This document shows, in pieces, positions 1-64,000 of a stretch of 64,000 bases of DNA. Location of the stretch: positions 620,001-684,000 of the forward strand of contig NZ_FZOY01000001.1 of assembly GCF_900188335.1 (NCBI RefSeq). The letters run 5' to 3'. The position numbers were made by a program, and so were the translations under genes. Source of the DNA: Tropicimonas sediminicola (GTDB lineage: Bacteria; Pseudomonadota; Alphaproteobacteria; Rhodobacterales; Rhodobacteraceae). Every line of letters starts with the position of its first letter. Positions within the stretch are counted from its first letter, which is position 1. The notes under the pieces are model-generated. The model did not search any database, was not told the origin of the DNA, and saw nothing but the letters and a program-made list of their open reading frames with translations.

Positions 1-1
1 G

Positions 2-232
2 CTCAATCACCTGATCGGTGAGCTGCTGCCGGAGCGGGAAGGGGGCTACCGGTTCTCCAACTCCGACCCGATCACCGGGCAGGCCGCGTGGTTCGACCTG
101 CGGGTCAGGATCGAGAAGGCCGAGGCGTGCGACCATGTGGAGCCCTATTTCGAGCCATTGGGAACGGGCACGCAGCCGGCGTCGCCCGGCAAGCTCGCTT
201 TCGGTGCCGAGTTCAGGGGGAAAGCCCGATGA
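2..232 (+). CDS. soeA: SoeA-like molybdopterin oxidoreductase, C-terminal fragment
   Basis: Only the last 76 codons lie in the window; the gene begins upstream. The reading frame is open from base 2 to a TGA at 230-232. The visible tail (GQAAWFDLRVRIEKA, then PYFEPLG) is of the kind that closes molybdopterin-dinucleotide-binding domains in the DMSO-reductase superfamily. The stop overlaps the ATG of the ferredoxin gene (ATGA, 229-232), which indicates translational coupling. Because FeS and DmsC-type membrane subunits follow and taurine genes lie next door, I infer the catalytic subunit of the SoeABC sulfite dehydrogenase, which oxidises cytoplasmic sulfite to sulfate. A polysulfide- or DMSO-reductase-type catalytic subunit cannot be excluded from this fragment alone. 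Confidence 0.7.
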   Translation, partial: LNHLIGELLPEREGGYRFSNSDPITGQAAWFDLRVRIEKAEACDHVEPYFEPLGTGTQPASPGKLAFGAEFRGKAR

Positions 233-972
233 CCACGTTGCCCCCTGCCACAGACAAGAAGCTCGGGCTGGTGATCGACCTCGACATCTGCGTCGGCTGC
301 CAGGCCTGCGCCACGAGTTGCAAGGAGTGGAACACCGGCGGCTATTCGGCGCCGCTGTCCGACCACGACCCTTACGGCGCGGACCCGAGCGGCGCCTGGC
401 TCAACCGGATCCATTCCTACGAGTTCGGCGAAGGCGCGGCGGCGAAGACGGTCCATTTCCCGCGCTCCTGCCTGCATTGCGAGACGCCGGATTGCGTGAC
501 GGTCTGCCCGACGGGGGCCTCCTACAAGCGCGTCGAAGACGGCATCGTCCTGGTCAACCCGGACACCTGTATCGGCTGCAAGCTGTGCTCCTGGGCCTGT
601 CCCTACGGGGCGCGCGAATATGATCACGACGATGGCGTGATGAAGAAATGCACGCTCTGCGTGGACCGGATCTACAACGAGACGCTGGCCGAGGAGGACC
701 GTATCCCGGCCTGCGTCAGGGCCTGTCCGACAGGGGCGCGGGCCTTTGGCGACCTTGGCGACCCCGACAGCGATGTGTCGCGCTCCGTCGCCGCGCGGGA
801 CGGATTCAACCTGCTCGACGAGTTCGGCTACCGGCCCGTCAACAAGTACCTGCCGCCGCGCAAGACCTCGGTGCCGCTGGACCTGTCCGAGACGCCGCCG
901 CCGGAAACGGCCACCGGGACCACGGCCATCGAGAAACTCTTCGCGTGGGTCGACCGCACGCTGTCATCCTGA
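229..972 (+). CDS. soeB: SoeB-like iron-sulfur subunit of sulfite dehydrogenase
   Basis: A 247-residue ferredoxin of the DmsB/PsrB/SoeB family. Four cysteine clusters are readable in order: CVGCQACATSC, CLHCETPDCVTVC, CIGCKLCSWAC, and the split CTLC/ACVRAC set. They should hold four 4Fe-4S clusters relaying electrons from the molybdenum subunit to the membrane anchor. I chose ATG 229, which overlaps the soeA stop; an upstream in-frame ATG at 88 lies inside soeA. There is no Tat leader, so the enzyme would be cytoplasmic, as described for SoeABC. Its neighbours fit a role in disposing of sulfite made by Xsc. Confidence 0.8.
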   Translation: MTTLPPATDKKLGLVIDLDICVGCQACATSCKEWNTGGYSAPLSDHDPYGADPSGAWLNRIHSYEFGEGAAAKTVHFPRSCLHCETPDCVTVCPTGASYKRVEDGIVLVNPDTCIGCKLCSWACPYGAREYDHDDGVMKKCTLCVDRIYNETLAEEDRIPACVRACPTGARAFGDLGDPDSDVSRSVAARDGFNLLDEFGYRPVNKYLPPRKTSVPLDLSETPPPETATGTTAIEKLFAWVDRTLSS

Positions 973-980
973 GGGAAAAG

Positions 981-1919
981 ATGCATCCAGCCTATTCCGT
1001 CATCTTCTTCACCGTGGCCTCCGGCGCAGGCTATGGGCTGCTGTTCTGGCTCTCCCTCGCCGCGCTGGTCGGCGCAATGCCCGGAGGCCGCTGGCTGATG
1101 GTCGCGGGGATGCTGCTGGCGCTGGCGCTGGTGACCTTTGGCTTGCTGTCCTCCGCCAGGCACCTCGGGCACCCGGAGCGGGCGCTCGGCGCCTTCTCGC
1201 AATGGCGGAGTTCCTGGCTCTCGCGCGAGGCGGTCGCGGCGGCGGCGACCTATGTGCCGGCGGGCCTGCTGCTGCTCCTCGCCGCCTTCGGGGGCGCCTC
1301 CGCCGTAGCGTCGTTCGCCGCGCTGCTCACCGCCCTGGGCGCCGCCGCGACGGTCTATTGTACGGCGCGGATCTATGCCTCTCTTCGCACGATCCGGCAC
1401 TGGAACCGGAAGGACGTGGTCTGGATCTACCTGGCGCTGGCACTGGCATCCGGCGGATTGCTCTTCTGCCTCCTGCTGGCGCTCGGCGGCCACGCGCTCG
1501 GGATCGCCGGGCCGCTGTCGCTGGCCGCGCTCCTTGCCGCGGCCTGGCTCAAGGCTCGCTATTGGGCGGCGGTGGATGCCGACCCCGGCGCCTATACCGT
1601 GGAGATGGCGCTTGGCATGCCCGACCTCGGCACGCCGCGCCCGCTGGACCCTCCGCACACGATGCCGAACTTCGTGATGCGCGAGATGGGCTATTCGGTC
1701 GGCCGCAAGCATGCGGTGAAACTTCGGCGTGGGGTGCTGCTGGCGCTCTTCGCCGTGCCCGCCGTCCTGCTGGCCCTGAGCCTGATCACCGGCCTGTCGG
1801 CGCCGCTCCTCGTGCTGGGCGTGCTCTCTGCCGCTGGCGGCCTGCTCGTGGAGCGCTGGCTTTTCTTCGCAGAGGCCGAACATGTCTCGCAGCTCTACTA
1901 CGGGCTGCAACGGGCCTGA
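981..1919 (+). CDS. soeC: SoeC-like membrane anchor (DmsC family)
   Basis: A 312-residue integral membrane protein with about eight hydrophobic helices, starting at ATG 981, 8 bases after soeB, behind a GAGGG ribosome site. The opening MHPAYSVIFFTVASGAGYG and the motif SSARHLGHPERA are typical of DmsC/SoeC anchors. It would dock the cytoplasmic soeAB pair to the inner membrane and pass electrons to quinone. It ends facing the xsc gene, separated by a hairpin. The family assignment is firm; the link to sulfite is inferred from the neighbouring taurine genes. Confidence 0.75.
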   Translation: MHPAYSVIFFTVASGAGYGLLFWLSLAALVGAMPGGRWLMVAGMLLALALVTFGLLSSARHLGHPERALGAFSQWRSSWLSREAVAAAATYVPAGLLLLLAAFGGASAVASFAALLTALGAAATVYCTARIYASLRTIRHWNRKDVVWIYLALALASGGLLFCLLLALGGHALGIAGPLSLAALLAAAWLKARYWAAVDADPGAYTVEMALGMPDLGTPRPLDPPHTMPNFVMREMGYSVGRKHAVKLRRGVLLALFAVPAVLLALSLITGLSAPLLVLGVLSAAGGLLVERWLFFAEAEHVSQLYYGLQRA

Positions 1920-1927
1920 GACCCACG

Positions 1928-1958
1928 AAAAAGCCCCCGGGCGGTTGCTCCGGGGGCT
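1928..1958 (-). terminator. intrinsic terminator downstream of xsc
   Basis: A perfect 9-bp stem (AGCCCCCGG at 1932-1940 with CCGGGGGCT at 1950-1958) with a 9-base loop. Read on the minus strand it is followed by a run of five T, so it is a classical rho-independent terminator for xsc. On the plus strand the hairpin may also stop soeABC transcripts, but with no T run there. Confidence 0.85.
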
Positions 1959-2015
1959 CAGGGTCAAGGCCCCTCCCTCTGGCGGGGAGGTGGCAAGTGA
2001 TCCGCTGCTGCGCGG

Positions 2016-3791
2016 TCAGGCGCCCTTCTGGGGCCGCATGTCGGCCGGGTCGATGCCGGCGACTTCCACCGGCTTCTTCATGGCGTCGCGCCGGAACGGC
2101 TCGCCAAGCTCCTGGTTGATCATCGCCTCGATCAGCGTCGTCTTTCCGGCGGCCTGATCCTTGAGCGCCTGGTTCAGCGCGTCCGTCAACTCGTCCATGG
2201 TGCGGGCCACGACACCTTGCAGGCCACAGGCCTTGGCGATGCCGGCATAGCTCACCTGTTCGTCCAGTTCGGTGCCGACGAAATTGTCGTCGAACCACAG
2301 CGTCGAGTTCCGTTTCTCGGCGCCCCACTGATAGTTGCGGAAGACGATCTGGGTGATCGCCGGCCATTCGCCGCGGCCGATGGCCGTGAGCTCGGTCACA
2401 GCGATGCCGAAGGCGCCGTCGCCTGAGAAGCCCACGACGGGCGTGTCGGGGCAGGCGATCTTGGCGCCGACGACCGAGGGCAGGCCGTATCCGCAGGGGC
2501 CGAAGAGGCCGGGGGCGAGGTATTTCCGGCCCTGCTCGAATGTCGGGTAGGCGTTGCCGATGGCACAGTTGTTGCCGATGTCGGAGGAGATGATCGCCTC
2601 CTTCGGCAGCGCCGCCTGGATCGCGCGCCAGGCCATGCGGGGGCTCATCCACTCCGGCTTGGCAGCGCGGGCACGCTCGTTCCAGGTGGTGCCGGGATCG
2701 TCCTCCTCGTGGTCCATCGAGGAGAGCTGCTGTGCCCAGGCGGACTTGGTCTGCGCGATGGTGGCCTTGCGCGCCTCGCGCCCCTCGTCGCCGGCGGTGC
2801 CGGACAATTGCTCGAGGATCGCCTCGGCCACCTTCTTCGAATCCCCGACGATGCCCACGCTGACCGGCTTGGTCAGGCCGATGCGGTCCGGGTTGATGTC
2901 GACCTGGATGATCCTGGCGTTCTTCGGCCAGTAGTCGATCCCGTAGCCGGGCAGGGTCGAGAACGGGTTCAGCCGGGTGCCGAGCGCCAGCACCACGTCG
3001 GCCTGCGCGATCAGCTCCATGCCCGCCTTGCTGCCGTTGTAGCCGAGCGGACCGGCAAACAGCGGGTGGGAGCCGGGGAAGGCGTCGTTGTGCTGGTAGC
3101 CGCAGCAGACCGGCGCGGTGAGCCGTTCAGCCAGCGCCATCGACGCGGGGATCGCGCCGCCGAGCACCACGCCCGCGCCGTTCAGGATGACGGGGAACTT
3201 CGCCTCGGACAGCAGCCTGGCGGCCTCGGCGATGGCGTCTGCGCCGCCGGAGGGGCGTTCGAACTCGACCACCGCCGGCAGGTCGATGTCGATGACCTGG
3301 GTGAAGTAGTCGCGCGGCACGTTGATCTGGGCCGGGGCGGAGGCGCGGTGCGCGTTCAGGATGACCCGGTTGAGCACCTCGGCCATCCGGGACGGATCCC
3401 GCACCTCCTCCTGGTAGGCGACCATGTCCTTGAAGAGCGCCATCTGCTCGACTTCCTGGAAGCCACCCTGGCCCAGCGTCTTGTTGGCGGCCTGCGGAGT
3501 GACCAGCAGGAGCGGCGTGTGGTTCCAGTAGGCCGTCTTCACCGCCGTCACGAAGTTGGTGATGCCGGGGCCGTTCTGCGCGATCATCATCGACATCTTG
3601 CCCGACGCACGGGTGTAGCCGTCGGCCATCATGCCGCCGGAGCCCTCGTGAGCGCAGTCCCAGAAGGTGATCCCGGCGCGCGGGAACAGGTCGGAAATCG
3701 GCATGAAGGCGGAACCGATGATGCCGAACGCATGCTCGATCCCGTGCATCTGGAGAACTTTGACGAAGGCTTCTTCGGTCGTCATTTTCAT
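2016..3791 (-). CDS. xsc: sulfoacetaldehyde acetyltransferase (Xsc)
   Basis: A 591-residue thiamine-diphosphate enzyme that converts sulfoacetaldehyde plus phosphate into acetyl phosphate and sulfite, the C-S bond-breaking step of taurine breakdown in the cytoplasm. The three expected ThDP-family blocks are visible: the N-terminal pyrimidine-binding part with the catalytic Glu in CAHEGSGG, a central domain, and a C-terminal cofactor segment GDGAFGIAVTEL ending at the metal-binding Asn of RNYQWG. Length matches Xsc. Start ATG 3791 has AGGAG about 8 bases upstream. It lies 191 bases downstream of tauR on the same strand, behind its own predicted TauR sites. The usual partner pta is not in this window. 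Confidence 0.93.
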   Translation of the reverse strand: MKMTTEEAFVKVLQMHGIEHAFGIIGSAFMPISDLFPRAGITFWDCAHEGSGGMMADGYTRASGKMSMMIAQNGPGITNFVTAVKTAYWNHTPLLLVTPQAANKTLGQGGFQEVEQMALFKDMVAYQEEVRDPSRMAEVLNRVILNAHRASAPAQINVPRDYFTQVIDIDLPAVVEFERPSGGADAIAEAARLLSEAKFPVILNGAGVVLGGAIPASMALAERLTAPVCCGYQHNDAFPGSHPLFAGPLGYNGSKAGMELIAQADVVLALGTRLNPFSTLPGYGIDYWPKNARIIQVDINPDRIGLTKPVSVGIVGDSKKVAEAILEQLSGTAGDEGREARKATIAQTKSAWAQQLSSMDHEEDDPGTTWNERARAAKPEWMSPRMAWRAIQAALPKEAIISSDIGNNCAIGNAYPTFEQGRKYLAPGLFGPCGYGLPSVVGAKIACPDTPVVGFSGDGAFGIAVTELTAIGRGEWPAITQIVFRNYQWGAEKRNSTLWFDDNFVGTELDEQVSYAGIAKACGLQGVVARTMDELTDALNQALKDQAAGKTTLIEAMINQELGEPFRRDAMKKPVEVAGIDPADMRPQKGA

Positions 3792-3803
3792 GGGGAAGCT
3801 CCT

Positions 3804-3821
3804 GCAGGCAGATGCCCCGGG
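3804..3821. repeat. 18-bp exact repeat, copy 1 (xsc leader)
   Basis: This 18-base stretch just upstream of the xsc ribosome site recurs exactly, in the same orientation, at 32846-32863 between fdhD and tupB. It contains the short dyad GGCAGATGCC. Its function is unknown. Confidence 0.5.
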
Positions 3822-3867
3822 AGGGGCAGGATTGAAGGCCGTTTTACCCTTGGCGCCAGCGTTGGCG

Positions 3868-3900
3868 TTAGGTCCAGATGCGTCGGCGCGATAGGGCCAA
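3868..3900 (-). promoter_or_regulatory. predicted TauR direct-repeat site upstream of xsc
   Basis: Read on the minus strand, CTGGACCTAA (3868-3877) and the related TTGGCCCTAT (3891-3900) form two same-direction elements offset by 23 bp. CTGGACYTAA is the direct-repeat element I recall for TauR of Rhodobacter capsulatus. They sit 77-110 bases upstream of the xsc start, a good place for an activator. Confidence 0.65.
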
Positions 3901-3982
3901 TTTTCGGCGCGCCTCTCCAGCGGTGCGCACGACTGCCTTCAGCGTTCAGGGGACGTGCGGCCCGCGGCTCCGGCCCCTCGCC

Positions 3983-5446
3983 TCAGCCGGCCTCGATGGC
4001 GCGCGCCAGCCGCGCGATCCCTTCGGGAATGCGGTCGGCGGCAATCGAGGAATAGGCCAGCCGGTAGTAGCGGTCACTGGCCCGTCCCGGCCCGAAAAAC
4101 GCCCGTCCGGGCTCGATCAGCACGCCGTCGGCGCGCAGGCGTTCGGCCAGTTGCGTGGTGTTCACGCCTTCGGGCGCCCGCATCCAGTAGGAGGAGCCGC
4201 CGGAGGTCTCGCGAACGGCGAGCGTCAGTCCGTTTTCCCGCAGGCACCGTTCCATCACCGCCCGTCGCTGCCGGTAGGCGCGGCCCATGCGCCCGATCTG
4301 GGCCTCGTAATGCCCGAGAGACAGGAAATAGGCGGCTGTGCGCTGGATATGCCCGGGCGGGTGACGCAGCACCAGCGCCCGCAGCGCTCGCGCTTCGACG
4401 ATGACCGGCGCCGGGGCGACGAGGTAGCCGAGCCGGAGCCCGGGAAAGAGCGACTTGGAGAAGGAGCCCGTGTAGATCACGGAGCCGGATCGATCGAGCG
4501 ATTTCAGCGCGGGCGAGGGGGATTTCGCGAAGGCGATCTCGAACTCGTAATCGTCCTCGACGATCACGAAACCTTCCTCGACGGCGCGCTCCAGCAGGGC
4601 CTTGCGCCGGTCGAGCGGCATGGTCGCGTTGGTCGGGCAATGGTGGCTTGGGGTGGTGAAGACCACGTCAATGCCACCGGGCAGCGCCTCGGGGGGCAGC
4701 CCGCCCGCGTCGACGTCGATCGAGACGGTGTTGCAGCGCGTCTGGGCCAGGATCTCGCGCAGCCCCGGGTAGCAGGGGTTCTCATGCGCGGCCGTCCGAC
4801 GCTGGGTCAGCAGGATCTGCGCGGCCGTCCAGAGCGCGTTCTGCGAGCCCATGGTGATCAGGATCTCCTCCGGGCGGGCGGCGATGCCCCGCCGCGGCAG
4901 GATGTGGCGCAGGATGTATTCGACGAGCCGCGGGTCGTCCTGTTCGTAGTAATCCGAGGTGAGCGCCTCGAAATCCTTCTGCCCGAGCGCCTGCAGGGCG
5001 CACAGACGCCAGTTCTGGTGGTCGAAGAGCCGCGAATCCGCCTGGCCGTAGATGAACGGGTAGGCGTAGGAGCGCCAGTCCGGCGGGCGGATCAGAGGCG
5101 CGTAGCCGGAGAAGCGGCGCCCGATGGCGCGGGACCAGTCCACCGGGCCGGCGGCCTCGACCTTGTTCTCGGGAAAGGCCGGCGGCAGCGGCGCGTTCTC
5201 CGAGATGAAATAGCCTGAGCGGCCGCGCGAGACGAGGTAATCGTTCGCGACCAGCTCGGTGTAGGCGATGGTGACGGTGATCCGGGCGATGCCGAGATGC
5301 TCGGCCAGCCGGCGCGTCGAGGGCATCCGCTCTCCCGGGCTGAACCGCCCCGACAGGATCGCCTCGGTGACGCATTGCTGGATCTGCTGCTGCAGGGTCC
5401 GGTCGCTGTCCGGATCGAGGAAGAAGGTATCTGCCGGTATTGCCAT
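3983..5446 (-). CDS. tauR: TauR, MocR-type taurine regulator
   Basis: A 487-residue MocR-family regulator. Residues about 15-80 form a GntR winged helix (RRLAEHLGIARITV is the recognition region). Residues about 120-480 form an aminotransferase-like domain with the PLP-lysine motif TGSFSKSLFPGLRLG. In Rhodobacteraceae TauR binds PLP and taurine and activates tpa, tauABC and xsc. Here it sits between tpa and xsc, and matching operator repeats are present in both target gaps. The start ATG has only a weak GAG ribosome site, which fits low regulator expression. Confidence 0.88.
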   Translation of the reverse strand: MAIPADTFFLDPDSDRTLQQQIQQCVTEAILSGRFSPGERMPSTRRLAEHLGIARITVTIAYTELVANDYLVSRGRSGYFISENAPLPPAFPENKVEAAGPVDWSRAIGRRFSGYAPLIRPPDWRSYAYPFIYGQADSRLFDHQNWRLCALQALGQKDFEALTSDYYEQDDPRLVEYILRHILPRRGIAARPEEILITMGSQNALWTAAQILLTQRRTAAHENPCYPGLREILAQTRCNTVSIDVDAGGLPPEALPGGIDVVFTTPSHHCPTNATMPLDRRKALLERAVEEGFVIVEDDYEFEIAFAKSPSPALKSLDRSGSVIYTGSFSKSLFPGLRLGYLVAPAPVIVEARALRALVLRHPPGHIQRTAAYFLSLGHYEAQIGRMGRAYRQRRAVMERCLRENGLTLAVRETSGGSSYWMRAPEGVNTTQLAERLRADGVLIEPGRAFFGPGRASDRYYRLAYSSIAADRIPEGIARLARAIEAG

Positions 5447-5558
5447 GCGGGGCCGCTCTGCGGAGGTTCGGCCAGCAGGCTAGCGTGTCGGGAGCGGGAG
5501 CGCCACGGGGCGAACACGGCCGACCCACCGCGCCGAAGGCGCGGCCCGGCCCAACGGG

Positions 5559-5585
5559 TTTCGGGGCATCCCCGATGCCCCGAAA
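5559..5585 (-). terminator. strong hairpin between tpa and tauR
   Basis: A perfect 12-bp stem (TTTCGGGGCATC with GATGCCCCGAAA) around a 3-base loop. Two further hairpins flank it: 5595-5614 (7-bp stem, nearer the tpa stop) and 5528-5544 (7-bp stem). No long T run follows on the minus strand, so it is a likely but non-classical terminator separating the highly induced tpa from tauR. Confidence 0.6.
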
Positions 5586-5622
5586 GTCGGCGGGAGGACC
5601 GCCGGAGCGGTCCTTGGTCAGA

Positions 5623-7002
5623 TCAGCCGAATACGCGGGTGAGCGCGCCGTCGATGGCGTCGGTGATCCGGTCGATATCGTCCGGCGTCGCGATCAGGGC
5701 GGGCGACAGGCAGAGCGTGTTGTTGAACCCGGGCAGGGAGCGGTTGGTGACGCCGATGATGACGCCCTGCGCCATGCAGTCCGCGGCGACCGCCTGGGCC
5801 TGCTTCTCGTCCACCGGCTCCTTGCTGGCGCGATCCGCAACCAGTTCGGCGCCGCAGAACAGGCCCTTGCCGCGCACGTCGCCGATCACGGCGTGCTTCT
5901 CCTTGAGAGTCTCGAGGTTGGCGATCAGCCGTGCGCCCATCGCATTGGTGTTGTCGAGCAGCCCCTCGTCCTCGATGATCCGCATGTTCTCCAGCGCCGC
6001 CGCCGGCCCTGCGGTGCAGCCGCCGAAGGTGGAGATGTCGCGGAAATAGTTCATCGGATCGCTCGGGTCGTCCTTGAACATTTCGAACACCGCCTCGGTG
6101 GTGACCGTGCAGGCGATAGCGGCGTAGCCGGAGGCCACGCCCTTGGCCATGGTCACGAAATCGGGCTTCACGCCGTAATGCTGGTAACCGAACCAGGTGC
6201 CGGTGCGCCCGACGCCGCAGACGACCTCGTCGATATGCAACAGGACCTCGTATTTCGCGCAGATCTCCTGCACCCGCTCCCAGTAACCCTGCGGCGGGGT
6301 GATGACGCCGCCGCCGGCGGTGATCGGCTCGAGGCAGAGCGCGCCGACGGTGTCCGGCCCTTCGCGCAGGATCACCTCCTCGATGGCGTCGGCCGCCCGC
6401 TCGCCGTAGTTCTCGACATCCCATTGGGCGCGGTACTCGAGGCAATGCGGCACCTCCACGAAGCCCGGCGTGTAGGGCCCGTATTGCGCGCTCCGCTGCG
6501 GCTGGCCGCAGGCCGAGAGCGCGGTGATCGAGGTGCCGTGGTAGTCGCGCTCGCGAAACAGGATCTTGTGCTTGCGCCCGCCGTGCCGCTTCTCGGCGAT
6601 CTGGCGCACCATCTTGAAGACCTTCTCGTTCGCCTCGGTGCCGGAGTTGTTGTAATAGACCCGGCTCATCCCCGGCATCTTGCTGATCAGCTTCTCGGCA
6701 AACAGCGAGCCCGGGATCGAGCCGGCGGATTGCGCGAAGTAGTTCAGCTTGACCAGTTGCTCCCGAACCGCGTCGGCAATGCTCTCGCGCCCGTAGCCGA
6801 CATTGACGGTCCAGACCCCCCCGGAGACCGCATCGAGATATTCCCGCCCGGTGGCGTCCCAGACGTTGATCCCCTTGCCCTCCACGATGATCCGGGGATC
6901 GGTGGTCTCGAGCGGCTTGTGCTGGAGCAGGTGGTGCCAGACATGGGCGCGGTCGGCCTCGATGATATGGCTGAGATCGTTGGACGGGGTGTCGAGCGTC
7001 AT
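5623..7002 (-). CDS. tpa: taurine-pyruvate aminotransferase (Tpa)
   Basis: A 459-residue class-III PLP aminotransferase. It moves the amino group of taurine to pyruvate, giving sulfoacetaldehyde (the Xsc substrate) and alanine. Visible landmarks are GTEANEKVFK near residue 121, HIDEV with the PLP-ring Asp near 258, and the Schiff-base lysine K287 in TMAKG. An upstream extension of the frame to 7542 is open, but ATG 7002 is preferred: it has AAGGA at the right distance and begins the conserved N-terminus (HVWHHLLQHKPLE). It is transcribed divergently from tauA, from a shared region with predicted TauR repeats. Confidence 0.92.
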   Translation of the reverse strand: MTLDTPSNDLSHIIEADRAHVWHHLLQHKPLETTDPRIIVEGKGINVWDATGREYLDAVSGGVWTVNVGYGRESIADAVREQLVKLNYFAQSAGSIPGSLFAEKLISKMPGMSRVYYNNSGTEANEKVFKMVRQIAEKRHGGRKHKILFRERDYHGTSITALSACGQPQRSAQYGPYTPGFVEVPHCLEYRAQWDVENYGERAADAIEEVILREGPDTVGALCLEPITAGGGVITPPQGYWERVQEICAKYEVLLHIDEVVCGVGRTGTWFGYQHYGVKPDFVTMAKGVASGYAAIACTVTTEAVFEMFKDDPSDPMNYFRDISTFGGCTAGPAAALENMRIIEDEGLLDNTNAMGARLIANLETLKEKHAVIGDVRGKGLFCGAELVADRASKEPVDEKQAQAVAADCMAQGVIIGVTNRSLPGFNNTLCLSPALIATPDDIDRITDAIDGALTRVFG

Positions 7003-7578
7003 GGCGCGGTTCCTTAGGAGGGTCGAGAGGGGGCGTGCCGGGAACTCCGTCAACCGGCCAACCTGTTTTACATCTGCACGAAGTTCAAGCAGGTGATAGG
7101 GCCAAATCGGGAGATCGCATAAGTCCAGATGGCGGGCGTTGTTGCCAGACCTATGCGGGTCTCTAAGCTCGATTTGCAAGAAGCGCATGGCACGCCGGCG
7201 AAAGCGGATCGCGGAGCAGGGGTGACATGCAGGCAAGGCGAACAGGGGCGTTTCTGGATGGTTCAAGTCACCGGGTGGCTTCTTGCGGCGGTGCGGCCGC
7301 CCCTGTCGGGTGCTGCCCCGGGGCGGGTGATGTCGCGGCGCAGGGCGGCGGTATCGGTGGATCCGGTCCCCCATTTCGCCGCCGCCTGGCGCCATCCGCA
7401 GCGTTCTGCGGCGGCGGCCGTTGAACCGGACGCCTTCGAGCCGAAGGTTTGCAGGTTGCCTGCGCTGTGCAATGCTTCGCAGGCAGGCGGTTCCGGGAAC
7501 CGGGACCGAAGGGGCGCGACGCCCCATAACCAACGCACGCAAGGCCGTGCATCACTCCACCAACAGGGAGCACTACAG
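7003..7578. promoter_or_regulatory. divergent tpa/tauA control region
   Basis: 576 bases without a credible gene. The tpa-proximal part carries the TauR-like repeats (7096-7128). The tauA-proximal part is a long GC-rich leader with consecutive stems: TGCCTGCG with CGCAGGCA (7457-7464 and 7478-7485), GGTTCC with GGAACC (7489-7501), and GGGGCG with CGCCCC (7511-7525). Open frames through it on both strands look like GC-rich noise. Confidence 0.6.
7096..7128 (-). promoter_or_regulatory. predicted TauR direct-repeat site at tpa/tauA
   Basis: Minus-strand elements TTGGCCCTAT (7096-7105) and CTGGACTTAT (7119-7128) repeat in the same direction with a 23-bp offset, the same period as upstream of xsc. 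They lie about 95-125 bases upstream of the tpa start. A weaker, oppositely directed CCAGACCTAT lies at 7145-7154. Confidence 0.65.
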
Positions 7579-8574
7579 ATGAAGATGTCACTCAAGGCCC
7601 TCCTCGCCGGCAGCGCCATGGCGCTGTCCGCCAACGCCGCCGCGGCGATGGACGAGATCACCGTGGGCTACTTCCTCGAATGGCCGATGCCGTTCCAGTA
7701 TGCGAAGTCCATGGGTCTCTATGACGAGGCGATGGGCGTGACGGTCAACTGGGTCTCCTTCGATGCCGGGACCGCGATGTCGGCCGCCATGGCCTCCGGC
7801 GACGTCCAGATATCCGTCAGCCAGGGCGTGCCGCCCTTCGTCGTGGCCACCTCGGCCGGGCAGGATTTGCAGATCGTCGACGTCGCCGTCAGCTATTCGG
7901 AGAACGACAACTGCGTCGTCGCCGAAGCGCTGGAGATCGACAAGGACAGCGCCAAGGAACTCGAGGGCAAGAAGGTCGGTGTTCCGATCGGCACCGCCGC
8001 CCATTACGGCTTCCTCAAGCAGATGAACCACTTCGGCGTCGACATCACGACGATGGAGATCGTCGACATGGCGCCGCCGGATGGCGCGGCGGCCTTTGCC
8101 CAGGGCAACCTGGACATGGTCTGCGGCTGGGGCGGTGCGCTGCGGCGCATGAAAGAGCACGGCAACGTCCTTCTCACCGGCGCCGAGAAGGAGGAACTGG
8201 GCATTCTGGTGTTCGACGTGACCTCGGTGCCTGCCAGCTTCGCGGCCGAGAACGCCGAGCTTCTGTCCTCGTTCCTGCAGGTCACCGCGGATGCGAACGC
8301 CATGTGGAACTCGGGCGAGAAGACCGACGAGATGCTCGAGGTCATCGCCAAGGACGCCGGCATGGACCTCGAGGCGACCCGGGAGACGATCGACACCTTC
8401 GTCTTCCCGTCGGTCGAGGAACAGCTGAGCGAGAAATGGCTCGGCGGCGGCGCCCAGGAGTTCATGCTGGGCGTGGCGAGCGTGTTCAAGGAAGCCGGCA
8501 GCATCGACGCCGCGCTGGACACCTATTCCGACGCCGTGAACACCGGACCGCTGACCGCCGCCAGCGGCATGTGA
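7579..8574 (+). CDS. tauA: taurine ABC transporter substrate-binding protein (TauA)
   Basis: A 331-residue periplasmic binding protein with a signal peptide (MKMSLKALLAGSAMALSANA, cleavage near residue 23). The mature start EITVGYFLEWPMPFQYAK and the block VSQGVPPFVVATSAGQD are characteristic of the TauA/SsuA/nitrate-binding family. It captures taurine for TauBC. Start ATG 7579 has GGGAG 9 bases upstream; the frame is open much further upstream, but only this start gives a signal peptide. It is followed by an 8-bp hairpin and then tauB. Confidence 0.9.
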   Translation: MKMSLKALLAGSAMALSANAAAAMDEITVGYFLEWPMPFQYAKSMGLYDEAMGVTVNWVSFDAGTAMSAAMASGDVQISVSQGVPPFVVATSAGQDLQIVDVAVSYSENDNCVVAEALEIDKDSAKELEGKKVGVPIGTAAHYGFLKQMNHFGVDITTMEIVDMAPPDGAAAFAQGNLDMVCGWGGALRRMKEHGNVLLTGAEKEELGILVFDVTSVPASFAAENAELLSSFLQVTADANAMWNSGEKTDEMLEVIAKDAGMDLEATRETIDTFVFPSVEEQLSEKWLGGGAQEFMLGVASVFKEAGSIDAALDTYSDAVNTGPLTAASGM

Positions 8575-8581
8575 GCCACAC

Positions 8582-8607
8582 GGGGCGGCGCTTGCCGGTG
8601 CCGCCCC
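8582..8607 (+). other. intercistronic hairpin after tauA
   Basis: An 8-bp GC stem (GGGGCGGC 8582-8589 with GCCGCCCC 8600-8607) begins 8 bases after the tauA stop and precedes tauB. There is no T run. Such stems commonly stabilise the upstream binding-protein message or attenuate downstream genes. Confidence 0.55.
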
Positions 8608-8646
8608 CCACTTTCCACCCGCGAACCGAAAGGAGAGCGCCGCACG

Positions 8647-9453
8647 ATGGACGGCCTTCATATCGAGAACATCTCCATGCGCTTCGATCTGCCCGACAAG
8701 ACGCATGTCCAGGCGTTGAAGGACGTCTCGCTGGAAATCAAGACGGGCGAGATCGTGTCGGTTCTCGGCCCATCGGGCTGCGGAAAGACCACCCTGCTCA
8801 ACATCCTCGCGGGCTTCCTCGCCCCGACGAGCGGCCGGGTGCGGATGAATGGCCACGTGGTGAAGGGGCCGGATGCGGAACGCGGCATGGTGTTCCAGAA
8901 GGGCGCGCTGTTCGAATGGATGAGCGTGCGCAAGAACGTGAGTTTCGGCCTGCGGATGAAGGGTATGCCGCAACCGGAGCGGCGCGTGATCGTGGACCAC
9001 CTGCTGGAGACGGTTGGCCTGCGGGATTTCAAGGAAAAGGCCGTCTATGAACTCTCCGGCGGGATGCAGCAGCGGGTGGCGCTGGCGCGTTGCCTCGCCA
9101 ACGATCCCGACGTGATCCTGATGGACGAGCCGCTCGGTGCGCTCGACGCGCTGACCCGCGAGAAGATGCAGGGGCTGGTCCTGAAGCTCTGGAAGGAGAC
9201 CGGCAAGACGGTGATCCTCATCACCCACTCGGTCGAGGAGGCGCTGCTGCTTGGTGAGCGGCTGATCGTGATGGCGCCGCGGCCGGGACGGATCTATCGC
9301 GAATACAACCTTCCCTTCGCCGACAGGGGCGTCGATGCGGACCTGCGCGAGGTCAAGAAGAGCGAGGGCTTTTCCGAGACCCGTGACGAGATCCTGTCGA
9401 TGATCTGGGAGATGGAAGAGGAAATCATGGGACGTTCGGAGACGGCGAAATGA
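8647..9453 (+). CDS. tauB: taurine ABC transporter ATPase (TauB)
   Basis: A 268-residue ABC ATPase of the taurine/nitrate/sulfonate group. It shows Walker A GPSGCGKTT, signature LSGGMQQRV, Walker B VILMDEPLGALDALTR and the H-loop THSVEEA. It energises import through TauC. ATG 8647 has AAAGGAGAG upstream. Its stop overlaps the tauC start by 4 bases, so the two subunits are translationally coupled. Confidence 0.92.
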   Translation: MDGLHIENISMRFDLPDKTHVQALKDVSLEIKTGEIVSVLGPSGCGKTTLLNILAGFLAPTSGRVRMNGHVVKGPDAERGMVFQKGALFEWMSVRKNVSFGLRMKGMPQPERRVIVDHLLETVGLRDFKEKAVYELSGGMQQRVALARCLANDPDVILMDEPLGALDALTREKMQGLVLKLWKETGKTVILITHSVEEALLLGERLIVMAPRPGRIYREYNLPFADRGVDADLREVKKSEGFSETRDEILSMIWEMEEEIMGRSETAK

Positions 9454-10712
9454 CCGGCTGGATCATCCTCATCCTGTATATCGCGCTCTTCGCCGGCTCC
9501 TACATGGTGGTGCACTTCGTGCGCGGCCTGATGCAGTCGGAGCACGATTACAACTCGCTCAAGACCGTGACCTTCGGGGACGAGAGCGCGATCCGCCCGG
9601 ACCGCGCCGGCTCGATCATCTCGGTGCTGGTCATCTTTCTGATCTGGGGCGCGTTCACCGGCTCCAAGTGGGTCCCGATCCACATGCCGGGCCCGTTCAT
9701 CGGCGACACCAGCTTCAGCTACACGGCCACGGACGCGTCGGGCGCCACGGACGATGCGGTCGTCCAAGTGATCGTCCACGAGGTCGGCGATAAGGTCGAC
9801 GTGCCGGAGATCGCTCCCGGCGACGGCTTCGCGGCCGACGACATCGTTGCGGTCGGCGCCTGGCGTTCGACGCTCATCCGGGCCACCGGCAACGATGGCG
9901 AGGGGGCTTCTGTCACGGCGATCGACGGCACCCCGATCGCTCCGGGCGAGACGGTGCGTGTGGAGAACGGAAAGGTCACGATGACCGCCAAGGGGTCGCT
10001 CAACTTCGAGCCGGCCAAGGGGCTGCAGATGGAGCCGATCTGGATGCCTTCGCCCGAGGCTGTGGTCGCCCGCTTCGTCGAGATCGCCTCCGAAGGCTAT
10101 CAGAACTTCACCCTCTGGGAGCATCTCGGCTGGTCGCTTCTGCGGGTCATCGCCGGCTTCATTCTCGGCTCGCTCGTCGGGATTCCGCTCGGCTATGCGA
10201 TGGGCCTCTCCGGCTGGTTCCGCGGCTGGTTCGACCCGATCGTGGAGTTCATGCGTCCGGTTCCGCCGCTGGCGCTGATCCCGCTGGTGATCATCTGGTT
10301 CGGCATCTGGGAAACCGGCAAGATCGTGCTCCTCTTCCTCGCCGCGCTCTGGATCATGACCATCGCGGCAAGGGCAGGCGTCTCGGGCGTCAACATCAGC
10401 AAGGTGCACGCGGCCTATTCGCTCGGCGCGAACAAGCGGCAGGTGCTGACGCATATCATCGTGCCGAATTCCCTGCCCGAGATCTTCACCGGCGCGCGTG
10501 TCGCGATGGGCGTCTGCTGGGGCACGGTGGTCGCGGCCGAACTGGTCGCCGCCCAGAAAGGCGCGGGGATGATGATCATCGCGGCCTCGAAGTTCCAGCT
10601 TACCGATATCGTGATCATGGGCATCATCCTGATCGGCATCATCGGTTACGGGATCGATATCCTGATGCGGATGGCCGAGCGCGTTCTGGTGCCCTGGAAA
10701 GGGAAGTCCTGA
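9450..10712 (+). CDS. tauC: taurine ABC transporter permease with Ig-like insertion (TauC)
   Basis: A 420-residue permease, about 145 residues longer than the roughly 275-residue enterobacterial TauC. Residues 1-75 hold two extra membrane helices. Residues about 85-190 are soluble, with an Ig/cadherin-like signature: SFSYTATDASGATDDAVV is an end strand, and TPIAPGETVRVENGKVTM followed by GSLNFEP resembles VCBS/cadherin-type repeats. The standard BPD_transp_1 domain follows from about 195, with the EAA-type loop near GANKRQVLTHIIVPNSLPEI. The role as taurine channel is firm from the operon. The inserted domain probably faces the periplasm, but its function is unknown. Confidence 0.88.
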   Translation: MTGWIILILYIALFAGSYMVVHFVRGLMQSEHDYNSLKTVTFGDESAIRPDRAGSIISVLVIFLIWGAFTGSKWVPIHMPGPFIGDTSFSYTATDASGATDDAVVQVIVHEVGDKVDVPEIAPGDGFAADDIVAVGAWRSTLIRATGNDGEGASVTAIDGTPIAPGETVRVENGKVTMTAKGSLNFEPAKGLQMEPIWMPSPEAVVARFVEIASEGYQNFTLWEHLGWSLLRVIAGFILGSLVGIPLGYAMGLSGWFRGWFDPIVEFMRPVPPLALIPLVIIWFGIWETGKIVLLFLAALWIMTIAARAGVSGVNISKVHAAYSLGANKRQVLTHIIVPNSLPEIFTGARVAMGVCWGTVVAAELVAAQKGAGMMIIAASKFQLTDIVIMGIILIGIIGYGIDILMRMAERVLVPWKGKS

Positions 10713-10728
10713 GCTGACCGCTTGCCGG

Positions 10729-10751
10729 GGCCCGCCGTTTTCCGGCGGGCC
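10729..10751 (+). terminator. hairpin after tauC
   Basis: A perfect 9-bp stem (GGCCCGCCG with CGGCGGGCC) with a 5-base loop TTTTC, 16 bases past the tauC stop. There is no T run after it, so it may be a terminator or a 3' stabilising structure. Confidence 0.5.
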
Positions 10752-11001
10752 GCGGTGCATGCCTCAAGTCATTATCCTTCCGTTGCCTCGTGCTGCCCCG
10801 CGGTCGGGGCATGTGCGCGTCATGGCCCGGCTCTCTGGCATGGACGCTGCTTCCCCGGTGTCGCCCTGTCGCGCCTGCCCGGCTTCGGCAATCCCTCCCT
10901 CTCGAAGCGCACGGGTTCCACCCCGCTTTCGCCATCGGCATTAGCTTTTTCCTCACTCCGTACCGGTACAGCTGGGATCGAGTGCAAAGGAGACGCGCGC
11001 G

Positions 11002-12099
11002 GTGGCGATAGAGTTGATCGTGAACGGAAGCTTCGATGACAAGGCCAGCGGCTGGTCTGGAACCGACATCGAGGCGCATCACACCGAGAACACCTACCAG
11101 CGGAACGGGTCGACCGACCGGGTCGCGGAAATGAACGGCGGCCGAACCGAGATCACCGTCATGCAGCAGACCTTCTCGGTCAGCGATCCGGTGACAACCG
11201 ATCTGGTCTTCGATGCCGCGCTGCGGGCGACCGGTCCGGTGGAGGCCGGGACGGACGGTTTCACGGTGGAGCTGCTCGATTCGGACGGAAACGCCATTCT
11301 CAGCGAGACGATCCTTCCAACGACGACGGATTTCGTGACCTACAGCTTCGAGATCACCTTTCCCGCGGCCGGAGACTACACGCTCCGGCTGACGCAGATC
11401 GGGCCGAACGACAGCTATGGGGCGTTGGTCGATGACATCTCGATCATGGTCTGCCTGGCCGATGGCACCCGGATCGAGACGCCGTCGGGGAGCCGCCTGA
11501 TCGAGGATCTCGCGCCCGGCGACGTTGTCTCCACCAGCAAGGGGCCGTTGCCGATCCGCTGGATCGGGTCGCGGCGGGTGACGGCGGAAGAGATGGCGCA
11601 GAACCCCAAGCTGCGTCCGATCCGTATCCGGGCGGGCGCGCTCGGCCACGGCCTGCCCGATGCTGACCTCCGGACCTCGCGCCAACATCGCATGCTGGTG
11701 AGCTCGAAGATCGCACAGCGGATGTTTCATGCGCACGGCGTGCTGGTCAGCGCGATCCGCCTGACGGCCCTTCCGGGGATCGAGATCGAGCCGGAGATGA
11801 AAGGTGTCCGGTACTTCCACATGCTCTTCGACGAGCACGTGGTGGTAACAGCCAACGGCGCGCCGACGGAGGCGCTCCTCGCCGGCCCGGTCGCGCTCAA
11901 GGCGCTGTCGCCCGCCGCCCGCGAGGAGATCCTCACGCTCTTTCCCGAGATGGCCGACGCGGCCTGGTGCCCGGAGCCCGCGGCAACGATCCCCAGCCGG
12001 AAACGGCAGATCCGACTGGTGGAACGCCATGCGAAGAACCTGCGCACCGCACTGATCGCACGCCCGCCGGGCGGGGCCGGCATTCCTTCGTTGGCATAG
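11002..12099 (+). CDS. Hint-domain protein with N-terminal jelly-roll-like domain
   Basis: 365 residues from a GTG start at 11002 with AAGGAG upstream. Residues 4-148 look like a beta-sandwich carbohydrate-binding-type module (ELIVNGSFDDKASGWSG at the start; a strand-rich end). From Cys151 a Hedgehog/intein Hint module follows: CLADGTRIETPSG, then LIEDLAPGDVV, a TSRQH block-B motif, and the closing FDEHVVVTANGAPTEAL. This Hint class is common in Rhodobacteraceae surface or secreted proteins. No signal peptide is visible, so secretion, if any, would use another route. The physiological role is unknown. It stands alone between the taurine operon and a convergent dehydrogenase. Confidence 0.75.
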   Translation: MAIELIVNGSFDDKASGWSGTDIEAHHTENTYQRNGSTDRVAEMNGGRTEITVMQQTFSVSDPVTTDLVFDAALRATGPVEAGTDGFTVELLDSDGNAILSETILPTTTDFVTYSFEITFPAAGDYTLRLTQIGPNDSYGALVDDISIMVCLADGTRIETPSGSRLIEDLAPGDVVSTSKGPLPIRWIGSRRVTAEEMAQNPKLRPIRIRAGALGHGLPDADLRTSRQHRMLVSSKIAQRMFHAHGVLVSAIRLTALPGIEIEPEMKGVRYFHMLFDEHVVVTANGAPTEALLAGPVALKALSPAAREEILTLFPEMADAAWCPEPAATIPSRKRQIRLVERHAKNLRTALIARPPGGAGIPSLA

Positions 12100-12129
12100 C
12101 GGGTACCGGAAGGGCGTGCCGAAGTGTTT

Positions 12130-13098
12130 TCAGGCCTCTGGCGCGAGCTGGTTCACCGGGTAGGCGGGCGGCTCGCCACGCGCGAAGCGGACGGCTTCCT
12201 CGGCGACCTTGCGCTTGAGTTCCTGCGCGGATTGCTCGGAATACCAGCCCATGTGGGGCGTCACGATGCAGTTCTCGAAGGAGAGCAGGGGCGAGGAAGC
12301 CGCCAGAGGCTCGGACTCCACCGTGTCGATCCCGGCCCCGCCCAGCTTGCCGGAGGCAAGACCCTCGGCCAGCGCGTCCTCGTCGACGATGCCGCCGCGC
12401 GCGGTGTTGAGGATGATCGCACCGGGCTTCATGCGCGCGATCTCGGCCGCGCCGATGATGCCGCGGGTTTCCTCCGACAGGGGGCAATGGATCGAGACCA
12501 CGTCGGCGATCGCGATCATCTCGTCAAAGGTCAGCTGCTCGGCGCCGGGCAGAAGCTCGCACAGCCCTGGCTTGTAGGGGTCGCAGAGAACCACCCGGCT
12601 GCCAAGGGCCGCGACCTTCTCGGCAAAGAGCCGGCCGATCCGGCCGACGCCCAGAACGCCCACCGTCATGTCCTTGATCCGTCGAACCGGAATCGCCATC
12701 CGGTAATCCCACTCGCCCCGGCGCGTGGCGGCCGCGATCATCGGGATCTTGCGCACCAGCGCCATCATCAGCCCGAGCGCATGGTCCGACACCTCGTACA
12801 TGCCGTAATCGGGCACGTTGCAGATCTGAACGCCGTGTCGCGTCGCCGCGTCGAGATCAACGGTGTCGACGCCGACCCCGTAGCGCACGACCAGCCCGAG
12901 ATCGGGCCGGAGCGCGGCGAGGACCCGGTCGGTGAAGGGGCCGTACTGTGTGAGAATGACATTCGCCCCCGCGCATTGCGTGATCAGGTCTTCTTCGGTG
13001 CGGCAGGCGAAATGCGTGTAATCGAGCCCCGCCTCGGCGAGAATCTTCTTTTCGATCTCCATCGACTCGTGGTCGCAATCGGCGACGACAATCTTCAT
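12130..13098 (-). CDS. D-2-hydroxyacid dehydrogenase (CtBP-like)
   Basis: A 322-residue NAD-dependent 2-hydroxyacid dehydrogenase. Residues about 1-100 and 295-322 make the catalytic domain. The centre is a Rossmann fold with GVLGVGRIGRLFA. Active-site Arg (TARGGIVDED), Glu and His (TPHMGWYSE) are present. ATG 13098 is chosen because GAAGGAAG precedes it; the frame extends to 13155 without a better site. It is the last gene of a minus-strand run iclR - alcohol dehydrogenase - this gene, and probably reduces or oxidises a 2-keto/2-hydroxy acid in the pathway served by the TRAP transporter at 16018-18856. The substrate is not identifiable from sequence. Confidence 0.82.
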   Translation of the reverse strand: MKIVVADCDHESMEIEKKILAEAGLDYTHFACRTEEDLITQCAGANVILTQYGPFTDRVLAALRPDLGLVVRYGVGVDTVDLDAATRHGVQICNVPDYGMYEVSDHALGLMMALVRKIPMIAAATRRGEWDYRMAIPVRRIKDMTVGVLGVGRIGRLFAEKVAALGSRVVLCDPYKPGLCELLPGAEQLTFDEMIAIADVVSIHCPLSEETRGIIGAAEIARMKPGAIILNTARGGIVDEDALAEGLASGKLGGAGIDTVESEPLAASSPLLSFENCIVTPHMGWYSEQSAQELKRKVAEEAVRFARGEPPAYPVNQLAPEA

Positions 13099-13198
13099 CG
13101 GGTCTTCCTTCGTTGTCCGGACTCTGGGGCGGCGGCCAATGGGGGCGCCGGCCATGGGAGCGGCGGGAATGCGATGCCGGAGCGGCCGGGCACCCGCG

Positions 13199-14221
13199 TC
13201 ACGCCTCGCAATCGACGAGCACCTTCACAGCGTTCACCGCAGGGTCGGCAATCATGTCGAACACCGTCGCGGCCCCGCTCAGCGGCACGGTCTGGGTGAC
13301 GACCTTGGCGAGGTCCTCGGCCAGCGTCTCCGCATAGGCCACGGACATCTCGAACTCGCGCTTCGTATAGACGCGCGATCCGATCAGGATCTGCTCCTTG
13401 AAATTGATGTCGCGCAGGTCGACGGAGCGCGGCGCCTTGTGGATGCCGGTCATGCAGATCGTGCCGCCGACGCGGGCGAGGCGGGTCATCTCGGCCGCGG
13501 CGCTCTCCACGCCGGAGCATTCGAAGACGATGTCGACGCCTTCGCCGTCGGTCGTGGCATCGATATGCTCGACGAGGTTGTCCTTTGCGACGTTCACCGT
13601 CTCGAAACCAAAGCTCCTGCAGAGGTCGAGCCGGGCCTGGTCGACGTCGGAGATCACGATGCGCGAGGCGCCGGAGTGCTTGAGCACGATCGCGGTCAGC
13701 ACGCCGATCGGTCCGGCGCCGGTGACGACGGTGGTGTCGAGCAGGTTGAAACGGGCCTGGTGGAGCGAGCGGACGATCACGGCAAGGGGTTCCACCAGCG
13801 CGGCGATCTCGTCGCTCAGGGTGTCCGGCACCTTGAAGAGCACGTTTTCGTCGATCCAGGCGTAACCGGCCATGCCGCCGTCCCGGTCGATGCCGATGAG
13901 CTTGAGGGTCTTGCAGACATGGGGGTGCCCGGTGCGGCAGGGCTGGCATTCGCCACAGGAGATCAGCGGATAGGCGACCACCCGGTCGCCGGGCGCAAAC
14001 TTTCCGGAGCCGTCCCGCACCTCCTCGATGGTGCCGACGAACTCGTGCCCGAGGACCAGCGGCGCCTTGGCGCGCGGGTGCTTGCCGGCGAAGATGCCGA
14101 TATCCGTTCCGCAGACACCGCAATAGCGCATCCGCACCTTCGCCTGCCCGCTGCGCCCCTCGGGGACGGGGATATCCTGCACCTCGACCCGGTTCGGGCC
14201 TGTGTAGACCAGCGCTTTCAT
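13199..14221 (-). CDS. zinc-dependent medium-chain alcohol/polyol dehydrogenase
   Basis: 340 residues of the threonine/sorbitol dehydrogenase-like MDR family. The catalytic zinc site begins with CGVCGTD and continues with GHEFVGTIEEV. The structural zinc lobe CGECQPCRTGHPHVC is intact. The NAD-binding glycine motif is VTGAGPIGVLTA. It likely oxidises a hydroxyl of a sugar acid or polyol, working with the 2-hydroxyacid dehydrogenase 100 bases downstream. It lies 88 bases downstream of the iclR-type regulator on the same strand. Confidence 0.83.
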   Translation of the reverse strand: MKALVYTGPNRVEVQDIPVPEGRSGQAKVRMRYCGVCGTDIGIFAGKHPRAKAPLVLGHEFVGTIEEVRDGSGKFAPGDRVVAYPLISCGECQPCRTGHPHVCKTLKLIGIDRDGGMAGYAWIDENVLFKVPDTLSDEIAALVEPLAVIVRSLHQARFNLLDTTVVTGAGPIGVLTAIVLKHSGASRIVISDVDQARLDLCRSFGFETVNVAKDNLVEHIDATTDGEGVDIVFECSGVESAAAEMTRLARVGGTICMTGIHKAPRSVDLRDINFKEQILIGSRVYTKREFEMSVAYAETLAEDLAKVVTQTVPLSGAATVFDMIADPAVNAVKVLVDCEA

Positions 14222-14309
14222 GTAGCCACTCCTTCCTGGAACCGGCGTCCGGGCGGCCTGCTCCGACGCCGCTAGTTCTTGCTGCCGTCCGCGATTGCCT
14301 CGCGGGCGG

Positions 14310-15122
14310 TCACGTCTCGGACGGCGTGTCGGGGAGCCTTCCCCCGATCGCCGCCATGAGGTTTGCCGCCGACCGGGCGACCGCGTTGCGCGAATCCTCG
14401 AAACTCACGACCTGGTGGTGCAGGCTGTCCGAGTTGAGCGTCAGGAACGGCATGGTCAGAACCGCCTCGACCTCGCTCTGCGAGTTGAACACCGGGTAGC
14501 TGATGTTGGTGATGCCGCTCACCTGCGGGCTCGCACCGAAGAAGAAGCCCTGGCGGCGGATCGTGTCCATCTGCGACAGCGCGCTCTGGGCCTGTTCCGG
14601 TGTCGCGGTGGTCGCCGCGAGGATCGCGCGGCGCTGCTCCGGGGTCTTGAAGGCCAGCATGGCGAGGCCGGAGCCCGATCCGTGGACGTCGATGCGGGCA
14701 GCCTGCCGGATCGAGAAGCCCATCTTGTAGGGGCTGTCCTGCTTGGCGACGATCAGCATCGCCCCGTCGTGATAGACGGCGATGTGGCACGATTGCTGGG
14801 TCAATTCGGCAAGCTCCGCCAGTTCGGGCCTTCCGGCGCTGAGAAGCCGTTCGATCGGCGGGTGCTTGTTGGAAAGTTCGAACATCTTGAGGGTCAGCCG
14901 GTACTTGCCGGTGCCCTTCTCGAGCGCGATGTAGTTGCGGCGCTCCAGCACGACCAGCATCCGGAACAGTTCGTTCACCGACCGACCCAGGGCGTCGGCG
15001 ATCTCCTTCTTGGACATGGGCTCGTCGCGGATGCTCAGCAACTCCACGACATCCAGCCCGCGTTCCAGGGCGGGGGCCCGGTACTTGTCGGTTTGATCCG
15101 TCGCGGCGCTCTGTTCTGTCAT
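14310..15122 (-). CDS. IclR-family transcriptional regulator
   Basis: 270 residues from ATG 15122. An ATG at 15146 is equally possible and adds 8 residues; both ribosome sites are weak. Residues about 20-80 form a winged helix (MSKKEIADALGRSVNELFRML). Residues 100-260 form the IclR effector domain (GSGSGLAMLAF; GFFFGASPQVSGITNISYP). It is the first gene of the minus-strand dehydrogenase run and lies back-to-back with the cupin/TRAP operon, so it most likely controls both. Tandem repeats and a palindrome in the gap are operator candidates. Confidence 0.85.
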   Translation of the reverse strand: MTEQSAATDQTDKYRAPALERGLDVVELLSIRDEPMSKKEIADALGRSVNELFRMLVVLERRNYIALEKGTGKYRLTLKMFELSNKHPPIERLLSAGRPELAELAELTQQSCHIAVYHDGAMLIVAKQDSPYKMGFSIRQAARIDVHGSGSGLAMLAFKTPEQRRAILAATTATPEQAQSALSQMDTIRRQGFFFGASPQVSGITNISYPVFNSQSEVEAVLTMPFLTLNSDSLHHQVVSFEDSRNAVARSAANLMAAIGGRLPDTPSET

Positions 15123-15543
15123 GGCATGTTTCCCGGCCGGTTCCATGGTCTCTCAAGCCAGTACTGCGCGGCATGTCTCGCGGCAAGGTCGACCGGACAT
15201 GGAGCCGTGTGTCTGGCCAAGTGGTGGTCATCTTCGCCCTCAAAGTATCAAGATTTTATATGCAGGCAATGGAGCTTGTATATGAAATTGGTGCTTGGCG
15301 CGGTGCGAGAGGGGCGTTCTAGCGCAACTGTCTGAAAACATGTCTGAAAGTCCCTGATGTGGCATCTGGAAGCGGAGGGCGTGGTCGCTGCCTGACCGCT
15401 TTTATCTGGAGTTTATCTGGAGTCATGAGACGCGTCGTCGCGTCGAAATCGATAATTCATACTTGACGCATGGCATTCATTTATGAATTGTGACGCCAAG
15501 CGGGCCCGATCCCCGACGGCCGGCGAGACAGGGAGACACGCCC
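15123..15543. promoter_or_regulatory. iclR/cupin divergent control region with tandem repeats
   Basis: 421 bases without a gene and more AT-rich than the flanks. Repeats seen: TGTCTGAAA twice (15329-15337 and 15341-15349); TTTATCTGGAG twice in exact tandem (15401-15411 and 15412-15422); and a palindrome ATTCAT-TT-ATGAAT (15475-15488) with another ATTCAT half-site at 15455-15460. A TTGACG -35-like box sits at 15463-15468. These are candidate IclR operators and the promoter for the plus-strand TRAP operon. Confidence 0.55.
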
Positions 15544-15960
15544 ATGGGCAGCGAGAGAAAGCAGTACGTTTACACCATCAAGGATTTGCCGCTGACGCCG
15601 ATCGTCGAGGACCAGGGGATCAGCACCCGGTTCCTGCTTGGCGACAACATCATGGTGAGCTTCATCGAGAACCCGCCGGGGGCGACCTTCCCGATCCATC
15701 ACCACGAGTGCGAGCAGATCATGATCATGACCGAGGGCACCGAGGATCACATCATCGATGGCCAGCTCATGCCGATGAAGGCCGGCGACGTGGCGGTGCA
15801 CCCGTCGAACGTCCCGCATGGCGGCAAGACCGAAACCGGGATGAAGGCGATCGACATTTTCGCGCCGCACCGGCCGGAGCACCTGGCGAAGATGGCGCAG
15901 TACGGCACGATGCCGAACCCCGACGGGACCTATCCCGCCAAGAACAACATCGAGGACTGA
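15544..15960 (+). CDS. small cupin-domain protein
   Basis: A 138-residue single-domain cupin. Motif 1 is HHHECEQIMIMTEG, supplying two His and a Glu as metal ligands; motif 2 is around PSNVPHGGKTE. Start ATG 15544 has GGGAG 8 bases upstream; an upstream ATG at 15490 would add 18 unconserved-looking residues. It is the first gene of the operon with dctP-dctM-dctQ-SDR. Such cupins often isomerise or bind sugar acids (KdgF-like demethoxylation of uronates is one precedent), but the substrate here is unknown. Confidence 0.78.
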   Translation: MGSERKQYVYTIKDLPLTPIVEDQGISTRFLLGDNIMVSFIENPPGATFPIHHHECEQIMIMTEGTEDHIIDGQLMPMKAGDVAVHPSNVPHGGKTETGMKAIDIFAPHRPEHLAKMAQYGTMPNPDGTYPAKNNIED

Positions 15961-16017
15961 CCGCCCTGACCTGACACCCCACAGACACCACGTATCGGCA
16001 CTTCAAGGGAGGAAACC

Positions 16018-17001
16018 ATGGGAATGCTGTCGACGATGATGAAGGCCACGGCCTACGGCGCCGCTCTGAGCGTGATCGCTCTGGGCGCCGCACAGGCCGA
16101 GGTGACGCTCAAGCTCGGCCACTACGCCGAGATCGACCACCCCGCCAATGTCGCAGCCCAGCAGATGGCCGACCGCGTGGCCGAGCGGACCAACGGCGAG
16201 GTCAAGATCACGATCTTCCCCGCCAACCAGCTCGGCTCGCCCGACGAGGTGCTGGAGCAGAACGTGCTCGGCGCGATCGACATGTCGCTGCCGACGCAGG
16301 GGCACCTCGACAAGTACTCCAAGAAGTTCGCGACCGTCATGACGCCCTTCGCGTTCCGCGACCGTGAGCACGTCTATGAGGTGCTCGACGGGCCCTTCAT
16401 CGAATGGGCCGGGCCGGACCTGGAGGCGCAGGGGCTTGTCTACCTGTCCAACTGGGACTGGGGCTTCCGGAACCTGACCAACGGCGTGCGTCCCGTGAAC
16501 GTGCCCGAGGATGTCGAGGGGCTCAAGCTGCGCACACCGCCTGAACTCCAGCTTCAGGCCGCCATGTCCGCGCTCGGCGGCAACGTCACGCAGCTGGCCT
16601 TCAACGAGCTGTACCTGGCCCTGCGGCAGGGCGTGGTCGACGGGCAGGAGAACCCGCTCTCCGTGATCTTCCACAACAAGATCTACGAAGTGCAGGACAA
16701 CCTGGCGATCACCCAGCACGTCTACAACTCGATGGTGAGTGTCGTCTCCAAGAGCAGCTGGGACAAGCTGACGCCCGAGCAGCAGGCGATCCTGAAGGAA
16801 GAAAGCGCCGCGGCCGGCAACCTGATGCGCGAGCTGATGACCGAAGAGGACGAGAAGCTGATCTCGGAGCTGGAAGCGCAGGGGATGAAGGTCACCTATC
16901 CCGACCGCGAACTCTTCAAGGCGAAGATGGACCCGGCCTACGAGGCCATCGGCAAGTACGCCGGCGAGGACAACCTGAAAGCCTTCCTCGACATGCTCTG
17001 A
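16018..17001 (+). CDS. TRAP transporter substrate-binding protein (DctP family)
   Basis: A 327-residue periplasmic binding protein with a signal peptide ending near AAQA (residue 27). It has the DctP-family fold markers KLGHYAEIDHPANVAAQQMADRV, LGSPDEVLEQ, and the carboxylate-binding region PELQLQAAMSALGGNVTQLAF followed by GVVDGQENPL. It binds an organic acid, possibly a sugar acid, for import by the DctQM pair downstream. The ribosome site GGGAGG is strong. A 10-bp hairpin directly follows the stop. Confidence 0.9.
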   Translation: MGMLSTMMKATAYGAALSVIALGAAQAEVTLKLGHYAEIDHPANVAAQQMADRVAERTNGEVKITIFPANQLGSPDEVLEQNVLGAIDMSLPTQGHLDKYSKKFATVMTPFAFRDREHVYEVLDGPFIEWAGPDLEAQGLVYLSNWDWGFRNLTNGVRPVNVPEDVEGLKLRTPPELQLQAAMSALGGNVTQLAFNELYLALRQGVVDGQENPLSVIFHNKIYEVQDNLAITQHVYNSMVSVVSKSSWDKLTPEQQAILKEESAAAGNLMRELMTEEDEKLISELEAQGMKVTYPDRELFKAKMDPAYEAIGKYAGEDNLKAFLDML

Positions 17002-17010
17002 CACCACCGC

Positions 17011-17034
17011 CTGGCGGCCCGTCCGGGCCGTCAG
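17011..17034 (+). other. intercistronic hairpin after dctP
   Basis: A 10-bp stem (CTGGCGGCCC 17011-17020 with GGGCCGTCAG 17025-17034, one G-U pair) around a GTCC loop, 9 bases after the dctP stop and before dctM. No T run. Confidence 0.55.
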
Positions 17035-17059
17035 GTTTCCCGCAATTCAGGAGGGTCAG

Positions 17060-18334
17060 ATGTCGCCGACGCTCATCTTCGTGGGCCTTGTCTTCCTTAT
17101 CATGATGGGCGTTCCGGTCGCGATCGCGCTTGGCGCCATCTCTCTGGTCGCGATGCAGGACAACCTGCCGGCCCTCGGGCTCATGGCCCAGCGGATGTAT
17201 TCCTCCACGACCGGATTCACCCTGCTCGCCATTCCCTTCTTCATCCTGGCCGGCAACCTGATGAACACCGGCGGGATTACCGAAAAAATCTTCCGCTTCG
17301 CCAAGGCCGCGGTCGGCCACTACTGGGGCGGGCTGGGGCAGGTGAATATCTTCGCCTCGCTGATCTTTTCCGGCATGTCCGGCGCGGCCGTCGCCGATGC
17401 CGCCGGGCTCGGCAAGATCGAGGTCAAGGCAATGGTCGATGACGGCTACGATCCGGAATTCGCCGCCGCCGTGACGGCTGCCAGTTCCACGATCGGGCCG
17501 GTCATCCCGCCGAGCATTCCCTTCGTCATCTACGGATCGATGACCGGTGTCTCGGTCGGCAAGCTCTTCGTCGCCGGGATCGTTCCCGGCCTGCTGATGG
17601 GCATCGCGATGGCGGTCGCCGTCTATTTCATCTCCAGGAAACGCAACTACCCGCGCCGCCCGAAACTGCCCGGAAGCGAGCTGCGGCAGAGTTTCAGCGA
17701 GGCGTTCCTGGCGCTGCTGACGCCCATCATCATCGTGGGCGGCATCCTCGGCGGCTGGTTCACGCCCACCGAAGCCGCGGTGATCGCCTGCATCTACGCC
17801 CTCGCTCTCAGCGGCCTCGTCTACCGCGAACTCACCTGGGCCAAGCTCTGGCACATCCTCGAGGACACGCTGCTCCACACGGTGCGTGTGATGTTCATCA
17901 TGGCGACCGCCGGTTTCTTCGCCTGGGTGCTCACCATGAACCAGGTGCCGCAGGCGATGGTCTCTGGCCTCACCACGGTCACGCAATCCCCGGCGCTCCT
18001 GCTGCTCATCATCATCGGGGCGCTGCTGGTGCTCGGCATGTTCCTCGAAGGGATCGCGGTGATCCTGATCTGCGTGCCGATCTTCATGCCGGTGATCGAC
18101 CTGATCGGAATGGACACGGTGCAGTTCGGCGTGGTGATGATCCTCGCCTCGATGATCGGGCTCCTGAGCCCGCCGGTCGGCATGTGCCTCTACGCGGTCG
18201 CCTCGATCAGCAACGTCAAGATCACCGCCCTCAGCCGCGAAGTGGCGCCCTACATCCTCGGGATCTTCGTCGTGCTGCTGCTGGTGGCGTTTGTTCCGGC
18301 GGTGTCCCTGTCCACAGTCTGGTTGATGGAGTAG
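17060..18334 (+). CDS. TRAP transporter large permease (DctM family)
   Basis: A 424-residue membrane protein with about twelve hydrophobic helices. It has the DctM motifs GNLMNTGGITEKIFRFA, FSGMSGAAVADAAGLG and the re-entrant IGPVIPPSIPFVIYG. It is the ion-coupled transport subunit. A strong GGAGGG ribosome site precedes ATG 17060. Gene order here is P-M-Q rather than the more usual P-Q-M. Confidence 0.92.
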   Translation: MSPTLIFVGLVFLIMMGVPVAIALGAISLVAMQDNLPALGLMAQRMYSSTTGFTLLAIPFFILAGNLMNTGGITEKIFRFAKAAVGHYWGGLGQVNIFASLIFSGMSGAAVADAAGLGKIEVKAMVDDGYDPEFAAAVTAASSTIGPVIPPSIPFVIYGSMTGVSVGKLFVAGIVPGLLMGIAMAVAVYFISRKRNYPRRPKLPGSELRQSFSEAFLALLTPIIIVGGILGGWFTPTEAAVIACIYALALSGLVYRELTWAKLWHILEDTLLHTVRVMFIMATAGFFAWVLTMNQVPQAMVSGLTTVTQSPALLLLIIIGALLVLGMFLEGIAVILICVPIFMPVIDLIGMDTVQFGVVMILASMIGLLSPPVGMCLYAVASISNVKITALSREVAPYILGIFVVLLLVAFVPAVSLSTVWLME

Positions 18335-18337
18335 GCG

Positions 18338-18856
18338 ATGCTGGATTTCATCCTCAAGATCGACAGCCTCCTGATCCGGGTCCTGCGCGTGATGGCCGTC
18401 TCGCTGCTCTGTCTGCTCTTCGTGCTGCTGTCGCTGAACGTGATCCTGCGGTTCTTTCCCGTCTTCTCGATGGGGTGGTTCGACGAGATCGTCGAGCTGA
18501 GCTTCGCCTGGATCGTCTTTGCCACCGCCGCCGTGCTGTGGCGCAACCAGCATCACCCCAAGATCGACCTCGTGGAGGCGCTGCTGGAGGGCACGCGCGC
18601 GAAATACGTGCTGCTCAGCGTGATCGAGTGCATCAACATCTTCTTCCTGTCGGCCTTCACCTGGTTCGCCTGGTCGCTGGTGGTCAAGGCCAGCGCGGCG
18701 TCGCCGGTCTTCCAGATCCCGAGAAAGCTGTTCTACGTCGTGATGCCGGCAGCCGGGCTCTACATGACCGTCGTCTCGGTGTTCTTCCTGGTGATGTACC
18801 TGACGAAACTCTTCGGAACGCCGGACGGCAGGCACTTGCCGGACAGCGGAACTTGA
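18338..18856 (+). CDS. TRAP transporter small permease (DctQ family)
   Basis: A 172-residue protein with four predicted membrane helices and the DctQ pattern FDEIVELSFAWIVFATAAVLWRN. It pairs with DctM. It starts 3 bases after the dctM stop, with the ribosome site inside the end of dctM. Confidence 0.88.
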   Translation: MLDFILKIDSLLIRVLRVMAVSLLCLLFVLLSLNVILRFFPVFSMGWFDEIVELSFAWIVFATAAVLWRNQHHPKIDLVEALLEGTRAKYVLLSVIECINIFFLSAFTWFAWSLVVKASAASPVFQIPRKLFYVVMPAAGLYMTVVSVFFLVMYLTKLFGTPDGRHLPDSGT

Positions 18857-18875
18857 TAACGGAAAGGACCAGGCA

Positions 18876-19601
18876 ATGTCGAAACTTCTGATCACTGGCG
18901 CGAGCACAGGCATCGGCGCGGCGACCGCGCGACTGCTGGCCCCGGGCAACGAGCTGTTTCTCGTCTACAACCGCTCGGTGGAGCAGGCCGAGGCGCTGAA
19001 GGCGGAGCTGTCGGACGTTGCCAAGGTGCACCTCCTTCAGTGCGACATCACCAGCGAGATCGCCTGCATCGACCTGTTCCGCCAGATCGCCAAGCTGACC
19101 AACACGCTCGACGTCCTGATCAACAACGCCGGCGGCCTGATCCGGCGGCAGCCGGTCGACGGGCTGGAGTGGCGCCTGATGGAGGAGATCTACGCGCTGA
19201 ACGTGTTCTCGCTGATGAAGATCACCTCGCTGTCGATTCCGCTGCTGCGGCGGGGCACAAACCCCTGCATCGTCAACCTCACCTCCGTTGCCTCGCGCCA
19301 CGGCGCGCCAGGCGCGACGATCTATGGCAGTGCCAAGGGCGCGGTGGATTCGCTGACCCGCGGCTGGTGCAAGGAGCTGGCGCCCGACATCCGCGTCAAC
19401 TCGATCTCGCCCGGCGTGATCGACACTCCTTTCCACGAAAAGGCCGCCACGCCCGAGATGATGGCCGCCTGGGCCGAGGCCAACCCGCTCAAGCGCAATG
19501 GCGTGGCCGAGCACATCGCCGACGCGATCCGGTTCGTCATCCAGAACGACTTCGTGAACGGCGAGAGCATCGACGTGAACGGCGGCCTGCACATGCGCTA
19601 G
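18876..19601 (+). CDS. short-chain dehydrogenase/reductase
   Basis: 241 residues of the classical SDR family. The cofactor motif is TGASTGIGAAT, then NNAG, the active-site Ser in TSVAS and the YGSAKG Tyr/Lys pair, and the C-terminal VNGGLHMR. An NAD(P)-dependent alcohol/ketone oxidoreductase, probably for a sugar acid entering by the TRAP system. It follows dctQ by 19 bases behind AAAGGA, so it belongs to the same operon. Confidence 0.87.
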   Translation: MSKLLITGASTGIGAATARLLAPGNELFLVYNRSVEQAEALKAELSDVAKVHLLQCDITSEIACIDLFRQIAKLTNTLDVLINNAGGLIRRQPVDGLEWRLMEEIYALNVFSLMKITSLSIPLLRRGTNPCIVNLTSVASRHGAPGATIYGSAKGAVDSLTRGWCKELAPDIRVNSISPGVIDTPFHEKAATPEMMAAWAEANPLKRNGVAEHIADAIRFVIQNDFVNGESIDVNGGLHMR

Positions 19602-19649
19602 GGGGCAAGCTGCCGAGCCCGCCACACCGACCCGACCAAAGGAGAAACG

Positions 19650-20000
19650 ATGAGCAGTGCCACCTCCGCCCGCGACCTGATCTACAACAACATCGACAGG
19701 ATCATGGCCAATGCCCAACGCCTGCGGGCGGAGGAGACGGTGTCGCTCGTGCAATTGCTGACGCCTGACTTCATGACGGCCTTTACGTCCTTGCCGTCGG
19801 TCGCCGCGATGTTCGCGCTGGCCGGGGAGGCGCGGGTGGACGAGGCGGCACTGGCGCGCATCCCGGATGCGGAGTGGGAGAGGATCGTGCGCGAGACCAC
19901 GGCCTTCTCGAGCTGGGCCGAGATGTTCGAGGCCGCATCGCAGGCCTGGGTGCGGGGGCGCCTGCTGGACGGCTGCGAGGGGGCAGAGGCGCGTCCTTGA
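19650..20000 (+). CDS. uncharacterised 116-residue protein
   Basis: I do not recognise a family. It is a soluble, acidic, mostly helical-looking protein with no signal peptide, membrane segment or cysteine-rich motif. A strong ribosome site (AAAGGAGAAACG) precedes ATG 19650 and the gene sits 48 bases after the SDR on the same strand, which supports it as real. The first third (SARDLIYNNIDRIMANAQRL) and the segment SSWAEMFEAASQAWVRGRLL look amphipathic. The operon suggests a role in the same metabolic or regulatory unit. Confidence 0.6.
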   Translation: MSSATSARDLIYNNIDRIMANAQRLRAEETVSLVQLLTPDFMTAFTSLPSVAAMFALAGEARVDEAALARIPDAEWERIVRETTAFSSWAEMFEAASQAWVRGRLLDGCEGAEARP

Positions 20001-20042
20001 GGGACTGCGCGCGGCGCGTTCAACGGCAGTTGCCAAGCCGTG

Positions 20043-20080
20043 ATCCGGCCACCTAACGTGGGCGCGCCGGTGGCCCGGAT
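20043..20080 (+). other. leader hairpin upstream of FAD oxidoreductase
   Basis: ATCCGGCCACC (20043-20053) pairs with GGTGGCCCGGAT (20069-20080) with one bulged base, ending 26 bases before the ATG at 20106. Could be a regulatory leader or an operator. Confidence 0.4.
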
Positions 20081-20105
20081 TCGCGCCGGCCACACAGGAG
20101 CCCCC

Positions 20106-21470
20106 ATGCGCCAGATCACCGAACCCGCCCGCAGCGTGGATGTCATCCACGAAACCGATGTCATCGTGGTCGGCTCCGGCCCCGGCGGGCTGGCTGCCGC
20201 GCTTGCGGCCGCGCGGGCCGGCGTCGAGGTGGCGCTGGTGGAGCGCTTCGGCTGTTTCGGCGGCAACATCACCGCGGTCGGGGTCGAGGGCTTTGCCTGG
20301 TATCGCCACGAAGCCACCATCGAGGCCGGCGGCATCGGGCGCGAGTTCGAGGACCGCGCAAGGGACATGGGCGCCGCGGTGCCCGAGAGCCAGTCGCTGA
20401 GCTACGAGCTGGACAGCGAGGGCTTCAAGATCGTCGCCGACCGTCTGGTCGAGGAGGCCGGCATCCGGCCGATGATGCACCGCCAGTTCGTCGCGCCGGT
20501 GATGGACGGCGACCGCGTGATCGGGATCATCACCGAGTCCAAGGCAGGGCGCGAGGCGATCCTCGGCAAGCTGGTGATCGACGCCACCGGCGACGCCGAC
20601 GTCGCCCACCGGGCCGGCGCTCCGACCCTGATGACGCCCCCGGAGAAGATGATGGCGGCTTCCGTGATGTTCCACCTCGCGGGCGTCGACAAGCGGGCCT
20701 TCATGGAGGGGATCAAGGCCGATCCGCAGACCTACAAGGATTGGGGCGGCGGTGGCGAATGGACCATCGAGACCTCCGGCAAGGAGGACGACATGTTTTC
20801 GCCCTTCATCAAGAAGCCCTTCGACCGGGCCATCGAGGAAGGGCTGATCCCGCCGCATCTGAACACCATCGCCGGCACCTGGGGCGCGATGCACGACACG
20901 GGCGAGCTGACCTACATGAACCTGATCCACCTAGACGAGGTGGATGGCACCGATCCCGACAGCCTCACCCGCGGCGAGATCGAGGGGCGGCGGCAGGCGA
21001 TGCTGGCGGTCGAGGCGCTCCGGCGCTTCATGCCGGGCTGCGAGGGCGCACGACTGAGGAATTTCGGCATGACCATCGGCATTCGCGACACGCGCAAGAT
21101 CGACGCCGCCTACAACATGACCGAGACCGACGTGCGCGAGCAGGGGCGGTTCGAGGATTCGATCGGGATCTATCCAGAGTTCATCGACGGCTACGGCATC
21201 CTGATCCTGCCCACGACCGGGCGCTACATGCAGCTGCCCTATCGCTCGATGCTGCCGCAACGGGTCAAGGGCCTGCTGGTGGCAGGCCGGTCGACCGGGG
21301 GCGACCGGATCGCCCATGCGGCCACGCGCAACATGTCCTGCTGCGCGGTCGTGGGGCAGGGGGCGGGCGTCGCCGCTGCGCTGGCGGTGAAGTCCGGACG
21401 CGATTTCGCGGAGGTCGATCTGGGCGCGGTTCAGGCGGAATTGCAGCGCCAGGGCGTGCGCATCCACTGA
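20106..21470 (+). CDS. FAD-dependent oxidoreductase (FAD_oxidored type)
   Basis: A 454-residue flavoprotein. The N-terminal Rossmann motif is VVGSGPGGLAAALAAARAG, then GGNITAVGVEGFAWY; a second FAD block lies near DATGDADVAHRAG and the C-terminal AGRSTGGDRIAHAATRNM. This layout resembles the PF12831-type oxidoreductases often found with sugar or sugar-acid catabolism; the substrate is unknown. I chose ATG 20106 with CAGGAG just upstream over the ATG at 20040. It is probably the last gene of the cupin-TRAP-SDR operon and is convergent with the amine oxidase gene. Confidence 0.78.
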   Translation: MRQITEPARSVDVIHETDVIVVGSGPGGLAAALAAARAGVEVALVERFGCFGGNITAVGVEGFAWYRHEATIEAGGIGREFEDRARDMGAAVPESQSLSYELDSEGFKIVADRLVEEAGIRPMMHRQFVAPVMDGDRVIGIITESKAGREAILGKLVIDATGDADVAHRAGAPTLMTPPEKMMAASVMFHLAGVDKRAFMEGIKADPQTYKDWGGGGEWTIETSGKEDDMFSPFIKKPFDRAIEEGLIPPHLNTIAGTWGAMHDTGELTYMNLIHLDEVDGTDPDSLTRGEIEGRRQAMLAVEALRRFMPGCEGARLRNFGMTIGIRDTRKIDAAYNMTETDVREQGRFEDSIGIYPEFIDGYGILILPTTGRYMQLPYRSMLPQRVKGLLVAGRSTGGDRIAHAATRNMSCCAVVGQGAGVAAALAVKSGRDFAEVDLGAVQAELQRQGVRIH

Positions 21471-21477
21471 CCGCCGG

Positions 21478-22779
21478 CTACCAGCCGAAACGATCCCGGA
21501 TGCGGTAGACCAGCACCGAGGGCGCGAGAAACCACGGCGATCCGGAGTAGAACGGCCGGGTCGGGTGCGGGATGCGGTCGAAGGCCGTCTCGCCCCCGTC
21601 CAGCCCGGCCGCCTGCCGGCCGATCTTCATGCCGAGGTAGCCGGCCATCCCGACGCCGGAGCCGCAATAGCCCATGGCGTGAAACAGCCCGGCATCCTCG
21701 CCGCAATGCATCAGCGTGTCGAAGCTGTAGGCGACCGTGCCGGCCCATGAATGGCCGATGCGGGTGCCTTCGAGTTGGGGAAAGAGCCGGATCAGCTCGG
21801 CGAGCAGGATCGGTCCGCTCCTGTCCGGATCGGATTCCGCCAGCGACACCCGCCCACCGAACAGCACCCGCGTCCTGTCAGGCGAGGGGCGGTAATAATA
21901 GACCAGCTTGCGGGTGTCCGATAGCACACGGTCGGTCGGGAACAGGCGGTCCATCAGGACCGGGGCGACGGGCTCGGTGGCGATGACATAGGAGCCGATG
22001 GGAATGACCCGCCGCAGGTGCCAGGGCGACAGCGGTCCGCTGTAGCCGTTGGTGGCGAGCACGACCTTCCCGGCCCTGATCGCGCCCTGTTCGGTGCGCA
22101 GCCGGAAACCCGCGTCCAGCCGCTCCAGCTCGGTGGCCCGGCAGGTCGGCACGATCCGCACCCCCGCCGCCCGGCAGAGCGCGAGCAGCCCGGCGTGGTA
22201 CTTCCCCGGATCGAGGCTCGCGTGCTTTGGAAAGACCGCCCCGCCGTGGTAGGCCTCCGTCCCCAGCTCCGCCGACATCTCGGCGCGCGGCACCATGTAG
22301 GCTCCGGTCTCGAAGGCCGGGTTCGGGGCGGCGATGCTGCGGGCGAGCTGGTCGTAGCTGCTCGCGAGATGTGCCCCGTGGAAGCGCCCGACGCTCCGGA
22401 AATCGGCGTCGATCCCTTCCTCGGCGATGAACGCCTGCGTGAAGTCCAGCGAGGCCTGCCCGTCCCGCAGGATCGCTTCGGCAACCTCCGCGCCGAAACG
22501 CGCCGAGAGCGCCGCGAAGGAGGGTTTCACGCTGGTGGAGACCTGCCCGCCGTTGCGCGTGCTGCACCCCCAGCCCGGCGTTTCGGCCTCCAGAACCACC
22601 GTGCCGAGCCCGGCGCGGGCCGTCTGAAGCGCGGCGTGCAGCCCGGTGTAGCCGGAGCCCACGACGACCACATCGGCCTCTGCCGGAAGGGAAACGCCCG
22701 TGGCGGTGTCCGGTGGGCTCGCTTCCCACCAATAGGGGGCCGCCTTGTAGTCCGGGGCAAAGGCGGAGGTGCGAGGCAT
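21478..22779 (-). CDS. PuuB/OrdL-like FAD-dependent amine oxidase
   Basis: A 433-residue DAO-family flavoenzyme like gamma-glutamylputrescine oxidase. The N-terminus PYWWEASPP, the nucleotide motif VVVGSGYTGLHAALQTARAG, and GWGCSTRNGGQVS are hallmarks; the C-terminal GYCGSGVGMAGYLG closes the FAD site. It begins 4 bases after the PotC-like permease stop, so it is the last gene of the polyamine transporter operon. That supports a role in oxidising an imported polyamine or its glutamyl derivative. Substrate specificity is inferred. Confidence 0.8.
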   Translation of the reverse strand: MPRTSAFAPDYKAAPYWWEASPPDTATGVSLPAEADVVVVGSGYTGLHAALQTARAGLGTVVLEAETPGWGCSTRNGGQVSTSVKPSFAALSARFGAEVAEAILRDGQASLDFTQAFIAEEGIDADFRSVGRFHGAHLASSYDQLARSIAAPNPAFETGAYMVPRAEMSAELGTEAYHGGAVFPKHASLDPGKYHAGLLALCRAAGVRIVPTCRATELERLDAGFRLRTEQGAIRAGKVVLATNGYSGPLSPWHLRRVIPIGSYVIATEPVAPVLMDRLFPTDRVLSDTRKLVYYYRPSPDRTRVLFGGRVSLAESDPDRSGPILLAELIRLFPQLEGTRIGHSWAGTVAYSFDTLMHCGEDAGLFHAMGYCGSGVGMAGYLGMKIGRQAAGLDGGETAFDRIPHPTRPFYSGSPWFLAPSVLVYRIRDRFGW

Positions 22780-22783
22780 GGGC

Positions 22784-23644
22784 CTAGTCGGATCGCGGCG
22801 GGCGCTGCACCGCGACCGAGATCAGCGCCAGCATCCCCGAGCCGACCATCAGGAAGAAGGAGACAGCATTCAGAACCGGCGTCGAGCCGACCTTGGCCAT
22901 GCGGTCGTACATGGTGATCGTGAGCGGGCTTTCAGACCCCACGAGGAACAGCGTGGTGTTGAAGTTCTCGAAGGAGACGAGAAAGGCGACGATCCCCGCC
23001 GCGATCATCGCCGGCCGCAGGAACGGCAGGGTGATCGTGCGCAGCACCCGCGCGTGGCCCGCGCCGAGGTTCAGGGCGGCTTCCTCGAGCGACTGGTCGA
23101 ACTTGCGCAGGCGGGCCGTGATGACCAGCGAGGTGATCGTCGTGATGAAGGAGAACTGCCCCATCACGACGAGGAAGAGCCCCGGCCGCAGGAATTCGAG
23201 CTCCAGCTCGAACCGGTTCTCCATCGAATTGGCGATGTTGCTCGCCAGCACGAGGATGGAGATGCCGAGGATCACGCCGGGGATCACCAGGGGCACGATC
23301 ATCATGATGTAGAAGACGTTCTTGAACGGGAAATCACGGCGCACGAAGAGGAAGGCATTGGTGGTGCCGACCGCGACCGAGAGCGCGGAGACCATCAGCG
23401 CGATCACGAAGGAATAGTAGAGACCGCGCAGCAGCCGCCGGTCGTGGAACATGCCGAGCTTGGGTTCGGTGTCGTTGAAGAACCAGTCCAGCGTGAAGCC
23501 TTGCCAGGGCAGGGCGGGGAAGAGCGAGTCGTTGAAGGCGAAGCTGCCCGCCGCGACCAGCGGAGCGGCGAGAAAGATGAAGAAGGCCACCACATAGGAC
23601 CTGTAGCCGAACATCAGCGCGCGATTTGTGTTTGCCTTTGCCAT
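22784..23644 (-). CDS. potC: spermidine/putrescine-type ABC permease (PotC-like)
   Basis: A 286-residue permease with six helices and the EAA loop around EEAALNLGAGHARVLRTITLPFLRP. ATG 23644 has GAGGAG upstream; the open frame extends to 23758 inside the PotB gene. It pairs with the PotB-like permease 10 bases upstream and serves polyamine import with the ATPase and binding protein of the same operon. Confidence 0.85.
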   Translation of the reverse strand: MAKANTNRALMFGYRSYVVAFFIFLAAPLVAAGSFAFNDSLFPALPWQGFTLDWFFNDTEPKLGMFHDRRLLRGLYYSFVIALMVSALSVAVGTTNAFLFVRRDFPFKNVFYIMMIVPLVIPGVILGISILVLASNIANSMENRFELELEFLRPGLFLVVMGQFSFITTITSLVITARLRKFDQSLEEAALNLGAGHARVLRTITLPFLRPAMIAAGIVAFLVSFENFNTTLFLVGSESPLTITMYDRMAKVGSTPVLNAVSFFLMVGSGMLALISVAVQRPPRSD

Positions 23645-23654
23645 GCGCCGCTCC

Positions 23655-24521
23655 TCAGGTCTTCGCCACGGTGTTGGCGAGCGACTGGCCGCTGAGGCGC
23701 AGGCCGAGCCAGACAACGAAGGAGGTGAACGCCAGCAGCAGGATCCCGAAGGCCGCACCGGACTCCCAGTTGAAACGGGTGATGAACTGGTCGTAGATCT
23801 GCTCGGTGAACCAGCTCGAATTCTTGCCGCCGAGCAGGATCGGCGTCAGGTAGCTGCCGGCCGTCAGCATGAAGACCACGATACAGCCGGCGACGATGCC
23901 GGGCATGGCGTAGGGGATGATGATCCGCCTGAGCACGGTCAGGGTGTTGCCGCCGAGGTTGTAGCCGGCCTCGATCATGTCGTCGCCCATACCGTCGAGG
24001 GTCGACACCAGCGGCACGATCATGAACAGGATCACCGTGTAGACGAGCCCGACGACCACCGTCACGTCGTTGTAGAGGAACTCGATGCCCTCGGTGGTCA
24101 TGCCGCTCCAGATCAGCACGCTGGAGACCACGCCGGTTTCGCGCAGCAGCAGGATCCAGCCGAAGGCCCGGATAAGGTCGCTCACCCAGAGCGGGATCAG
24201 GCACATCAGGAACAGCGCGCCACGCGACCGCTTCCCGGCGATCTTGGCGATGTAATAGGCGACCGGGAAGCCGATCAGCAGCGCCAGCACGGTCACGAGC
24301 AGCGACATCGAGCCCGTGCGCAGCAGCGTGTTCCAGTAGATCGGCTCGTTGATGAAGTCGATGTAGTTGCCGAAGCCGAACTCGTAGACCCGCGGCGCCA
24401 CCTTCTCGCGCAGCGACAGGGCGACCATCCCGATATGCGGCAGGATGATCAGCAGCGAGATCCACAGAGCGAAGGGTGCGAAGAGCAGGATCAGCGACAG
24501 GCGTTTGGCATCGGCGGACAT
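23655..24521 (-). CDS. potB: spermidine/putrescine-type ABC permease (PotB-like)
   Basis: A 288-residue six-helix permease with the EAA-type loop IEAGYNLGGNTLTVLRRIIIP. Start ATG 24521 has GAGGAG 7 bases upstream. A 10-base gap on each side (to the ATPase and the second permease) marks a tight operon. Partner of PotC in the inner membrane. Confidence 0.85.
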   Translation of the reverse strand: MSADAKRLSLILLFAPFALWISLLIILPHIGMVALSLREKVAPRVYEFGFGNYIDFINEPIYWNTLLRTGSMSLLVTVLALLIGFPVAYYIAKIAGKRSRGALFLMCLIPLWVSDLIRAFGWILLLRETGVVSSVLIWSGMTTEGIEFLYNDVTVVVGLVYTVILFMIVPLVSTLDGMGDDMIEAGYNLGGNTLTVLRRIIIPYAMPGIVAGCIVVFMLTAGSYLTPILLGGKNSSWFTEQIYDQFITRFNWESGAAFGILLLAFTSFVVWLGLRLSGQSLANTVAKT

Positions 24522-24531
24522 GACCTGCTCC

Positions 24532-25641
24532 TCAACTGGCGAAACACATGGTCTGGGCGCTTGCCCAGTCGAGCCGCACCGCGTCGCCCTCCCGCAGGTC
24601 CTGTGGGCCGCCGGTGACGACGACATCGGCCTCGATCAGGTCGCCCGCAGGGCCGCGGACCAGGACGCGGCTGTTGGCGCCGTTGAAGAGCACGCCGTCG
24701 ACCTTGCCGCGCACCGTGTTCTCGGCGGCAGGCTGCGGGGGCGCGGCATCCAGCGGACTCGCGGTGACGAACTCCGGGCGGATGAACACCTCGACGGCCG
24801 CGCCGGGGGTGATCTCACGCGCGCCGCGCGGGGTGCCGACTACCGTCAGGCCGGCCTCGGTCTCGACCTTGACCTCGCCGCCCTGCACATCGACGGCACG
24901 CCCCTGCCAGCGGTTCGAGTCCCCCACGAACCCGGCCACGAAGGCAGTTTCCGGCGCGTGGTAGAGTTCTTCCGGCCGTCCGACCTGCTCGAAGCGGCCG
25001 GCATTCATGACGGCGACGTAATCGGACATGACCAGCGCCTCGGACTGGTCATGGGTGATGTAGACGAAGGTGGTGTCGAACTGGTTCTGCAAAAGCTTGA
25101 GTTCGATCTTCATCGCCTCGCGCAGCTTGAGGTCGAGCGCGCCCAGCGGCTCGTCGAGCAGCAGCACGTCGGGATTCAGCGCCATGCAGCGGGCGATCGC
25201 GATGCGCTGCTTCTGTCCGCCCGAGAGCTGGTGGATCTCCCGCCGGGCGAGGTCGGGCAGGGCGACGCGCTCCAGCACGTCGGCCACCTTGCGCGCGATC
25301 TCGTCCTTGGAGGCCCCGGCGCAGCGCAGCCCGTAGGCAATGTTCTCGTAGACATTCATCATCGGGAACAGCGCGAGGTGCTGGAACACCATCTTCACGT
25401 TGCGCTTGTTCGGCGGCACCGACAGCACGGACTTTCCCTTGATGCTGATCTCGCCCGCAGACGGATCCTCGAAACCCGCGATCATCCGCATCAGCGTGGT
25501 CTTGCCGCAGCCCGACGGCCCCAGAATGGAAAAGAAGGTGCCGCTCGGAATCCGGAAGGAGACATCGTCGACGGCGCGAAAGTCTCCGAAATCCTTGCTC
25601 ACCCCCGTGCATTCGAGGTCATAGGCGTCCGCTGCGGTCAT
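24532..25641 (-). CDS. potA: polyamine ABC transporter ATPase (PotA-like)
   Basis: A 369-residue ABC ATPase. It shows Walker A GPSGCGKTT, signature LSGGQKQRIAIARC, Walker B VLLLDEPLGALDLKLRE, and a C-terminal TOBE regulatory domain (about 270-369). It energises the PotBC channel. It follows the binding-protein gene after a 77-base gap containing an 11-bp hairpin. Confidence 0.9.
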   Translation of the reverse strand: MTAADAYDLECTGVSKDFGDFRAVDDVSFRIPSGTFFSILGPSGCGKTTLMRMIAGFEDPSAGEISIKGKSVLSVPPNKRNVKMVFQHLALFPMMNVYENIAYGLRCAGASKDEIARKVADVLERVALPDLARREIHQLSGGQKQRIAIARCMALNPDVLLLDEPLGALDLKLREAMKIELKLLQNQFDTTFVYITHDQSEALVMSDYVAVMNAGRFEQVGRPEELYHAPETAFVAGFVGDSNRWQGRAVDVQGGEVKVETEAGLTVVGTPRGAREITPGAAVEVFIRPEFVTASPLDAAPPQPAAENTVRGKVDGVLFNGANSRVLVRGPAGDLIEADVVVTGGPQDLREGDAVRLDWASAQTMCFAS

Positions 25642-25680
25642 GGCGTCCCGTGTCTTGTCTTGAATTTTCGGGGAAGGGGT

Positions 25681-25707
25681 CGGAGCGGCGCAAAGGGCGC
25701 CGCTCCG
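25681..25707 (-). other. intercistronic hairpin between potD-like and potA-like genes
   Basis: A perfect 11-bp stem (CGGAGCGGCGC with GCGCCGCTCCG) with a 5-base loop, starting 11 bases after the binding-protein stop on the minus strand. No T run. It probably shields the upstream message or reduces read-through. Confidence 0.6.
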
Positions 25708-25718
25708 GTCGTGTCAGG

Positions 25719-26792
25719 TCAGCCTCCGGTGGCGGCCTTGATCTTCTCCAGCGTCTTGCCTTCCATGTCCTCGACACCCGGCGGAATGTTGGCGAAGAAC
25801 TTCAGGTTGTCGATGTCCGCTTGCGTGAAGGCCGCGTTCACCGCCGCCTTCTTGTCCTCGGGCAGCAGGTCCGCGCCGCCGTTGACCGCCGCGATGGCGC
25901 CGGTGCTGGCCGACATGATCGTGATGTTCTCCGGCTCGAGCACGAAGTTGATCCACTTGTAGGCGGCGTCGTCGGCCTTGCCCTTGGCGGGGATCGCGAA
26001 GGTGTCGATCCAGGTCAGCGCGCCGGTCTCTGGCGGGATGAACACGATGTTCTGGTTCTGGTCGTAGAGCTTGTAGGCGGTCGAATCCCAGGTTTCAGCC
26101 GCGACGATCTCGCCCGAGAGCATCATCGCCGACAGGTCGTCGCCACCCTGCCAATAGGCCTTGATGTTCTCCTTGCAGGCGATCAGCTCGTCCGCGACCT
26201 TGTCCAGCAGTTCCTGGTACTTGTCGAGGTCGGAGTACAGCGCGAAGGGGTCTTCGCCCATCGAGAAGGCCGTGGCGAGCAGGATCGTCCGCTTCAGCCG
26301 CATCGAGGTCTTGCCCTGGTAGGCCGGATCGCAGAGATCCTCCCAGCCGTTCACGTCGGGCGCCTGGGTGACATCTGCCATCAGGCCGGTGGTGCCCCAC
26401 TGGTGCGGCACGCCATAGACGTTGCCGTCAATCGTGGTGTTGGCCTTCACCGCCTCGAGGTGCACCGGCGACATCATGTCGGTGTTGATCTGGGACAGGT
26501 CGAGCGGCTTGTAGATGTCGTATTCAAGCTGCGCGGCGTAGATGCGGTCGTGGCTGGGCTGGGCCAGGTCGAATCCGGCGCCGCCGGTCGCGCGGAGCTT
26601 GGCGATCATCTCCTCGTTGTTGGAGAAGGTGACCTCGACGGTGATGTCGGGGTATTTCTCCTCGAATTTCTGGATCAGCTCCTCGGGCGCGTAGGAGCCC
26701 CAAGTCAACAGGCGAAGGGTTTCGGCGCTGGCGGTCGACGCCATCAGGGCCGTGGCGGCCACAAGGCCGGGCAACACTATGCTAGATCTCAT
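25719..26792 (-). CDS. polyamine-type periplasmic binding protein (PotD/PotF-like)
   Basis: A 357-residue binding protein with a signal peptide (MRSSIVLPGLVAATALMASTASA). The mature N-terminus ETLRLLTWGSYAPEELIQKFEEK and GVPHQWGTTGLMAD are typical of the PotD/PotF family. ATG 26792 has GGGAG at the right spacing; the upstream extension of the frame lacks a ribosome site. It is the first gene of the operon, divergent from the histidine kinase at 27016. The exact ligand (putrescine, spermidine or an opine-like amine) cannot be read from sequence. Confidence 0.87.
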   Translation of the reverse strand: MRSSIVLPGLVAATALMASTASAETLRLLTWGSYAPEELIQKFEEKYPDITVEVTFSNNEEMIAKLRATGGAGFDLAQPSHDRIYAAQLEYDIYKPLDLSQINTDMMSPVHLEAVKANTTIDGNVYGVPHQWGTTGLMADVTQAPDVNGWEDLCDPAYQGKTSMRLKRTILLATAFSMGEDPFALYSDLDKYQELLDKVADELIACKENIKAYWQGGDDLSAMMLSGEIVAAETWDSTAYKLYDQNQNIVFIPPETGALTWIDTFAIPAKGKADDAAYKWINFVLEPENITIMSASTGAIAAVNGGADLLPEDKKAAVNAAFTQADIDNLKFFANIPPGVEDMEGKTLEKIKAATGG

Positions 26793-27015
26793 CGTAAACT
26801 CCCTGTGAAATTGCTGTGGAGCCTCTCGGTGGGCTCCTGTCGGGACTGTAGGACAGAAATCCGGCTTTGTCTCCGGCTTCGTTTTCGCCGCGATTTCAGA
26901 GCCCTCCGATACACTTCTGCTACATCCCGCGGGCGCGCCCGCGTGGGTCTGCTGCTTGCCCGCCGCCGGTTCCGGCCTGTAGTCTGACCCGCATGCTGAC
27001 TCAGGGAATGCCCAC

Positions 27016-28983
27016 ATGAGCTCCGTCCGGTTGCGCCTGCTCGTGCTGGCGCTGGCGCCGCTTGTCGTGTTGATGCCGGCGCTCCTGCTGATCGGGATGA
27101 CCCGCTGGACAGCCGATTACGACAAGGTTCTGATCGCCAACGTGGAAAGCGACCTCAGGATCGCGGAGCAATACCTGTCCCGGATCATGGCCGGCACGGG
27201 CGACGAGCTTCGCGGCGTGGCCGAATCCGCGGAGTTCGCCCGGGTGCTCGACGGCGGCGGTGACGAGACAGCCGCCTTCTTCGAACGCCGAAAGGCGGAG
27301 ATGGGTCTGGATTTCCTCTATTACCTCTCCGCCGATGAGGCCGCGGGTGTGGCGGATGACTGGCCGGTGATCGCCTCCGGGCTGGCCGGACGGGCGGACA
27401 CGCGGATCGACATCTTCGGCGCTTCGGATCTCGCGGGCTTGTCCCCCGAACTTGCGGCGCGCGCCCGGATCCCGCTGATCGAGACGGAGGCCGCCGTGCC
27501 GACCACGCGGCTCGCCGAGGACCGTGGCATGGTCGTCCATGCAGCCAGCCCGGTGCGGCTTGGCGGCCGGACGGGCGTTCTGGTGGGCGGCATCCTGCTG
27601 AACCGGAACCTCGACTTCATCGATTCGATCAACGCGCTGGTCTACCTGAACGCGGTGACCGGCGGCGAGCGGCAGGGCACGGCGACGCTCTTTCTCGACG
27701 ACGTGCGCATTTCGACAAACGTGCGGCTCTTCGAGGACGTGCGCGCGCTCGGTACGCGGGTTTCCGCAGCGGTGCGCGGGGAGGTGCTGGGGGAGGGCCA
27801 CACCTGGCTCGACCGCGCCTTCGTGGTCAACGACTGGTACATCTCCGGCTACCTGCCGCTGACCGACAGCTTCGGCGAGCGGGTCGGCATGCTTTATGTG
27901 GGGTTTCTGGAAGCGCCGTTCGACGCCGCCAAAAAGGCCGCATATCTGTGGATGATGGTGGCCTTCGCGGCGGTGCTGGCGCTCTCGGTGCCGGTGTTTC
28001 TGTGGATGGCCAAGGGGATCTTCGCGCCGCTGGAGCGCATGAACGACACGATGCGGCGGGTCGGGCAGGGTGACTTGTCGGCCCGCAACAACCACCGCGG
28101 CAGCCGGGACGAGATCGGCCTCGTCGCGGCCCATCTCGACGACCTGCTGGACCAGGTGCAGGACCGCGACCGCAGGCTGCGCGAATGGGCCGACGTGCTG
28201 CACGAGAGGGTGGAGCAGCGGACCTCAGAGCTGCGGGAGGCCAACGTGAAGCTGGAGGAGACCTTCCAGCAACTCGTGATGAGCGAGAAGCTCGCCTCAA
28301 TCGGCGAGATCACCGCCGGCGTGGCACACGAGATCAACAACCCCGTCGCCGTGATTCAGGGCAATGTGGACGTGATCCACGAGATCCTCGGGCCGGAAGC
28401 GGAGACGGTGGCGACCGAGCTCGACCTGATCGACCGGCAGGTGGCCCGAATCCAGACCATCGTCGGCAAGCTGCTGCAGTTCGCGCGACCCGGCGATTTC
28501 GCCGGCAGCGGCCAGACGGTGGACCTCGGTGCGGCGGTCGAGGATTGCCTGGTCTTCGTCGAGCACGAGATCTCGAGTCGCGGGATCGAGGTGCGAAAGG
28601 CCCTCGACCCGTCGCCGCCGGTGCGGATCGATCTGGGCGAGTTGCAGCAGGTCGTGGTGAACCTGATCGTCAACGCGGCGCAGGCGATGGAGCAGGGCGG
28701 CCGGATCGATCTGTCGCTGCGGCCGGAGGTCCGGGACGGGCACGCAGGCGTAGGCCTGAGCGTCGCGGACACCGGGCCGGGCATCCCCGAAGGCCGGCTT
28801 GGCGCGGTGTTCGATCCGTTCTTCACGACCAAGCAGGCGGAAGGGACGGGCCTGGGGCTCTCGATTTCGCAGACGCTCGTGCAGCGGGCCGGTGGACTGA
28901 TCACGGCCCGCAACCGTTCCGAGGGCGGAGCGGAGTTCCGCATCTGGCTGCCTGCCGTCGATCCCTCAGCCGGCGATGTATGA
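27016..28983 (+). CDS. membrane sensor histidine kinase with Cache-type sensor
   Basis: 655 residues. TM1 is about 8-28; a periplasmic region 30-305 looks like a double-Cache sensor (a closing strand-rich part GERVGMLYVGFLEAPFD); TM2 is about 310-332; HAMP about 333-385; a coiled coil 385-420; HisKA with phospho-His438 in VAHEINNP; then the ATPase with NLIVNAAQAM, DTGPGIP and GTGLGLSIS. This is the NtrB/DctB-like HPK4 pattern. No response regulator adjoins it. The nearest in the window is the NtrC-like gene at 49355, at the far end of the formate dehydrogenase island, so I infer that they are partners. The ligand is unknown. Confidence 0.85.
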   Translation: MSSVRLRLLVLALAPLVVLMPALLLIGMTRWTADYDKVLIANVESDLRIAEQYLSRIMAGTGDELRGVAESAEFARVLDGGGDETAAFFERRKAEMGLDFLYYLSADEAAGVADDWPVIASGLAGRADTRIDIFGASDLAGLSPELAARARIPLIETEAAVPTTRLAEDRGMVVHAASPVRLGGRTGVLVGGILLNRNLDFIDSINALVYLNAVTGGERQGTATLFLDDVRISTNVRLFEDVRALGTRVSAAVRGEVLGEGHTWLDRAFVVNDWYISGYLPLTDSFGERVGMLYVGFLEAPFDAAKKAAYLWMMVAFAAVLALSVPVFLWMAKGIFAPLERMNDTMRRVGQGDLSARNNHRGSRDEIGLVAAHLDDLLDQVQDRDRRLREWADVLHERVEQRTSELREANVKLEETFQQLVMSEKLASIGEITAGVAHEINNPVAVIQGNVDVIHEILGPEAETVATELDLIDRQVARIQTIVGKLLQFARPGDFAGSGQTVDLGAAVEDCLVFVEHEISSRGIEVRKALDPSPPVRIDLGELQQVVVNLIVNAAQAMEQGGRIDLSLRPEVRDGHAGVGLSVADTGPGIPEGRLGAVFDPFFTTKQAEGTGLGLSISQTLVQRAGGLITARNRSEGGAEFRIWLPAVDPSAGDV

Positions 28984-29075
28984 TTCAGGCAATGCTAAGC
29001 GAGGCAAAAATTCGCCCCAATCTCAACGAGCTGCCGGACTTTCTTTAGTCTCCACGCGAAGCCGCGCCTGCGGGG

Positions 29076-30794
29076 TCAGATGCCGAAGCCCGCATAGGGG
29101 AGAAACCGCACCGGCGTGCCCGGCTCGACCGTGATCGGCCCGTCCGACAGCTCTACGAGCCCGGTCGCCCAGCTGAGCCCGCTGATCCGGCCCGAGCCCT
29201 CGGAGGCAAAGACCTCCGCCGCTCCCGAGGCATTCAGACGGGCGCGGAGGTACTCGCGGCGGCCAGGCTTCTTCGACTTGGAGAACGCGGCGGGCACGTC
29301 GAACCCCATCGGCTCGACCCAGCTCGCGCCGGCCATGAGCGACAGCGCGGGACGGGCGAAAATCAATGCGCAGACCAGCGCGGCGACCGGGTTGCCGGGT
29401 AGCCCGAAGACGGGCGCGCCCTGCCAGGTGGCCAGCGCCAGCGGCCGACCGGGTTTGAGCGCGATCCGCCAGCTCGACAGAGTGCCGCGCGAGGACAGCA
29501 GCGCCGAGACGTGGTCCTCGTCGCCCGCCGATGCCCCTCCGGAAGTGAGGATCACGTCGGCCAGCTCCGCGCCGTCATTCAGCCGGCGTTCGATCTCCCT
29601 CGGGTCGTCCCCGACGTGTCCGAGGTCCACCGGCGCGTAACCCCAGCCCTCGGCAAGGCGCAGCAGCATCGGCCGGTTGGCGTCCCAGATCTGGTGCGGC
29701 TGGGCGGGCAGATCGGGCGAGGGGACGATCTCGTCTCCGGTCGACAGCACGCCGACCCGCAAGCGCCGATGCACCGCGACCTCCGCGATGCCGAGGGCGG
29801 ACAGCAGCGCCAGGTCGGGCGCCCGGAGGCGCTGCCCCGCTTGCAGCGCCATGTCGCCCTCGGCCACGTCCTCGCCCGCCTTGCGGGTGTTCGCGCGTGG
29901 CTTCACAGGTCCGTCGAAGACGACCGAAGCGCCATCGCTCGCCGTGTCCTCCTCCAGTACGACCGTATCCACGCCCTCGGGCAGGATCGCCCCCGTGAGG
30001 ATGCGGATCGCGGCGCCCTCGGGCACGGGCTGGCCATAGGGTTGGCCGGCTGCGGCGCGGCCATCGACCAGCGGCAGGCGCTGCGGCCCGGCACCGGTGG
30101 CGGCATGTGCGAAGCCGTAGCCGTCGACCGCGGAGTTGGGCGAAGGCGGGTTGGAGCGCCGGGCCCGGCACGGCTCGGCCAGGATCCTTCCGCCCGCGTC
30201 CGCCGTGGCGCAGGTCTCGATCCCGGCAACGGGGATCAGAGCCTGCCGCAGCCGCGACAGCGCCTCGTCCACCGGCACCCAGTCCACGCCCTGCGGCATG
30301 GCGAAACAATCGTCCCGCAGCCGCGGCGGCTCCAGCGTCGCGGGCAGGGCGCGGCGCAGGTCCAGCGCGTGGTCGGCGCCAAGAACCGGTGCGGACGTGG
30401 CGGCGAGGAGGTCGGGCAGGGCGCCTTCCTCGGACAGCGCGAGCAGCGCCATGGCCATCTGCCGGGCATGTGCTTCGGCCGGGGTGGTTCCGGGATGCGC
30501 TTCGGAGAAAGCATGTGCTTCGGCCGCCAGCAGGGCCGGATCGATGCGGGCGACGAGCAGGGGGGCGGAGGTTGCGCCGGGCCAGGTGGCGGCCTCAGGG
30601 CCGCATGGCTCACGCCAGGCCTCGGGCGCGTCGTCCACGCCGAGCAGGGTCGCGCCGGCTGGTGCCTCGGAGAGGATCCGGACGGCTTCGGTGGGGTCAG
30701 TGCAGCGATGGGCCGTAACGCTCCCAGACGTGGCGATGGCCAGCCAGAGGCCATCCTCCGCCCGGGTCACGATGGCGACGCGGTCGCAGTTCAC
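29076..30794 (-). CDS. moeA: MoeA-type molybdopterin molybdenumtransferase with N-terminal extra domain
   Basis: 572 residues from GTG 30794, which overlaps the mobB stop (GTGA) and has a strong AAGGAGG. From about residue 165 it is a full MoeA: the N-terminal ILAEP/NSAVDGYGFA block, LSTGDEIV, SGGASAGDEDHV and LPGNPVAALV. MoeA inserts molybdate (or tungstate) into adenylated molybdopterin. Residues 1-160 are an additional region I do not recognise, alanine-rich with LLVARIDPALLAAEAHAF in the middle. An upstream ATG (30881) would lie within mobB. It is the last gene of fdhD-mobA-mobB-moeA. Confidence 0.85.
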   Translation of the reverse strand: MNCDRVAIVTRAEDGLWLAIATSGSVTAHRCTDPTEAVRILSEAPAGATLLGVDDAPEAWREPCGPEAATWPGATSAPLLVARIDPALLAAEAHAFSEAHPGTTPAEAHARQMAMALLALSEEGALPDLLAATSAPVLGADHALDLRRALPATLEPPRLRDDCFAMPQGVDWVPVDEALSRLRQALIPVAGIETCATADAGGRILAEPCRARRSNPPSPNSAVDGYGFAHAATGAGPQRLPLVDGRAAAGQPYGQPVPEGAAIRILTGAILPEGVDTVVLEEDTASDGASVVFDGPVKPRANTRKAGEDVAEGDMALQAGQRLRAPDLALLSALGIAEVAVHRRLRVGVLSTGDEIVPSPDLPAQPHQIWDANRPMLLRLAEGWGYAPVDLGHVGDDPREIERRLNDGAELADVILTSGGASAGDEDHVSALLSSRGTLSSWRIALKPGRPLALATWQGAPVFGLPGNPVAALVCALIFARPALSLMAGASWVEPMGFDVPAAFSKSKKPGRREYLRARLNASGAAEVFASEGSGRISGLSWATGLVELSDGPITVEPGTPVRFLPYAGFGI

Positions 30795-31285
30795 AGGCCG
30801 ACCTCCTTCAGGATGAAGCCGGCGATGGCGGCTGTGTCGTCGAGGTCGAAGACCGGGAGCGTTGCATCCGGCAAAGGGCAATCGGAAGCGATCGCCCGGA
30901 TCGTGTCGTTGCCGTCCGAGAGCGGCAGCTTGCCGGTTTCCTGGCGGTAGGCCTCGACTTTCGGATGCGGCGCGCGCTTGTAGCCCTCGATCAGGACCAG
31001 GTCGACCGGGGACATGCGGGCCAGCAACTCGTCAAGCGCCGGCTCCGCTGCGCCGCGCAGCTCGTGCATAAGCGCCCAGCGGTTGGGCGAGGCCAGCAGC
31101 ACCTCGCGCGCCCCGGCCTCCCGGTGGCGGAAGCTGTCCCGTCCGGGCTGGTCCACATCGGTGTCGTGGTGGGCGTGCTTGACGGTCGACACGCTGTGCC
31201 CCCGCGCGGCGATCTCGGCGACCAGCCGCTCCATCAGCCCGGTCTTGCCGGCGTTCTTCCAGCCGCTCACCCCGTAGAGCCTCAT
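30791..31285 (-). CDS. mobB: MobB, molybdopterin-guanine dinucleotide biosynthesis GTPase
   Basis: 164 residues with the P-loop GWKNAGKTGLMERL and the MobB landmarks TVKHAHHDTDVD and LVLIEGYK. A GTP-binding accessory protein for bis-MGD cofactor assembly. It overlaps mobA by 4 bases and the moeA gene by 4 bases. The cofactor is needed by the formate dehydrogenase encoded 12 kb downstream. Confidence 0.92.
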   Translation of the reverse strand: MRLYGVSGWKNAGKTGLMERLVAEIAARGHSVSTVKHAHHDTDVDQPGRDSFRHREAGAREVLLASPNRWALMHELRGAAEPALDELLARMSPVDLVLIEGYKRAPHPKVEAYRQETGKLPLSDGNDTIRAIASDCPLPDATLPVFDLDDTAAIAGFILKEVGL

Positions 31286-31893
31286 TGCGCCTCCAGCAGG
31301 CGCTCGGCGGCGCGGATGTCCTCGGGGGTGTTTACGTTGAAGAAAGGGTCGCGGGCCGTGGCGTCGAACTCGGCGAGCCCGGCCTCGTGACGGTCGGTCC
31401 AGAGCACGACCTTGCGCAGCCCGTCCTCCAGCGCGGCCCGCAGATCGTGCCGAAGCGACACCGGCCAGAGCCCGAAGGTGGGTTGGCGCCAGAGCTTGCC
31501 GTCGCTGTCGCGGGACCCGGCCAGCGCCAGGCCCTTGGGGCCGGCGGCGGCGGAAAGCCGGGCGACGAGGTCCTCCGGGAAGAAGGGCGTGTCGGCCGCG
31601 GCGGTCACGATGGCAGGGATGCCCGCGCCGGCGGCCCAGTCCAGGCCGGCAAGCACGCCCGCAAGCGGACCGGGGTGGCCAGCGATCGGGTCCGGCAGGA
31701 TCGGCAGGCCGAACTCGGCCAGCCGCGCCGGGTCGCCATTGGCATTGAGCGCCATCGCCCCGACCTGCGGCGCCAGCCGGGCGATCACGTGGTCGATCAG
31801 CCTGCGGTCACCCAGCGGCCGCAGTCCCTTGTCGCCACCGCCCATGCGCGTCGCGCGGCCGCCGGCGAGGATCACCCCTGCGATATCAGCCAT
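31282..31893 (-). CDS. mobA: MobA, molybdenum cofactor guanylyltransferase
   Basis: 203 residues with the nucleotidyltransferase motif LAGGRATRMGGGDKGL and the metal/GTP-binding Asp in AAADTPFFP. It transfers GMP to molybdopterin to form the MGD cofactor. It overlaps fdhD by 8 bases and mobB by 4, so the four Moco genes form one tightly coupled operon. Confidence 0.93.
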   Translation of the reverse strand: MADIAGVILAGGRATRMGGGDKGLRPLGDRRLIDHVIARLAPQVGAMALNANGDPARLAEFGLPILPDPIAGHPGPLAGVLAGLDWAAGAGIPAIVTAAADTPFFPEDLVARLSAAAGPKGLALAGSRDSDGKLWRQPTFGLWPVSLRHDLRAALEDGLRKVVLWTDRHEAGLAEFDATARDPFFNVNTPEDIRAAERLLEAQ

Positions 31894-32761
31894 CGTAGGC
31901 CGCCTTGCGCCGGTGCTTCGACGCCTCTTCCGAGACGGCGGACGGGTCCGCGTCGCGCAGCAGCCGTTCTTCCCCGGACAGGCAGACGAAGCGCTGCCCG
32001 CGCATCCGGCCCACCAGCGTCAGCCCGACCTGACGGGCAATTTCGACGCCCCAGGCGGTGAAGCCCGAGCGGGACACCAGCGCCGGAATGCCCATCTGGG
32101 CGGTCTTGATCACCATTTCGGAGGTCAGCCGCCCGGTCGTGTAGAGGATCTTGTCCTCCGCCGGCACGCCGTGACGGAACATGAAGCCCGCGATCTTGTC
32201 GACCGCGTTGTGCCGGCCGACATCCTCCATGTAGACCAATGGCCTGTCCCGCTGGCAAAGCACGGTGCCATGGATCGCCCCGGCTTCGAGGTAGAGCGAA
32301 GGGGTGGTGTTGATCTCCTTCGCCAGCGCGTAGAGCCAGCTCGTACGGATCTCGGCCGACGGCAAAGCGAGGCCCTCGAGCCCCTCCATCATGTTGCCGA
32401 AGACCGTGCCGACCGCACAGCCGCTGGTGCGGATCTTCTTCTGCATCTTCTCCTCGTAGGAGGTCTCGCGCGCGGTGCGGACCACGACGGTCTCGATCTC
32501 CTCGTCGAAATCGACCCCGGTGACCTCGTCGTCGTCCAGCAGCATGCCCTGGTTCCGCAGGAACCCGAGCGCCAGGTATTCGGGGTAGTCGCCGATTGTC
32601 ATGGCGGTGACGATTTCCTGCCGGTTGAGGAAGATCGTGAGCGGGCGTTCCTCGACCACCGAGATCTCTGTCTCGGCGCCAGTGTGATCGGTGCCGGAGA
32701 TCCGACGCGTCAGGCGGGGATCGGTCGGGGAGGGAAGGATGGGGTAATCCGGAGGCGTCAC
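31886..32761 (-). CDS. fdhD: FdhD, formate dehydrogenase accessory sulfurtransferase
   Basis: 291 residues from GTG 32761, with AGGA upstream. The open frame continues to 33211, but that part has no family-like sequence and overlaps the tupB gene. FdhD carries sulfur from IscS to the molybdenum/tungsten cofactor of formate dehydrogenase. Seen here: EERPLTIFLN, RTSGCAVGT with the conserved cysteine, FMFRHG and YTTGRLTSEMV, as in the family. It is the first gene of the Moco operon, divergent from tupB. Confidence 0.9.
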   Translation of the reverse strand: MTPPDYPILPSPTDPRLTRRISGTDHTGAETEISVVEERPLTIFLNRQEIVTAMTIGDYPEYLALGFLRNQGMLLDDDEVTGVDFDEEIETVVVRTARETSYEEKMQKKIRTSGCAVGTVFGNMMEGLEGLALPSAEIRTSWLYALAKEINTTPSLYLEAGAIHGTVLCQRDRPLVYMEDVGRHNAVDKIAGFMFRHGVPAEDKILYTTGRLTSEMVIKTAQMGIPALVSRSGFTAWGVEIARQVGLTLVGRMRGQRFVCLSGEERLLRDADPSAVSEEASKHRRKAAYDG

Positions 32762-32845
32762 GCGGGGTGTCCTGTCGGGGTGTGGTGTCGTGTTCGCCGG
32801 CCATCCTGTCGGTTGCCCGTGCAAGTTGCAAGGCGGCAGCCGGTA

Positions 32846-32863
32846 GCAGGCAGATGCCCCGGG
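32846..32863. repeat. 18-bp exact repeat, copy 2 (fdhD/tupB gap)
   Basis: Exact match to 3804-3821 in the xsc leader. It lies in the 250-base divergent gap between fdhD and tupB. I see no ModE-like palindrome in this gap. Confidence 0.5.
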
Positions 32864-33011
32864 CGGCGGCATGGACAGATTGTCCCGCCGAAGCTCCGTT
32901 CCTTCCGCCGCCAGGGACATTCTGCTTTTTTGTCGCCCTGACAGCCATTTGTGCTGGAAGTGCCGGGAGCGGCCTGACAGGTTCGCGCCAAACAGGGAGG
33001 GTGGTCGACGG

Positions 33012-33716
33012 ATGGTCGATCTTTGGAGCGGGCTGGTCCAGGCATTCTGGCTGGTCGTGACGTTCAATTCGGAACTCGTCGAGATCGCGCTCCGCTCGCT
33101 GCGGGTGTCTTTCACGGCGTTGCTCGTCGCCTCGCTGATCGCCATGCCCCTCGCCGCGATCCTCGCTGTTAAGCGGTTCCGCTGGCGGCGGGTGGTGATC
33201 GCGGTGCTCAACGCGCTTATGGGCCTGCCGCCGGTCGTCGTGGGGCTTGTCGTCTACGTGCTGCTCTCGCGCTCCGGGCCGCTCGGGGTCCTGGGGCTGC
33301 TCTTCACCCCGACAGCGATGGTGATCGCGCAGGTCATCATCATCGTGCCGCTGATCGCCAGCATCGCCCACCAGTCGCTGCGCGATCTCTGGCAGGAATA
33401 CCACGACCTGCTGATCTCGATGAACGTCACGCAGATGCAAAAGGTCACCACGCTGCTGTGGGACGCCCGCCGGGCCCTTCTGACGGCGGCGCTCGCGGGA
33501 TTCGGACGGGCGATCGGCGAGGTCGGGGCGATCATGATCGTCGGTGGCAATATCGACCACGCCACCCGGGTTCTGACCACGGCGATCGCGCTCGAGACGG
33601 GCAAGGGCGATTTCGCGCTGGCGCTGGCGCTTGGCTTCGTACTGATCGCGCTGGCGATTTCGGTGAGCCTCGCGATCCACTGGCTGAGCCGGACCGAGCG
33701 GGAGGGAAGCTGGTGA
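33012..33716 (+). CDS. tupB: tungstate ABC transporter permease (TupB)
   Basis: A 234-residue membrane permease. ATG 33012 has GGGAGG upstream; the frame is open further back without a good start. About five hydrophobic helices and the EAA-type loop FGRAIGEVGAIMIVGGNI, typical of tungstate/molybdate permeases. It carries tungstate (WO4) across the inner membrane with TupC. The stop overlaps the tupC GTG. Confidence 0.88.
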   Translation: MVDLWSGLVQAFWLVVTFNSELVEIALRSLRVSFTALLVASLIAMPLAAILAVKRFRWRRVVIAVLNALMGLPPVVVGLVVYVLLSRSGPLGVLGLLFTPTAMVIAQVIIIVPLIASIAHQSLRDLWQEYHDLLISMNVTQMQKVTTLLWDARRALLTAALAGFGRAIGEVGAIMIVGGNIDHATRVLTTAIALETGKGDFALALALGFVLIALAISVSLAIHWLSRTEREGSW

Positions 33717-34426
33717 GCGCGCTGTTTCCGGTCGTCCTTGATAGTGCCGAGACGGCGCGGCGCGGGCAGGTGCTGGCCGGTCCGGTGAACCTGACGCTCG
33801 ACGGGCAGGGGATCTGCGTCGTGCTCGGCCCCAACGGCGCCGGCAAGACGTCTCTCCTGCGGCTGATGCACGGGGCGGCACGGCTGACCGCTGGCTCGAT
33901 CCGCTGGTCCTGCCCGACACCGCAGGCACGCAGGGCGCAGGCCTTCGTGTTCCAGCGGCCGGTGATGCTGCGCCGCACGGTGCTGGAGAACCTCGCCTAT
34001 CCGCTGCGGATCCGCGGTGTTCGTCGGAGGGAGGCGATGCAGCGCGCCGCGGATTGGGCGGGGCGCGTGGGCCTCGGCGGCATGCTCGACCGGCAGGCGC
34101 CCGTCCTGTCCGGTGGCGAGCAGCAGAAGCTCGCGCTTGCCCGTGCGCTGATCGCCGAGCCAGCGCTTCTGTTCCTCGACGAGCCCTGCGCCTCGCTCGA
34201 CGGGCGCGCGATGCGCGAGATCGAGGAAATCCTCCTCGCCGCCCGCGCCGCCGGCACCAGCCTGATCCTGTCGACGCACGACATGGGACAGGCGCGACGG
34301 CTGGCCGACGAGGTCGTCTTCATGCTGCACGGCAAGGTGCACGAAGCCGGCCCGGCCCACGATTTTTTCAACCAAACCGCAACGCCCGAAGCACGGGCAT
34401 TTCTTCATGGAGATATTGTCGAATGA
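33713..34426 (+). CDS. tupC: tungstate ABC transporter ATPase (TupC)
   Basis: A 237-residue ABC ATPase from GTG 33713, overlapping the tupB stop. It shows Walker A GPNGAGKTS, signature LSGGEQQKLALARA, Walker B LLFLDEPCASLDG and the H-loop STHDMGQ. There is no C-terminal Mop domain, unlike ModC, so cofactor-level control is not built in. It overlaps tupA by 4 bases. Confidence 0.9.
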   Translation: MSALFPVVLDSAETARRGQVLAGPVNLTLDGQGICVVLGPNGAGKTSLLRLMHGAARLTAGSIRWSCPTPQARRAQAFVFQRPVMLRRTVLENLAYPLRIRGVRRREAMQRAADWAGRVGLGGMLDRQAPVLSGGEQQKLALARALIAEPALLFLDEPCASLDGRAMREIEEILLAARAAGTSLILSTHDMGQARRLADEVVFMLHGKVHEAGPAHDFFNQTATPEARAFLHGDIVE

Positions 34427-35232
34427 TCAGAAAGCTTTCGGTCGCGCTCTGCGCCCTTGCCATCGGCACCGCCGCGCAGGCGGCAGACGTGATGAAGATG
34501 GCGGTCACCACGTCGTTTCATAACTCGGGTCTGGCCGAGGTCCTGCTGCCCGAGATCCTGACCGATCTGGATCTCGAGGTGCAACTTCTGGTCGTCGGCA
34601 CCGGCCAGGCCCTGAAGCTGGGCGAGGCCGGCGACGTGGACGCGATCCTCGTTCACTCCCGCGCGGCCGAGGAGGCCTTTGTCGAACAGGGCTTCGGCAC
34701 CCACCGCCGCGAGATCATGTACAACGATTTCGTCTTCATCGGCCCGGAGGCCGATCCGGCCGGCGTGAAAGCGGCGGAAAGCGCCGTCGACAGCCTGCAG
34801 AAGATCGCCACCGCCGAGGCGAATTTCGTCAGCCGGGGCGATGACAGCGGCACCCACAAGATGGAGCTGAGCCTGTGGAGCAAGGCCGGGCTCGACGCTG
34901 GCACCTTCGGGGATTGGTACAACGCCGTCGGCGCCGGCATGGGCGCGGCCCTGAACACCGCCGCGGGGCTCGACGCCTACATCCTTTCGGACCGCGCGAG
35001 CTGGCTGAACTTCGGCAACAAGGCCGATCTGGGGCTGCTTTATTCGGGCGATCCGGTGCTGTTCAACCAATATGCATTCCTGCCGGTGAACCCGGAGAAA
35101 CATGGCCACGTGCGCAATGACCTCGCAATGAAGCTGGAAGACTGGCTGACCTCCGACAAGGCGAAGGGGCTGATCGACGGCTACACGATCGGCGGCGAGA
35201 CGCTGTTCGTCTTCAACGCCGAGCCGATGTGA
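34423..35232 (+). CDS. tupA: tungstate-binding periplasmic protein (TupA)
   Basis: A 269-residue binding protein with a signal peptide ending at AAQA (about residue 20). The oxyanion site is the TTSFHNSGLAEVLLPE segment, where TupA proteins carry a TTS/T motif, together with SRGDDSGTHKME. The C-terminus DWLTSDKAKGLIDGYTIGGE is a TupA hallmark. Its selectivity for tungstate over molybdate is a family property, not shown here. Placed last in tupBCA, inside the formate dehydrogenase island, it suggests that the enzyme uses tungsten. Confidence 0.9.
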   Translation: MIRKLSVALCALAIGTAAQAADVMKMAVTTSFHNSGLAEVLLPEILTDLDLEVQLLVVGTGQALKLGEAGDVDAILVHSRAAEEAFVEQGFGTHRREIMYNDFVFIGPEADPAGVKAAESAVDSLQKIATAEANFVSRGDDSGTHKMELSLWSKAGLDAGTFGDWYNAVGAGMGAALNTAAGLDAYILSDRASWLNFGNKADLGLLYSGDPVLFNQYAFLPVNPEKHGHVRNDLAMKLEDWLTSDKAKGLIDGYTIGGETLFVFNAEPM

Positions 35233-35239
35233 GCGTCAT

Positions 35240-35265
35240 GCGCCGGCCGGGGGGCCGGTCGGCGC
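35240..35265. terminator. bidirectional hairpin between tupA and DUF6505-like gene
   Basis: An 11-bp stem (GCGCCGGCCGG 35240-35250 with CCGGTCGGCGC 35255-35265, one G-U pair) with a GGGG loop lies exactly between two convergent genes. No clear T run on either side. Confidence 0.5.
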
Positions 35266-35745
35266 CTATTCGTCGAGCGAGCCGTGAATGGCGAACTGGT
35301 CCAGCCCCGCGTCCTCGGGGCTGATCAGCCGATAGGCCTCCCGAACGCCCGCGGAGGTCAGTTCGCGCGAGACGGTGAGCAAGGTGTTCGGCGCGTGATC
35401 GTCACATAGTTCCCGCATCTGGGCGATCTCCTCCGCCGCCACCGGACGGGCCGCCTCGACCGAGGGGGCGCCGTAGTAGGTGACGAAATGCTGCGCCAGC
35501 AGGTCCGTCAGCGTCTCCATCTCGGCCGGCTCGATCTGCGTTACCGCGACGAAGGTCACGCGCCCGCTGGTCTCCAGCCCGAACCAGCCATTCGCGAAGG
35601 CCTGCCGCGCCTTTCCGCTCAGGTCGCTCTCGGTCCAGTCGGAGAACTCGAAGCCGCCGGAGATGCACCATTCCCCGGTGCGGGCCGGCACGGCATAGAC
35701 CCGCTGGTCGCTCTCGTCGAAATGGATGGCGCGGGCGAGGTTCAT
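35266..35745 (-). CDS. uncharacterised protein, probably DUF6505 family
   Basis: A 159-residue soluble protein starting at ATG 35745 (GGAGA upstream) and overlapping the preceding gene by 4 bases. It begins NLARAIHFDESDQRVYAVPARTGEW, a pattern I associate with the DUF6505 family from alphaproteobacterial formate dehydrogenase loci; the family name is from memory. No cofactor motif is visible; one Cys lies in GEWCISGGFEF and another in MRELCDD. It is the last gene of a four-gene minus-strand operon (DUF6494-like, mrp, ligase-like, this). The role is unknown; the context suggests maturation or quality control of formate dehydrogenase. Confidence 0.65.
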   Translation of the reverse strand: MNLARAIHFDESDQRVYAVPARTGEWCISGGFEFSDWTESDLSGKARQAFANGWFGLETSGRVTFVAVTQIEPAEMETLTDLLAQHFVTYYGAPSVEAARPVAAEEIAQMRELCDDHAPNTLLTVSRELTSAGVREAYRLISPEDAGLDQFAIHGSLDE

Positions 35746-36458
35746 GGGGTGGTCTCCAGGATCGTCGTCAGGGGGATCAGGTGAGTGGTCTGTGCGTCGC
35801 GCAGGAGCATGCCGAAATCCTCGTCGACACCGAGAAAGGTGCCGGTGATGTCGCCGGAGGTGGTTTCCTCGCCGATCCCCTGCGCCAGCCCGCGCCACTC
35901 CGCGTGGAGCGCGCGCGCGCCATCGTCCTCCCAACTGGCGATCCAGTTGAGCGTGTGCCGCGCCCAGGCTTCCAGCAGCCGCGGCGGCGAAACATCGGCG
36001 CAGCCCTCGATGTAGAGCGCCGTGCGGTCGGGCGTGTCGCCGGGACGGTCGGTCTCCGGGATAAGCGGCAGGGTCAGGCCGACGACCATCCATCCGGGGA
36101 TGGCCTCCGGGTCGCGCGTGTCGGCCAGAATACGCAGGCCGCCGCAATGCGCGCCGTTGACGAGGATCCTGCCGTCCCAGCCCAGGTGGACCGCCACTTC
36201 CGGCGGGGCGAGTGCGCCGAGCGCGTTCTGGAAGCTGACTCCGCAGAGCGGCAGCATCGCCATCGCCTTGCCCAGTGGCACGTCGGGCGCGAACACCAGC
36301 GCCGCCTGCAGCCGCGAGGCGCCGAGGTTGTAGGCCACCAACCCCGCGTCACACCCCAGCGTCGCGCGCATCACGGCATGCTCGACCGCGTTGTCGCCAG
36401 TTTCCTCGCCCCACATCAGCGGCGGGAAGGTCAGTTCTTCGGCCTCGGTCATTGTCAT
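35742..36458 (-). CDS. biotin/lipoate-ligase-like protein lacking catalytic motifs
   Basis: A 238-residue protein related to the biotin/lipoate protein ligase fold: the central HLGWDGRILVNGAHCGGLRI aligns by pattern with the WPND...GGKKLAGI block of BirA. The glycine/arginine nucleotide loop (GRGRxGRxW) is absent, and the position of the catalytic lysine appears to be Ala-His-Cys, so ordinary ligase activity is doubtful. ATG 36458 overlaps the mrp stop. It overlaps the following gene by 4 bases. Probably a repurposed binding protein serving the formate dehydrogenase locus. Confidence 0.65.
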   Translation of the reverse strand: MTMTEAEELTFPPLMWGEETGDNAVEHAVMRATLGCDAGLVAYNLGASRLQAALVFAPDVPLGKAMAMLPLCGVSFQNALGALAPPEVAVHLGWDGRILVNGAHCGGLRILADTRDPEAIPGWMVVGLTLPLIPETDRPGDTPDRTALYIEGCADVSPPRLLEAWARHTLNWIASWEDDGARALHAEWRGLAQGIGEETTSGDITGTFLGVDEDFGMLLRDAQTTHLIPLTTILETTP

Positions 36459-37522
36459 GCCACGCCCGCCTCGACGAGGGACCGCGCGACCTGTTCGAAG
36501 GCCTTCGCCTGCGCGCTGTCGGGCTGGCTCACCGCGATCGGCGCGCCGCCATCGGCGGCCAGTCGGATCTGCAGATCGAGCGGCACTTCGGCAAGCAGCG
36601 GCACCCCGAGCTTGGCGGCCTCCGCCGCGACCCCGCCATGTCCGAACACATGCTCCTCGTGGCCGCATTGCGAACAGATATGCGTGCTCATGTTCTCGAT
36701 CATGCCGACGATCGGCACGTTGAGCTGGCGGAACATGTCGATCCCCTTGCGGGCGTCGAGCAGCGCCACGTCCTGCGGGGTGGAGACGATGACCGCACCG
36801 TCCACCTGCGCCTTCTGGCTGAGGGTCATCTGGACGTCGCCGGTGCCGGGCGGCAGGTCCACCAGCAGCACGTCGAGTGCGCCCCACTGGACCTGGGTCA
36901 GCATCTGCTGCAGCGCCCCCATCAGCATCGGCCCGCGCCAGACGACGGCCTGATCCTCGTTGGTCATCAGGCCGATGGACATCATGGTCACGCCGTGGTT
37001 GCGCAGCGGCAGGATGGTTTTGCCATCCGGGCTCGCCGGGCGGCCGGAGACGCCGAGCATCCGTGGCTGCGAGGGGCCATAGACATCGGCATCCAGCAGC
37101 CCCACGCGGCGTCCCATCTGCGCGAGTGCACAGGCGAGGTTGGCGGCCACGGTGGACTTGCCGACGCCGCCCTTGCCGCTGGCAATCGCCACGATATGCG
37201 CGATCCCGGGGATCTTCTGCGGCCCCTTCGGCTCCGCGGGGCGTTGCGGGCGCAGGTTCGGCGGGGCCGTTTCGGTGTGGCCGGTCATCACGACGGACAC
37301 CGAGCTCACGCCTTCGAGCGCGCCGAGCGCGGCCTCGGCCGCATCCTTGGCGGCGCCATAGGCGGCAGCATGCTGCGGCGGGATTTCCAGCACGAAACGG
37401 ACCGCCCCCTCATCGGAGACATTCAGCGCCCGGACCACTCCGCTGCCCACGATGTCGGTGCCGGCGACCGGATCGGAGATCGTCTTGAGCGCCGCCAGGA
37501 CGGCTTCCCTGTCGATGGCCAA
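36455..37522 (-). CDS. Mrp/ApbC-type iron-sulfur carrier ATPase
   Basis: 355 residues. Residues 1-85 form a MIP18/DUF59-like domain (AALKTISDPVAGTDIVGSGVV). The P-loop GKGGVGKST is near 116-124. The metal-binding CSQCG pair follows in the C-terminal half. Proteins of this family hold and transfer 4Fe-4S clusters in the cytoplasm. Its position, 4 bases after the DUF6494-like gene, in an island with a five-subunit load of FeS clusters suggests a dedicated cluster loader for the formate dehydrogenase or ferredoxin. Confidence 0.9.
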   Translation of the reverse strand: MAIDREAVLAALKTISDPVAGTDIVGSGVVRALNVSDEGAVRFVLEIPPQHAAAYGAAKDAAEAALGALEGVSSVSVVMTGHTETAPPNLRPQRPAEPKGPQKIPGIAHIVAIASGKGGVGKSTVAANLACALAQMGRRVGLLDADVYGPSQPRMLGVSGRPASPDGKTILPLRNHGVTMMSIGLMTNEDQAVVWRGPMLMGALQQMLTQVQWGALDVLLVDLPPGTGDVQMTLSQKAQVDGAVIVSTPQDVALLDARKGIDMFRQLNVPIVGMIENMSTHICSQCGHEEHVFGHGGVAAEAAKLGVPLLAEVPLDLQIRLAADGGAPIAVSQPDSAQAKAFEQVARSLVEAGVA

Positions 37523-37526
37523 GGGG

Positions 37527-37718
37527 TTACTCCCGACCGGAGATCTTGCCGGTGACCTCGTGGGTCATGCCGAGTTCTTCGATGGTAACGACCGCCTTGA
37601 TGGCATAGCTTTTGCCCTCGGTCTCGGCACCTCGCAGCGCTTCCTCGATGGCCTGCTGCGAGGTCACGCCGACCTGCTTCAGGAACTTTCGCATCGACAT
37701 GTTGAAATCGTCGCTCAT
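37527..37718 (-). CDS. small conserved protein, probably DUF6494
   Basis: 63 residues: MSDDFNMSMRKFLKQVGVTS begins it and an extended-strand segment (KAVVTIEELGMTHEVTGKI) ends it. I associate this with the DUF6494 family of small alphaproteobacterial proteins near mrp and formate dehydrogenase genes, from memory. No cysteines or membrane segment. It has AGGAAA upstream and leads the four-gene minus-strand operon. Function unknown. Confidence 0.7.
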   Translation of the reverse strand: MSDDFNMSMRKFLKQVGVTSQQAIEEALRGAETEGKSYAIKAVVTIEELGMTHEVTGKISGRE

Positions 37719-37774
37719 GGCCTGTTTCCTTTCACTCGATTGACGGACCGAAGCCTACCTGCCTAGGTTTGTCC

Positions 37775-38521
37775 ATGGGAATGCGCGTTCTGCTCTTCTG
37801 TTCCGTGCTTCTCCTGCCCCCGGCAGCGGGGCGGGCGGACGAGAAGCTGGTGCGTCTCTACGTGCCGCCGGAGCTGGTGGAAACCGGGCTCATGCAGCAC
37901 ATCTTGCCGCGCTTCTCTCTCAAGACGCAGATCCGGGTCGAACTGGTCGACAGCGCCGAGGAAGCCGAGCTGCTGCTGGGCGGCGATGGGACGGCGCTTT
38001 TCGAAGGAGCGGGCCAGGTCTGGCATCTGGGGCGGCAGGGCGCGGGCGGCGCGGCGGCCGAGCGGTTCGCGGAGTGGCTCGGCTCCGATGTCGGCCGCAA
38101 CACGGTGACGGGCTTCGCCCCCGACGGCGTGGCGCTCTTCGCTCTGCCCGGCCCGACCGAGACGGAGACCGTGGCAATCGCGCCCGATGGAGACGCGGCC
38201 CTCGGCTGGACGGTGTCGCGCGAGAAATGCACCCGCTGCCACGCGGTGGACGACGAAAGCCGGATGGCCGGAATCGGCTCCACCCCGAGCTTCAGCGTCC
38301 TGCGCAGCCTGGGCGACTGGGAATACCGGTTCTCCACCTTCTACGCGCTCAACCCGCACCCGTCCTTCACCATCATCGAAGACGTGACGCCGCCGTTTCC
38401 GGAAAACCGGCCGCCTCCCATCTCGCCGATCCAGCTGACGCTGGAGGAGGTCGAGGCCGTGCTGGCCTTTGTCGCGGCGATGGAGGCCGCGGATCTCGGG
38501 GCGCCGCTGCATCATCAGTGA
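37775..38521 (+). CDS. periplasmic cytochrome c with truncated TupA-like N-terminal domain
   Basis: 248 residues with a signal peptide (RVLLFCSVLLLPPAAGRA). I use ATG 37775; ATG 37781 is equally possible. Residues about 24-135 resemble TupA with its middle removed: LVETGLMQHILPRF parallels HNSGLAEVLLPEIL, and EWLGSDVGRNTVTGFAPDGVALFAL parallels DWLTSDKAKGLIDGYTIGGETLFVF of the tupA product. From about 150 a monohaem cytochrome follows: CTRCHAVD, MAGIGSTPSF and the helix LTLEEVEAVLAFVAAM. It overlaps the convergent ferredoxin gene by 7 bases. Probably an electron acceptor or sensor-like periplasmic partner of formate dehydrogenase. Confidence 0.75.
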   Translation: MGMRVLLFCSVLLLPPAAGRADEKLVRLYVPPELVETGLMQHILPRFSLKTQIRVELVDSAEEAELLLGGDGTALFEGAGQVWHLGRQGAGGAAAERFAEWLGSDVGRNTVTGFAPDGVALFALPGPTETETVAIAPDGDAALGWTVSREKCTRCHAVDDESRMAGIGSTPSFSVLRSLGDWEYRFSTFYALNPHPSFTIIEDVTPPFPENRPPPISPIQLTLEEVEAVLAFVAAMEAADLGAPLHHQ

Positions 38522-40464
38522 TCGCGACGCTTCTTGAGGTAATCCTCCGTCGTGCGCGGCCTCGGGCGCTCGCCGGCGGCGAAGGGGTTGTCCTGGGAAT
38601 GGAACTGCGCGTTGACCCGGCAATTGTCGCACATCTGGATCATCCGCAGCTTGTCGGGCCCGGCAAACATCGAGTGGCTTTCAAGCTTGGCCGTGATCTT
38701 CTCGATGGTCGACTTCACGCCGAAGAGCGCGCCGCATTCGATGCAGGCAAAGGGCTCTTCCTCGTTCAGGATTTCCTGCTGCAGGGCACTGTCCGAGAGG
38801 TTCAGCCGCGGCTCGTAGGCGATGGCATCCTCGGGGCAGATATGGGCGCAGAGCCCGCATTGCAGGCAGGCATCCTCCTGAAACCGCAGCTGCGGCAGAT
38901 CCGGGTTGTCGCCGAGCGCGCCGGAGGGGCAGAGCGACACGCAGGACAGGCAGAGCGTACAGGCGTCCTTGTCCACCAGGACAGCGCCGTAGGGAGCGCC
39001 CTCGGGCAGCGGCAGGGCGTCGGTGCCGGGATGCAGTGCCTTCGCGGCCTGCCGGGTGATCTGGCGGCGGGTGCCCATCGGGCGGATCGGCGCGGCGATT
39101 GGGGCAGGGGCCGCTTCTGTGTAGAGCGCGTCCGACATGGCGTCGGGATCGGTCAGGTCGAGGATACGTACCTTTTCCTCACCGGCAATCGCCCGCGCGA
39201 GCGCGACCTGCGCTTCCATCGCGTCGCGATCCGCGCCACGGCGCGGCAGCAGGCTGACCGATGCGAAGCCCGCCGCGAGCGCCGCGACGGCCTCTGCGTG
39301 GCCGAAGGCGCCGATCGCCGGCAGGTCCATCGGGATGACGTCGGCCGGCAGACCCGCACCATAGCGGGCGGAGAGCGCGATCATCTCGGCGCCGTCGGCA
39401 TCGTGCACCAGCAGACGCGGCGCGGTGCCGTCGGCCTCGAGATAGGCGCGGGCCAATGTCTGAATCCGCCGGAAGATCAGCTCCACCGTCGGCGCGTCGT
39501 AGGAAATCGCGCCGGAGGGGCAGGCGGCGGAACAGGCGCCGCAGCCGGCGCAGATCTCCGGGTCGACCGTCACATGGTCGCCGTCCGGCGTGATGGCGCC
39601 GGTCGGGCAGAGATCGAGGCACCTGGTGCAGCCGGTCTGCTCCGCCCGGGAATGGGCACAGAGCAGCGGCTCGGTGCGGACGTAAAGCGGCTTCTCGAAG
39701 GTACCGACCAGGTGCGAGGCTGCAAGGGTCGCCGCGGCCACTGCCGGCGGATGGCCGGGATCTGCCCGCAGGTAGCCTTCGCGCTTCTCGTGCGCAGGGA
39801 ACAGCGGAGACTCCCCGCGCAGGTCGAGGATGATGTCGCACTGGGAGCGGCCGCCATCGCGTGGCTCGGTGAGGGTGAACGCGCCGCGTCCGCCGGGCTC
39901 GACCTGCTGCAGGGCGTCGATCACCACGTCGAACCGCCCGAGAGCGCCGCTCGCCCGGCGCAGCCGTCCGACGACGACGTCGTAGGCGCGGTTCTCCGGC
40001 ATCTCGTCGGCGCTTTCCAGCAGCACGGTCACGCCAAGATGGTCCTGAAGCTGCTCGGCAGCCGCAAGCGCGACCTTGGGCGCGCCGAGGATCAGGCACA
40101 GCCCTTCGGAAACGATGTCGAGCGTCTTTTGCGGCGATGCGGGGAGCATGGCCTCGGCCGCCAGCGCGGACATTTTGGGCAGTTTTGGCGCCTCGTCGGC
40201 ACTCCAGCCCGCGCGGTCCCGCAGGTCGAGAACAGGGGCCGGATCGACCCCGATCTCGGCCGCAAGAGCCTGGAATGTGCGTGCCTCCTGGGTACAGCAA
40301 ATAATCGCGTCGCCCGCCGCGAGGGCCGCCGCGGCGCGGTCGATCTGGCTGGTGCAGAGCGCGGTGCAGGGGCTTTTGACATCGAGCCCGGTGGTCTTGC
40401 GCAGCCCGTCGACATCGACATGCTGACTGCCCAAGCAATCACATGTTATCAAAGACTTGGGCAT
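38515..40464 (-). CDS. multi-cluster 4Fe-4S ferredoxin of the formate dehydrogenase locus
   Basis: A 649-residue cytoplasmic iron-sulfur protein. Readable cluster motifs in order: CTRCLDLCPTGAI, CAGCGACSAACPSGAI, CTLCLSCVSLCPSGAL, CLQCGLCAHICPEDAI; a terminal pair CIECG and CDNCR may bind another metal. The N-terminal 270 residues contain CDCLGSQ, SPCTALC and CCTQEA and look like an HdrA-like or quinone-independent redox platform. ATG 40464 has AGGGAGG upstream. It is divergent from the DUF3305-led fdh operon. Its large number of clusters suggests electron delivery during maturation or to a soluble acceptor; its role has not, to my knowledge, been settled. Confidence 0.83.
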   Translation of the reverse strand: MPKSLITCDCLGSQHVDVDGLRKTTGLDVKSPCTALCTSQIDRAAAALAAGDAIICCTQEARTFQALAAEIGVDPAPVLDLRDRAGWSADEAPKLPKMSALAAEAMLPASPQKTLDIVSEGLCLILGAPKVALAAAEQLQDHLGVTVLLESADEMPENRAYDVVVGRLRRASGALGRFDVVIDALQQVEPGGRGAFTLTEPRDGGRSQCDIILDLRGESPLFPAHEKREGYLRADPGHPPAVAAATLAASHLVGTFEKPLYVRTEPLLCAHSRAEQTGCTRCLDLCPTGAITPDGDHVTVDPEICAGCGACSAACPSGAISYDAPTVELIFRRIQTLARAYLEADGTAPRLLVHDADGAEMIALSARYGAGLPADVIPMDLPAIGAFGHAEAVAALAAGFASVSLLPRRGADRDAMEAQVALARAIAGEEKVRILDLTDPDAMSDALYTEAAPAPIAAPIRPMGTRRQITRQAAKALHPGTDALPLPEGAPYGAVLVDKDACTLCLSCVSLCPSGALGDNPDLPQLRFQEDACLQCGLCAHICPEDAIAYEPRLNLSDSALQQEILNEEEPFACIECGALFGVKSTIEKITAKLESHSMFAGPDKLRMIQMCDNCRVNAQFHSQDNPFAAGERPRPRTTEDYLKKRRDH

Positions 40465-40807
40465 GGTTCCTCCCTTGGCCGGACGGTGCGTTGCAGGGGC
40501 ATCCGAGCGGTTGTGCGCAGGCAGCCTAGCCGCGATTCGCGGCCGGGGACAACCGATTTCACCGCCGCTCCGAGGCCGCTGTGGGCGGTTGGTTTCGGCG
40601 GGAAGGCGGGGAATTGATTCGACCGTTCGGCGCGGGTCTAATCCGAACAAAAACACTCAGGTTGGACAATTCGTCCTTGCCCCCCGAAAGCGGTCACCCG
40701 GGCAGGGCAAATTGTCCTTGGCGATCACATGTCGACGATGGTGCACAAAAAACCCTTTCGCAGATGCAGGTTGCTGCCCCATGCTGGGTGCCGGAGGAGT
40801 AACGCGC
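40465..40807. promoter_or_regulatory. divergent control region of ferredoxin and fdh operon
   Basis: 343 bases without a gene. An inverted pair GGACAATT (40664-40671) and AATTGTCC (40710-40717) is centred 46 bases apart; each is followed by a GTCCTTG element (40673-40679 and 40714-40720), so the site also reads as a direct repeat. It lies about 90-145 bases upstream of the DUF3305 start. This is a candidate binding site for the NtrC-like regulator at 49355. Confidence 0.5.
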
Positions 40808-41371
40808 GTGTTTCACAATCCCAGCCAGTACTGGACGCTGCCCATTGGGGTGGTCATCCGCCGCTCGCCCGGCGTCACCCGCTGGGCGCAGTGGAGCTGG
40901 AAGGCCACAGCCGTGTTGCCCGGCGCCGCAGAGGCGACGTGGCGAGAGCTGCGCCGCGACGGCGAACGCGTCGAGTTCCACGCGGCGACCGTTCCACTCG
41001 AGCTGCACGGAGCCGAGACGGAGGCGTACCTTCACGGGCTGACTGCCGAGGTTCCCTGCATCTACGTGATCCTGCGATCCATCACCGGCGAGTGGCCGCT
41101 TGAGGTGGTTCTCGCCACGGCCTCGCCCTACGAGGCGCAGGACTACGCCGACAGCGGCGAGGAGATCGTGGAGAAGGTGCCGATGACCGCCGGGCTCGAG
41201 GCCTGGGTCTGGGAGTTCGTCGAGGCTTTCCACAAGGAAGAGGTCTTCGTGAAGCGCCGTCGCGACAAGAAGCGGATCGACATCGTCGAGGACGGTATCG
41301 GCGATCCGCGGGTCGACAAGCCGGCGGATGTCTATGCGTCGCCCGCGCTCAAGCGGAGGCGGCTGCAATGA
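40808..41371 (+). CDS. DUF3305 protein
   Basis: 187 residues from GTG 40808, behind a very strong GGAGGAG; an ATG at 40781 lacks a ribosome site. The start HNPSQYWTLPIGVVIRRSPGVTRWAQWSW and the middle VILRSITGEWPLEVVLATASPYEAQDY are characteristic of DUF3305. This family is found almost only upstream of formate dehydrogenase genes; its function is unknown, but a role in enzyme assembly is assumed. First gene of the fdh operon; it overlaps the next gene by 4 bases. Confidence 0.87.
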   Translation: MFHNPSQYWTLPIGVVIRRSPGVTRWAQWSWKATAVLPGAAEATWRELRRDGERVEFHAATVPLELHGAETEAYLHGLTAEVPCIYVILRSITGEWPLEVVLATASPYEAQDYADSGEEIVEKVPMTAGLEAWVWEFVEAFHKEEVFVKRRRDKKRIDIVEDGIGDPRVDKPADVYASPALKRRRLQ

Positions 41372-41943
41372 GGGGCGGCGATTTCTGGAGCCGTCGCAAG
41401 GCGGCGGTAGAGGCCGAGGCCCGGACCGAGGCGGCAGCCGTCGAGGCGGCCCGCGAGGCCGAGGCAGAGGCCGCGCTGGCGGAACGCGACGATGCCGAGA
41501 TCCTGGCCGAGCTGGGCCTGCCCGAGCCGGAGACGCTGGAGACCTCGGAGCAGGTGCGCGCCTTCCTTGCCTCCGCGGTGCCACAGCGCCTGAAGACCCG
41601 CGCCCTGCGCCGGCTCTGGACGACGAACCCGGTGCTCGCCAACCTCGATGGTCTGAACGACTACGACACCGATTTCACAGATGCCGCGACCTGCGTGGAA
41701 AACATCCAGACGCTCTACAAGGTTGGCCGAGGGATGGTCGACCGGGCGCTCGAAGTGCCGGCGGACCCCGCCCCCGAGCAGGATGCGCCGGACGAGACAG
41801 AGGCGCCCGAAGAACTGATCGCGGCAAACGAGCCGCCGTCGGCGGAGGAGCCCGCCGAAACCGATGCGCCACAGGAAATCGCGACAGCGCAGGAGGCCGC
41901 GCCGACGGTCGGCCGGATGCGCTTTCGCTTCGAGACAGGTTGA
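41368..41943 (+). CDS. DUF3306 protein
   Basis: 191 residues. The N-terminus FWSRRKAAVEAEARTE is a charged coiled coil; the conserved core RALRRLWTTNPVLANLDGLNDYDTDF and the C-terminal GRMRFRFETG are family features. The region 125-180 is Glu/Pro/Ala-rich and probably disordered. DUF3306 always accompanies DUF3305 and fdh genes. It overlaps its neighbours on both sides (4 and 1 bases), so expression is coupled. Function unknown. Confidence 0.87.
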   Translation: MRGGDFWSRRKAAVEAEARTEAAAVEAAREAEAEAALAERDDAEILAELGLPEPETLETSEQVRAFLASAVPQRLKTRALRRLWTTNPVLANLDGLNDYDTDFTDAATCVENIQTLYKVGRGMVDRALEVPADPAPEQDAPDETEAPEELIAANEPPSAEEPAETDAPQEIATAQEAAPTVGRMRFRFETG

Positions 41944-42575
41944 TGACGGAAGAGACGAAGATGACCGCAGCTGACGCAGCCCTGGACAGGACCATCGCCG
42001 AGGAGGATCGCTTCCGGGCCGACCTCTACAATTTCCTCGGGCTGCTCCTTGCCGCGCCGCCCGACGAGGGATTGCTCGCGCAGACGGCGTCCCTCAGCGG
42101 CGGCGACAGCGAGCTGGGCCGCGCCATCGACACGCTTGCGCGCGTCGCCAAGGTCTCCCGCCCCAAGAAGGTCGAAGGCGAGTTCGGCCGGCTGTTCATC
42201 GGTCTTGGCCGGGGCGAGCTCTTGCCCTACGCGAGCTATTACCTGACCGGGTTTCTCAACGAGAAGCCGCTGGCCGCCCTGCGCCGGGACATGGTCGCGC
42301 GCGGCATGGTGCGGGCCGAGGACAAGTTCGAGCCCGAAGACGGGATCGCGAGCCTGATGGAGATGATGGGGGCGATGATCGTGGGCCGCTTCGGAAAGCC
42401 GGCCGACCTCGCGACCCAGAAGGACTTCTTCAACAAGCACATCCGGCCGTGGGCCGGTCACTTTTTCACGGATCTCGAAGGGGCGAAGAACTCGGTTTTC
42501 TACGCGCCGGTCGGCACTGTCGGCCGCGTGTTCATGGAGATCGAGGCGGAAGCCTTTCGGATGAGCGCGGGCTGA
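41943..42575 (+). CDS. TorD-family formate dehydrogenase chaperone
   Basis: A 210-residue all-helical protein of the TorD/DmsD family: RADLYNFLGLLLAAPPDEGLL at the start, EFGRLFIGLGRGELLPYASYYLTG in the core, and DFFNKHIRPWAGHFFTDLE. Such chaperones bind the Tat leader and apo-enzyme of molybdo/tungsto-oxidoreductases until the cofactor is inserted. ATG 41943 overlaps the DUF3306 stop (TGATG); a second start at 41961 is possible. Its client would be the fdhA product. Confidence 0.87.
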   Translation: MTEETKMTAADAALDRTIAEEDRFRADLYNFLGLLLAAPPDEGLLAQTASLSGGDSELGRAIDTLARVAKVSRPKKVEGEFGRLFIGLGRGELLPYASYYLTGFLNEKPLAALRRDMVARGMVRAEDKFEPEDGIASLMEMMGAMIVGRFGKPADLATQKDFFNKHIRPWAGHFFTDLEGAKNSVFYAPVGTVGRVFMEIEAEAFRMSAG

Positions 42576-42632
42576 CGAGGCCCGCACCAACGGCGGCATG
42601 CCGCCACCCACAGGAGAGAGGAGGCACCTTTC

Positions 42633-42824
42633 ATGACCAAGAAGCCAGAGGACGCGACGAGCCGTCGCGACTTCCTGAAGCTGGCGGGAACGGCCGCGCC
42701 GGTGGCCGCGCTGGCGGTGACCGCGGGGGCCTCGGGGGCCGAAGCCGCCGAACCCGATCCGAGCGTCGAGACGATGCAGGATACCGCGCACACCCGCGCC
42801 TACTACAGCAGCGCGCGGTTCTGA
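42633..42824 (+). CDS. small twin-arginine protein of the formate dehydrogenase region
   Basis: 63 residues, mostly a Tat leader: SRRDFLKLAGTAAPVAALAV, then a short mature part ending YYSSARF. It matches the family described as formate dehydrogenase region TAT target. It is too short to be an enzyme and may travel with the catalytic subunit or stabilise it. A strong AGGAGG-type ribosome site precedes ATG 42633. The 146 bases to fdhA hold nothing obvious. Confidence 0.87.
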   Translation: MTKKPEDATSRRDFLKLAGTAAPVAALAVTAGASGAEAAEPDPSVETMQDTAHTRAYYSSARF

Positions 42825-42970
42825 TCGCACGATGCACGCTGCGCGCAGTTGCGATTGCGCGAGGCACCCCCGGCCCTGGGCAACTGGTTGCGTGACGCCC
42901 GACCGCCCGAGCCAACATCGAAAAACCACGCGAGCGCGGCGTCAGTCCGTGCAAGCCAGGGAGTGAAACC

Positions 42971-45952
42971 ATGTTGAGGAAGAAGACCAACGGGGTTGCG
43001 AGACGCCCCCAGCGGAACACCCTCCTGACCGAGGCCGCGAGCGCCTCTGTCGATCGCCGCGCCTTCCTGCGCGGATCCGGCCTCGTGATCGGGGGTCTGT
43101 CGGCCATCGCGGCGACAGGCGGCACCGTCACCCAGGCCACCGCCCAGACCGTTGCACCGAAGCCGGTGGAACTGAAGAAATCCGTGTGCACCCATTGTTC
43201 CGTCGGTTGCACCGTGATCGCGGAAGTCTCCGACGGTGTCTGGATCGGGCAGGAGCCCGGCTGGGACAGCCCGTTCAACCTCGGTGCGCATTGCGCCAAG
43301 GGGGCGTCGGTCCGCGAGCACGCTCACGGCGAGCGCCGCCTCAAGTACCCGATGAAGAAAGAGGGTGGCGAGTGGAAGCGCATCTCCTGGGAGCAGGCGA
43401 TCGACGAGATCGGCGACCAGATGCTGGCGATCCGCGAGGAAAGCGGCCCTGACAGCGTCTACTGGCTCGGCTCGGCCAAGCACAGCAACGAGCAGGCCTA
43501 CCTGTTCCGCAAGTTCGCCGCCTACTGGGGCACGAACAACGTGGACCACCAGGCCCGTATCTGCCACTCCACCACGGTTGCCGGGGTTGCGAACACATGG
43601 GGCTACGGCGCCATGACCAACTCCTACAACGACATCCACAATTCCAAGGCGATCCTGATCATCGGCGGCAACCCGGCCGAGGCGCACCCCGTCTCGCTGC
43701 TGCACGTGCTGCGCGCCAAGGAGCAGAACAACGCGCCGCTGATCGTCTGCGACCCGCGTTTCACCCGCACCGCGGCCCATGCCGACGAGTATGTCCGGTT
43801 CCGTCCGGGCTCGGACGTGGCGCTGGTCTGGGGCATCCTGTGGCACATCTTCGAGAACGGCTGGGAGGACAAGGAGTTCATCCGCACCCGTGTCTGGGGG
43901 ATGGACCAGATCCGCGAGGAGGTCGCCCGCTGGACGCCCGACGAGGTGGAGCGCGTGACCGGCGCACCCGAATCCCAGCTTCGCCGCGTGGCGATGCAGC
44001 TGGCCAACAACCGTCCCGGCACCCTGATCTGGTGCATGGGCGGCACCCAGCACACCAACGGCAACAACAACACGCGCGCCTACTGCATCCTGCAGCTCGC
44101 GCTCGGCAACATGGGCGTTGCCGGTGGCGGAACCAACATCTTCCGCGGCCATGACAACGTGCAGGGGGCGACCGACCTCGGCGTGCTCGCCGACACGCTG
44201 CCGGGCTACTACGGCCTCTCGGCCGGCGCCTGGGGCCACTGGGCCCGGGTGTGGGAAGAGGATCCCGAATGGCTCAAGGGCCGTTTCGCCACGATGAAAG
44301 GCGCCGACGGCAAGGACAAGCAGATGATGAACCTCACCGGTATCCCGGTGAGCCGCTGGATCGACGGGGTCCTTGAAGCCAAGGAGAACCTGGAGCAGCC
44401 GGACAACACCCGGGCCATGGTGCTCTGGGGGCATGCGCCGAACTCCCAGACCCGGATGACCGAGATGAAGACGGCGATGGAGAAGCTCGACCTGCTGGTC
44501 GTGGTGGACCCGTACCCGACGGTCTCGGCGATCCTGCACGACCGCACCGACGGCTGCTACCTGCTGCCGGCCGCGACCCAGTTCGAGACCCGCGGCTCGG
44601 TGACCGCCTCGAACCGCTCGCTCCAGTGGCGTGAGCAGGTTGTGGATCCGCTGTTCGAGTCCAAGCCGGATCACGTGATCCTTGCGATGTTCTCGAAGAA
44701 ATTCGGGTTCGACGACCGGATCTTCCGCAACATCTCGATGGACGGTGAACTGGAGCCGAATGTCGAGGACCTGACGCGCGAGTTCAACCGCGGCATGTGG
44801 ACGATCGGCTACACCGCCCAGAGCCCGGAGCGGCTGAAACTCCACATGGAGAACCAGCACACCTTCGATCGCACGACGCTGCAGGCGGTCGGTGGTCCGG
44901 CCGACGGGGATTACTACGGTATGCCCTGGCCCGCGTGGGGAACGCCGGAGATGAACCACCCCGGCACGCCCAACCTCTACGACATGTCGAAGCCTGTCGC
45001 AGAGGGCGGCTTGACCTTCCGCGCGCGTTTCGGCGTCGAGCGGGATGGCCAGAACCTGCTGGCCGACGGTGTCTACTCGGCAGGCTCGGAGATCCAGGAC
45101 GGCTATCCCGAGTTCACCATGCAGATGCTGATCGACCTCGGCTGGGACAAGGATCTGACTGCCTATGAACGGCGGATGATCGAGTATGTCGCCGGTTTCA
45201 TCAAAGAGCGTCCCGAGATGGGTGCGGAGGTCGGCGAGCAGTCGCAGACCGGCCCGTATCCGTCGGACTTCGCCGATGCGATCGGGGGCGTGAACTGGAA
45301 GACCGACCTTTCGGGCGGCATCCAGCGCGTTGCGATCGCGCATGGCTGTGCCCCCTTCGGCAACGCCAAGGCGCGCGCCGTGGTCTGGACCTTCCCCGAC
45401 CCGGTGCCGATCCATCGCGAGCCGCTCTACACCAACCGGCGCGATCTCGTGGCGGATTACCCGACCTATGCCGACAAGCTGTTCTGGCGGGTGCCGACGA
45501 TGTACGAGTCGATCCAGAAGAACGACTTCTCGAAGGATTACCCGATCATCCTCACCTCCGGGCGACTGGTGGAATACGAGGGCGGCGGGGACGAGACGCG
45601 TTCGAACCCCTGGCTCGCCGAACTCCAGCAGGACATGTTCGTCGAGATCAACCCGCGCGACGCCAACAACCTCGGCGTGCGGGACGGCTCGCAGGTCTGG
45701 GTCGAGGGGCCCGAGGGCGGCAAGGTCAAGGTCATGGCGATGGTGACCGAGCGGGTGGGCGAGGGCGTGGCCTTCATGCCCTTCCACTTCGGCGGCCATT
45801 ACCAGGGCGAGGATCTCAGGTCCAAGTACCCCGATGGAGCGGATCCCTACGTTCTGGGGGAAAGCGCCAACGTCGCGCAGACCTATGGCTACGACTCGGT
45901 CACCCAGATGCAGGAGACCAAGGCCACCCTCTGCAAGATCATGCCAGCGTAA
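42971..45952 (+). CDS. fdhA: formate dehydrogenase catalytic (alpha) subunit
   Basis: 993 residues. A Tat leader (DRRAFLRGSG, RR at 29-30) exports it folded. A 4Fe-4S site is formed by C73, C76, C80 and C108, followed by Lys110. The cofactor-ligating residue is Cys198 (QARICHST, codon TGC), in the place of selenocysteine of E. coli FDH-N, followed by His199. The rest has the standard molybdopterin domains, with the MGD-binding end at DARDANNLGVRDGSQ-like sequence. It oxidises formate to CO2 in the periplasm. The metal may be tungsten, given tupABC nearby. Strong GGGAG ribosome site. Confidence 0.95.
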   Translation: MLRKKTNGVARRPQRNTLLTEAASASVDRRAFLRGSGLVIGGLSAIAATGGTVTQATAQTVAPKPVELKKSVCTHCSVGCTVIAEVSDGVWIGQEPGWDSPFNLGAHCAKGASVREHAHGERRLKYPMKKEGGEWKRISWEQAIDEIGDQMLAIREESGPDSVYWLGSAKHSNEQAYLFRKFAAYWGTNNVDHQARICHSTTVAGVANTWGYGAMTNSYNDIHNSKAILIIGGNPAEAHPVSLLHVLRAKEQNNAPLIVCDPRFTRTAAHADEYVRFRPGSDVALVWGILWHIFENGWEDKEFIRTRVWGMDQIREEVARWTPDEVERVTGAPESQLRRVAMQLANNRPGTLIWCMGGTQHTNGNNNTRAYCILQLALGNMGVAGGGTNIFRGHDNVQGATDLGVLADTLPGYYGLSAGAWGHWARVWEEDPEWLKGRFATMKGADGKDKQMMNLTGIPVSRWIDGVLEAKENLEQPDNTRAMVLWGHAPNSQTRMTEMKTAMEKLDLLVVVDPYPTVSAILHDRTDGCYLLPAATQFETRGSVTASNRSLQWREQVVDPLFESKPDHVILAMFSKKFGFDDRIFRNISMDGELEPNVEDLTREFNRGMWTIGYTAQSPERLKLHMENQHTFDRTTLQAVGGPADGDYYGMPWPAWGTPEMNHPGTPNLYDMSKPVAEGGLTFRARFGVERDGQNLLADGVYSAGSEIQDGYPEFTMQMLIDLGWDKDLTAYERRMIEYVAGFIKERPEMGAEVGEQSQTGPYPSDFADAIGGVNWKTDLSGGIQRVAIAHGCAPFGNAKARAVVWTFPDPVPIHREPLYTNRRDLVADYPTYADKLFWRVPTMYESIQKNDFSKDYPIILTSGRLVEYEGGGDETRSNPWLAELQQDMFVEINPRDANNLGVRDGSQVWVEGPEGGKVKVMAMVTERVGEGVAFMPFHFGGHYQGEDLRSKYPDGADPYVLGESANVAQTYGYDSVTQMQETKATLCKIMPA

Positions 45953-45963
45953 GGAGATAGAGA

Positions 45964-46557
45964 ATGGCTAGAGCGAAATTTCTCTGCGACGCCGAGCGCT
46001 GCATCGAGTGCAACGCCTGCGTCACTGCGTGCAAGAACGAGCACGAGGTGCCCTGGGGCATCAACCGCCGCCGTGTTGTGACCATCCAGGATGGCAAGCC
46101 CGGTGAACGGTCGATCTCCGTCGCCTGCATGCATTGTTCGGATGCGCCCTGCATGGCGGTCTGCCCTGTGGACTGCTTCTACCAGAACGAGGAGGGGGTG
46201 GTTCTCCACTCCAAGGACCTCTGCATCGGCTGCGGCTACTGCTTCTACGCGTGCCCCTTCGGCGCGCCGCAGTATCCGCAGGCGGGCAACTTCGGCTCCC
46301 GCGGCAAGATGGACAAGTGTACCTTCTGTGCCGGCGGCCCGGAGGAGACCCACTCCAATGCGGAGTTCTCCAAGTACGGCCGCAACCGGATCGCGGAAGG
46401 CAAGCTGCCGATCTGCGCCGAGATGTGCTCCACCAAGGCACTGCTCGCAGGCGACGGCGACGTCGTCTCCGCGATCTATCGCGAGCGGGTCGTGGCCCGA
46501 GGCTTCGGCTCCGGCGCTTGGGGCTGGGGCACCGCCTACGACCAGAAGGGCGGCTGA
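45964..46557 (+). CDS. fdhB: formate dehydrogenase iron-sulfur (beta) subunit, short form
   Basis: 197 residues with four 4Fe-4S motifs: CIECNACVTAC, CMHCSDAPCMAVC, CIGCGYCFYAC and CTFC...CAEMC. It moves electrons from FdhA to the cytochrome b subunit. It is about 100 residues shorter than E. coli FdnH and lacks a C-terminal membrane helix. It follows fdhA by 11 bases, with AAGGAG overlapping the fdhA stop. Confidence 0.93.
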   Translation: MARAKFLCDAERCIECNACVTACKNEHEVPWGINRRRVVTIQDGKPGERSISVACMHCSDAPCMAVCPVDCFYQNEEGVVLHSKDLCIGCGYCFYACPFGAPQYPQAGNFGSRGKMDKCTFCAGGPEETHSNAEFSKYGRNRIAEGKLPICAEMCSTKALLAGDGDVVSAIYRERVVARGFGSGAWGWGTAYDQKGG

Positions 46558-46567
46558 CCGAGGGAAT

Positions 46568-46592
46568 GGCGGCCGGACACGCACCGGCCGCC
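46568..46592 (+). other. intercistronic hairpin between fdhB and fdhC
   Basis: A perfect 9-bp stem (GGCGGCCGG with CCGGCCGCC) with a 7-base loop, 11 bases after fdhB. A second stem with a TTCG loop lies at about 46622-46643. They may tune expression of the membrane subunit relative to fdhAB. Confidence 0.55.
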
Positions 46593-46692
46593 GCACCCAC
46601 TTGTCCAGAATGCGCGGCTCGCCCGGGATCTTCGGATCCGGGGCGGGTCTGCGTTCTACGGCAATTTCCAAGCTAGGATCGAGTGAGACAAC

Positions 46693-47928
46693 ATGAGCAA
46701 TCGAAACTCCGGCTTCGGCGCATTCCTTGCCCTGACCGTGGTGGTCGTGGTCGCTGCGCTGGTGGCATCTCTGGCCGCGCCCGACGCGAATGGCGTGGAC
46801 GAGGCGGCCCTTGCGGCGGCCCGCGAGGCGACGGGCGGGGCGCAGACCCGCGAGGACATCATGGCCCGCCAGCGGGGTCTCTCCATCGACGACACCTTCC
46901 GCAGCTCCGCAATCGGCGATCCCGCCGCGGGGGCGGCCCCAAACCAGCAGCTCGGCACGCTTGGCGGGGTCTCCGACCCTGAGCTGTGGCGGGCGCTCCG
47001 CTACAACTCGGCCGATATCAACGCCTCGGCCCGTGGTCCCGCGACCAACGTCCTGATCCAGGATGGCGGCATGACCTGGCTCAACTTTCGCGAGAACATC
47101 ATCGCCAAGTGGGGCGGATGGCTCTTGCTCGGCATGATCGGCCTCCTGGGCTTCTTCTACCTGACCCGCGGGCGGGTGCCGATCGCCGGCGAGAAGACCG
47201 GCCGGCTGGTACTTCGCTTCGGAAGCCTCGACCGCTTCTGCCACTGGCTGACCGCCAGCTCGTTCCTGCTGCTCGGCATCACCGGGCTGATCTCGATGTA
47301 CGGTCGGCCCTGGCTCATCTCGATCATGGGCAAGGAGGCCCATGCCGACCTCGCCCACTGGTCCAAGCTGATCCATAACAGCGTCAGCTTCGCCTTCATC
47401 CTCGGCGTGATCCTGATCTTCCTGAAGTGGATCCGCTTCAACATTCCCAACATGAACGACCTGCGCTGGCTCCGCGTCATGGGCGGGCTCTTCGACGATT
47501 CCATCCACCCGCCGGCGGGCAAGTTCAACGCCGGGCAAAAGATCATCTTCTGGTCCGTCATGCTGATGTCGGCCGGCGTGGTTGCGACGGGTATCAGCCT
47601 GCTGCTGCCGTTCCGCTTCGCGGTCATGGGGGACATTTTCGCCTGGGTGAACGGGATCGGGGTGCTGTCCTGGTTCGGGTTCGGCGAGCTGCCGGTACAC
47701 CTCTCGCCACAGGAGGAGATGCAATACACCCAGATCGTTCACGCCGTCTTTGCGTTCCTGTTCATGGCGATGATCATCGGCCACATCTACATCGGAACGC
47801 TCGGCATGGAGGGCGCCTTCGACGCCATGGGCACGGGCTATGTCGAGGAGCAATGGGCGCGCGAGCACCATTCGATCTGGCTCGAAGAGGTGAAGGCGGA
47901 TGAGCGTGCGGCGCAGCCGGCGGAATAG
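46693..47928 (+). CDS. fdhC: formate dehydrogenase cytochrome b556 (gamma) subunit
   Basis: A 411-residue membrane protein. TM1 is about 8-28; a periplasmic stretch of about 100 residues follows; then four helices of the FdnI/FdoI type. Haem-ligand histidines lie in DRFCHWLTASSF, KLIHNSVSF and VHAVFAFLFMAMIIGHIYIG. It anchors FdhAB and conducts electrons to quinone or a cytochrome c. It overlaps the next gene by 29 bases. Confidence 0.92.
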   Translation: MSNRNSGFGAFLALTVVVVVAALVASLAAPDANGVDEAALAAAREATGGAQTREDIMARQRGLSIDDTFRSSAIGDPAAGAAPNQQLGTLGGVSDPELWRALRYNSADINASARGPATNVLIQDGGMTWLNFRENIIAKWGGWLLLGMIGLLGFFYLTRGRVPIAGEKTGRLVLRFGSLDRFCHWLTASSFLLLGITGLISMYGRPWLISIMGKEAHADLAHWSKLIHNSVSFAFILGVILIFLKWIRFNIPNMNDLRWLRVMGGLFDDSIHPPAGKFNAGQKIIFWSVMLMSAGVVATGISLLLPFRFAVMGDIFAWVNGIGVLSWFGFGELPVHLSPQEEMQYTQIVHAVFAFLFMAMIIGHIYIGTLGMEGAFDAMGTGYVEEQWAREHHSIWLEEVKADERAAQPAE

Positions 47929-49207
47929 GCCGCTGGGCTGCCTGCTGGGCCTGTGGCTGGCGGCACCCGCCGGGATGCTGGCCGCGCAGGAATTCCAGAC
48001 CCTCAAGGGCCACGGCGGGCCGATCATGGGCATCGCCGTGTCGCCCGACGGGGTGGTCGCGACCGCGAGTTTCGACAATTCGGTGGGGCGCTGGAACGGC
48101 GGCCCGCCGGAATGGCTGGAAGGCCACGACGCGGCGGTGACGGCCATCGCCTACGGGCCCGAGGGGCTGCTGGTGAGCGGAGGGGACGATTTCGCCGTAC
48201 GAACCTGGGGCGAGAGACCGCAACTCCTCGGGAAGCACCAGGGAAAGGTGGCCTGCGTCGCCGTCGCGCCTTCGGGGGACAGGATCGCAAGCGGCAGTTG
48301 GGACGGCTCGATCCGCCTCTGGCCGCTTGATGGCGGAGCGGAAGAAAGCCTTCAAGACCCCGGTGCGGGCGTCAACGATGTGGCGTTCTCGGCCGATGGC
48401 CGGTTTCTCTTTGCCGCCACCAATGGCGGCGATCTGCTCCGTTACGATCTCGCAAACGGCGGCGCCCCGATGCCGCTGGCCCGGCACGGGTTCGGGATCA
48501 ACCGGCTCGTCCTCGGCGAGGGCTGGGTCGCCTATGGCGCGGTCGACGGCCAGACACGGGTGATCGATGCAGAGACAGGCGACGAGATCGCCGATTTCAC
48601 CCTCGAGCGGCGTCCGATCCTCGCGATGGCGCGGCACGCCGAGACCAACCAGATCGCCGTTGGCGACGGGCAGGGCTACATCATGATGCTGGACACCGCC
48701 GACTGGCGGATCGCCCGCGACTTCCGCGCGACGCGGGAAGGGCCGGTCTGGGCGCTGGCCTTCTCGCCGGACGGCACGGTCATTCACGCCGGCGGACTGG
48801 ACGACGTGGTCTATGCCTGGCCTGTGTCGGCGCTCGGCGAGTTCGATCCCGCAATGGGGCAGGAGCGCAGCTTCCTGCGCGATGCCGAGACCATGCCCAA
48901 CGGCGAGCGGCAGTTCATGCGCAAGTGCTCGATCTGTCACGATGTGAGCCCGGGCCCCTCGCGCAAGGCCGGCCCGACGTTGCACGGCCTGTTCGGGCGC
49001 CGCGCCGGCACGGTGCCCGGCTACCCCTATTCGCCGACCCTCGACGGGTCGGATATCGTCTGGACCGCGGAGACGGTGAACGCCCTGTTCGACGAGGGAC
49101 CGGACCATTATATTCCCGGCTCGAAGATGCCGATGCAGGTCATCGCTGCCGCCAGCGACAGGGACGACCTGATCCGCTATCTCGAGACGGCCACAACGGG
49201 AGAATGA
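47900..49207 (+). CDS. periplasmic WD40-repeat cytochrome c
   Basis: 435 residues with a signal peptide (about 1-29). Residues 33-320 contain about six or seven WD40-type blades, for example HGGPIMGIAVSPDGVVATASFD and KVACVAVAPSGDRIASGSWDGSIRLW. A C-terminal class-I cytochrome c follows with haem motif CSICH, LHGLFGR and the distal Met in GSKMPM. It starts inside the end of fdhC, so production is coupled to the membrane subunit. It probably accepts electrons from the formate dehydrogenase or scaffolds the complex. Confidence 0.85.
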   Translation: MSVRRSRRNRPLGCLLGLWLAAPAGMLAAQEFQTLKGHGGPIMGIAVSPDGVVATASFDNSVGRWNGGPPEWLEGHDAAVTAIAYGPEGLLVSGGDDFAVRTWGERPQLLGKHQGKVACVAVAPSGDRIASGSWDGSIRLWPLDGGAEESLQDPGAGVNDVAFSADGRFLFAATNGGDLLRYDLANGGAPMPLARHGFGINRLVLGEGWVAYGAVDGQTRVIDAETGDEIADFTLERRPILAMARHAETNQIAVGDGQGYIMMLDTADWRIARDFRATREGPVWALAFSPDGTVIHAGGLDDVVYAWPVSALGEFDPAMGQERSFLRDAETMPNGERQFMRKCSICHDVSPGPSRKAGPTLHGLFGRRAGTVPGYPYSPTLDGSDIVWTAETVNALFDEGPDHYIPGSKMPMQVIAAASDRDDLIRYLETATTGE

Positions 49208-49214
49208 GCCAGAC

Positions 49215-49340
49215 ATGAAAGCCATGCTTGCAGGGTTTGCGGCCTCGGTCGTCATCGCCATCGGCGCCTGGTACGGCGCAAACCATCTCGGGTTCTCCTC
49301 CGAGGAGGTCTATACCGGCACCAACGTGCGGCTGGAGTAG
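49215..49340 (+). CDS. 41-residue membrane peptide of the fdh operon
   Basis: A short gene: ATG 49215, TAG 49338-49340. It encodes one hydrophobic helix (about MLAGFAASVVIAIGAWYGA) and a short polar tail ending SSEEVYTGTNVRLE. GGAG lies about 12 bases upstream and the gap to the WD40 cytochrome gene is 7 bases. The clean transmembrane-plus-tail layout, tight spacing and same strand favour a real gene. Possibly a small subunit or assembly factor of the membrane complex; function unknown. Confidence 0.65.
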   Translation: MKAMLAGFAASVVIAIGAWYGANHLGFSSEEVYTGTNVRLE

Positions 49341-49354
49341 GCGGCAACAGCGCA

Positions 49355-50716
49355 ATGAACGCTCCAAGGCAGCGCGCGGCCGACAGCGCGGCGGATGACT
49401 ACGGCAGAAAACTGTCGGGAGCCTCGGTGCTGGTCATCGACGACGAGCCGGGCATGCGGAACTTCCTGACCAAGGTGCTCGAGCCGCGTGTGAAGCGCGT
49501 GGAGCAGGCTGCGAGTCCGCGCGAGGCAACCCAGAAGCTCGACGGCGCGCATTTCGACCTGCTGATCCTCGACAACCTGATGCCGGGGATGAAGGGGCTC
49601 GACTGGATGGACGAGCAGCGCCGCAAGGGGTTCTTCGGCGACACGATCCTGATCACCGCCTATGCCGACCTGGAAACGGCGATCAGCGCGCTGCGGGCCG
49701 GCGTGAGCGATTTCGTCCTCAAACCCTTCCGGGCCAACCAGATCCTCGGCGCCATCGAGCGAACGCTGGACCGCAAGCACCTGCGCCGGGAGAACGCGCT
49801 GCTGCGCCGGGAACTCTATGCCAACAACCTGCGCGGCGAGATGATCGGCAAGTCCGAGGCGCTGTCGGCCGTGCATTCCATGCTCAAGAAACTCGCGCCG
49901 CTGCCGACGCCGGTGCTGTTTCTCGGCGAGAGCGGGACAGGCAAGGAGCTCGCGGCCGGCCATCTGCACGAGATGTCGGACCGGGCGGAGGCGCCTTTCG
50001 TGGCGGTGAACTGCGCCGCCATCGATCCTGACAGGATCGTCGCCGAATTGTTCGGCGTGGTCGACGACAGCGGGCGGCTGAAGCAGGGCCTCTTCCAGCT
50101 CGCCGATGGCGGCACGCTGTTTCTCGACGAGGTGGCCCAGATGCCCGTGCAGCTGCAGGCGGCTCTGCTGCGGGTACTGGAGGACAAGAAGGTGCGCCCC
50201 CTCGGCGCCGAACGCGAGATCCCGCTGGATTTGCGCTTCCTGTTCGCGACCAACGCCGATCTTCACAAGGCGGTGGAGGAGGGGCGGTTCCGCATGGACC
50301 TCTACCACCGGATCAACGTCGTCACGATCGAGATCCCGCCTTTGCGGGATCGCTCGGAGGATATCGTGGAACTGGCGGCCCGGTTCATGGAGCAGTTCGC
50401 CAATACGCTCGGGATGCCGGCGCTGGACCTGGACGAGCAGACCTTGCTCAAGATGCGGCGCTACGACTGGCCCGGGAACGTGCGGGAGTTGCGGAACCTG
50501 ATCGAACGCTCGGTCATCCTCGGTGACTTCCCTGAGGAATTCGCCGGGAGCGGCGCGGTCAAGGGGCCGGAGGCCAAGGAAAACCTCGACATGGTGGTCC
50601 AGCGGCACATCCTGCACGTGCTCGACCTCTGCGGTGGGAACCGGGCCGAGGCCGCCCGCAGGCTCGGGGTTTCACGCAAGACCATCGACCGCAAGCTCGC
50701 GGCCTGGGAGCTTTGA
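49355..50716 (+). CDS. NtrC-family response regulator lacking the GAFTGA loop
   Basis: 453 residues. The receiver (23-140) has phospho-acceptor D73 in LLILDNLMPGM. The AAA+ domain (about 162-390) has Walker A GESGTGKE (191-198) and Walker B GGTLFLDEV. The DNA-binding end has NRAEAARRLGVSRKTIDRKL. Between ELFG (231-234) and GLFQLADGG the usual HEKGAFTGA segment is replaced by the unrelated VVDDSGRLKQ, so contact with sigma-54 is not expected. Rhodobacter NtrC and HupR are precedents for such activators working with sigma-70 polymerase. Last gene of the fdh operon; probable partner of the kinase at 27016. Confidence 0.9.
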   Translation: MNAPRQRAADSAADDYGRKLSGASVLVIDDEPGMRNFLTKVLEPRVKRVEQAASPREATQKLDGAHFDLLILDNLMPGMKGLDWMDEQRRKGFFGDTILITAYADLETAISALRAGVSDFVLKPFRANQILGAIERTLDRKHLRRENALLRRELYANNLRGEMIGKSEALSAVHSMLKKLAPLPTPVLFLGESGTGKELAAGHLHEMSDRAEAPFVAVNCAAIDPDRIVAELFGVVDDSGRLKQGLFQLADGGTLFLDEVAQMPVQLQAALLRVLEDKKVRPLGAEREIPLDLRFLFATNADLHKAVEEGRFRMDLYHRINVVTIEIPPLRDRSEDIVELAARFMEQFANTLGMPALDLDEQTLLKMRRYDWPGNVRELRNLIERSVILGDFPEEFAGSGAVKGPEAKENLDMVVQRHILHVLDLCGGNRAEAARRLGVSRKTIDRKLAAWEL

Positions 50717-50725
50717 GCCAGACGC

Positions 50726-52090
50726 TCAGTCGTCCGCCAGTCCGCGCTTCCATTCGCCCTTGAGCAGACGCAGGTGGAAGGAAGGGAACTTGACCAGTTC
50801 CTCGGCAAGGAACAGCGCGAACACCCAGGTGACCGACAGGTCTAGGTAAAGAATGAACAGCGCGGTCAGCGGCACGCGGAACAGCCACTGGGCGGCGAGA
50901 AAGATGTTCATCACGTAGAGCGTATCGCCGCCCGCCCGGAGCGTGTGGCCGCACATCGCGTTCGAGCCCTTCGGGAAGGGCAGGATAAGCAGAAACGGCA
51001 GGAAGCTCAGCAGCGCCGCGCGGGTTCCGGCCTCGAGATTGCCGTAGAGCGTGCCGGAGGCGAGGATGATCCCGAAAAAGGCGAGCGCAACGATGCCGGC
51101 GGCGATCAGCGCGCCGCGCCAGGCCCGGCGTAGAAAGGTATCGAGCTCCGGCCCCCGGCAGTCCCGTCCCAGCAGTTGCGCCACGGCGATCCCCGTGGCC
51201 ATCGCCCAGGAGATGCTGAAAGTGCCCGCCACCATCACCCAGGGCTGGATCAGCGTCATCGCGGCGAAGTCGTTCACCGTCATCTTCACGAAGAGCAGGG
51301 TGGAGACGTAGTTGGCGACGGTGTTGCTGACGAAGGTGCCGGCAATCGGCAACGAGAAGGCGAGGTGACGCCGGATCGAGGCCTGAAGGGTGGTGTTGCG
51401 CCAACCCGCGACATTCCGAAAGCCCCCCGTCATCCCGAGAAAGCCCACGGCGAGGAACAGGACGCGGGCAAGGGCGCCGACAGCGCTCCCGACCGCGGCG
51501 CCGGTAACGCCCATCTCCGGCAGGCCGAAGTGGCCGTGGATCAGTGCGTAGCTGATGCCGACGTTAATCGGGATGGCGACGAGGTAGCTCAGGAACGGCG
51601 CTTTGGTCTTGCCGCAGCCGTTGAAATAGCTGCCCATGCACTGGCCGACCGCCTCCAGCGTGACCACCCAGAGAAACACCGAGAGGTAGCTCCTCGCCTC
51701 GCCCGCAATCCAGGGTGTGTGGGCGAAATGGTCGATGAAGGTGCCCGCCAGCGCCCAGACGATCACGAGGCCGATGAGCGCGACGACGAGGCTGATGATC
51801 ATCCCGGCCACGAATGCCGTCTTGAGGTTCACCGGGTCCCCGGTGCCGAAGGCCTGCGCCACGCGGATCTGCGTCGCGTTGGCAAAGGCGGCGAGCACGC
51901 CCAGCAGCAGGGCGCCGAAGGAGGCGGCGAGGCCCATCGCGGCCAGCGCCGGTTCGCCGAGCGCCGAGACCAGCCAGGCGTCGATCACGACGATGCCGTG
52001 CAGCATCATCGCCTTGAGCGTCAGCGGCCAGGCCAGGTTGAGGATGGCCCTGTTGGTCGGGATCGTCGGGGATGCCAGGGAAACGGACAT
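50726..52090 (-). CDS. MATE-family multidrug/solute efflux transporter
   Basis: A 454-residue protein with twelve predicted membrane helices in two related halves: SVSLASPTIPTNRAILNLAWPLTLKAMML opens the first, and SIRRHLAFSLPIAGTFVSNT the second. It exports cationic or toxic compounds using a proton or sodium gradient; the substrate is unknown. ATG 52090 is chosen for GGAG 6 bases upstream; ATG 52108 is an alternative. It is convergent with the response regulator and appears unrelated to the FDH island. Confidence 0.87.
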   Translation of the reverse strand: MSVSLASPTIPTNRAILNLAWPLTLKAMMLHGIVVIDAWLVSALGEPALAAMGLAASFGALLLGVLAAFANATQIRVAQAFGTGDPVNLKTAFVAGMIISLVVALIGLVIVWALAGTFIDHFAHTPWIAGEARSYLSVFLWVVTLEAVGQCMGSYFNGCGKTKAPFLSYLVAIPINVGISYALIHGHFGLPEMGVTGAAVGSAVGALARVLFLAVGFLGMTGGFRNVAGWRNTTLQASIRRHLAFSLPIAGTFVSNTVANYVSTLLFVKMTVNDFAAMTLIQPWVMVAGTFSISWAMATGIAVAQLLGRDCRGPELDTFLRRAWRGALIAAGIVALAFFGIILASGTLYGNLEAGTRAALLSFLPFLLILPFPKGSNAMCGHTLRAGGDTLYVMNIFLAAQWLFRVPLTALFILYLDLSVTWVFALFLAEELVKFPSFHLRLLKGEWKRGLADD

Positions 52091-52293
52091 CGGCACTCCA
52101 GCTAACATGGGGTGACACCCCCTGCCGGTCGTCGCGGTGTCCTCCGCGTGGGCCAATGGGCGTCGCGGCGAGGAGGGGCGGGATTTCCGGCGAGGATCTC
52201 TTGCAGGTGCCTGCGGGGCAGGCGGTGTGGCCGTCTTCCGTTCATCGGGCGCCCTGTCGGGCGAGGCCAGCTCCCCGCGGGGCGGGGGAGAGG

Positions 52294-52327
52294 CCGGCGC
52301 CCCACCCGGGAAGGGATGGGGCGCCGG
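52294..52327 (-). terminator. hairpin downstream of TRAP dctM
   Basis: A perfect 11-bp stem (CCGGCGCCCCA 52294-52304 with TGGGGCGCCGG 52317-52327) with a 12-base loop, 31 bases beyond the dctM stop on the minus strand. No T run follows, so the termination role is tentative. Confidence 0.5.
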
Positions 52328-52357
52328 TCGGTGTCGCGCTAGGGGCGTTAGCCCTGC

Positions 52358-53641
52358 CTACTGGCCCAGCATCGCCGGCAGCGTCAGCGAGACCGCCGGG
52401 AAGTAGGTCACCAGGATCAGCGCGGCCAGGATCGCGATGTAGAACGGGAAGATCGACTTCACCGCGTCCTCGATCCGGATCCGGCCCACGGCACAGCCGG
52501 TAAACAGGCAGGTGCCGACCGGCGGGGTGCAGAGGCCGAGGCCGAGGTTGACCAGCATCATGATGCCGAACTGGATCGAGTCCATCCCGAGGTCCTTGGC
52601 GATCGGCAGGAAGATCGGCGTGCAGATCAGGATCAGCGCCGCCATGTCCATGATCATGCCGAGCATCAGGAGCATGATGTTGATCATCAGCAGGATCATG
52701 ATCTTGCTCTCGGAGATGCTGAGCAGCAGTGCGGAGAGCTTGTCCGGAACCTGGAAGATCACCAGCAGGTAGGCGAAGGCGCCGGCAAAGCCGATCAGGA
52801 TCATGACCATCGCGGTGGTGCGCACGGCGGATGTCAGCGCGGTGGTGAAGCCTTTCCAGCCGAGCGACCGGTAGACGAAGGCGGTCAGCAGCACTGCGTA
52901 GATCGCACCGAAGGCACCCGACTCGGTCACCGTGAAGATGCCCGAGAGCACGCCGCCGACGATGATCACGGCGGTGATCAGGCCGGGCACGGCGATGGCG
53001 CCGGTGCGCGCGACCTCACCCCAGCCAGGGAAGGGTTCGGCCGGATACTTGTGCTTGATCGCGATGACGTAGGCCGCAACCGCCAGGCAGAGGCACATCA
53101 GCACCCCGGGAATGACGCCGGCGAGGAACAGCTTGGACACCGAGATGCCGCCGCCCGCCGCCACGGCGTAGATGATCATGTTGTGGCTCGGCGGGATCAC
53201 GATCCCGGCGATGGACGAGGTCACGGTGACGTTCACCGCGTAATCCGCCCGGTATCCGCGCTCCTTCATGACCGGGATCAGGATCGAGCCGAGCGCCGAG
53301 ATGTCGGCGATGGCCGACCCCGAAATGCCGCCGAAGAGCATCGAGGACAGGATGTTCACCGTCGCCAGACCGCCGCGGATATGGCCCACGAGGGTGGAGG
53401 CGAAGCGCACCAGCCGGATGGCGATCCCGCCATGCAGCATGATTTCGCCGGCAAAGACGAAGAAGGGAATCGCCAGCAGTGCAAAGACGTTGATGCCGGC
53501 CATGGTCCGCTGGAAGGTCAGCAGCAGCGGGAAGCCCTCGAACCACATGGCCGAGGCCGCCGCGATGCCCATGGCGAAGGCCACGGGGACACCGATGATC
53601 ACGCTTCCGAAGAAGACGCCAAGGAGAATGCCAAGACCCAT
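52358..53641 (-). CDS. TRAP transporter large permease (DctM family)
   Basis: A 427-residue membrane protein with about twelve helices. Motifs are FVFAGEIMLHGGIAIRLVRFA, FGGISGSAIADISALGSI and IVIPPSHNMIIYA. Last gene of a minus-strand dctP-dctQ-dctM operon; it begins 3 bases after dctQ. Because alginate-type genes lie across the divergent gap, the substrate may be a uronate or unsaturated sugar acid. Confidence 0.92.
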   Translation of the reverse strand: MGLGILLGVFFGSVIIGVPVAFAMGIAAASAMWFEGFPLLLTFQRTMAGINVFALLAIPFFVFAGEIMLHGGIAIRLVRFASTLVGHIRGGLATVNILSSMLFGGISGSAIADISALGSILIPVMKERGYRADYAVNVTVTSSIAGIVIPPSHNMIIYAVAAGGGISVSKLFLAGVIPGVLMCLCLAVAAYVIAIKHKYPAEPFPGWGEVARTGAIAVPGLITAVIIVGGVLSGIFTVTESGAFGAIYAVLLTAFVYRSLGWKGFTTALTSAVRTTAMVMILIGFAGAFAYLLVIFQVPDKLSALLLSISESKIMILLMINIMLLMLGMIMDMAALILICTPIFLPIAKDLGMDSIQFGIMMLVNLGLGLCTPPVGTCLFTGCAVGRIRIEDAVKSIFPFYIAILAALILVTYFPAVSLTLPAMLGQ

Positions 53642-53644
53642 TGC

Positions 53645-54184
53645 TCAGTTCTCCTCGTGATGGACGGGGTCGGGATAGGTTTCGCCATTCCGCCAGTAGA
53701 CAACGCGGAAGACTGCGCGGCAGCCGGCGAACAGGAAGATCAGGCCACCGCTCGTCACCATGGCGAGGGTGCGGAAGCTCTCGGGAATGTTCAGCATCGG
53801 CAGAAGCGTGTCCCAGCCGAAGTTGAACAGCACGATACCGCCGTAGAACATGACCGCGCCGAAACTGGCGAGGATGACGTCGATGACGAAACGCAGGATC
53901 CCGGCGACACGCGGGCCGAAAGCGTCGCGGAAGAGCGTCACGCCCAGATGGAACTGTTCATGAATGCCGACCGCGGCGCCGATGAAGGCGATGTAGGCAA
54001 CCAGCAGGAGGCCGAGCTGTTCCACCCATGTCGGGGTGACGTTCATCACATATCGCCCCCAGACCAGCCATCCGAATGTGGAGACCAGGGTAAACAGAGC
54101 GACGGCACATAGGATGAGGCAGAGTTTGGAGAGGAGGTCGAGCCACTCCTCCACTCTGTGTACGAAGGAAAGGCTGTCTGACAT
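53645..54184 (-). CDS. TRAP transporter small permease (DctQ family)
   Basis: 179 residues with four membrane helices; GRYVMNVTPTWVEQLGLLLVAYIAFIGAAV is the DctQ pattern. It forms the transport unit with DctM. It follows the binding-protein gene after a 65-base gap with a hairpin. Confidence 0.87.
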   Translation of the reverse strand: MSDSLSFVHRVEEWLDLLSKLCLILCAVALFTLVSTFGWLVWGRYVMNVTPTWVEQLGLLLVAYIAFIGAAVGIHEQFHLGVTLFRDAFGPRVAGILRFVIDVILASFGAVMFYGGIVLFNFGWDTLLPMLNIPESFRTLAMVTSGGLIFLFAGCRAVFRVVYWRNGETYPDPVHHEEN

Positions 54185-54207
54185 GCCCCTTGCTTTCTTT
54201 GTTGGCT

Positions 54208-54232
54208 GGCGCCCCGGACCCTCCGGGACGCC
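54208..54232 (-). other. intercistronic hairpin after dctP (minus strand)
   Basis: An 11-bp stem (GGCGCCCCGGA 54208-54218 with TCCGGGACGCC 54222-54232, one G-U pair in RNA) and a 3-base loop, between dctP and dctQ. No T run. Confidence 0.55.
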
Positions 54233-54249
54233 GCGTTTTCAAGTTGATA

Positions 54250-55242
54250 TTACTCGAAGTTCTGGAAAAGCTCGACGATTTCCGTCATCTCGGGGTTCGC
54301 CGCGAGGAACTTCTCGTAGACCGGAGCCATGGCTTCCTGGAACGGTCCCTTGTCCTCGATCATGTTCACCTGAACGCCGGCCGCTTTCACGGTTTCCAGC
54401 GATGCGGTCTCGCGCTCTTTCCAGAGTTCGCGCTGCAGCATGGTGGAGTTCTTGCCGGCGGTCTTGACGATCTCCTGCTGTTCCGGGGTCAGAGTGTCCC
54501 AGGTCTTCTTGGAGATGGCGAGCACTTCCGGAATGATCAGGTGCTCCGAGAAGGAGAAATACGGAGCAACTTCGTGGTGTGCCGTCGACTCGTAGGAGGG
54601 CGGGTTGTTCTCCGCGCCGTCCACGACGTTGGTCTTGATCGACTGGTACACTTCCGCGAAGGCCATCGGCGTGGCGTTGCCACCCAGAGCTGCGATCATG
54701 TCAACGAACAGGTCGTTGTTCATGACGCGGACCTTCATGCCTTCCATGTCGGCGGGCGTGTTGATCGGGCCCTTCGAGTTGTAGAAGGAGCGCGCGCCGG
54801 CGTCATAGTAGCCAAGTGCGATGAGGCCTTTCTTCTCAAGACCGGCAGACAGGGCTTCGCCCGGCGCGCCGTCCATGGCGCGGTGCATCTGGTCGATGCT
54901 CTTGAAGATGAAGGGCAGCGACACGACGTTGGCCTCGGGAACGGCCTGACCCATCGGGCCGAGGCTGAATTCACCGAAGTCGATGATGCCGAGCCGGGTC
55001 TGCTCGATGGCGTCCGGCTGCGAGCCGAGCACGCCCTGGTGAAACACCTTGCCCTTGATCTCGCCGTTGGTCTTCTCGGTGACTTCGGCCATGAAGGCTT
55101 CCATCCCGTGCGACACCGGGTAGTCCTCGACGTGGATATTCCAGCCGCGCCAGTCTTTTGCCTCTGCGGCAGGCGCTGCGACCACGACCGCGAACGCCAG
55201 TGCGCTCGCCAGGGCAGTCGCCCCAAAACCCTTGATTCCCAT
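54250..55242 (-). CDS. TRAP transporter substrate-binding protein (DctP family)
   Basis: 330 residues with a signal peptide ending near AAEA (residue 28). DctP-family markers: HQGVLGSQPDAIEQTRLGIIDFGEFSLG, the substrate-Arg region MEGMKVRVMNNDLFVDMIAALGGNATPMAF and VVDGAENNPPSYEST. ATG 55242 has GGGAGG upstream. Its promoter region is shared with a divergent GntR gene and contains an ExuR/UxuR-like operator, so hexuronates are plausible ligands. Confidence 0.9.
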   Translation of the reverse strand: MGIKGFGATALASALAFAVVVAAPAAEAKDWRGWNIHVEDYPVSHGMEAFMAEVTEKTNGEIKGKVFHQGVLGSQPDAIEQTRLGIIDFGEFSLGPMGQAVPEANVVSLPFIFKSIDQMHRAMDGAPGEALSAGLEKKGLIALGYYDAGARSFYNSKGPINTPADMEGMKVRVMNNDLFVDMIAALGGNATPMAFAEVYQSIKTNVVDGAENNPPSYESTAHHEVAPYFSFSEHLIIPEVLAISKKTWDTLTPEQQEIVKTAGKNSTMLQRELWKERETASLETVKAAGVQVNMIEDKGPFQEAMAPVYEKFLAANPEMTEIVELFQNFE

Positions 55243-55666
55243 AAGTTCCTCCCTTGGGTTAACCGGATTGATGTTGGGCACATTACGCATATGACAAACT
55301 TTTACAACGTGGAAAGGTGCGACACATTGATATACCAGTTTAGACAGGTTTCAGCGGCGTTGCACCCGCACGGCGCTTGTCCAAGACAACTTGGAAGTAT
55401 TAATTGAATCAATGGTTAAGGCGGAAATTTGCCTTTTTTGGATCGTGACGAGGAAGGCTTGAGGGGGCCGGTGGGTTCCGGCAGCCGCTCTTGAGCGGCC
55501 GGGCTTGCGCACCAGAAATTCGTGTCAACGGCGTTTTACAAATCTGAATTTGAAGACTACATCGGATGCAGTAGGGCGGCATCGGACGGGGTGTCTGCCC
55601 CACGGGACGTGCTGCCGTGTCGAGGGGGAATCACGGCGGCCGGCCGACTCGTGAAGGGGGAGAAGA
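55243..55666. promoter_or_regulatory. TRAP/gntR divergent control region
   Basis: 424 relatively AT-rich bases without a gene. It holds the ExuR/UxuR-like site (55326-55339), TTTTACAA (55300-55307), GGTGCGACAC (55316-55325), small dyads CCAAG-ACAA-CTTGG (55381-55394) and ATTGA-A-TCAAT (55403-55413), and TTTTACAAATCTGA (55534-55547). The last and GGTGCGACAC recur in the gap at 56387-56697. Confidence 0.6.
55326..55339. promoter_or_regulatory. ExuR/UxuR-like GntR operator
   Basis: ATTGATATACCAGT matches 12 of 14 positions of the hexuronate-regulator consensus ATTGGTATACCAAT as I recall it, keeping the dyad around TATA. It lies 84 bases upstream of the TRAP dctP start. Confidence 0.6.
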
Positions 55667-56386
55667 ATGAGCGAAGCGCCTGAAAATGGCTCGCCGCGTC
55701 CGGCGCGCACAGGGACCTTGTCGGATCATGTCTATGAGAAGATCGTCGCCGCGATCGCCGACGGAACCTATCCACTCGGCAGCAAGCTGCCCACCGAATA
55801 CGCGATGTGCGACGAGTTCGGCGTGTCCCGCCCCGTGCTTCGTCAGGCCCTGCGCCAGCTGCGCGAGGACGACGTCATCCATTCCCGGCAGGGCTCCGGA
55901 TCCTACGTCAAGCGGCGTCCGGACCATGCGATACTGACATTCGCGCCGGTCGGCTCGATCGCCGACATCCAGCGGACATTCGAATTCCGGGCCGCTATAG
56001 AGGGCGAGGCCGCCTATCTCGCGGCGGAGCGGCGGACGGCGAAGGATCTGGAGGAGATCCGCGATGCCGTGGCCGAGCTCGACCGCTGCATCCGGGAGAA
56101 CGAGCTGGGCGTTGACGCGGACGAGGTCCTGCACTCCGCGATCTGCCAGGCCTCCGACAACCAGTACTTCGTCGCCGCGCGGCAATCGATGCGGGAGAAC
56201 ATCCTTGCCGGTATGAACCTCACCCGGAATCTGTCGCTCACCAAGACCCGCCAGCGGCTCGACCTCGTTCAGGCCGAGCATTACGCGATCCTCGACGCCA
56301 TAGAGCGCCAGGACCGGGAGGGCGCCCGAAAGGCGATGCGGGCGCATGTCGAGAACGCCCGGCGGCGGGTCTTCGAGGGCGACTGA
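55667..56386 (+). CDS. GntR/FadR-family regulator (FCD domain)
   Basis: 239 residues. A winged helix at about 15-85 (LPTEYAMCDEFGVSRPVLRQALRQLREDDVI, QGSGSYV) and a helical FCD effector domain at 95-235 with metal/acid-binding residues in HSAICQASDNQYF and HYAILDAI. Regulators of this type answer to uronates and other organic acids. Divergent from the TRAP operon and upstream of a second GntR gene. Confidence 0.88.
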   Translation: MSEAPENGSPRPARTGTLSDHVYEKIVAAIADGTYPLGSKLPTEYAMCDEFGVSRPVLRQALRQLREDDVIHSRQGSGSYVKRRPDHAILTFAPVGSIADIQRTFEFRAAIEGEAAYLAAERRTAKDLEEIRDAVAELDRCIRENELGVDADEVLHSAICQASDNQYFVAARQSMRENILAGMNLTRNLSLTKTRQRLDLVQAEHYAILDAIERQDREGARKAMRAHVENARRRVFEGD

Positions 56387-56697
56387 GTCGCGGGATCCGG
56401 TGTCGGCGCGGACGAAAATGCACGCCAGACATGCAAGTCGAATTGGTAAAATTGGTGCGACACTTCGTGCCAAGAATGCCAGATGCCGAAATTTCGATCA
56501 TCGCTGCGGCAATGGCTATCATTCTGAAAAACATCCGGTAATCTGATTGTGATCGCGAGTGATGGGCACTTTCAAGGTGCCTGGAGCGACACTCTGGCAT
56601 GTCAGATTTGTAAAATTTGTCTGGACATGTCCCCTGTCTGAGATGCTAGATCCTTCCAACGCCGCCACCAAACCAGGGGTGACGTTGGGAGGGAAGC
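56387..56697. promoter_or_regulatory. gap between the two gntR genes
   Basis: 311 AT-richer bases with no gene. AATTGGT appears twice 9 bases apart (56440-56446 and 56449-56455), resembling hexuronate-operator half-sites; GGTGCGACAC is at 56454-56463; and the inverse TCAGATTTGTAAAA is at 56602-56615. The last two are shared with the TRAP/gntR gap. Confidence 0.5.
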
Positions 56698-57480
56698 ATG
56701 GCGAAAATCGCAGTAGATCGGCTGAGAACGGTTTCTGAACTGCTTCTCGACATGCGTCTCTCTCCTGAGAAAAGCAAGGTTTCTCAGATATTTGATGCCA
56801 TTCGGGCGCTCATTGTCGAGATCAAGCTGCTTCCAGGGCAGCAGATTTCGGAGCTTGAGGTGGCGGACGCTCTGGAGACCAGCAAGACGCCGGTGCGCGA
56901 GGCTCTGATACGTTTGGAAGATGCGGGACTTGTCAGAATTGTTCCAAAGAGCGGGACCTACGTGACACCGATCCGAATCGACCGCTACGTCGAGGCCTGC
57001 TTCATCCGGGTGAATTTGGAGATCGGCGCTGTGCGCAGGGCTGCCAGGAAATCCCACACCTCGGACGCCGATTTCTGTCGGGAGCTCGACGAGGGCATCG
57101 CGGAGCAGGAAGAAGTGATCGCACGCGACGATTACCGCCGCTTCTTCGAGCTCGACGAAGCCTTCCACAGGGCGCTCTACCAGCTTGCCGGCGTGCCGGG
57201 GGTGTGGTGGACGGTCAAGGGCGTCCAGGCCGACGTCGACCGTGTGCGCCATCTCAAGACCCTGCGGAACATCCGCAAGGGGCCCCAGATCATCGAACAG
57301 CACCGCGCCATCCGGGATGCGATCGCCGCCGGGTCTCCGGCCGACGCGGAAACGGCGCTGCTGGCCCATATCGGCGGGCTCGGCACCGAGATCGAGACGC
57401 TCTCGCGCCAGCCGGGCCTGCTCGAACATATCGAAATTCTCAACGCTGCTGTGAAGCGGCCTCACCTGCTCCGCGCCTAA
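56698..57480 (+). CDS. second GntR-family regulator (FCD domain)
   Basis: 260 residues. The winged helix (about 25-90) contains LPGQQISELEVADALETSKTPVREALIRLEDAGLV; the FCD domain has ELDEAFHRALYQLAG and EQHRAIRDAI. The sequence is clearly different from the first GntR. It ends 32 bases before the ABC ATPase gene, so it is likely the local regulator of the ABC/lyase operon. The start has GGGAGG just upstream. Confidence 0.88.
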   Translation: MAKIAVDRLRTVSELLLDMRLSPEKSKVSQIFDAIRALIVEIKLLPGQQISELEVADALETSKTPVREALIRLEDAGLVRIVPKSGTYVTPIRIDRYVEACFIRVNLEIGAVRRAARKSHTSDADFCRELDEGIAEQEEVIARDDYRRFFELDEAFHRALYQLAGVPGVWWTVKGVQADVDRVRHLKTLRNIRKGPQIIEQHRAIRDAIAAGSPADAETALLAHIGGLGTEIETLSRQPGLLEHIEILNAAVKRPHLLRA

Positions 57481-57512
57481 CGCGAGCAAAGAACTCCAGA
57501 TCGGGAGGAATA

Positions 57513-58607
57513 ATGTCCGGCGTGTTTCTTGAAGGGATCGTGAAGCGATACGGATCGCTTTCTGTGGTTCATGGGATCGATCTCGAGATCAAGCCTCGGG
57601 AATTCGTTGTCCTCGTCGGGCCTTCGGGCTGCGGCAAGTCCACGACACTGCGGATGATCGCGGGTCTGGAAGAAATCTCCGACGGCACGCTGCGCATCGG
57701 TGACCGTGTGATGAACAGGGTCGCACCGAAGGACCGCGACGTGGCGATGGTGTTCCAGAACTACGCGCTCTACCCGCACCTGAACGTGGCCGACAACATG
57801 GCCTTCGGTCTGCGGATCCGGAAGACGCCGAAGGACGAGATCGCCAAGTCGATCGAGGAAGTCGCCCAGATCCTCGGCCTGACCGAGTATCTCGAGCGCC
57901 GTCCCGCCGACCTCTCCGGCGGTCAGCGCCAGCGCGTCGCCATGGGCCGCGCCATCGTCCGCCATCCGGACGTGTTCCTGTTCGACGAGCCGCTCTCCAA
58001 CCTCGACGCCAAGCTGCGTACCCAGATGCGGGCAGAGATCAAGCGTCTGCACAAGCGTCTGGGCGTCACCTCGATCTACGTGACCCACGACCAGGTCGAA
58101 GCCATGACCCTCGCCGACAGGATCGTCGTGATGGCCGATGGCCGGATCGAGCAGATCGGCACGCCGATGGACCTGTTCAACAACCCGGTCAACACCTTCG
58201 TTGCCGGCTTCATCGGCTCGCCGCCGATGAACCAGTTCTCCGCCGTCATCGAGGAAGGCCAGGGCGGCCTCGTGGCGCGTGCCAACGGCACCACCATTCC
58301 GCTCCCGGCCCTGGAAGAGCTGCGCGGCGCGGCCGGGCGTGACGTCGTCGTGGGCATCCGCCCCGAGCACGTCCACCTCGGCGCCGAGGAAGGGACGAGC
58401 GCGATCCCGATCGAACTCGACCTGATCGAGACCCTGGGCTCCGAGGCGCTTCTGCACACCCACGTCGGCAACGAGACCTTCGTCGCCAAGGTCGAGACCC
58501 ATGGCGAGATCGGCCACCTGCAGGGTGTCAACGCGCTGCACGTCAAGCCGGAGAGGGTGAAGCTCTTCGACCGTGAAACCGGCCGTGCCATCGGCCGGGC
58601 AGCCTGA
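57513..58607 (+). CDS. ABC transporter ATPase, MalK/AlgS type
   Basis: A 364-residue sugar-type ABC ATPase. It shows Walker A GPSGCGKST, signature LSGGQRQRVAMGRAI, Walker B VFLFDEPLSNLDAKLR, the H-loop THDQVEA, and a C-terminal TOBE/MalK domain (about 240-364). Its size matches AlgS of Sphingomonas sp. A1 (about 363). ATG 57513 has GGGAGGA upstream; the frame extends back into the gntR gene. It energises the two permeases downstream. Confidence 0.9.
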   Translation: MSGVFLEGIVKRYGSLSVVHGIDLEIKPREFVVLVGPSGCGKSTTLRMIAGLEEISDGTLRIGDRVMNRVAPKDRDVAMVFQNYALYPHLNVADNMAFGLRIRKTPKDEIAKSIEEVAQILGLTEYLERRPADLSGGQRQRVAMGRAIVRHPDVFLFDEPLSNLDAKLRTQMRAEIKRLHKRLGVTSIYVTHDQVEAMTLADRIVVMADGRIEQIGTPMDLFNNPVNTFVAGFIGSPPMNQFSAVIEEGQGGLVARANGTTIPLPALEELRGAAGRDVVVGIRPEHVHLGAEEGTSAIPIELDLIETLGSEALLHTHVGNETFVAKVETHGEIGHLQGVNALHVKPERVKLFDRETGRAIGRAA

Positions 58608-58620
58608 GGCGGGGGGAGAC

Positions 58621-59622
58621 ATGGCCAACATTAGCAACTCACCCTCTGACCGGAGCGACGGCGTGATTGCCGGCAGCGCTCCGTCAGTAGGGCCGACACG
58701 TCCCTTCGCCAAGCGGCTGGACCGCATCCAGATGCACCTTCGGCGGGAATGGCAGATCTACCTGATGCTCGCCCCGACCATCATCTGGTTCCTGCTCTTC
58801 CTGTATCGCCCGATGTACGGGCTGCAGATCGCCTTCAAGGATTATTCGGTGTTCCTCGGCTTCGAGGGCAGCCCCTGGGTCGGGTTCGAGCACTTCCAGA
58901 CCCTGTTCCAGAGCGACCAGTTCCTGCGCGCCCTGAAGAACACGGTTATCATCTCTTCGCTGACGCTGGTATTCGGCTTCCCGATGCCGATCATCCTGGC
59001 GCTGATGTTCAACGAGATCCTGAACGAGACCTTCAAGCGGACGGCCCAGACCATCGTCTACCTGCCGCACTTCATCTCCTCGGTGATCATCGCGGGTATC
59101 ATCATCACGGCGTTCTCGCCCTCCGCGGGTATCGTGAACACCGTCATCGGATGGTTCGGGGTGGAGCCGATCTACTTCCTGACGAAACCGGAATGGTTCA
59201 GGCCGATCTTCATCGGTGCGGGCATCTGGCAGGAGGCGGGCTTCCAGTCGATCGTCTTCCTTGCGGCAATCGCGGGCGTGAACCCCTCGCTCTACGAATC
59301 CGCCGTAGTCGATGGTGCCAACCGCTGGCAGATGATGTGGAAGATCACCATCCCCTGCATCATGCCGACGATCATCATCATGCTGATCATCCGCATCGGC
59401 AACCTGCTGGAAGTGGGCTTCGAGATGATCATCCTGCTCTACCAGCCGGCCACCTACCAGACCGCGGACGTGATCAACACCTTCATCTACCGTCAGGGCC
59501 TCATCGGCGGACAATACGACCTCGCCGCAGCGGCCGGTCTGTTCAACGCCGTGGTCGCCTTCACCCTGGTGATGACCGCGAACACGATCTCCAAACGCGT
59601 CTCCAAGACGTCGCTGTGGTGA
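58621..59622 (+). CDS. ABC permease, LplB/AlgM1 type
   Basis: A 333-residue permease with a hydrophilic 40-residue N-terminus and six helices. The EAA loop is YESAVVDGANRWQMMWKITIPCIMP. It has the LplB-like pattern YRPMYGLQIAFKDYSVF...GFEHF. Sphingomonas AlgM1 is about 324 residues. ATG 58621 has GGGGGAGAC upstream, 13 bases after the ATPase gene. Confidence 0.87.
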   Translation: MANISNSPSDRSDGVIAGSAPSVGPTRPFAKRLDRIQMHLRREWQIYLMLAPTIIWFLLFLYRPMYGLQIAFKDYSVFLGFEGSPWVGFEHFQTLFQSDQFLRALKNTVIISSLTLVFGFPMPIILALMFNEILNETFKRTAQTIVYLPHFISSVIIAGIIITAFSPSAGIVNTVIGWFGVEPIYFLTKPEWFRPIFIGAGIWQEAGFQSIVFLAAIAGVNPSLYESAVVDGANRWQMMWKITIPCIMPTIIIMLIIRIGNLLEVGFEMIILLYQPATYQTADVINTFIYRQGLIGGQYDLAAAAGLFNAVVAFTLVMTANTISKRVSKTSLW

Positions 59623-59632
59623 GGCAAGTCCG

Positions 59633-60514
59633 ATGAAAAACATGAACCTCTATTCGCGCGGCGACAAGATCTTCGTCTTCGCCAACATGGTGCTGATCGC
59701 GCTCTTCACGGTCGCCGCGCTGTACCCCTTCATCTACATTGCCGCGCTGTCCTTCAGCTCGGGATTTGCAGCCGCCGCCGGCAAGGTCGTGCTCACGCCG
59801 ATCGAGCTGACCCTGGCCGCCTACGAGAGGGTGATGTCGGAGCCCGCGTTCTGGAACTCCTACAAGAACACCTTCATCTACACCTTCGGCGGCACGCTGA
59901 CCTCGCTGCTGATCGTGATCCCGGGGGCCTATGCCCTGTCGCGGCCGCAGCTCTGGGGGCGTCGCTTCTGGAACCTGCTGGTGGCGTTCACGATGTGGTT
60001 CCACGCCGGCATGATCCCGTTCTTTCTGAACATGCGGGACCTGGGCCTGCTGGACAGCTACTTCGGCATCATCATCGGTTTCGCGGTCAACGCCTTCAAC
60101 ATCATCCTGCTGCGCAACTTCTTCGAGAGCATCCCGACGTCCTTCGAAGAGGCGGCCCGCATGGACGGTGCCAATGAATGGCAGGTGCTGTGGAAGGTGT
60201 TCGTCCCGCTGTCGAAGCCGGCCATCGCCACGATCACGCTGTTCTGCATCGTGGCCCGCTGGAACGGCTTCTTCTGGGCCATGGTGCTGCTGACCGACGA
60301 GGGCAAGATCCCGCTCCAGGTCTACCTGCGCCACACGATCGCGGAACTCAGCGACGACGAGGAATTCTCTTCGACCCTGCTGAGCGCACCCTACTCGGTG
60401 GAGACGGTCACGGCGGCGATCATCGTCTGTTCGATCATCCCCGTCCTGCTCATCTACCCCTGGGTTCAGAAGTACTTCAACAAGGGCATCCTGCTCGGAG
60501 GTGTGAAGGAATGA
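59633..60514 (+). CDS. ABC permease, YtcP/AlgM2 type
   Basis: 293 residues, the same length as Sphingomonas AlgM2. Six helices, with the EAA loop FEEAARMDGANEWQVLWKVFVPLSKP. It starts YSRGDKIFVFANMVLIALF, the normal opening of this family. It follows the first permease by 10 bases. Confidence 0.88.
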   Translation: MKNMNLYSRGDKIFVFANMVLIALFTVAALYPFIYIAALSFSSGFAAAAGKVVLTPIELTLAAYERVMSEPAFWNSYKNTFIYTFGGTLTSLLIVIPGAYALSRPQLWGRRFWNLLVAFTMWFHAGMIPFFLNMRDLGLLDSYFGIIIGFAVNAFNIILLRNFFESIPTSFEEAARMDGANEWQVLWKVFVPLSKPAIATITLFCIVARWNGFFWAMVLLTDEGKIPLQVYLRHTIAELSDDEEFSSTLLSAPYSVETVTAAIIVCSIIPVLLIYPWVQKYFNKGILLGGVKE

Positions 60515-60546
60515 AGACGTCAATTATCGCATACAGGGAGGTATCC

Positions 60547-62103
60547 ATGCGAATTCTGACACTCACTGCTGCCGTACTGGCGACAACGGCACTGACCGGC
60601 GTCACCCCGGCACTGGCCAACGATGATCTCAAGATCGTCGACGAGCCGCTGGAACTGACGGTCCACATCCACCATGTCCGCTCCACGGCCTATGACGAAA
60701 ACTGGCCGGTGGAGAAGGTGGCCCAGGAGCTCACCAACGTCTATCTCAAGAACGCCACCGTCGGCTCGAACACGACCAACAGCGAAGAGGCCATGAACCT
60801 CCTTCTGGCCACCGGCAAGCTGCCCGACATCATCGGCAGCGCCCGGATCAAGGAAGCGGTCGACCAGTACGGTCCGCAGGGCGCCTTCCTGCCGCTCAAC
60901 GAGCTGATCGAAGAGCACGCGCCGCACATCAAGGCGTTCTTCGACGAGAACCCGGACCTGATGAAGGCCGCCTCCTCCTCGGACGGCAACCTCTACTACA
61001 TCCCCTACCTGCCGGACGGGAAGTATGGCCGCGGGTACTTCATCCGCTACGACTGGCTCGAAACTCTCGGGCTGGAAGTGCCGAACACCGTCGACGAGCT
61101 GTACGAAGTCCTGACCGCGTTCCGGACTCAGGACCCGAACGGCAACGGCGTCCAGGACGAGATCCCCTACTTCGCCCGCCAGTGGGAAGAACTGCCGCGT
61201 CTGGTGACACTCTGGGGCGGCCGGTCGTCGGGGTCCGACACCTACCACGACTTCTACGTCGAGGATGGCAAGATCCAGTATCCCTACATGGGAGAGGGCT
61301 ACAAGGAAGGCATCAAGAACCTCGCCAAGTGGTACGAGGAAGGCCTGATCGACCCGGAAGTCTTCACCCGTGGTTCGTCCTCGCGTGAATACCTGTTGTC
61401 CGAGAACCTCGGCGGCATGACGCACGACTGGTTCGCCTCCACCGCCGGCTACAACGACTCGCTCGCCGACAAGATCCCCGGCTTCTCGTTCAAGGCGATG
61501 ATTCCGCCGGAGAACGTGAATGGCGACCGGATCGCCGAGCACCGCCGGATTCTCGTGAAGCCGGACGGCTGGGCCATCGGCGGCACCAACAAGCACCCGG
61601 TCGAGACCATCAAGTATTTCGACTTCTACTTCTCGCCCGAAGGCCGCCGGCTGGTGAACTTCGGTGTCGAGGGTGAGCAATACACGATGGTCGACGGCAA
61701 GCCTCAGTTCACGGAAGAATTCCTGACCAATGGCCGCCCCGTGAACTCGCAGCTCTACGAGATCGGTGCGCAGCTTCAGGCGCGCGGCTACTACCAGGAC
61801 TACGAGTACGAGAAGCAGTGGTCGAACCAGTACGCGCTTGAGGGCATCGAGCTCTACGAGCAGGGCGACTACCTGATCCCCGACTTCCTCGGCGTGGCGA
61901 TGAACGCCGACGAGCAGCGGGTCTTCGACAAGTACTTCAGCCAGGCCCGGACCTACATGCTCGAGAAGCAGCAGGCCTGGATCCTCGGTGCCGCCGACGT
62001 GGAAGAAGAGTGGGATGCCTACATGTCCCAACTCGACCGCATGGGCATGAACGACGTGCTCGAAGTCATGCAGTCCGCCTACGACCGTCAGTACGGCGGC
62101 TGA
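60547..62103 (+). CDS. ABC substrate-binding protein, AlgQ-like
   Basis: 518 residues from ATG 60547, which has AGGGAGG and gives a clean signal peptide (MRILTLTAAVLATTALTGV, cleavage after TPALA). An ATG at 60511 overlaps the permease stop but lacks this. The large size and the calcium-loop-like DPNGNGVQDEIPY (within 190-215) match AlgQ1/AlgQ2, which bind alginate oligosaccharides. RYDWLETLGLEVPNTVDELYEVL and the C-terminal YMLEKQQAWI also fit that family (lipoproteins LplA/LipO are relatives, but no lipobox is seen here). A hairpin follows the stop. Confidence 0.85.
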   Translation: MRILTLTAAVLATTALTGVTPALANDDLKIVDEPLELTVHIHHVRSTAYDENWPVEKVAQELTNVYLKNATVGSNTTNSEEAMNLLLATGKLPDIIGSARIKEAVDQYGPQGAFLPLNELIEEHAPHIKAFFDENPDLMKAASSSDGNLYYIPYLPDGKYGRGYFIRYDWLETLGLEVPNTVDELYEVLTAFRTQDPNGNGVQDEIPYFARQWEELPRLVTLWGGRSSGSDTYHDFYVEDGKIQYPYMGEGYKEGIKNLAKWYEEGLIDPEVFTRGSSSREYLLSENLGGMTHDWFASTAGYNDSLADKIPGFSFKAMIPPENVNGDRIAEHRRILVKPDGWAIGGTNKHPVETIKYFDFYFSPEGRRLVNFGVEGEQYTMVDGKPQFTEEFLTNGRPVNSQLYEIGAQLQARGYYQDYEYEKQWSNQYALEGIELYEQGDYLIPDFLGVAMNADEQRVFDKYFSQARTYMLEKQQAWILGAADVEEEWDAYMSQLDRMGMNDVLEVMQSAYDRQYGG

Positions 62104-62119
62104 CCTGACACCTCCCGGC

Positions 62120-62148
62120 GCCGTCCGTCCGATCCCCGGACGGGCGGC
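62120..62148 (+). other. intercistronic hairpin after AlgQ-like gene
   Basis: An 11-bp stem (GCCGTCCGTCC 62120-62130 with GGACGGGCGGC 62138-62148, one G-U pair), 16 bases after the stop; a weaker stem follows near 62165-62195. Same arrangement as after the other binding-protein genes. Confidence 0.55.
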
Positions 62149-62233
62149 GTCCCCAAGGCCGGCTCCGCCCGATACTCCGTGTCCCGGGCGGCGCCATTTA
62201 TCCGTAACACCCGATATTCAAGGACGCCCGTCG

Positions 62234-64000
62234 ATGCCTTCGACCGCCACAAAAGACGCCACCGCCTATCTCGATGAACCCAAGGCCGGTCGGCTGAACA
62301 TCCAGTATGCGCCGTCCGGAGGCGAGGCGGTTGTCGAGAACCCGCCGCGCTTCATGTGGCTGCCCGTGGTCGAGGAAGGCGCCCGCTACGTCCTGCGCGT
62401 GTCGCAGGACCCCGCGTTTCCCAAGAAGGCCACGCAGTATTTCACCGATATTCCGCTGAACTTCCTGACCCCCGACGTCGTGTTCGAGCCGGGCGCCTAC
62501 CATTGGGGCTATGCCGAGTGGGATGCCGAGTCCAAGGCCCCCTCGACCGTCTGGAGTTCCACCCGCAGTTTCGTGATCCCCGAGGGCCTGCCGCAGGTTC
62601 CGCTTCTCAAGCGTGACGGCCGCTACGCCAAGGCCGACATGGCGCACCCGCGCCTCTGGCTCGGGCCCAAGGATCTCGAGGAGTTCAAGAAGGCCGTGGC
62701 CAAGGATCCGGACAAGTGCACCTGGTCGACCTTCTACGAAAAGAGCGTCACGCCCTGGATCGACCGGCCGATCACCGAGGAGATCGCGCCCTATCCGAAC
62801 AACCAGCGGACCCCGCCGGTCTGGCGCCAAGGGTATATCGACTGCCAGGAAGTACTCTACGCGATCCGTCACCTCGCCGTGGCCGGCAAGGTCCTGGACG
62901 ACCAGGCGCTGCTGGACCGTGCCAAGGAATGGCTCCTGTCCGTTGCCGAATGGGACCCGAAGGGCACCACGTCGCGCTCCTACACCGACGAATGGGCCTA
63001 CCGCATCGCCGATGCGCTCGCCTGGGGCTATGACTGGCTCCATGACCAGATGACCCAGGAGGAGCGCGACAAGGTCCGCGCCTCGCTGCTGGAGCGCACC
63101 CGCGATGTCGCCGAGCACGCGATCAAGCACGCCAACATCCACCTCTTCCCCTATGACAGCCACGCGGTGCGCTCGGTCTACGCGGTGCTGATCCCGTGCT
63201 GCATCGCCATGCTGGGCGAGGAGGAAGAGGCCCGGGAATGGCTCGACTACTGCATCGAGTTCCTTTTCACCGTCTACTCGCCCTGGGGCGACACCGATGG
63301 CGGCTGGGCCGAGGGGCCGCATTACTGGATGACCGCCATGGCCTACCTGGTGGACGGCGCCAACTACCTGAAGAACTTCAACGGCATCGACCTCTACAAG
63401 CGTCCGTTCTTCCAGAAGACCGGGGACTTTCCGCTCTACACCAAGCCGCCCACCACGCGCCGCGGCACTTTCGGCGACGATTCCACCATGGGCGACCTTG
63501 TCTGCCTCAAGGTCGGCTACAACCTGCGCCAATACGCGGGCGTGACCGGCAACGGCGCCTACCAGTGGTACTATGACGAGCTGAAGCGGAACGATCCGGG
63601 CACCGAGGGCATGTTCTACAACTACGGCTGGTGGGACCTGAACTTCGACGAGATGTGCTACCGCCACGATTACCCGATCGTGCAGGCCGAGCCGCCGGCG
63701 GACGATCAGCGCCTGCGCTGGTTCAAGGGCATCGGCTGGGCCGCGATCCAGCACCGGATGGGCAATCCCGACGAGCATATCAGCTTCGTCTTCAAGTCCT
63801 CCCCCTGGGGCTCGATCAGCCACAGCCACGGCGACCAGAACGCATTCTGCATGTCGGCCTTCGGCGAAGACCTGATGGTCAACTCGGGCTACTACATCGG
63901 TTTCAACACCTCGATGCACCGTCAGTGGCGGCGCCAGACGAAGTCGAAATGCGCCATCCTGATCAATGGCAAGGGCCAGTATGCCGACCGCGACAAGGTC
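62234..64000 (+). CDS. PL15-type exolytic oligoalginate lyase (partial, runs off window)
   Basis: 589 codons without a stop; the gene continues past 64000. ATG 62234 has AAGGA 9 bases upstream. Residues 1-125 form a beta-rich N-terminal domain; then a helical barrel (DUF4962/heparinase-type); and the start of the C-terminal beta-sandwich. His310 (DSHAV), Tyr364 (GPHYW) and His530 (SHSHGDQ) fall one residue from the His311, Tyr365 and His531 that I recall as active-site residues of Agrobacterium Atu3025. That enzyme releases unsaturated uronate monomers from alginate oligomers. No signal peptide is seen, so it would act in the cytoplasm on imported oligosaccharides. A heparinase-like activity on another uronan is the main alternative. 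Confidence 0.83.
   Translation, partial: MPSTATKDATAYLDEPKAGRLNIQYAPSGGEAVVENPPRFMWLPVVEEGARYVLRVSQDPAFPKKATQYFTDIPLNFLTPDVVFEPGAYHWGYAEWDAESKAPSTVWSSTRSFVIPEGLPQVPLLKRDGRYAKADMAHPRLWLGPKDLEEFKKAVAKDPDKCTWSTFYEKSVTPWIDRPITEEIAPYPNNQRTPPVWRQGYIDCQEVLYAIRHLAVAGKVLDDQALLDRAKEWLLSVAEWDPKGTTSRSYTDEWAYRIADALAWGYDWLHDQMTQEERDKVRASLLERTRDVAEHAIKHANIHLFPYDSHAVRSVYAVLIPCCIAMLGEEEEAREWLDYCIEFLFTVYSPWGDTDGGWAEGPHYWMTAMAYLVDGANYLKNFNGIDLYKRPFFQKTGDFPLYTKPPTTRRGTFGDDSTMGDLVCLKVGYNLRQYAGVTGNGAYQWYYDELKRNDPGTEGMFYNYGWWDLNFDEMCYRHDYPIVQAEPPADDQRLRWFKGIGWAAIQHRMGNPDEHISFVFKSSPWGSISHSHGDQNAFCMSAFGEDLMVNSGYYIGFNTSMHRQWRRQTKSKCAILINGKGQYADRDKV

Follow-up and report, generated by a model that had tools for sequence, protein, structure and literature searches.

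The window analysed here, a stretch of 64,000 nucleotides from the alphaproteobacterium Tropicimonas sediminicola (genome of 5.17 Mb in 32 contigs), carries a gene in which half of a TupA-type binding protein is fused to a monohaem cytochrome c. Such half-TupA/haem fusions form a real family and are not a single-genome oddity: lobe and haem domain are found together in 103 of the 295 sampled genomes of the source family, and the fusion is spread over about 100 sampled genera. Seven of its relatives (L004-L010) come from Tropicimonas, Pacificoceanicola, Tropicibacter, Shimia, Litoreibacter and two members of the Paracoccaceae/Rhodobacteraceae. In five plasmid records, the gene is annotated four times as 'hypothetical protein' and once as 'c-type cytochrome'. 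We propose, with a probability of about 0.5, that the product is an optional periplasmic cytochrome c of an FDH3-type formate dehydrogenase (a name taken from NCBIfam), in which a TupA lobe, blind to its former ligand, would serve as a docking module. The original prediction for this DNA had read the protein as one lobe of a tungstate receptor reused for docking or ligand sensing on an electron carrier of a tungsten formate dehydrogenase. The TupA origin of the lobe, the missing second lobe, the fusion to a haem domain and the link to fdh stood up to the analysis; oxyanion sensing is now considered unlikely, and the link lies with fdh and not with tup. The fusion gene and the parts of its product are as follows.

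37775-38521, + strand: half-TupA/monohaem cytochrome c fusion gene, ATG at 37775, stop at 38519-38521 (translation, 248 aa)
37775-37837, + strand: Sec-type signal peptide, residues 1-21 (by eye; helix 2-12 in the model)
37838-38158, + strand: N domain, residues 22-128 (about 107 residues), reduced lobe A of a TupA-type binding protein (hhalign, PDB profile search, AlphaFold2, Foldseek, own-genome search)
37910-37924, + strand: RFSLK, residues 46-50 (R46 in 109 of 109 rows, F47 in 108, K50 in 108; R46 and K50 differ from TupA)
38159-38518, + strand: linker and monohaem cytochrome c domain, residues 129-248 (Pfam PF00034)
38228-38242, + strand: haem motif CTRCH, residues 152-156 (its two Cys and its His never vary in 124 rows)
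38357-38359, + strand: H195, candidate distal haem ligand (found in all 124 rows, one of which is a duplicate)

Origin of the N domain and fate of its ligand site

Using hhalign, we aligned an N-domain profile, built from 109 family members, to one of 33 TupA sequences. Residues 24-72 align with TupA 22-70 (E 5.8e-7) and residues 36-126 with TupA 180-266 (E 9e-9), the second match overlapping the first in the query. The convincing part of the second match is residues 92-126 against TupA 232-266, with an E-value of 9.7e-10 when the second half was compared alone; the first half, treated in the same way, aligns over residues 24-70 with TupA 22-68 (E 9.3e-8). These are the very segments in which the original prediction had noticed parallels to both ends of TupA. 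The real scores of 55.9, 44.0 and 53.4 compare with maxima of 19.0, 17.7 and 16.7 in 60 TupA column shuffles per comparison, with 13.3, 8.9 and 10.1 for reversed TupA, and with 9.2-18.6 for 12 other families of the locus (the fdhD and mobA profiles being built from only three relatives each), the shuffled and unrelated controls lying 2.5-3 times below the real scores.

Other profile searches lead to the same family. Against the PDB, the four best matches of the fusion family profile are 3muq, 5my5 (TupA), 3cvg and 6xkw (a cytochrome, reached via the haem part); 3muq and 5my5 are matched at both ends, and 3lr1, a tungstate-binding protein, comes eighth. In the source genome, the lobe profile finds two places only at E≤10, the fusion gene itself (E 1.9e-38) and TupA (E 0.0058, C-terminal part only). 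The lobe HMM also matches the TupA gene in all three fusion-free stretches from fdhA-bearing genomes that contain tupA (E 8.2e-6 to 4.6e-4). Across 385 alphaproteobacterial genomes, the fusion profile has matches in 110 at E≤1e-4; when 13 scan loci (L137-L149) were compared with the 33 TupA, ten proved to be TupA (56-69% identity to the best) and three to match via the haem part. Single-sequence searches (Pfam, NCBIfam, PDB phmmer) gave little, and the relation to TupA emerges with profiles: a Pfam search of the fusion protein alone returned no SBP match at E≤10, and three Pfam SBP models match 2, 2 and 1 of 57 relatives at E≤1.

AlphaFold2 modelled the N domain with pLDDT values of 82-94 in blocks covering residues 21-120, and of 66 for 121-130. 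With this model, Foldseek ranked the TupA-type chains 3muq, 3lr1 and 5my5 first, fourth and eighth, with probabilities of 0.99-1.00 over 54-57 columns; however, none of the matches had E≤0.001, and the TM-scores of these three chains are below 0.2. Foldseek alone would be insufficient. The TupA origin of the N domain, which we regard as established, rests mainly on sequence profiles. The tupA-type family represented in the window is the likely source of the lobe. The N domain is smaller than a full lobe A, TupA residues 71 to about 98 being without a clear counterpart.

In TupA, lobe A comprises residues 2-76 and 201-251 and lobe B residues 91-200; the TTTS of lobe A lies opposite R118, T124 and D170, with which His59 is depicted, as described in PMC5517513. 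The fusion has only 19 residues (73-91) between the two matched ends, against about 160 in TupA, in agreement with the predicted absence of the second lobe. Lacking lobe B, it also lacks the Arg, Thr and Asp ligand positions of TupA in the hhalign alignment. The kept lobe has changed as well. TTS and the His are present in 33 of 33 TupA rows, in which SRGDDSGTH is likewise invariant except for one Asp (30/33). In the fusion family, the TTS site mostly reads A/V-P-x, and no counterpart of the lobe-A His was identified in the N domain. With the Arg-bearing lobe missing and other residues in place of TTS in the remaining one, tungstate binding by the N domain as in TupA appears very unlikely. The ligand-sensing role that had been envisaged fares no better: with the lobe-A ligand motif gone in the alignment with the 33 TupA, oxyanion sensing is unlikely.

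The fusion family has acquired other fixed positions. R46 never varies and K50 does so in a single row, whereas the 33 TupA rows have mostly E, A or Q at the former position and D or E at the latter (K in two rows at each); F47 is also found in 5 of the 33 TupA. R46 and K50 lie four residues apart in a predicted helix spanning residues 39-51 (AlphaFold2), the end of which we take to be far from the ligand cleft. Being in the second half of this helix 1, they would point to the side away from the old cleft, by the usual topology of the fold. We read R46 and K50, from their conservation, as a putative new contact surface.

The haem domain and its lobe-less relatives

The monohaem domain announced by the original prediction is borne out by a single CTRCH and a match to the Cytochrom_C profile. 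PF00034 matches the fusion protein with an E-value of 0.0039, under the gathering score, and 51 of 57 relatives at E≤1, the best at 4.6e-5. In an alignment of 124 haem-domain rows (one row, from L159, entered twice), G144, C152, C155, H156, S172, F173, P194 and H195 never vary. A conserved Met, the distal ligand by which a class I-like cytochrome is recognised, was sought in these 124 rows and not found; the commonest one, M164, occurs in 78 rows and is only 8 residues from H156. Because no Met is conserved and H195 is invariant, a bis-His or five-coordinate haem is likely. A lower potential would be expected from either arrangement. AlphaFold2 pLDDT is below 50 for residues 127-248 of the full protein, and a model of the haem domain alone has a mean of 48.9; these models are too poor to be used, so that the candidate sixth ligand is assigned from conservation.

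The same haem domain exists without the lobe. Within the family sample, 106 genomes match the fusion: 103 have lobe and haem domain, two (G004 and G054) the haem domain only, and G080 a weak partial match. The lobe is thus kept in 103 of 105 family genomes with the haem domain. In the source family, the loci L113 and L114 encode a lobe-less cytochrome, in stretches without any other gene of the locus. Among 14 further stretches, ten (L150-L159), from families other than f1 and f80, carry a lobe-less haem gene, which adjoins fdhA in six (L150-L153, L156 and L158). L150 has the same gene order as the window, with an open frame of 156 codons in place of the fusion. Of the other four stretches, L160 and L161, from family f80, combine the lobe with the haem domain, L163 holds a tup locus and L162 yielded no match. 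A phylum-wide scan added two lobe-less matches (G711 and G904). Hence, the lobe is optional for the haem domain.

We built a tree of the haem domain from 61 rows and 111 columns. Six distant lobe-less rows form a set of their own (97/96), and L151, L152 and L159 group weakly with the lobe-bearing L100, L111 and L112. L113 falls among lobe-bearing rows (81/92), hinting at a loss of the lobe there, while L150 and L114 are placed without resolution. The tree does not decide between gain and loss, but the ranges favour a gain of the lobe in this lineage rather than its loss elsewhere, the range of the lobe being narrow and that of the haem domain wider.

The formate dehydrogenase locus

The genes around the fusion in the window are listed below.

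32871-34426, + strand: tupB and tupC, permease and ATPase (ORFs, named by eye and from the original prediction; adjoining tupA in relatives)
34423-35232, + strand: tupA-type gene, two-lobed binding protein (NCBIfam tung_bind_TupA, E 1.6e-51, 175.2 bits for a cut-off of 400; PBP_like_2, E 2.7e-34)
35266-37718, - strand: DUF6505, biotin/lipoate ligase-like + DUF4444, Mrp/NUBPL-like ATPase (36455-37522) and a 63-aa ORF (37527-37718) that is DUF6494 in annotated relatives (Pfam, ORF, synteny)
38515-40464, - strand: 4Fe-4S protein gene, convergent with the fusion gene and overlapping it by 7 bases (Pfam; 82 of 85 loci)
40802-42575, + strand: DUF3305, DUF3306 and a TorD/NarJ-type chaperone (Pfam; 82, 82 and 80 of 85 loci)
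42971-47928, + strand: fdhA, fdhB (FDH3 beta, 343.5 bits, cut-off 240) and fdhC (gamma, 139.3 bits, cut-off 115.85) (NCBIfam, Pfam)
47900-49207, + strand: WD40-cytochrome c, directly after fdhC (Pfam; sequence)

The fusion gene starts 2.54 kb after the tupA stop (35232). As the window TupA scores under the NCBIfam cut-off, the word tungstate rests on similarity here; fdhA likewise scores under the cut-offs of the NCBIfam models that it matches. The row formed by the 63-aa ORF and the Mrp-like, ligase-like and DUF6505 genes is divergent to the fusion gene. With its neighbours on both sides lying on the other strand, the fusion is probably transcribed alone and not with fdhABC; a scan of 37400-38700 for promoters and terminators found none. 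Judged by eye, the N terminus of FdhA has a twin-arginine motif and that of the fusion a Sec-type signal, so that both should face the periplasm. In family alignments, FdhA (42971-45952) is mostly matched over its full length (1-993) or to near residue 742 by frames that are about as long, suggesting that the family has two C-terminal variants.

Synteny was examined in 85 stretches of at least 7 kb, 83 with and two without the lobe, some being shortened by contig ends. In addition to the counts listed above, the ligase-like gene is present in 81, DUF6505 in 80, fdhA in 79 and Mrp in 77; tupC is present in 36 and tupA in 32. The synteny of the fusion is therefore with the FDH3-type fdh locus rather than with tup. 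The fusion is found on plasmids as well (records L190 and L189): in Sagittula sp. P11, the fdh locus including the fusion lies on a 348-kb plasmid, and in Sulfitobacter sp. S190, a 146-kb plasmid record opens with the fusion, tup, DUF3305 and DUF3306.

Co-occurrence was counted as well. Matches to fdhA (E≤1e-150) are found in 136 of the 295 family genomes and matches to tupA (E≤1e-10, many at 45-51% identity) in 194. The 103 lobe-bearing genomes include 100 with fdhA and 101 with tupA, so that the tight association with fdh expected by the original prediction is observed, and a wide occurrence without fdh or tup genes, which would have spoken against it, is not. In the three lobe-bearing genomes without an fdhA match (G069, G019 and G158), the fusion sits on contigs of less than 9 kb; the G069 contig breaks off within fdhA and the G019 contig after DUF3306. 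The two without tupA, G227 and G290, are 96 and 99% complete. Phylum-wide, the fusion profile matches 10 of 398 genomes at E≤1e-12, all from the same class.

A tupA match is present in 134 of the 136 fdhA-bearing family genomes against 60 of the 159 others, an indication that FDH3 uses tungsten in this family. Among the fdhA-bearing genomes, it occurs in 98 of 100 with the fusion and in 36 of 36 without. A link between fusion and tup over and above fdh was sought and not found.

Formate dehydrogenase loci also exist without the fusion. No fusion match was obtained in 34 of the 136 fdhA-bearing family genomes, seven of which have only a distant fdhA (60-63% identity). In 20 stretches taken from the other 27, no haem-domain match was found at E≤0.001. 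Both the Mrp and the 4Fe-4S gene are held by 17 of these 20 stretches, and in these 17 their midpoints are 1.6-2.0 kb apart, compared with about 2.5 kb when the fusion lies between them. The DUF6505, ligase-like + DUF4444 and Mrp-type genes (35266-37718 in the window) flank fdh in 17 of the 20 stretches even without the fusion. From the 34 fusion-free fdhA genomes and their closed-up flanks, it follows that FDH3 does not need the fusion, which is an optional component.

Proposed role and known systems

We infer that a haem domain, which in other Alphaproteobacteria is lobe-less and often located at fdh loci, was joined at its N-terminal side to a shortened TupA lobe A. Having very probably lost oxyanion binding, this lobe may have become a protein-docking module: R46 and K50, separated by a single turn in the latter half of helix 1, would hold the haem beside a partner. 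The partner would most likely be the periplasmic FdhA-FdhB-FdhC complex, and electrons from formate would pass to or through the haem of the fusion.

The strongest competitor, which we still find rather unlikely, places the protein in maturation or sensing: a Met-less cytochrome would read the redox state of the periplasm, or help to activate or repair the enzyme together with the DUF3305, DUF3306, TorD-type, Mrp and 4Fe-4S proteins. These accessory genes are indeed the ones found closest to the fusion and most regularly (77-82 of 85 loci), and none of its Met positions is conserved through the 124 haem rows, unlike the WD40-cytochrome, whose haem domain has GSKMPM as a likely Met ligand. However, the accessory genes remain in 17 of 20 inspected loci without the fusion. 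Moreover, the fusion goes with the WD40-cytochrome, which is present in 41 of 52 genomes with it against 9 of 26 without (78 of the 136 fdhA-bearing genomes covered; p 3.2e-4, a value that, like all co-occurrence p-values here, ignores kinship), a better fit to a periplasmic electron arm.

The TupA ancestry of the lobe, together with a tupA match in 101 of 103 lobe-bearing genomes, brings to mind the ancestral partner of TupA: the lobe could bind the tungstate permease TupB, the haem coupling or blocking tungstate uptake according to redox state or formate supply. Nothing beyond ancestry and general co-occurrence speaks for this, and we hold it to be improbable, as tupA is no commoner with the fusion than without once fdhA is given (98/100 and 36/36), adjoins the fusion in only 32 of 85 loci, and the conserved residues presumably occupy the end of helix 1 that is distant from the rim of the cleft. 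A redox-linked adaptor, in which the haem-bearing half receptor would dock on the tungsten formate dehydrogenase as well as on the tungstate permease and couple formate oxidation to tungsten supply, also seems doubtful to us. So does a passive lobe, kept merely as a folded spacer or export aid after the gene fusion. Conservation is lower in the lobe than in the haem domain (in the same eight relatives, columns average 75% identity for the haem part and 70% for the whole protein), and lobe-less forms exist, one of them (L150) at the same locus; yet R46, F47, K50 and W101 vary little or not at all, both across 57 rows with overall identity as low as 33% and across 28 lobes, and 103 of 105 family genomes with the haem domain keep the lobe. 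That the N domain is an unrelated alpha/beta domain, as the lack of a Foldseek match at E≤0.001 and of a Pfam SBP domain in the fusion protein might suggest, is highly improbable, since hhalign against its controls, the PDB profile search and the own-genome search all point to TupA.

Two-lobed binding proteins are usually considered to require the pair. In the present family, half of such a protein, with its ligand site gone, has been kept within a cytochrome across about 100 sampled genera, and we see in it a natural example of a transport receptor that has probably become a docking domain, for which the lobe-less relatives and the fusion-free genomes are ready controls. The fusion also suggests a so far unrecognised haem component in the FDH3-type formate dehydrogenase, itself probably dependent on tungsten.

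A full-text search of the open-licence literature, including cases of binding proteins with cytochromes and of half lobes, returned no description of such a fusion, nor any text in which WD40, cytochrome c, formate dehydrogenase and fdhC come together. Compared with TupA (5my5, 3lr1; NCBIfam NF041772), the N domain is homologous to both lobe-A segments, but the second lobe and the oxyanion residues named above are absent and a haem domain is attached. The monohaem cytochromes c of L150-L159 share the haem domain, with its PSF and PH motifs and no conserved Met, and differ in having no TupA lobe. The fdh loci with DUF3305, DUF3306 and a NarJ-family chaperone treated in PMC4464133 represent the same kind of neighbourhood, although 'cytochrome c' has 0 occurrences in the main text of that article. 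Finally, the engineered half ribose-binding proteins of PMC9815098 are single lobes too, both halves being described there as stable and tending to dimerise; those halves are laboratory constructs without a haem fusion, whereas the half TupA described here is a natural one, joined to a cytochrome c.
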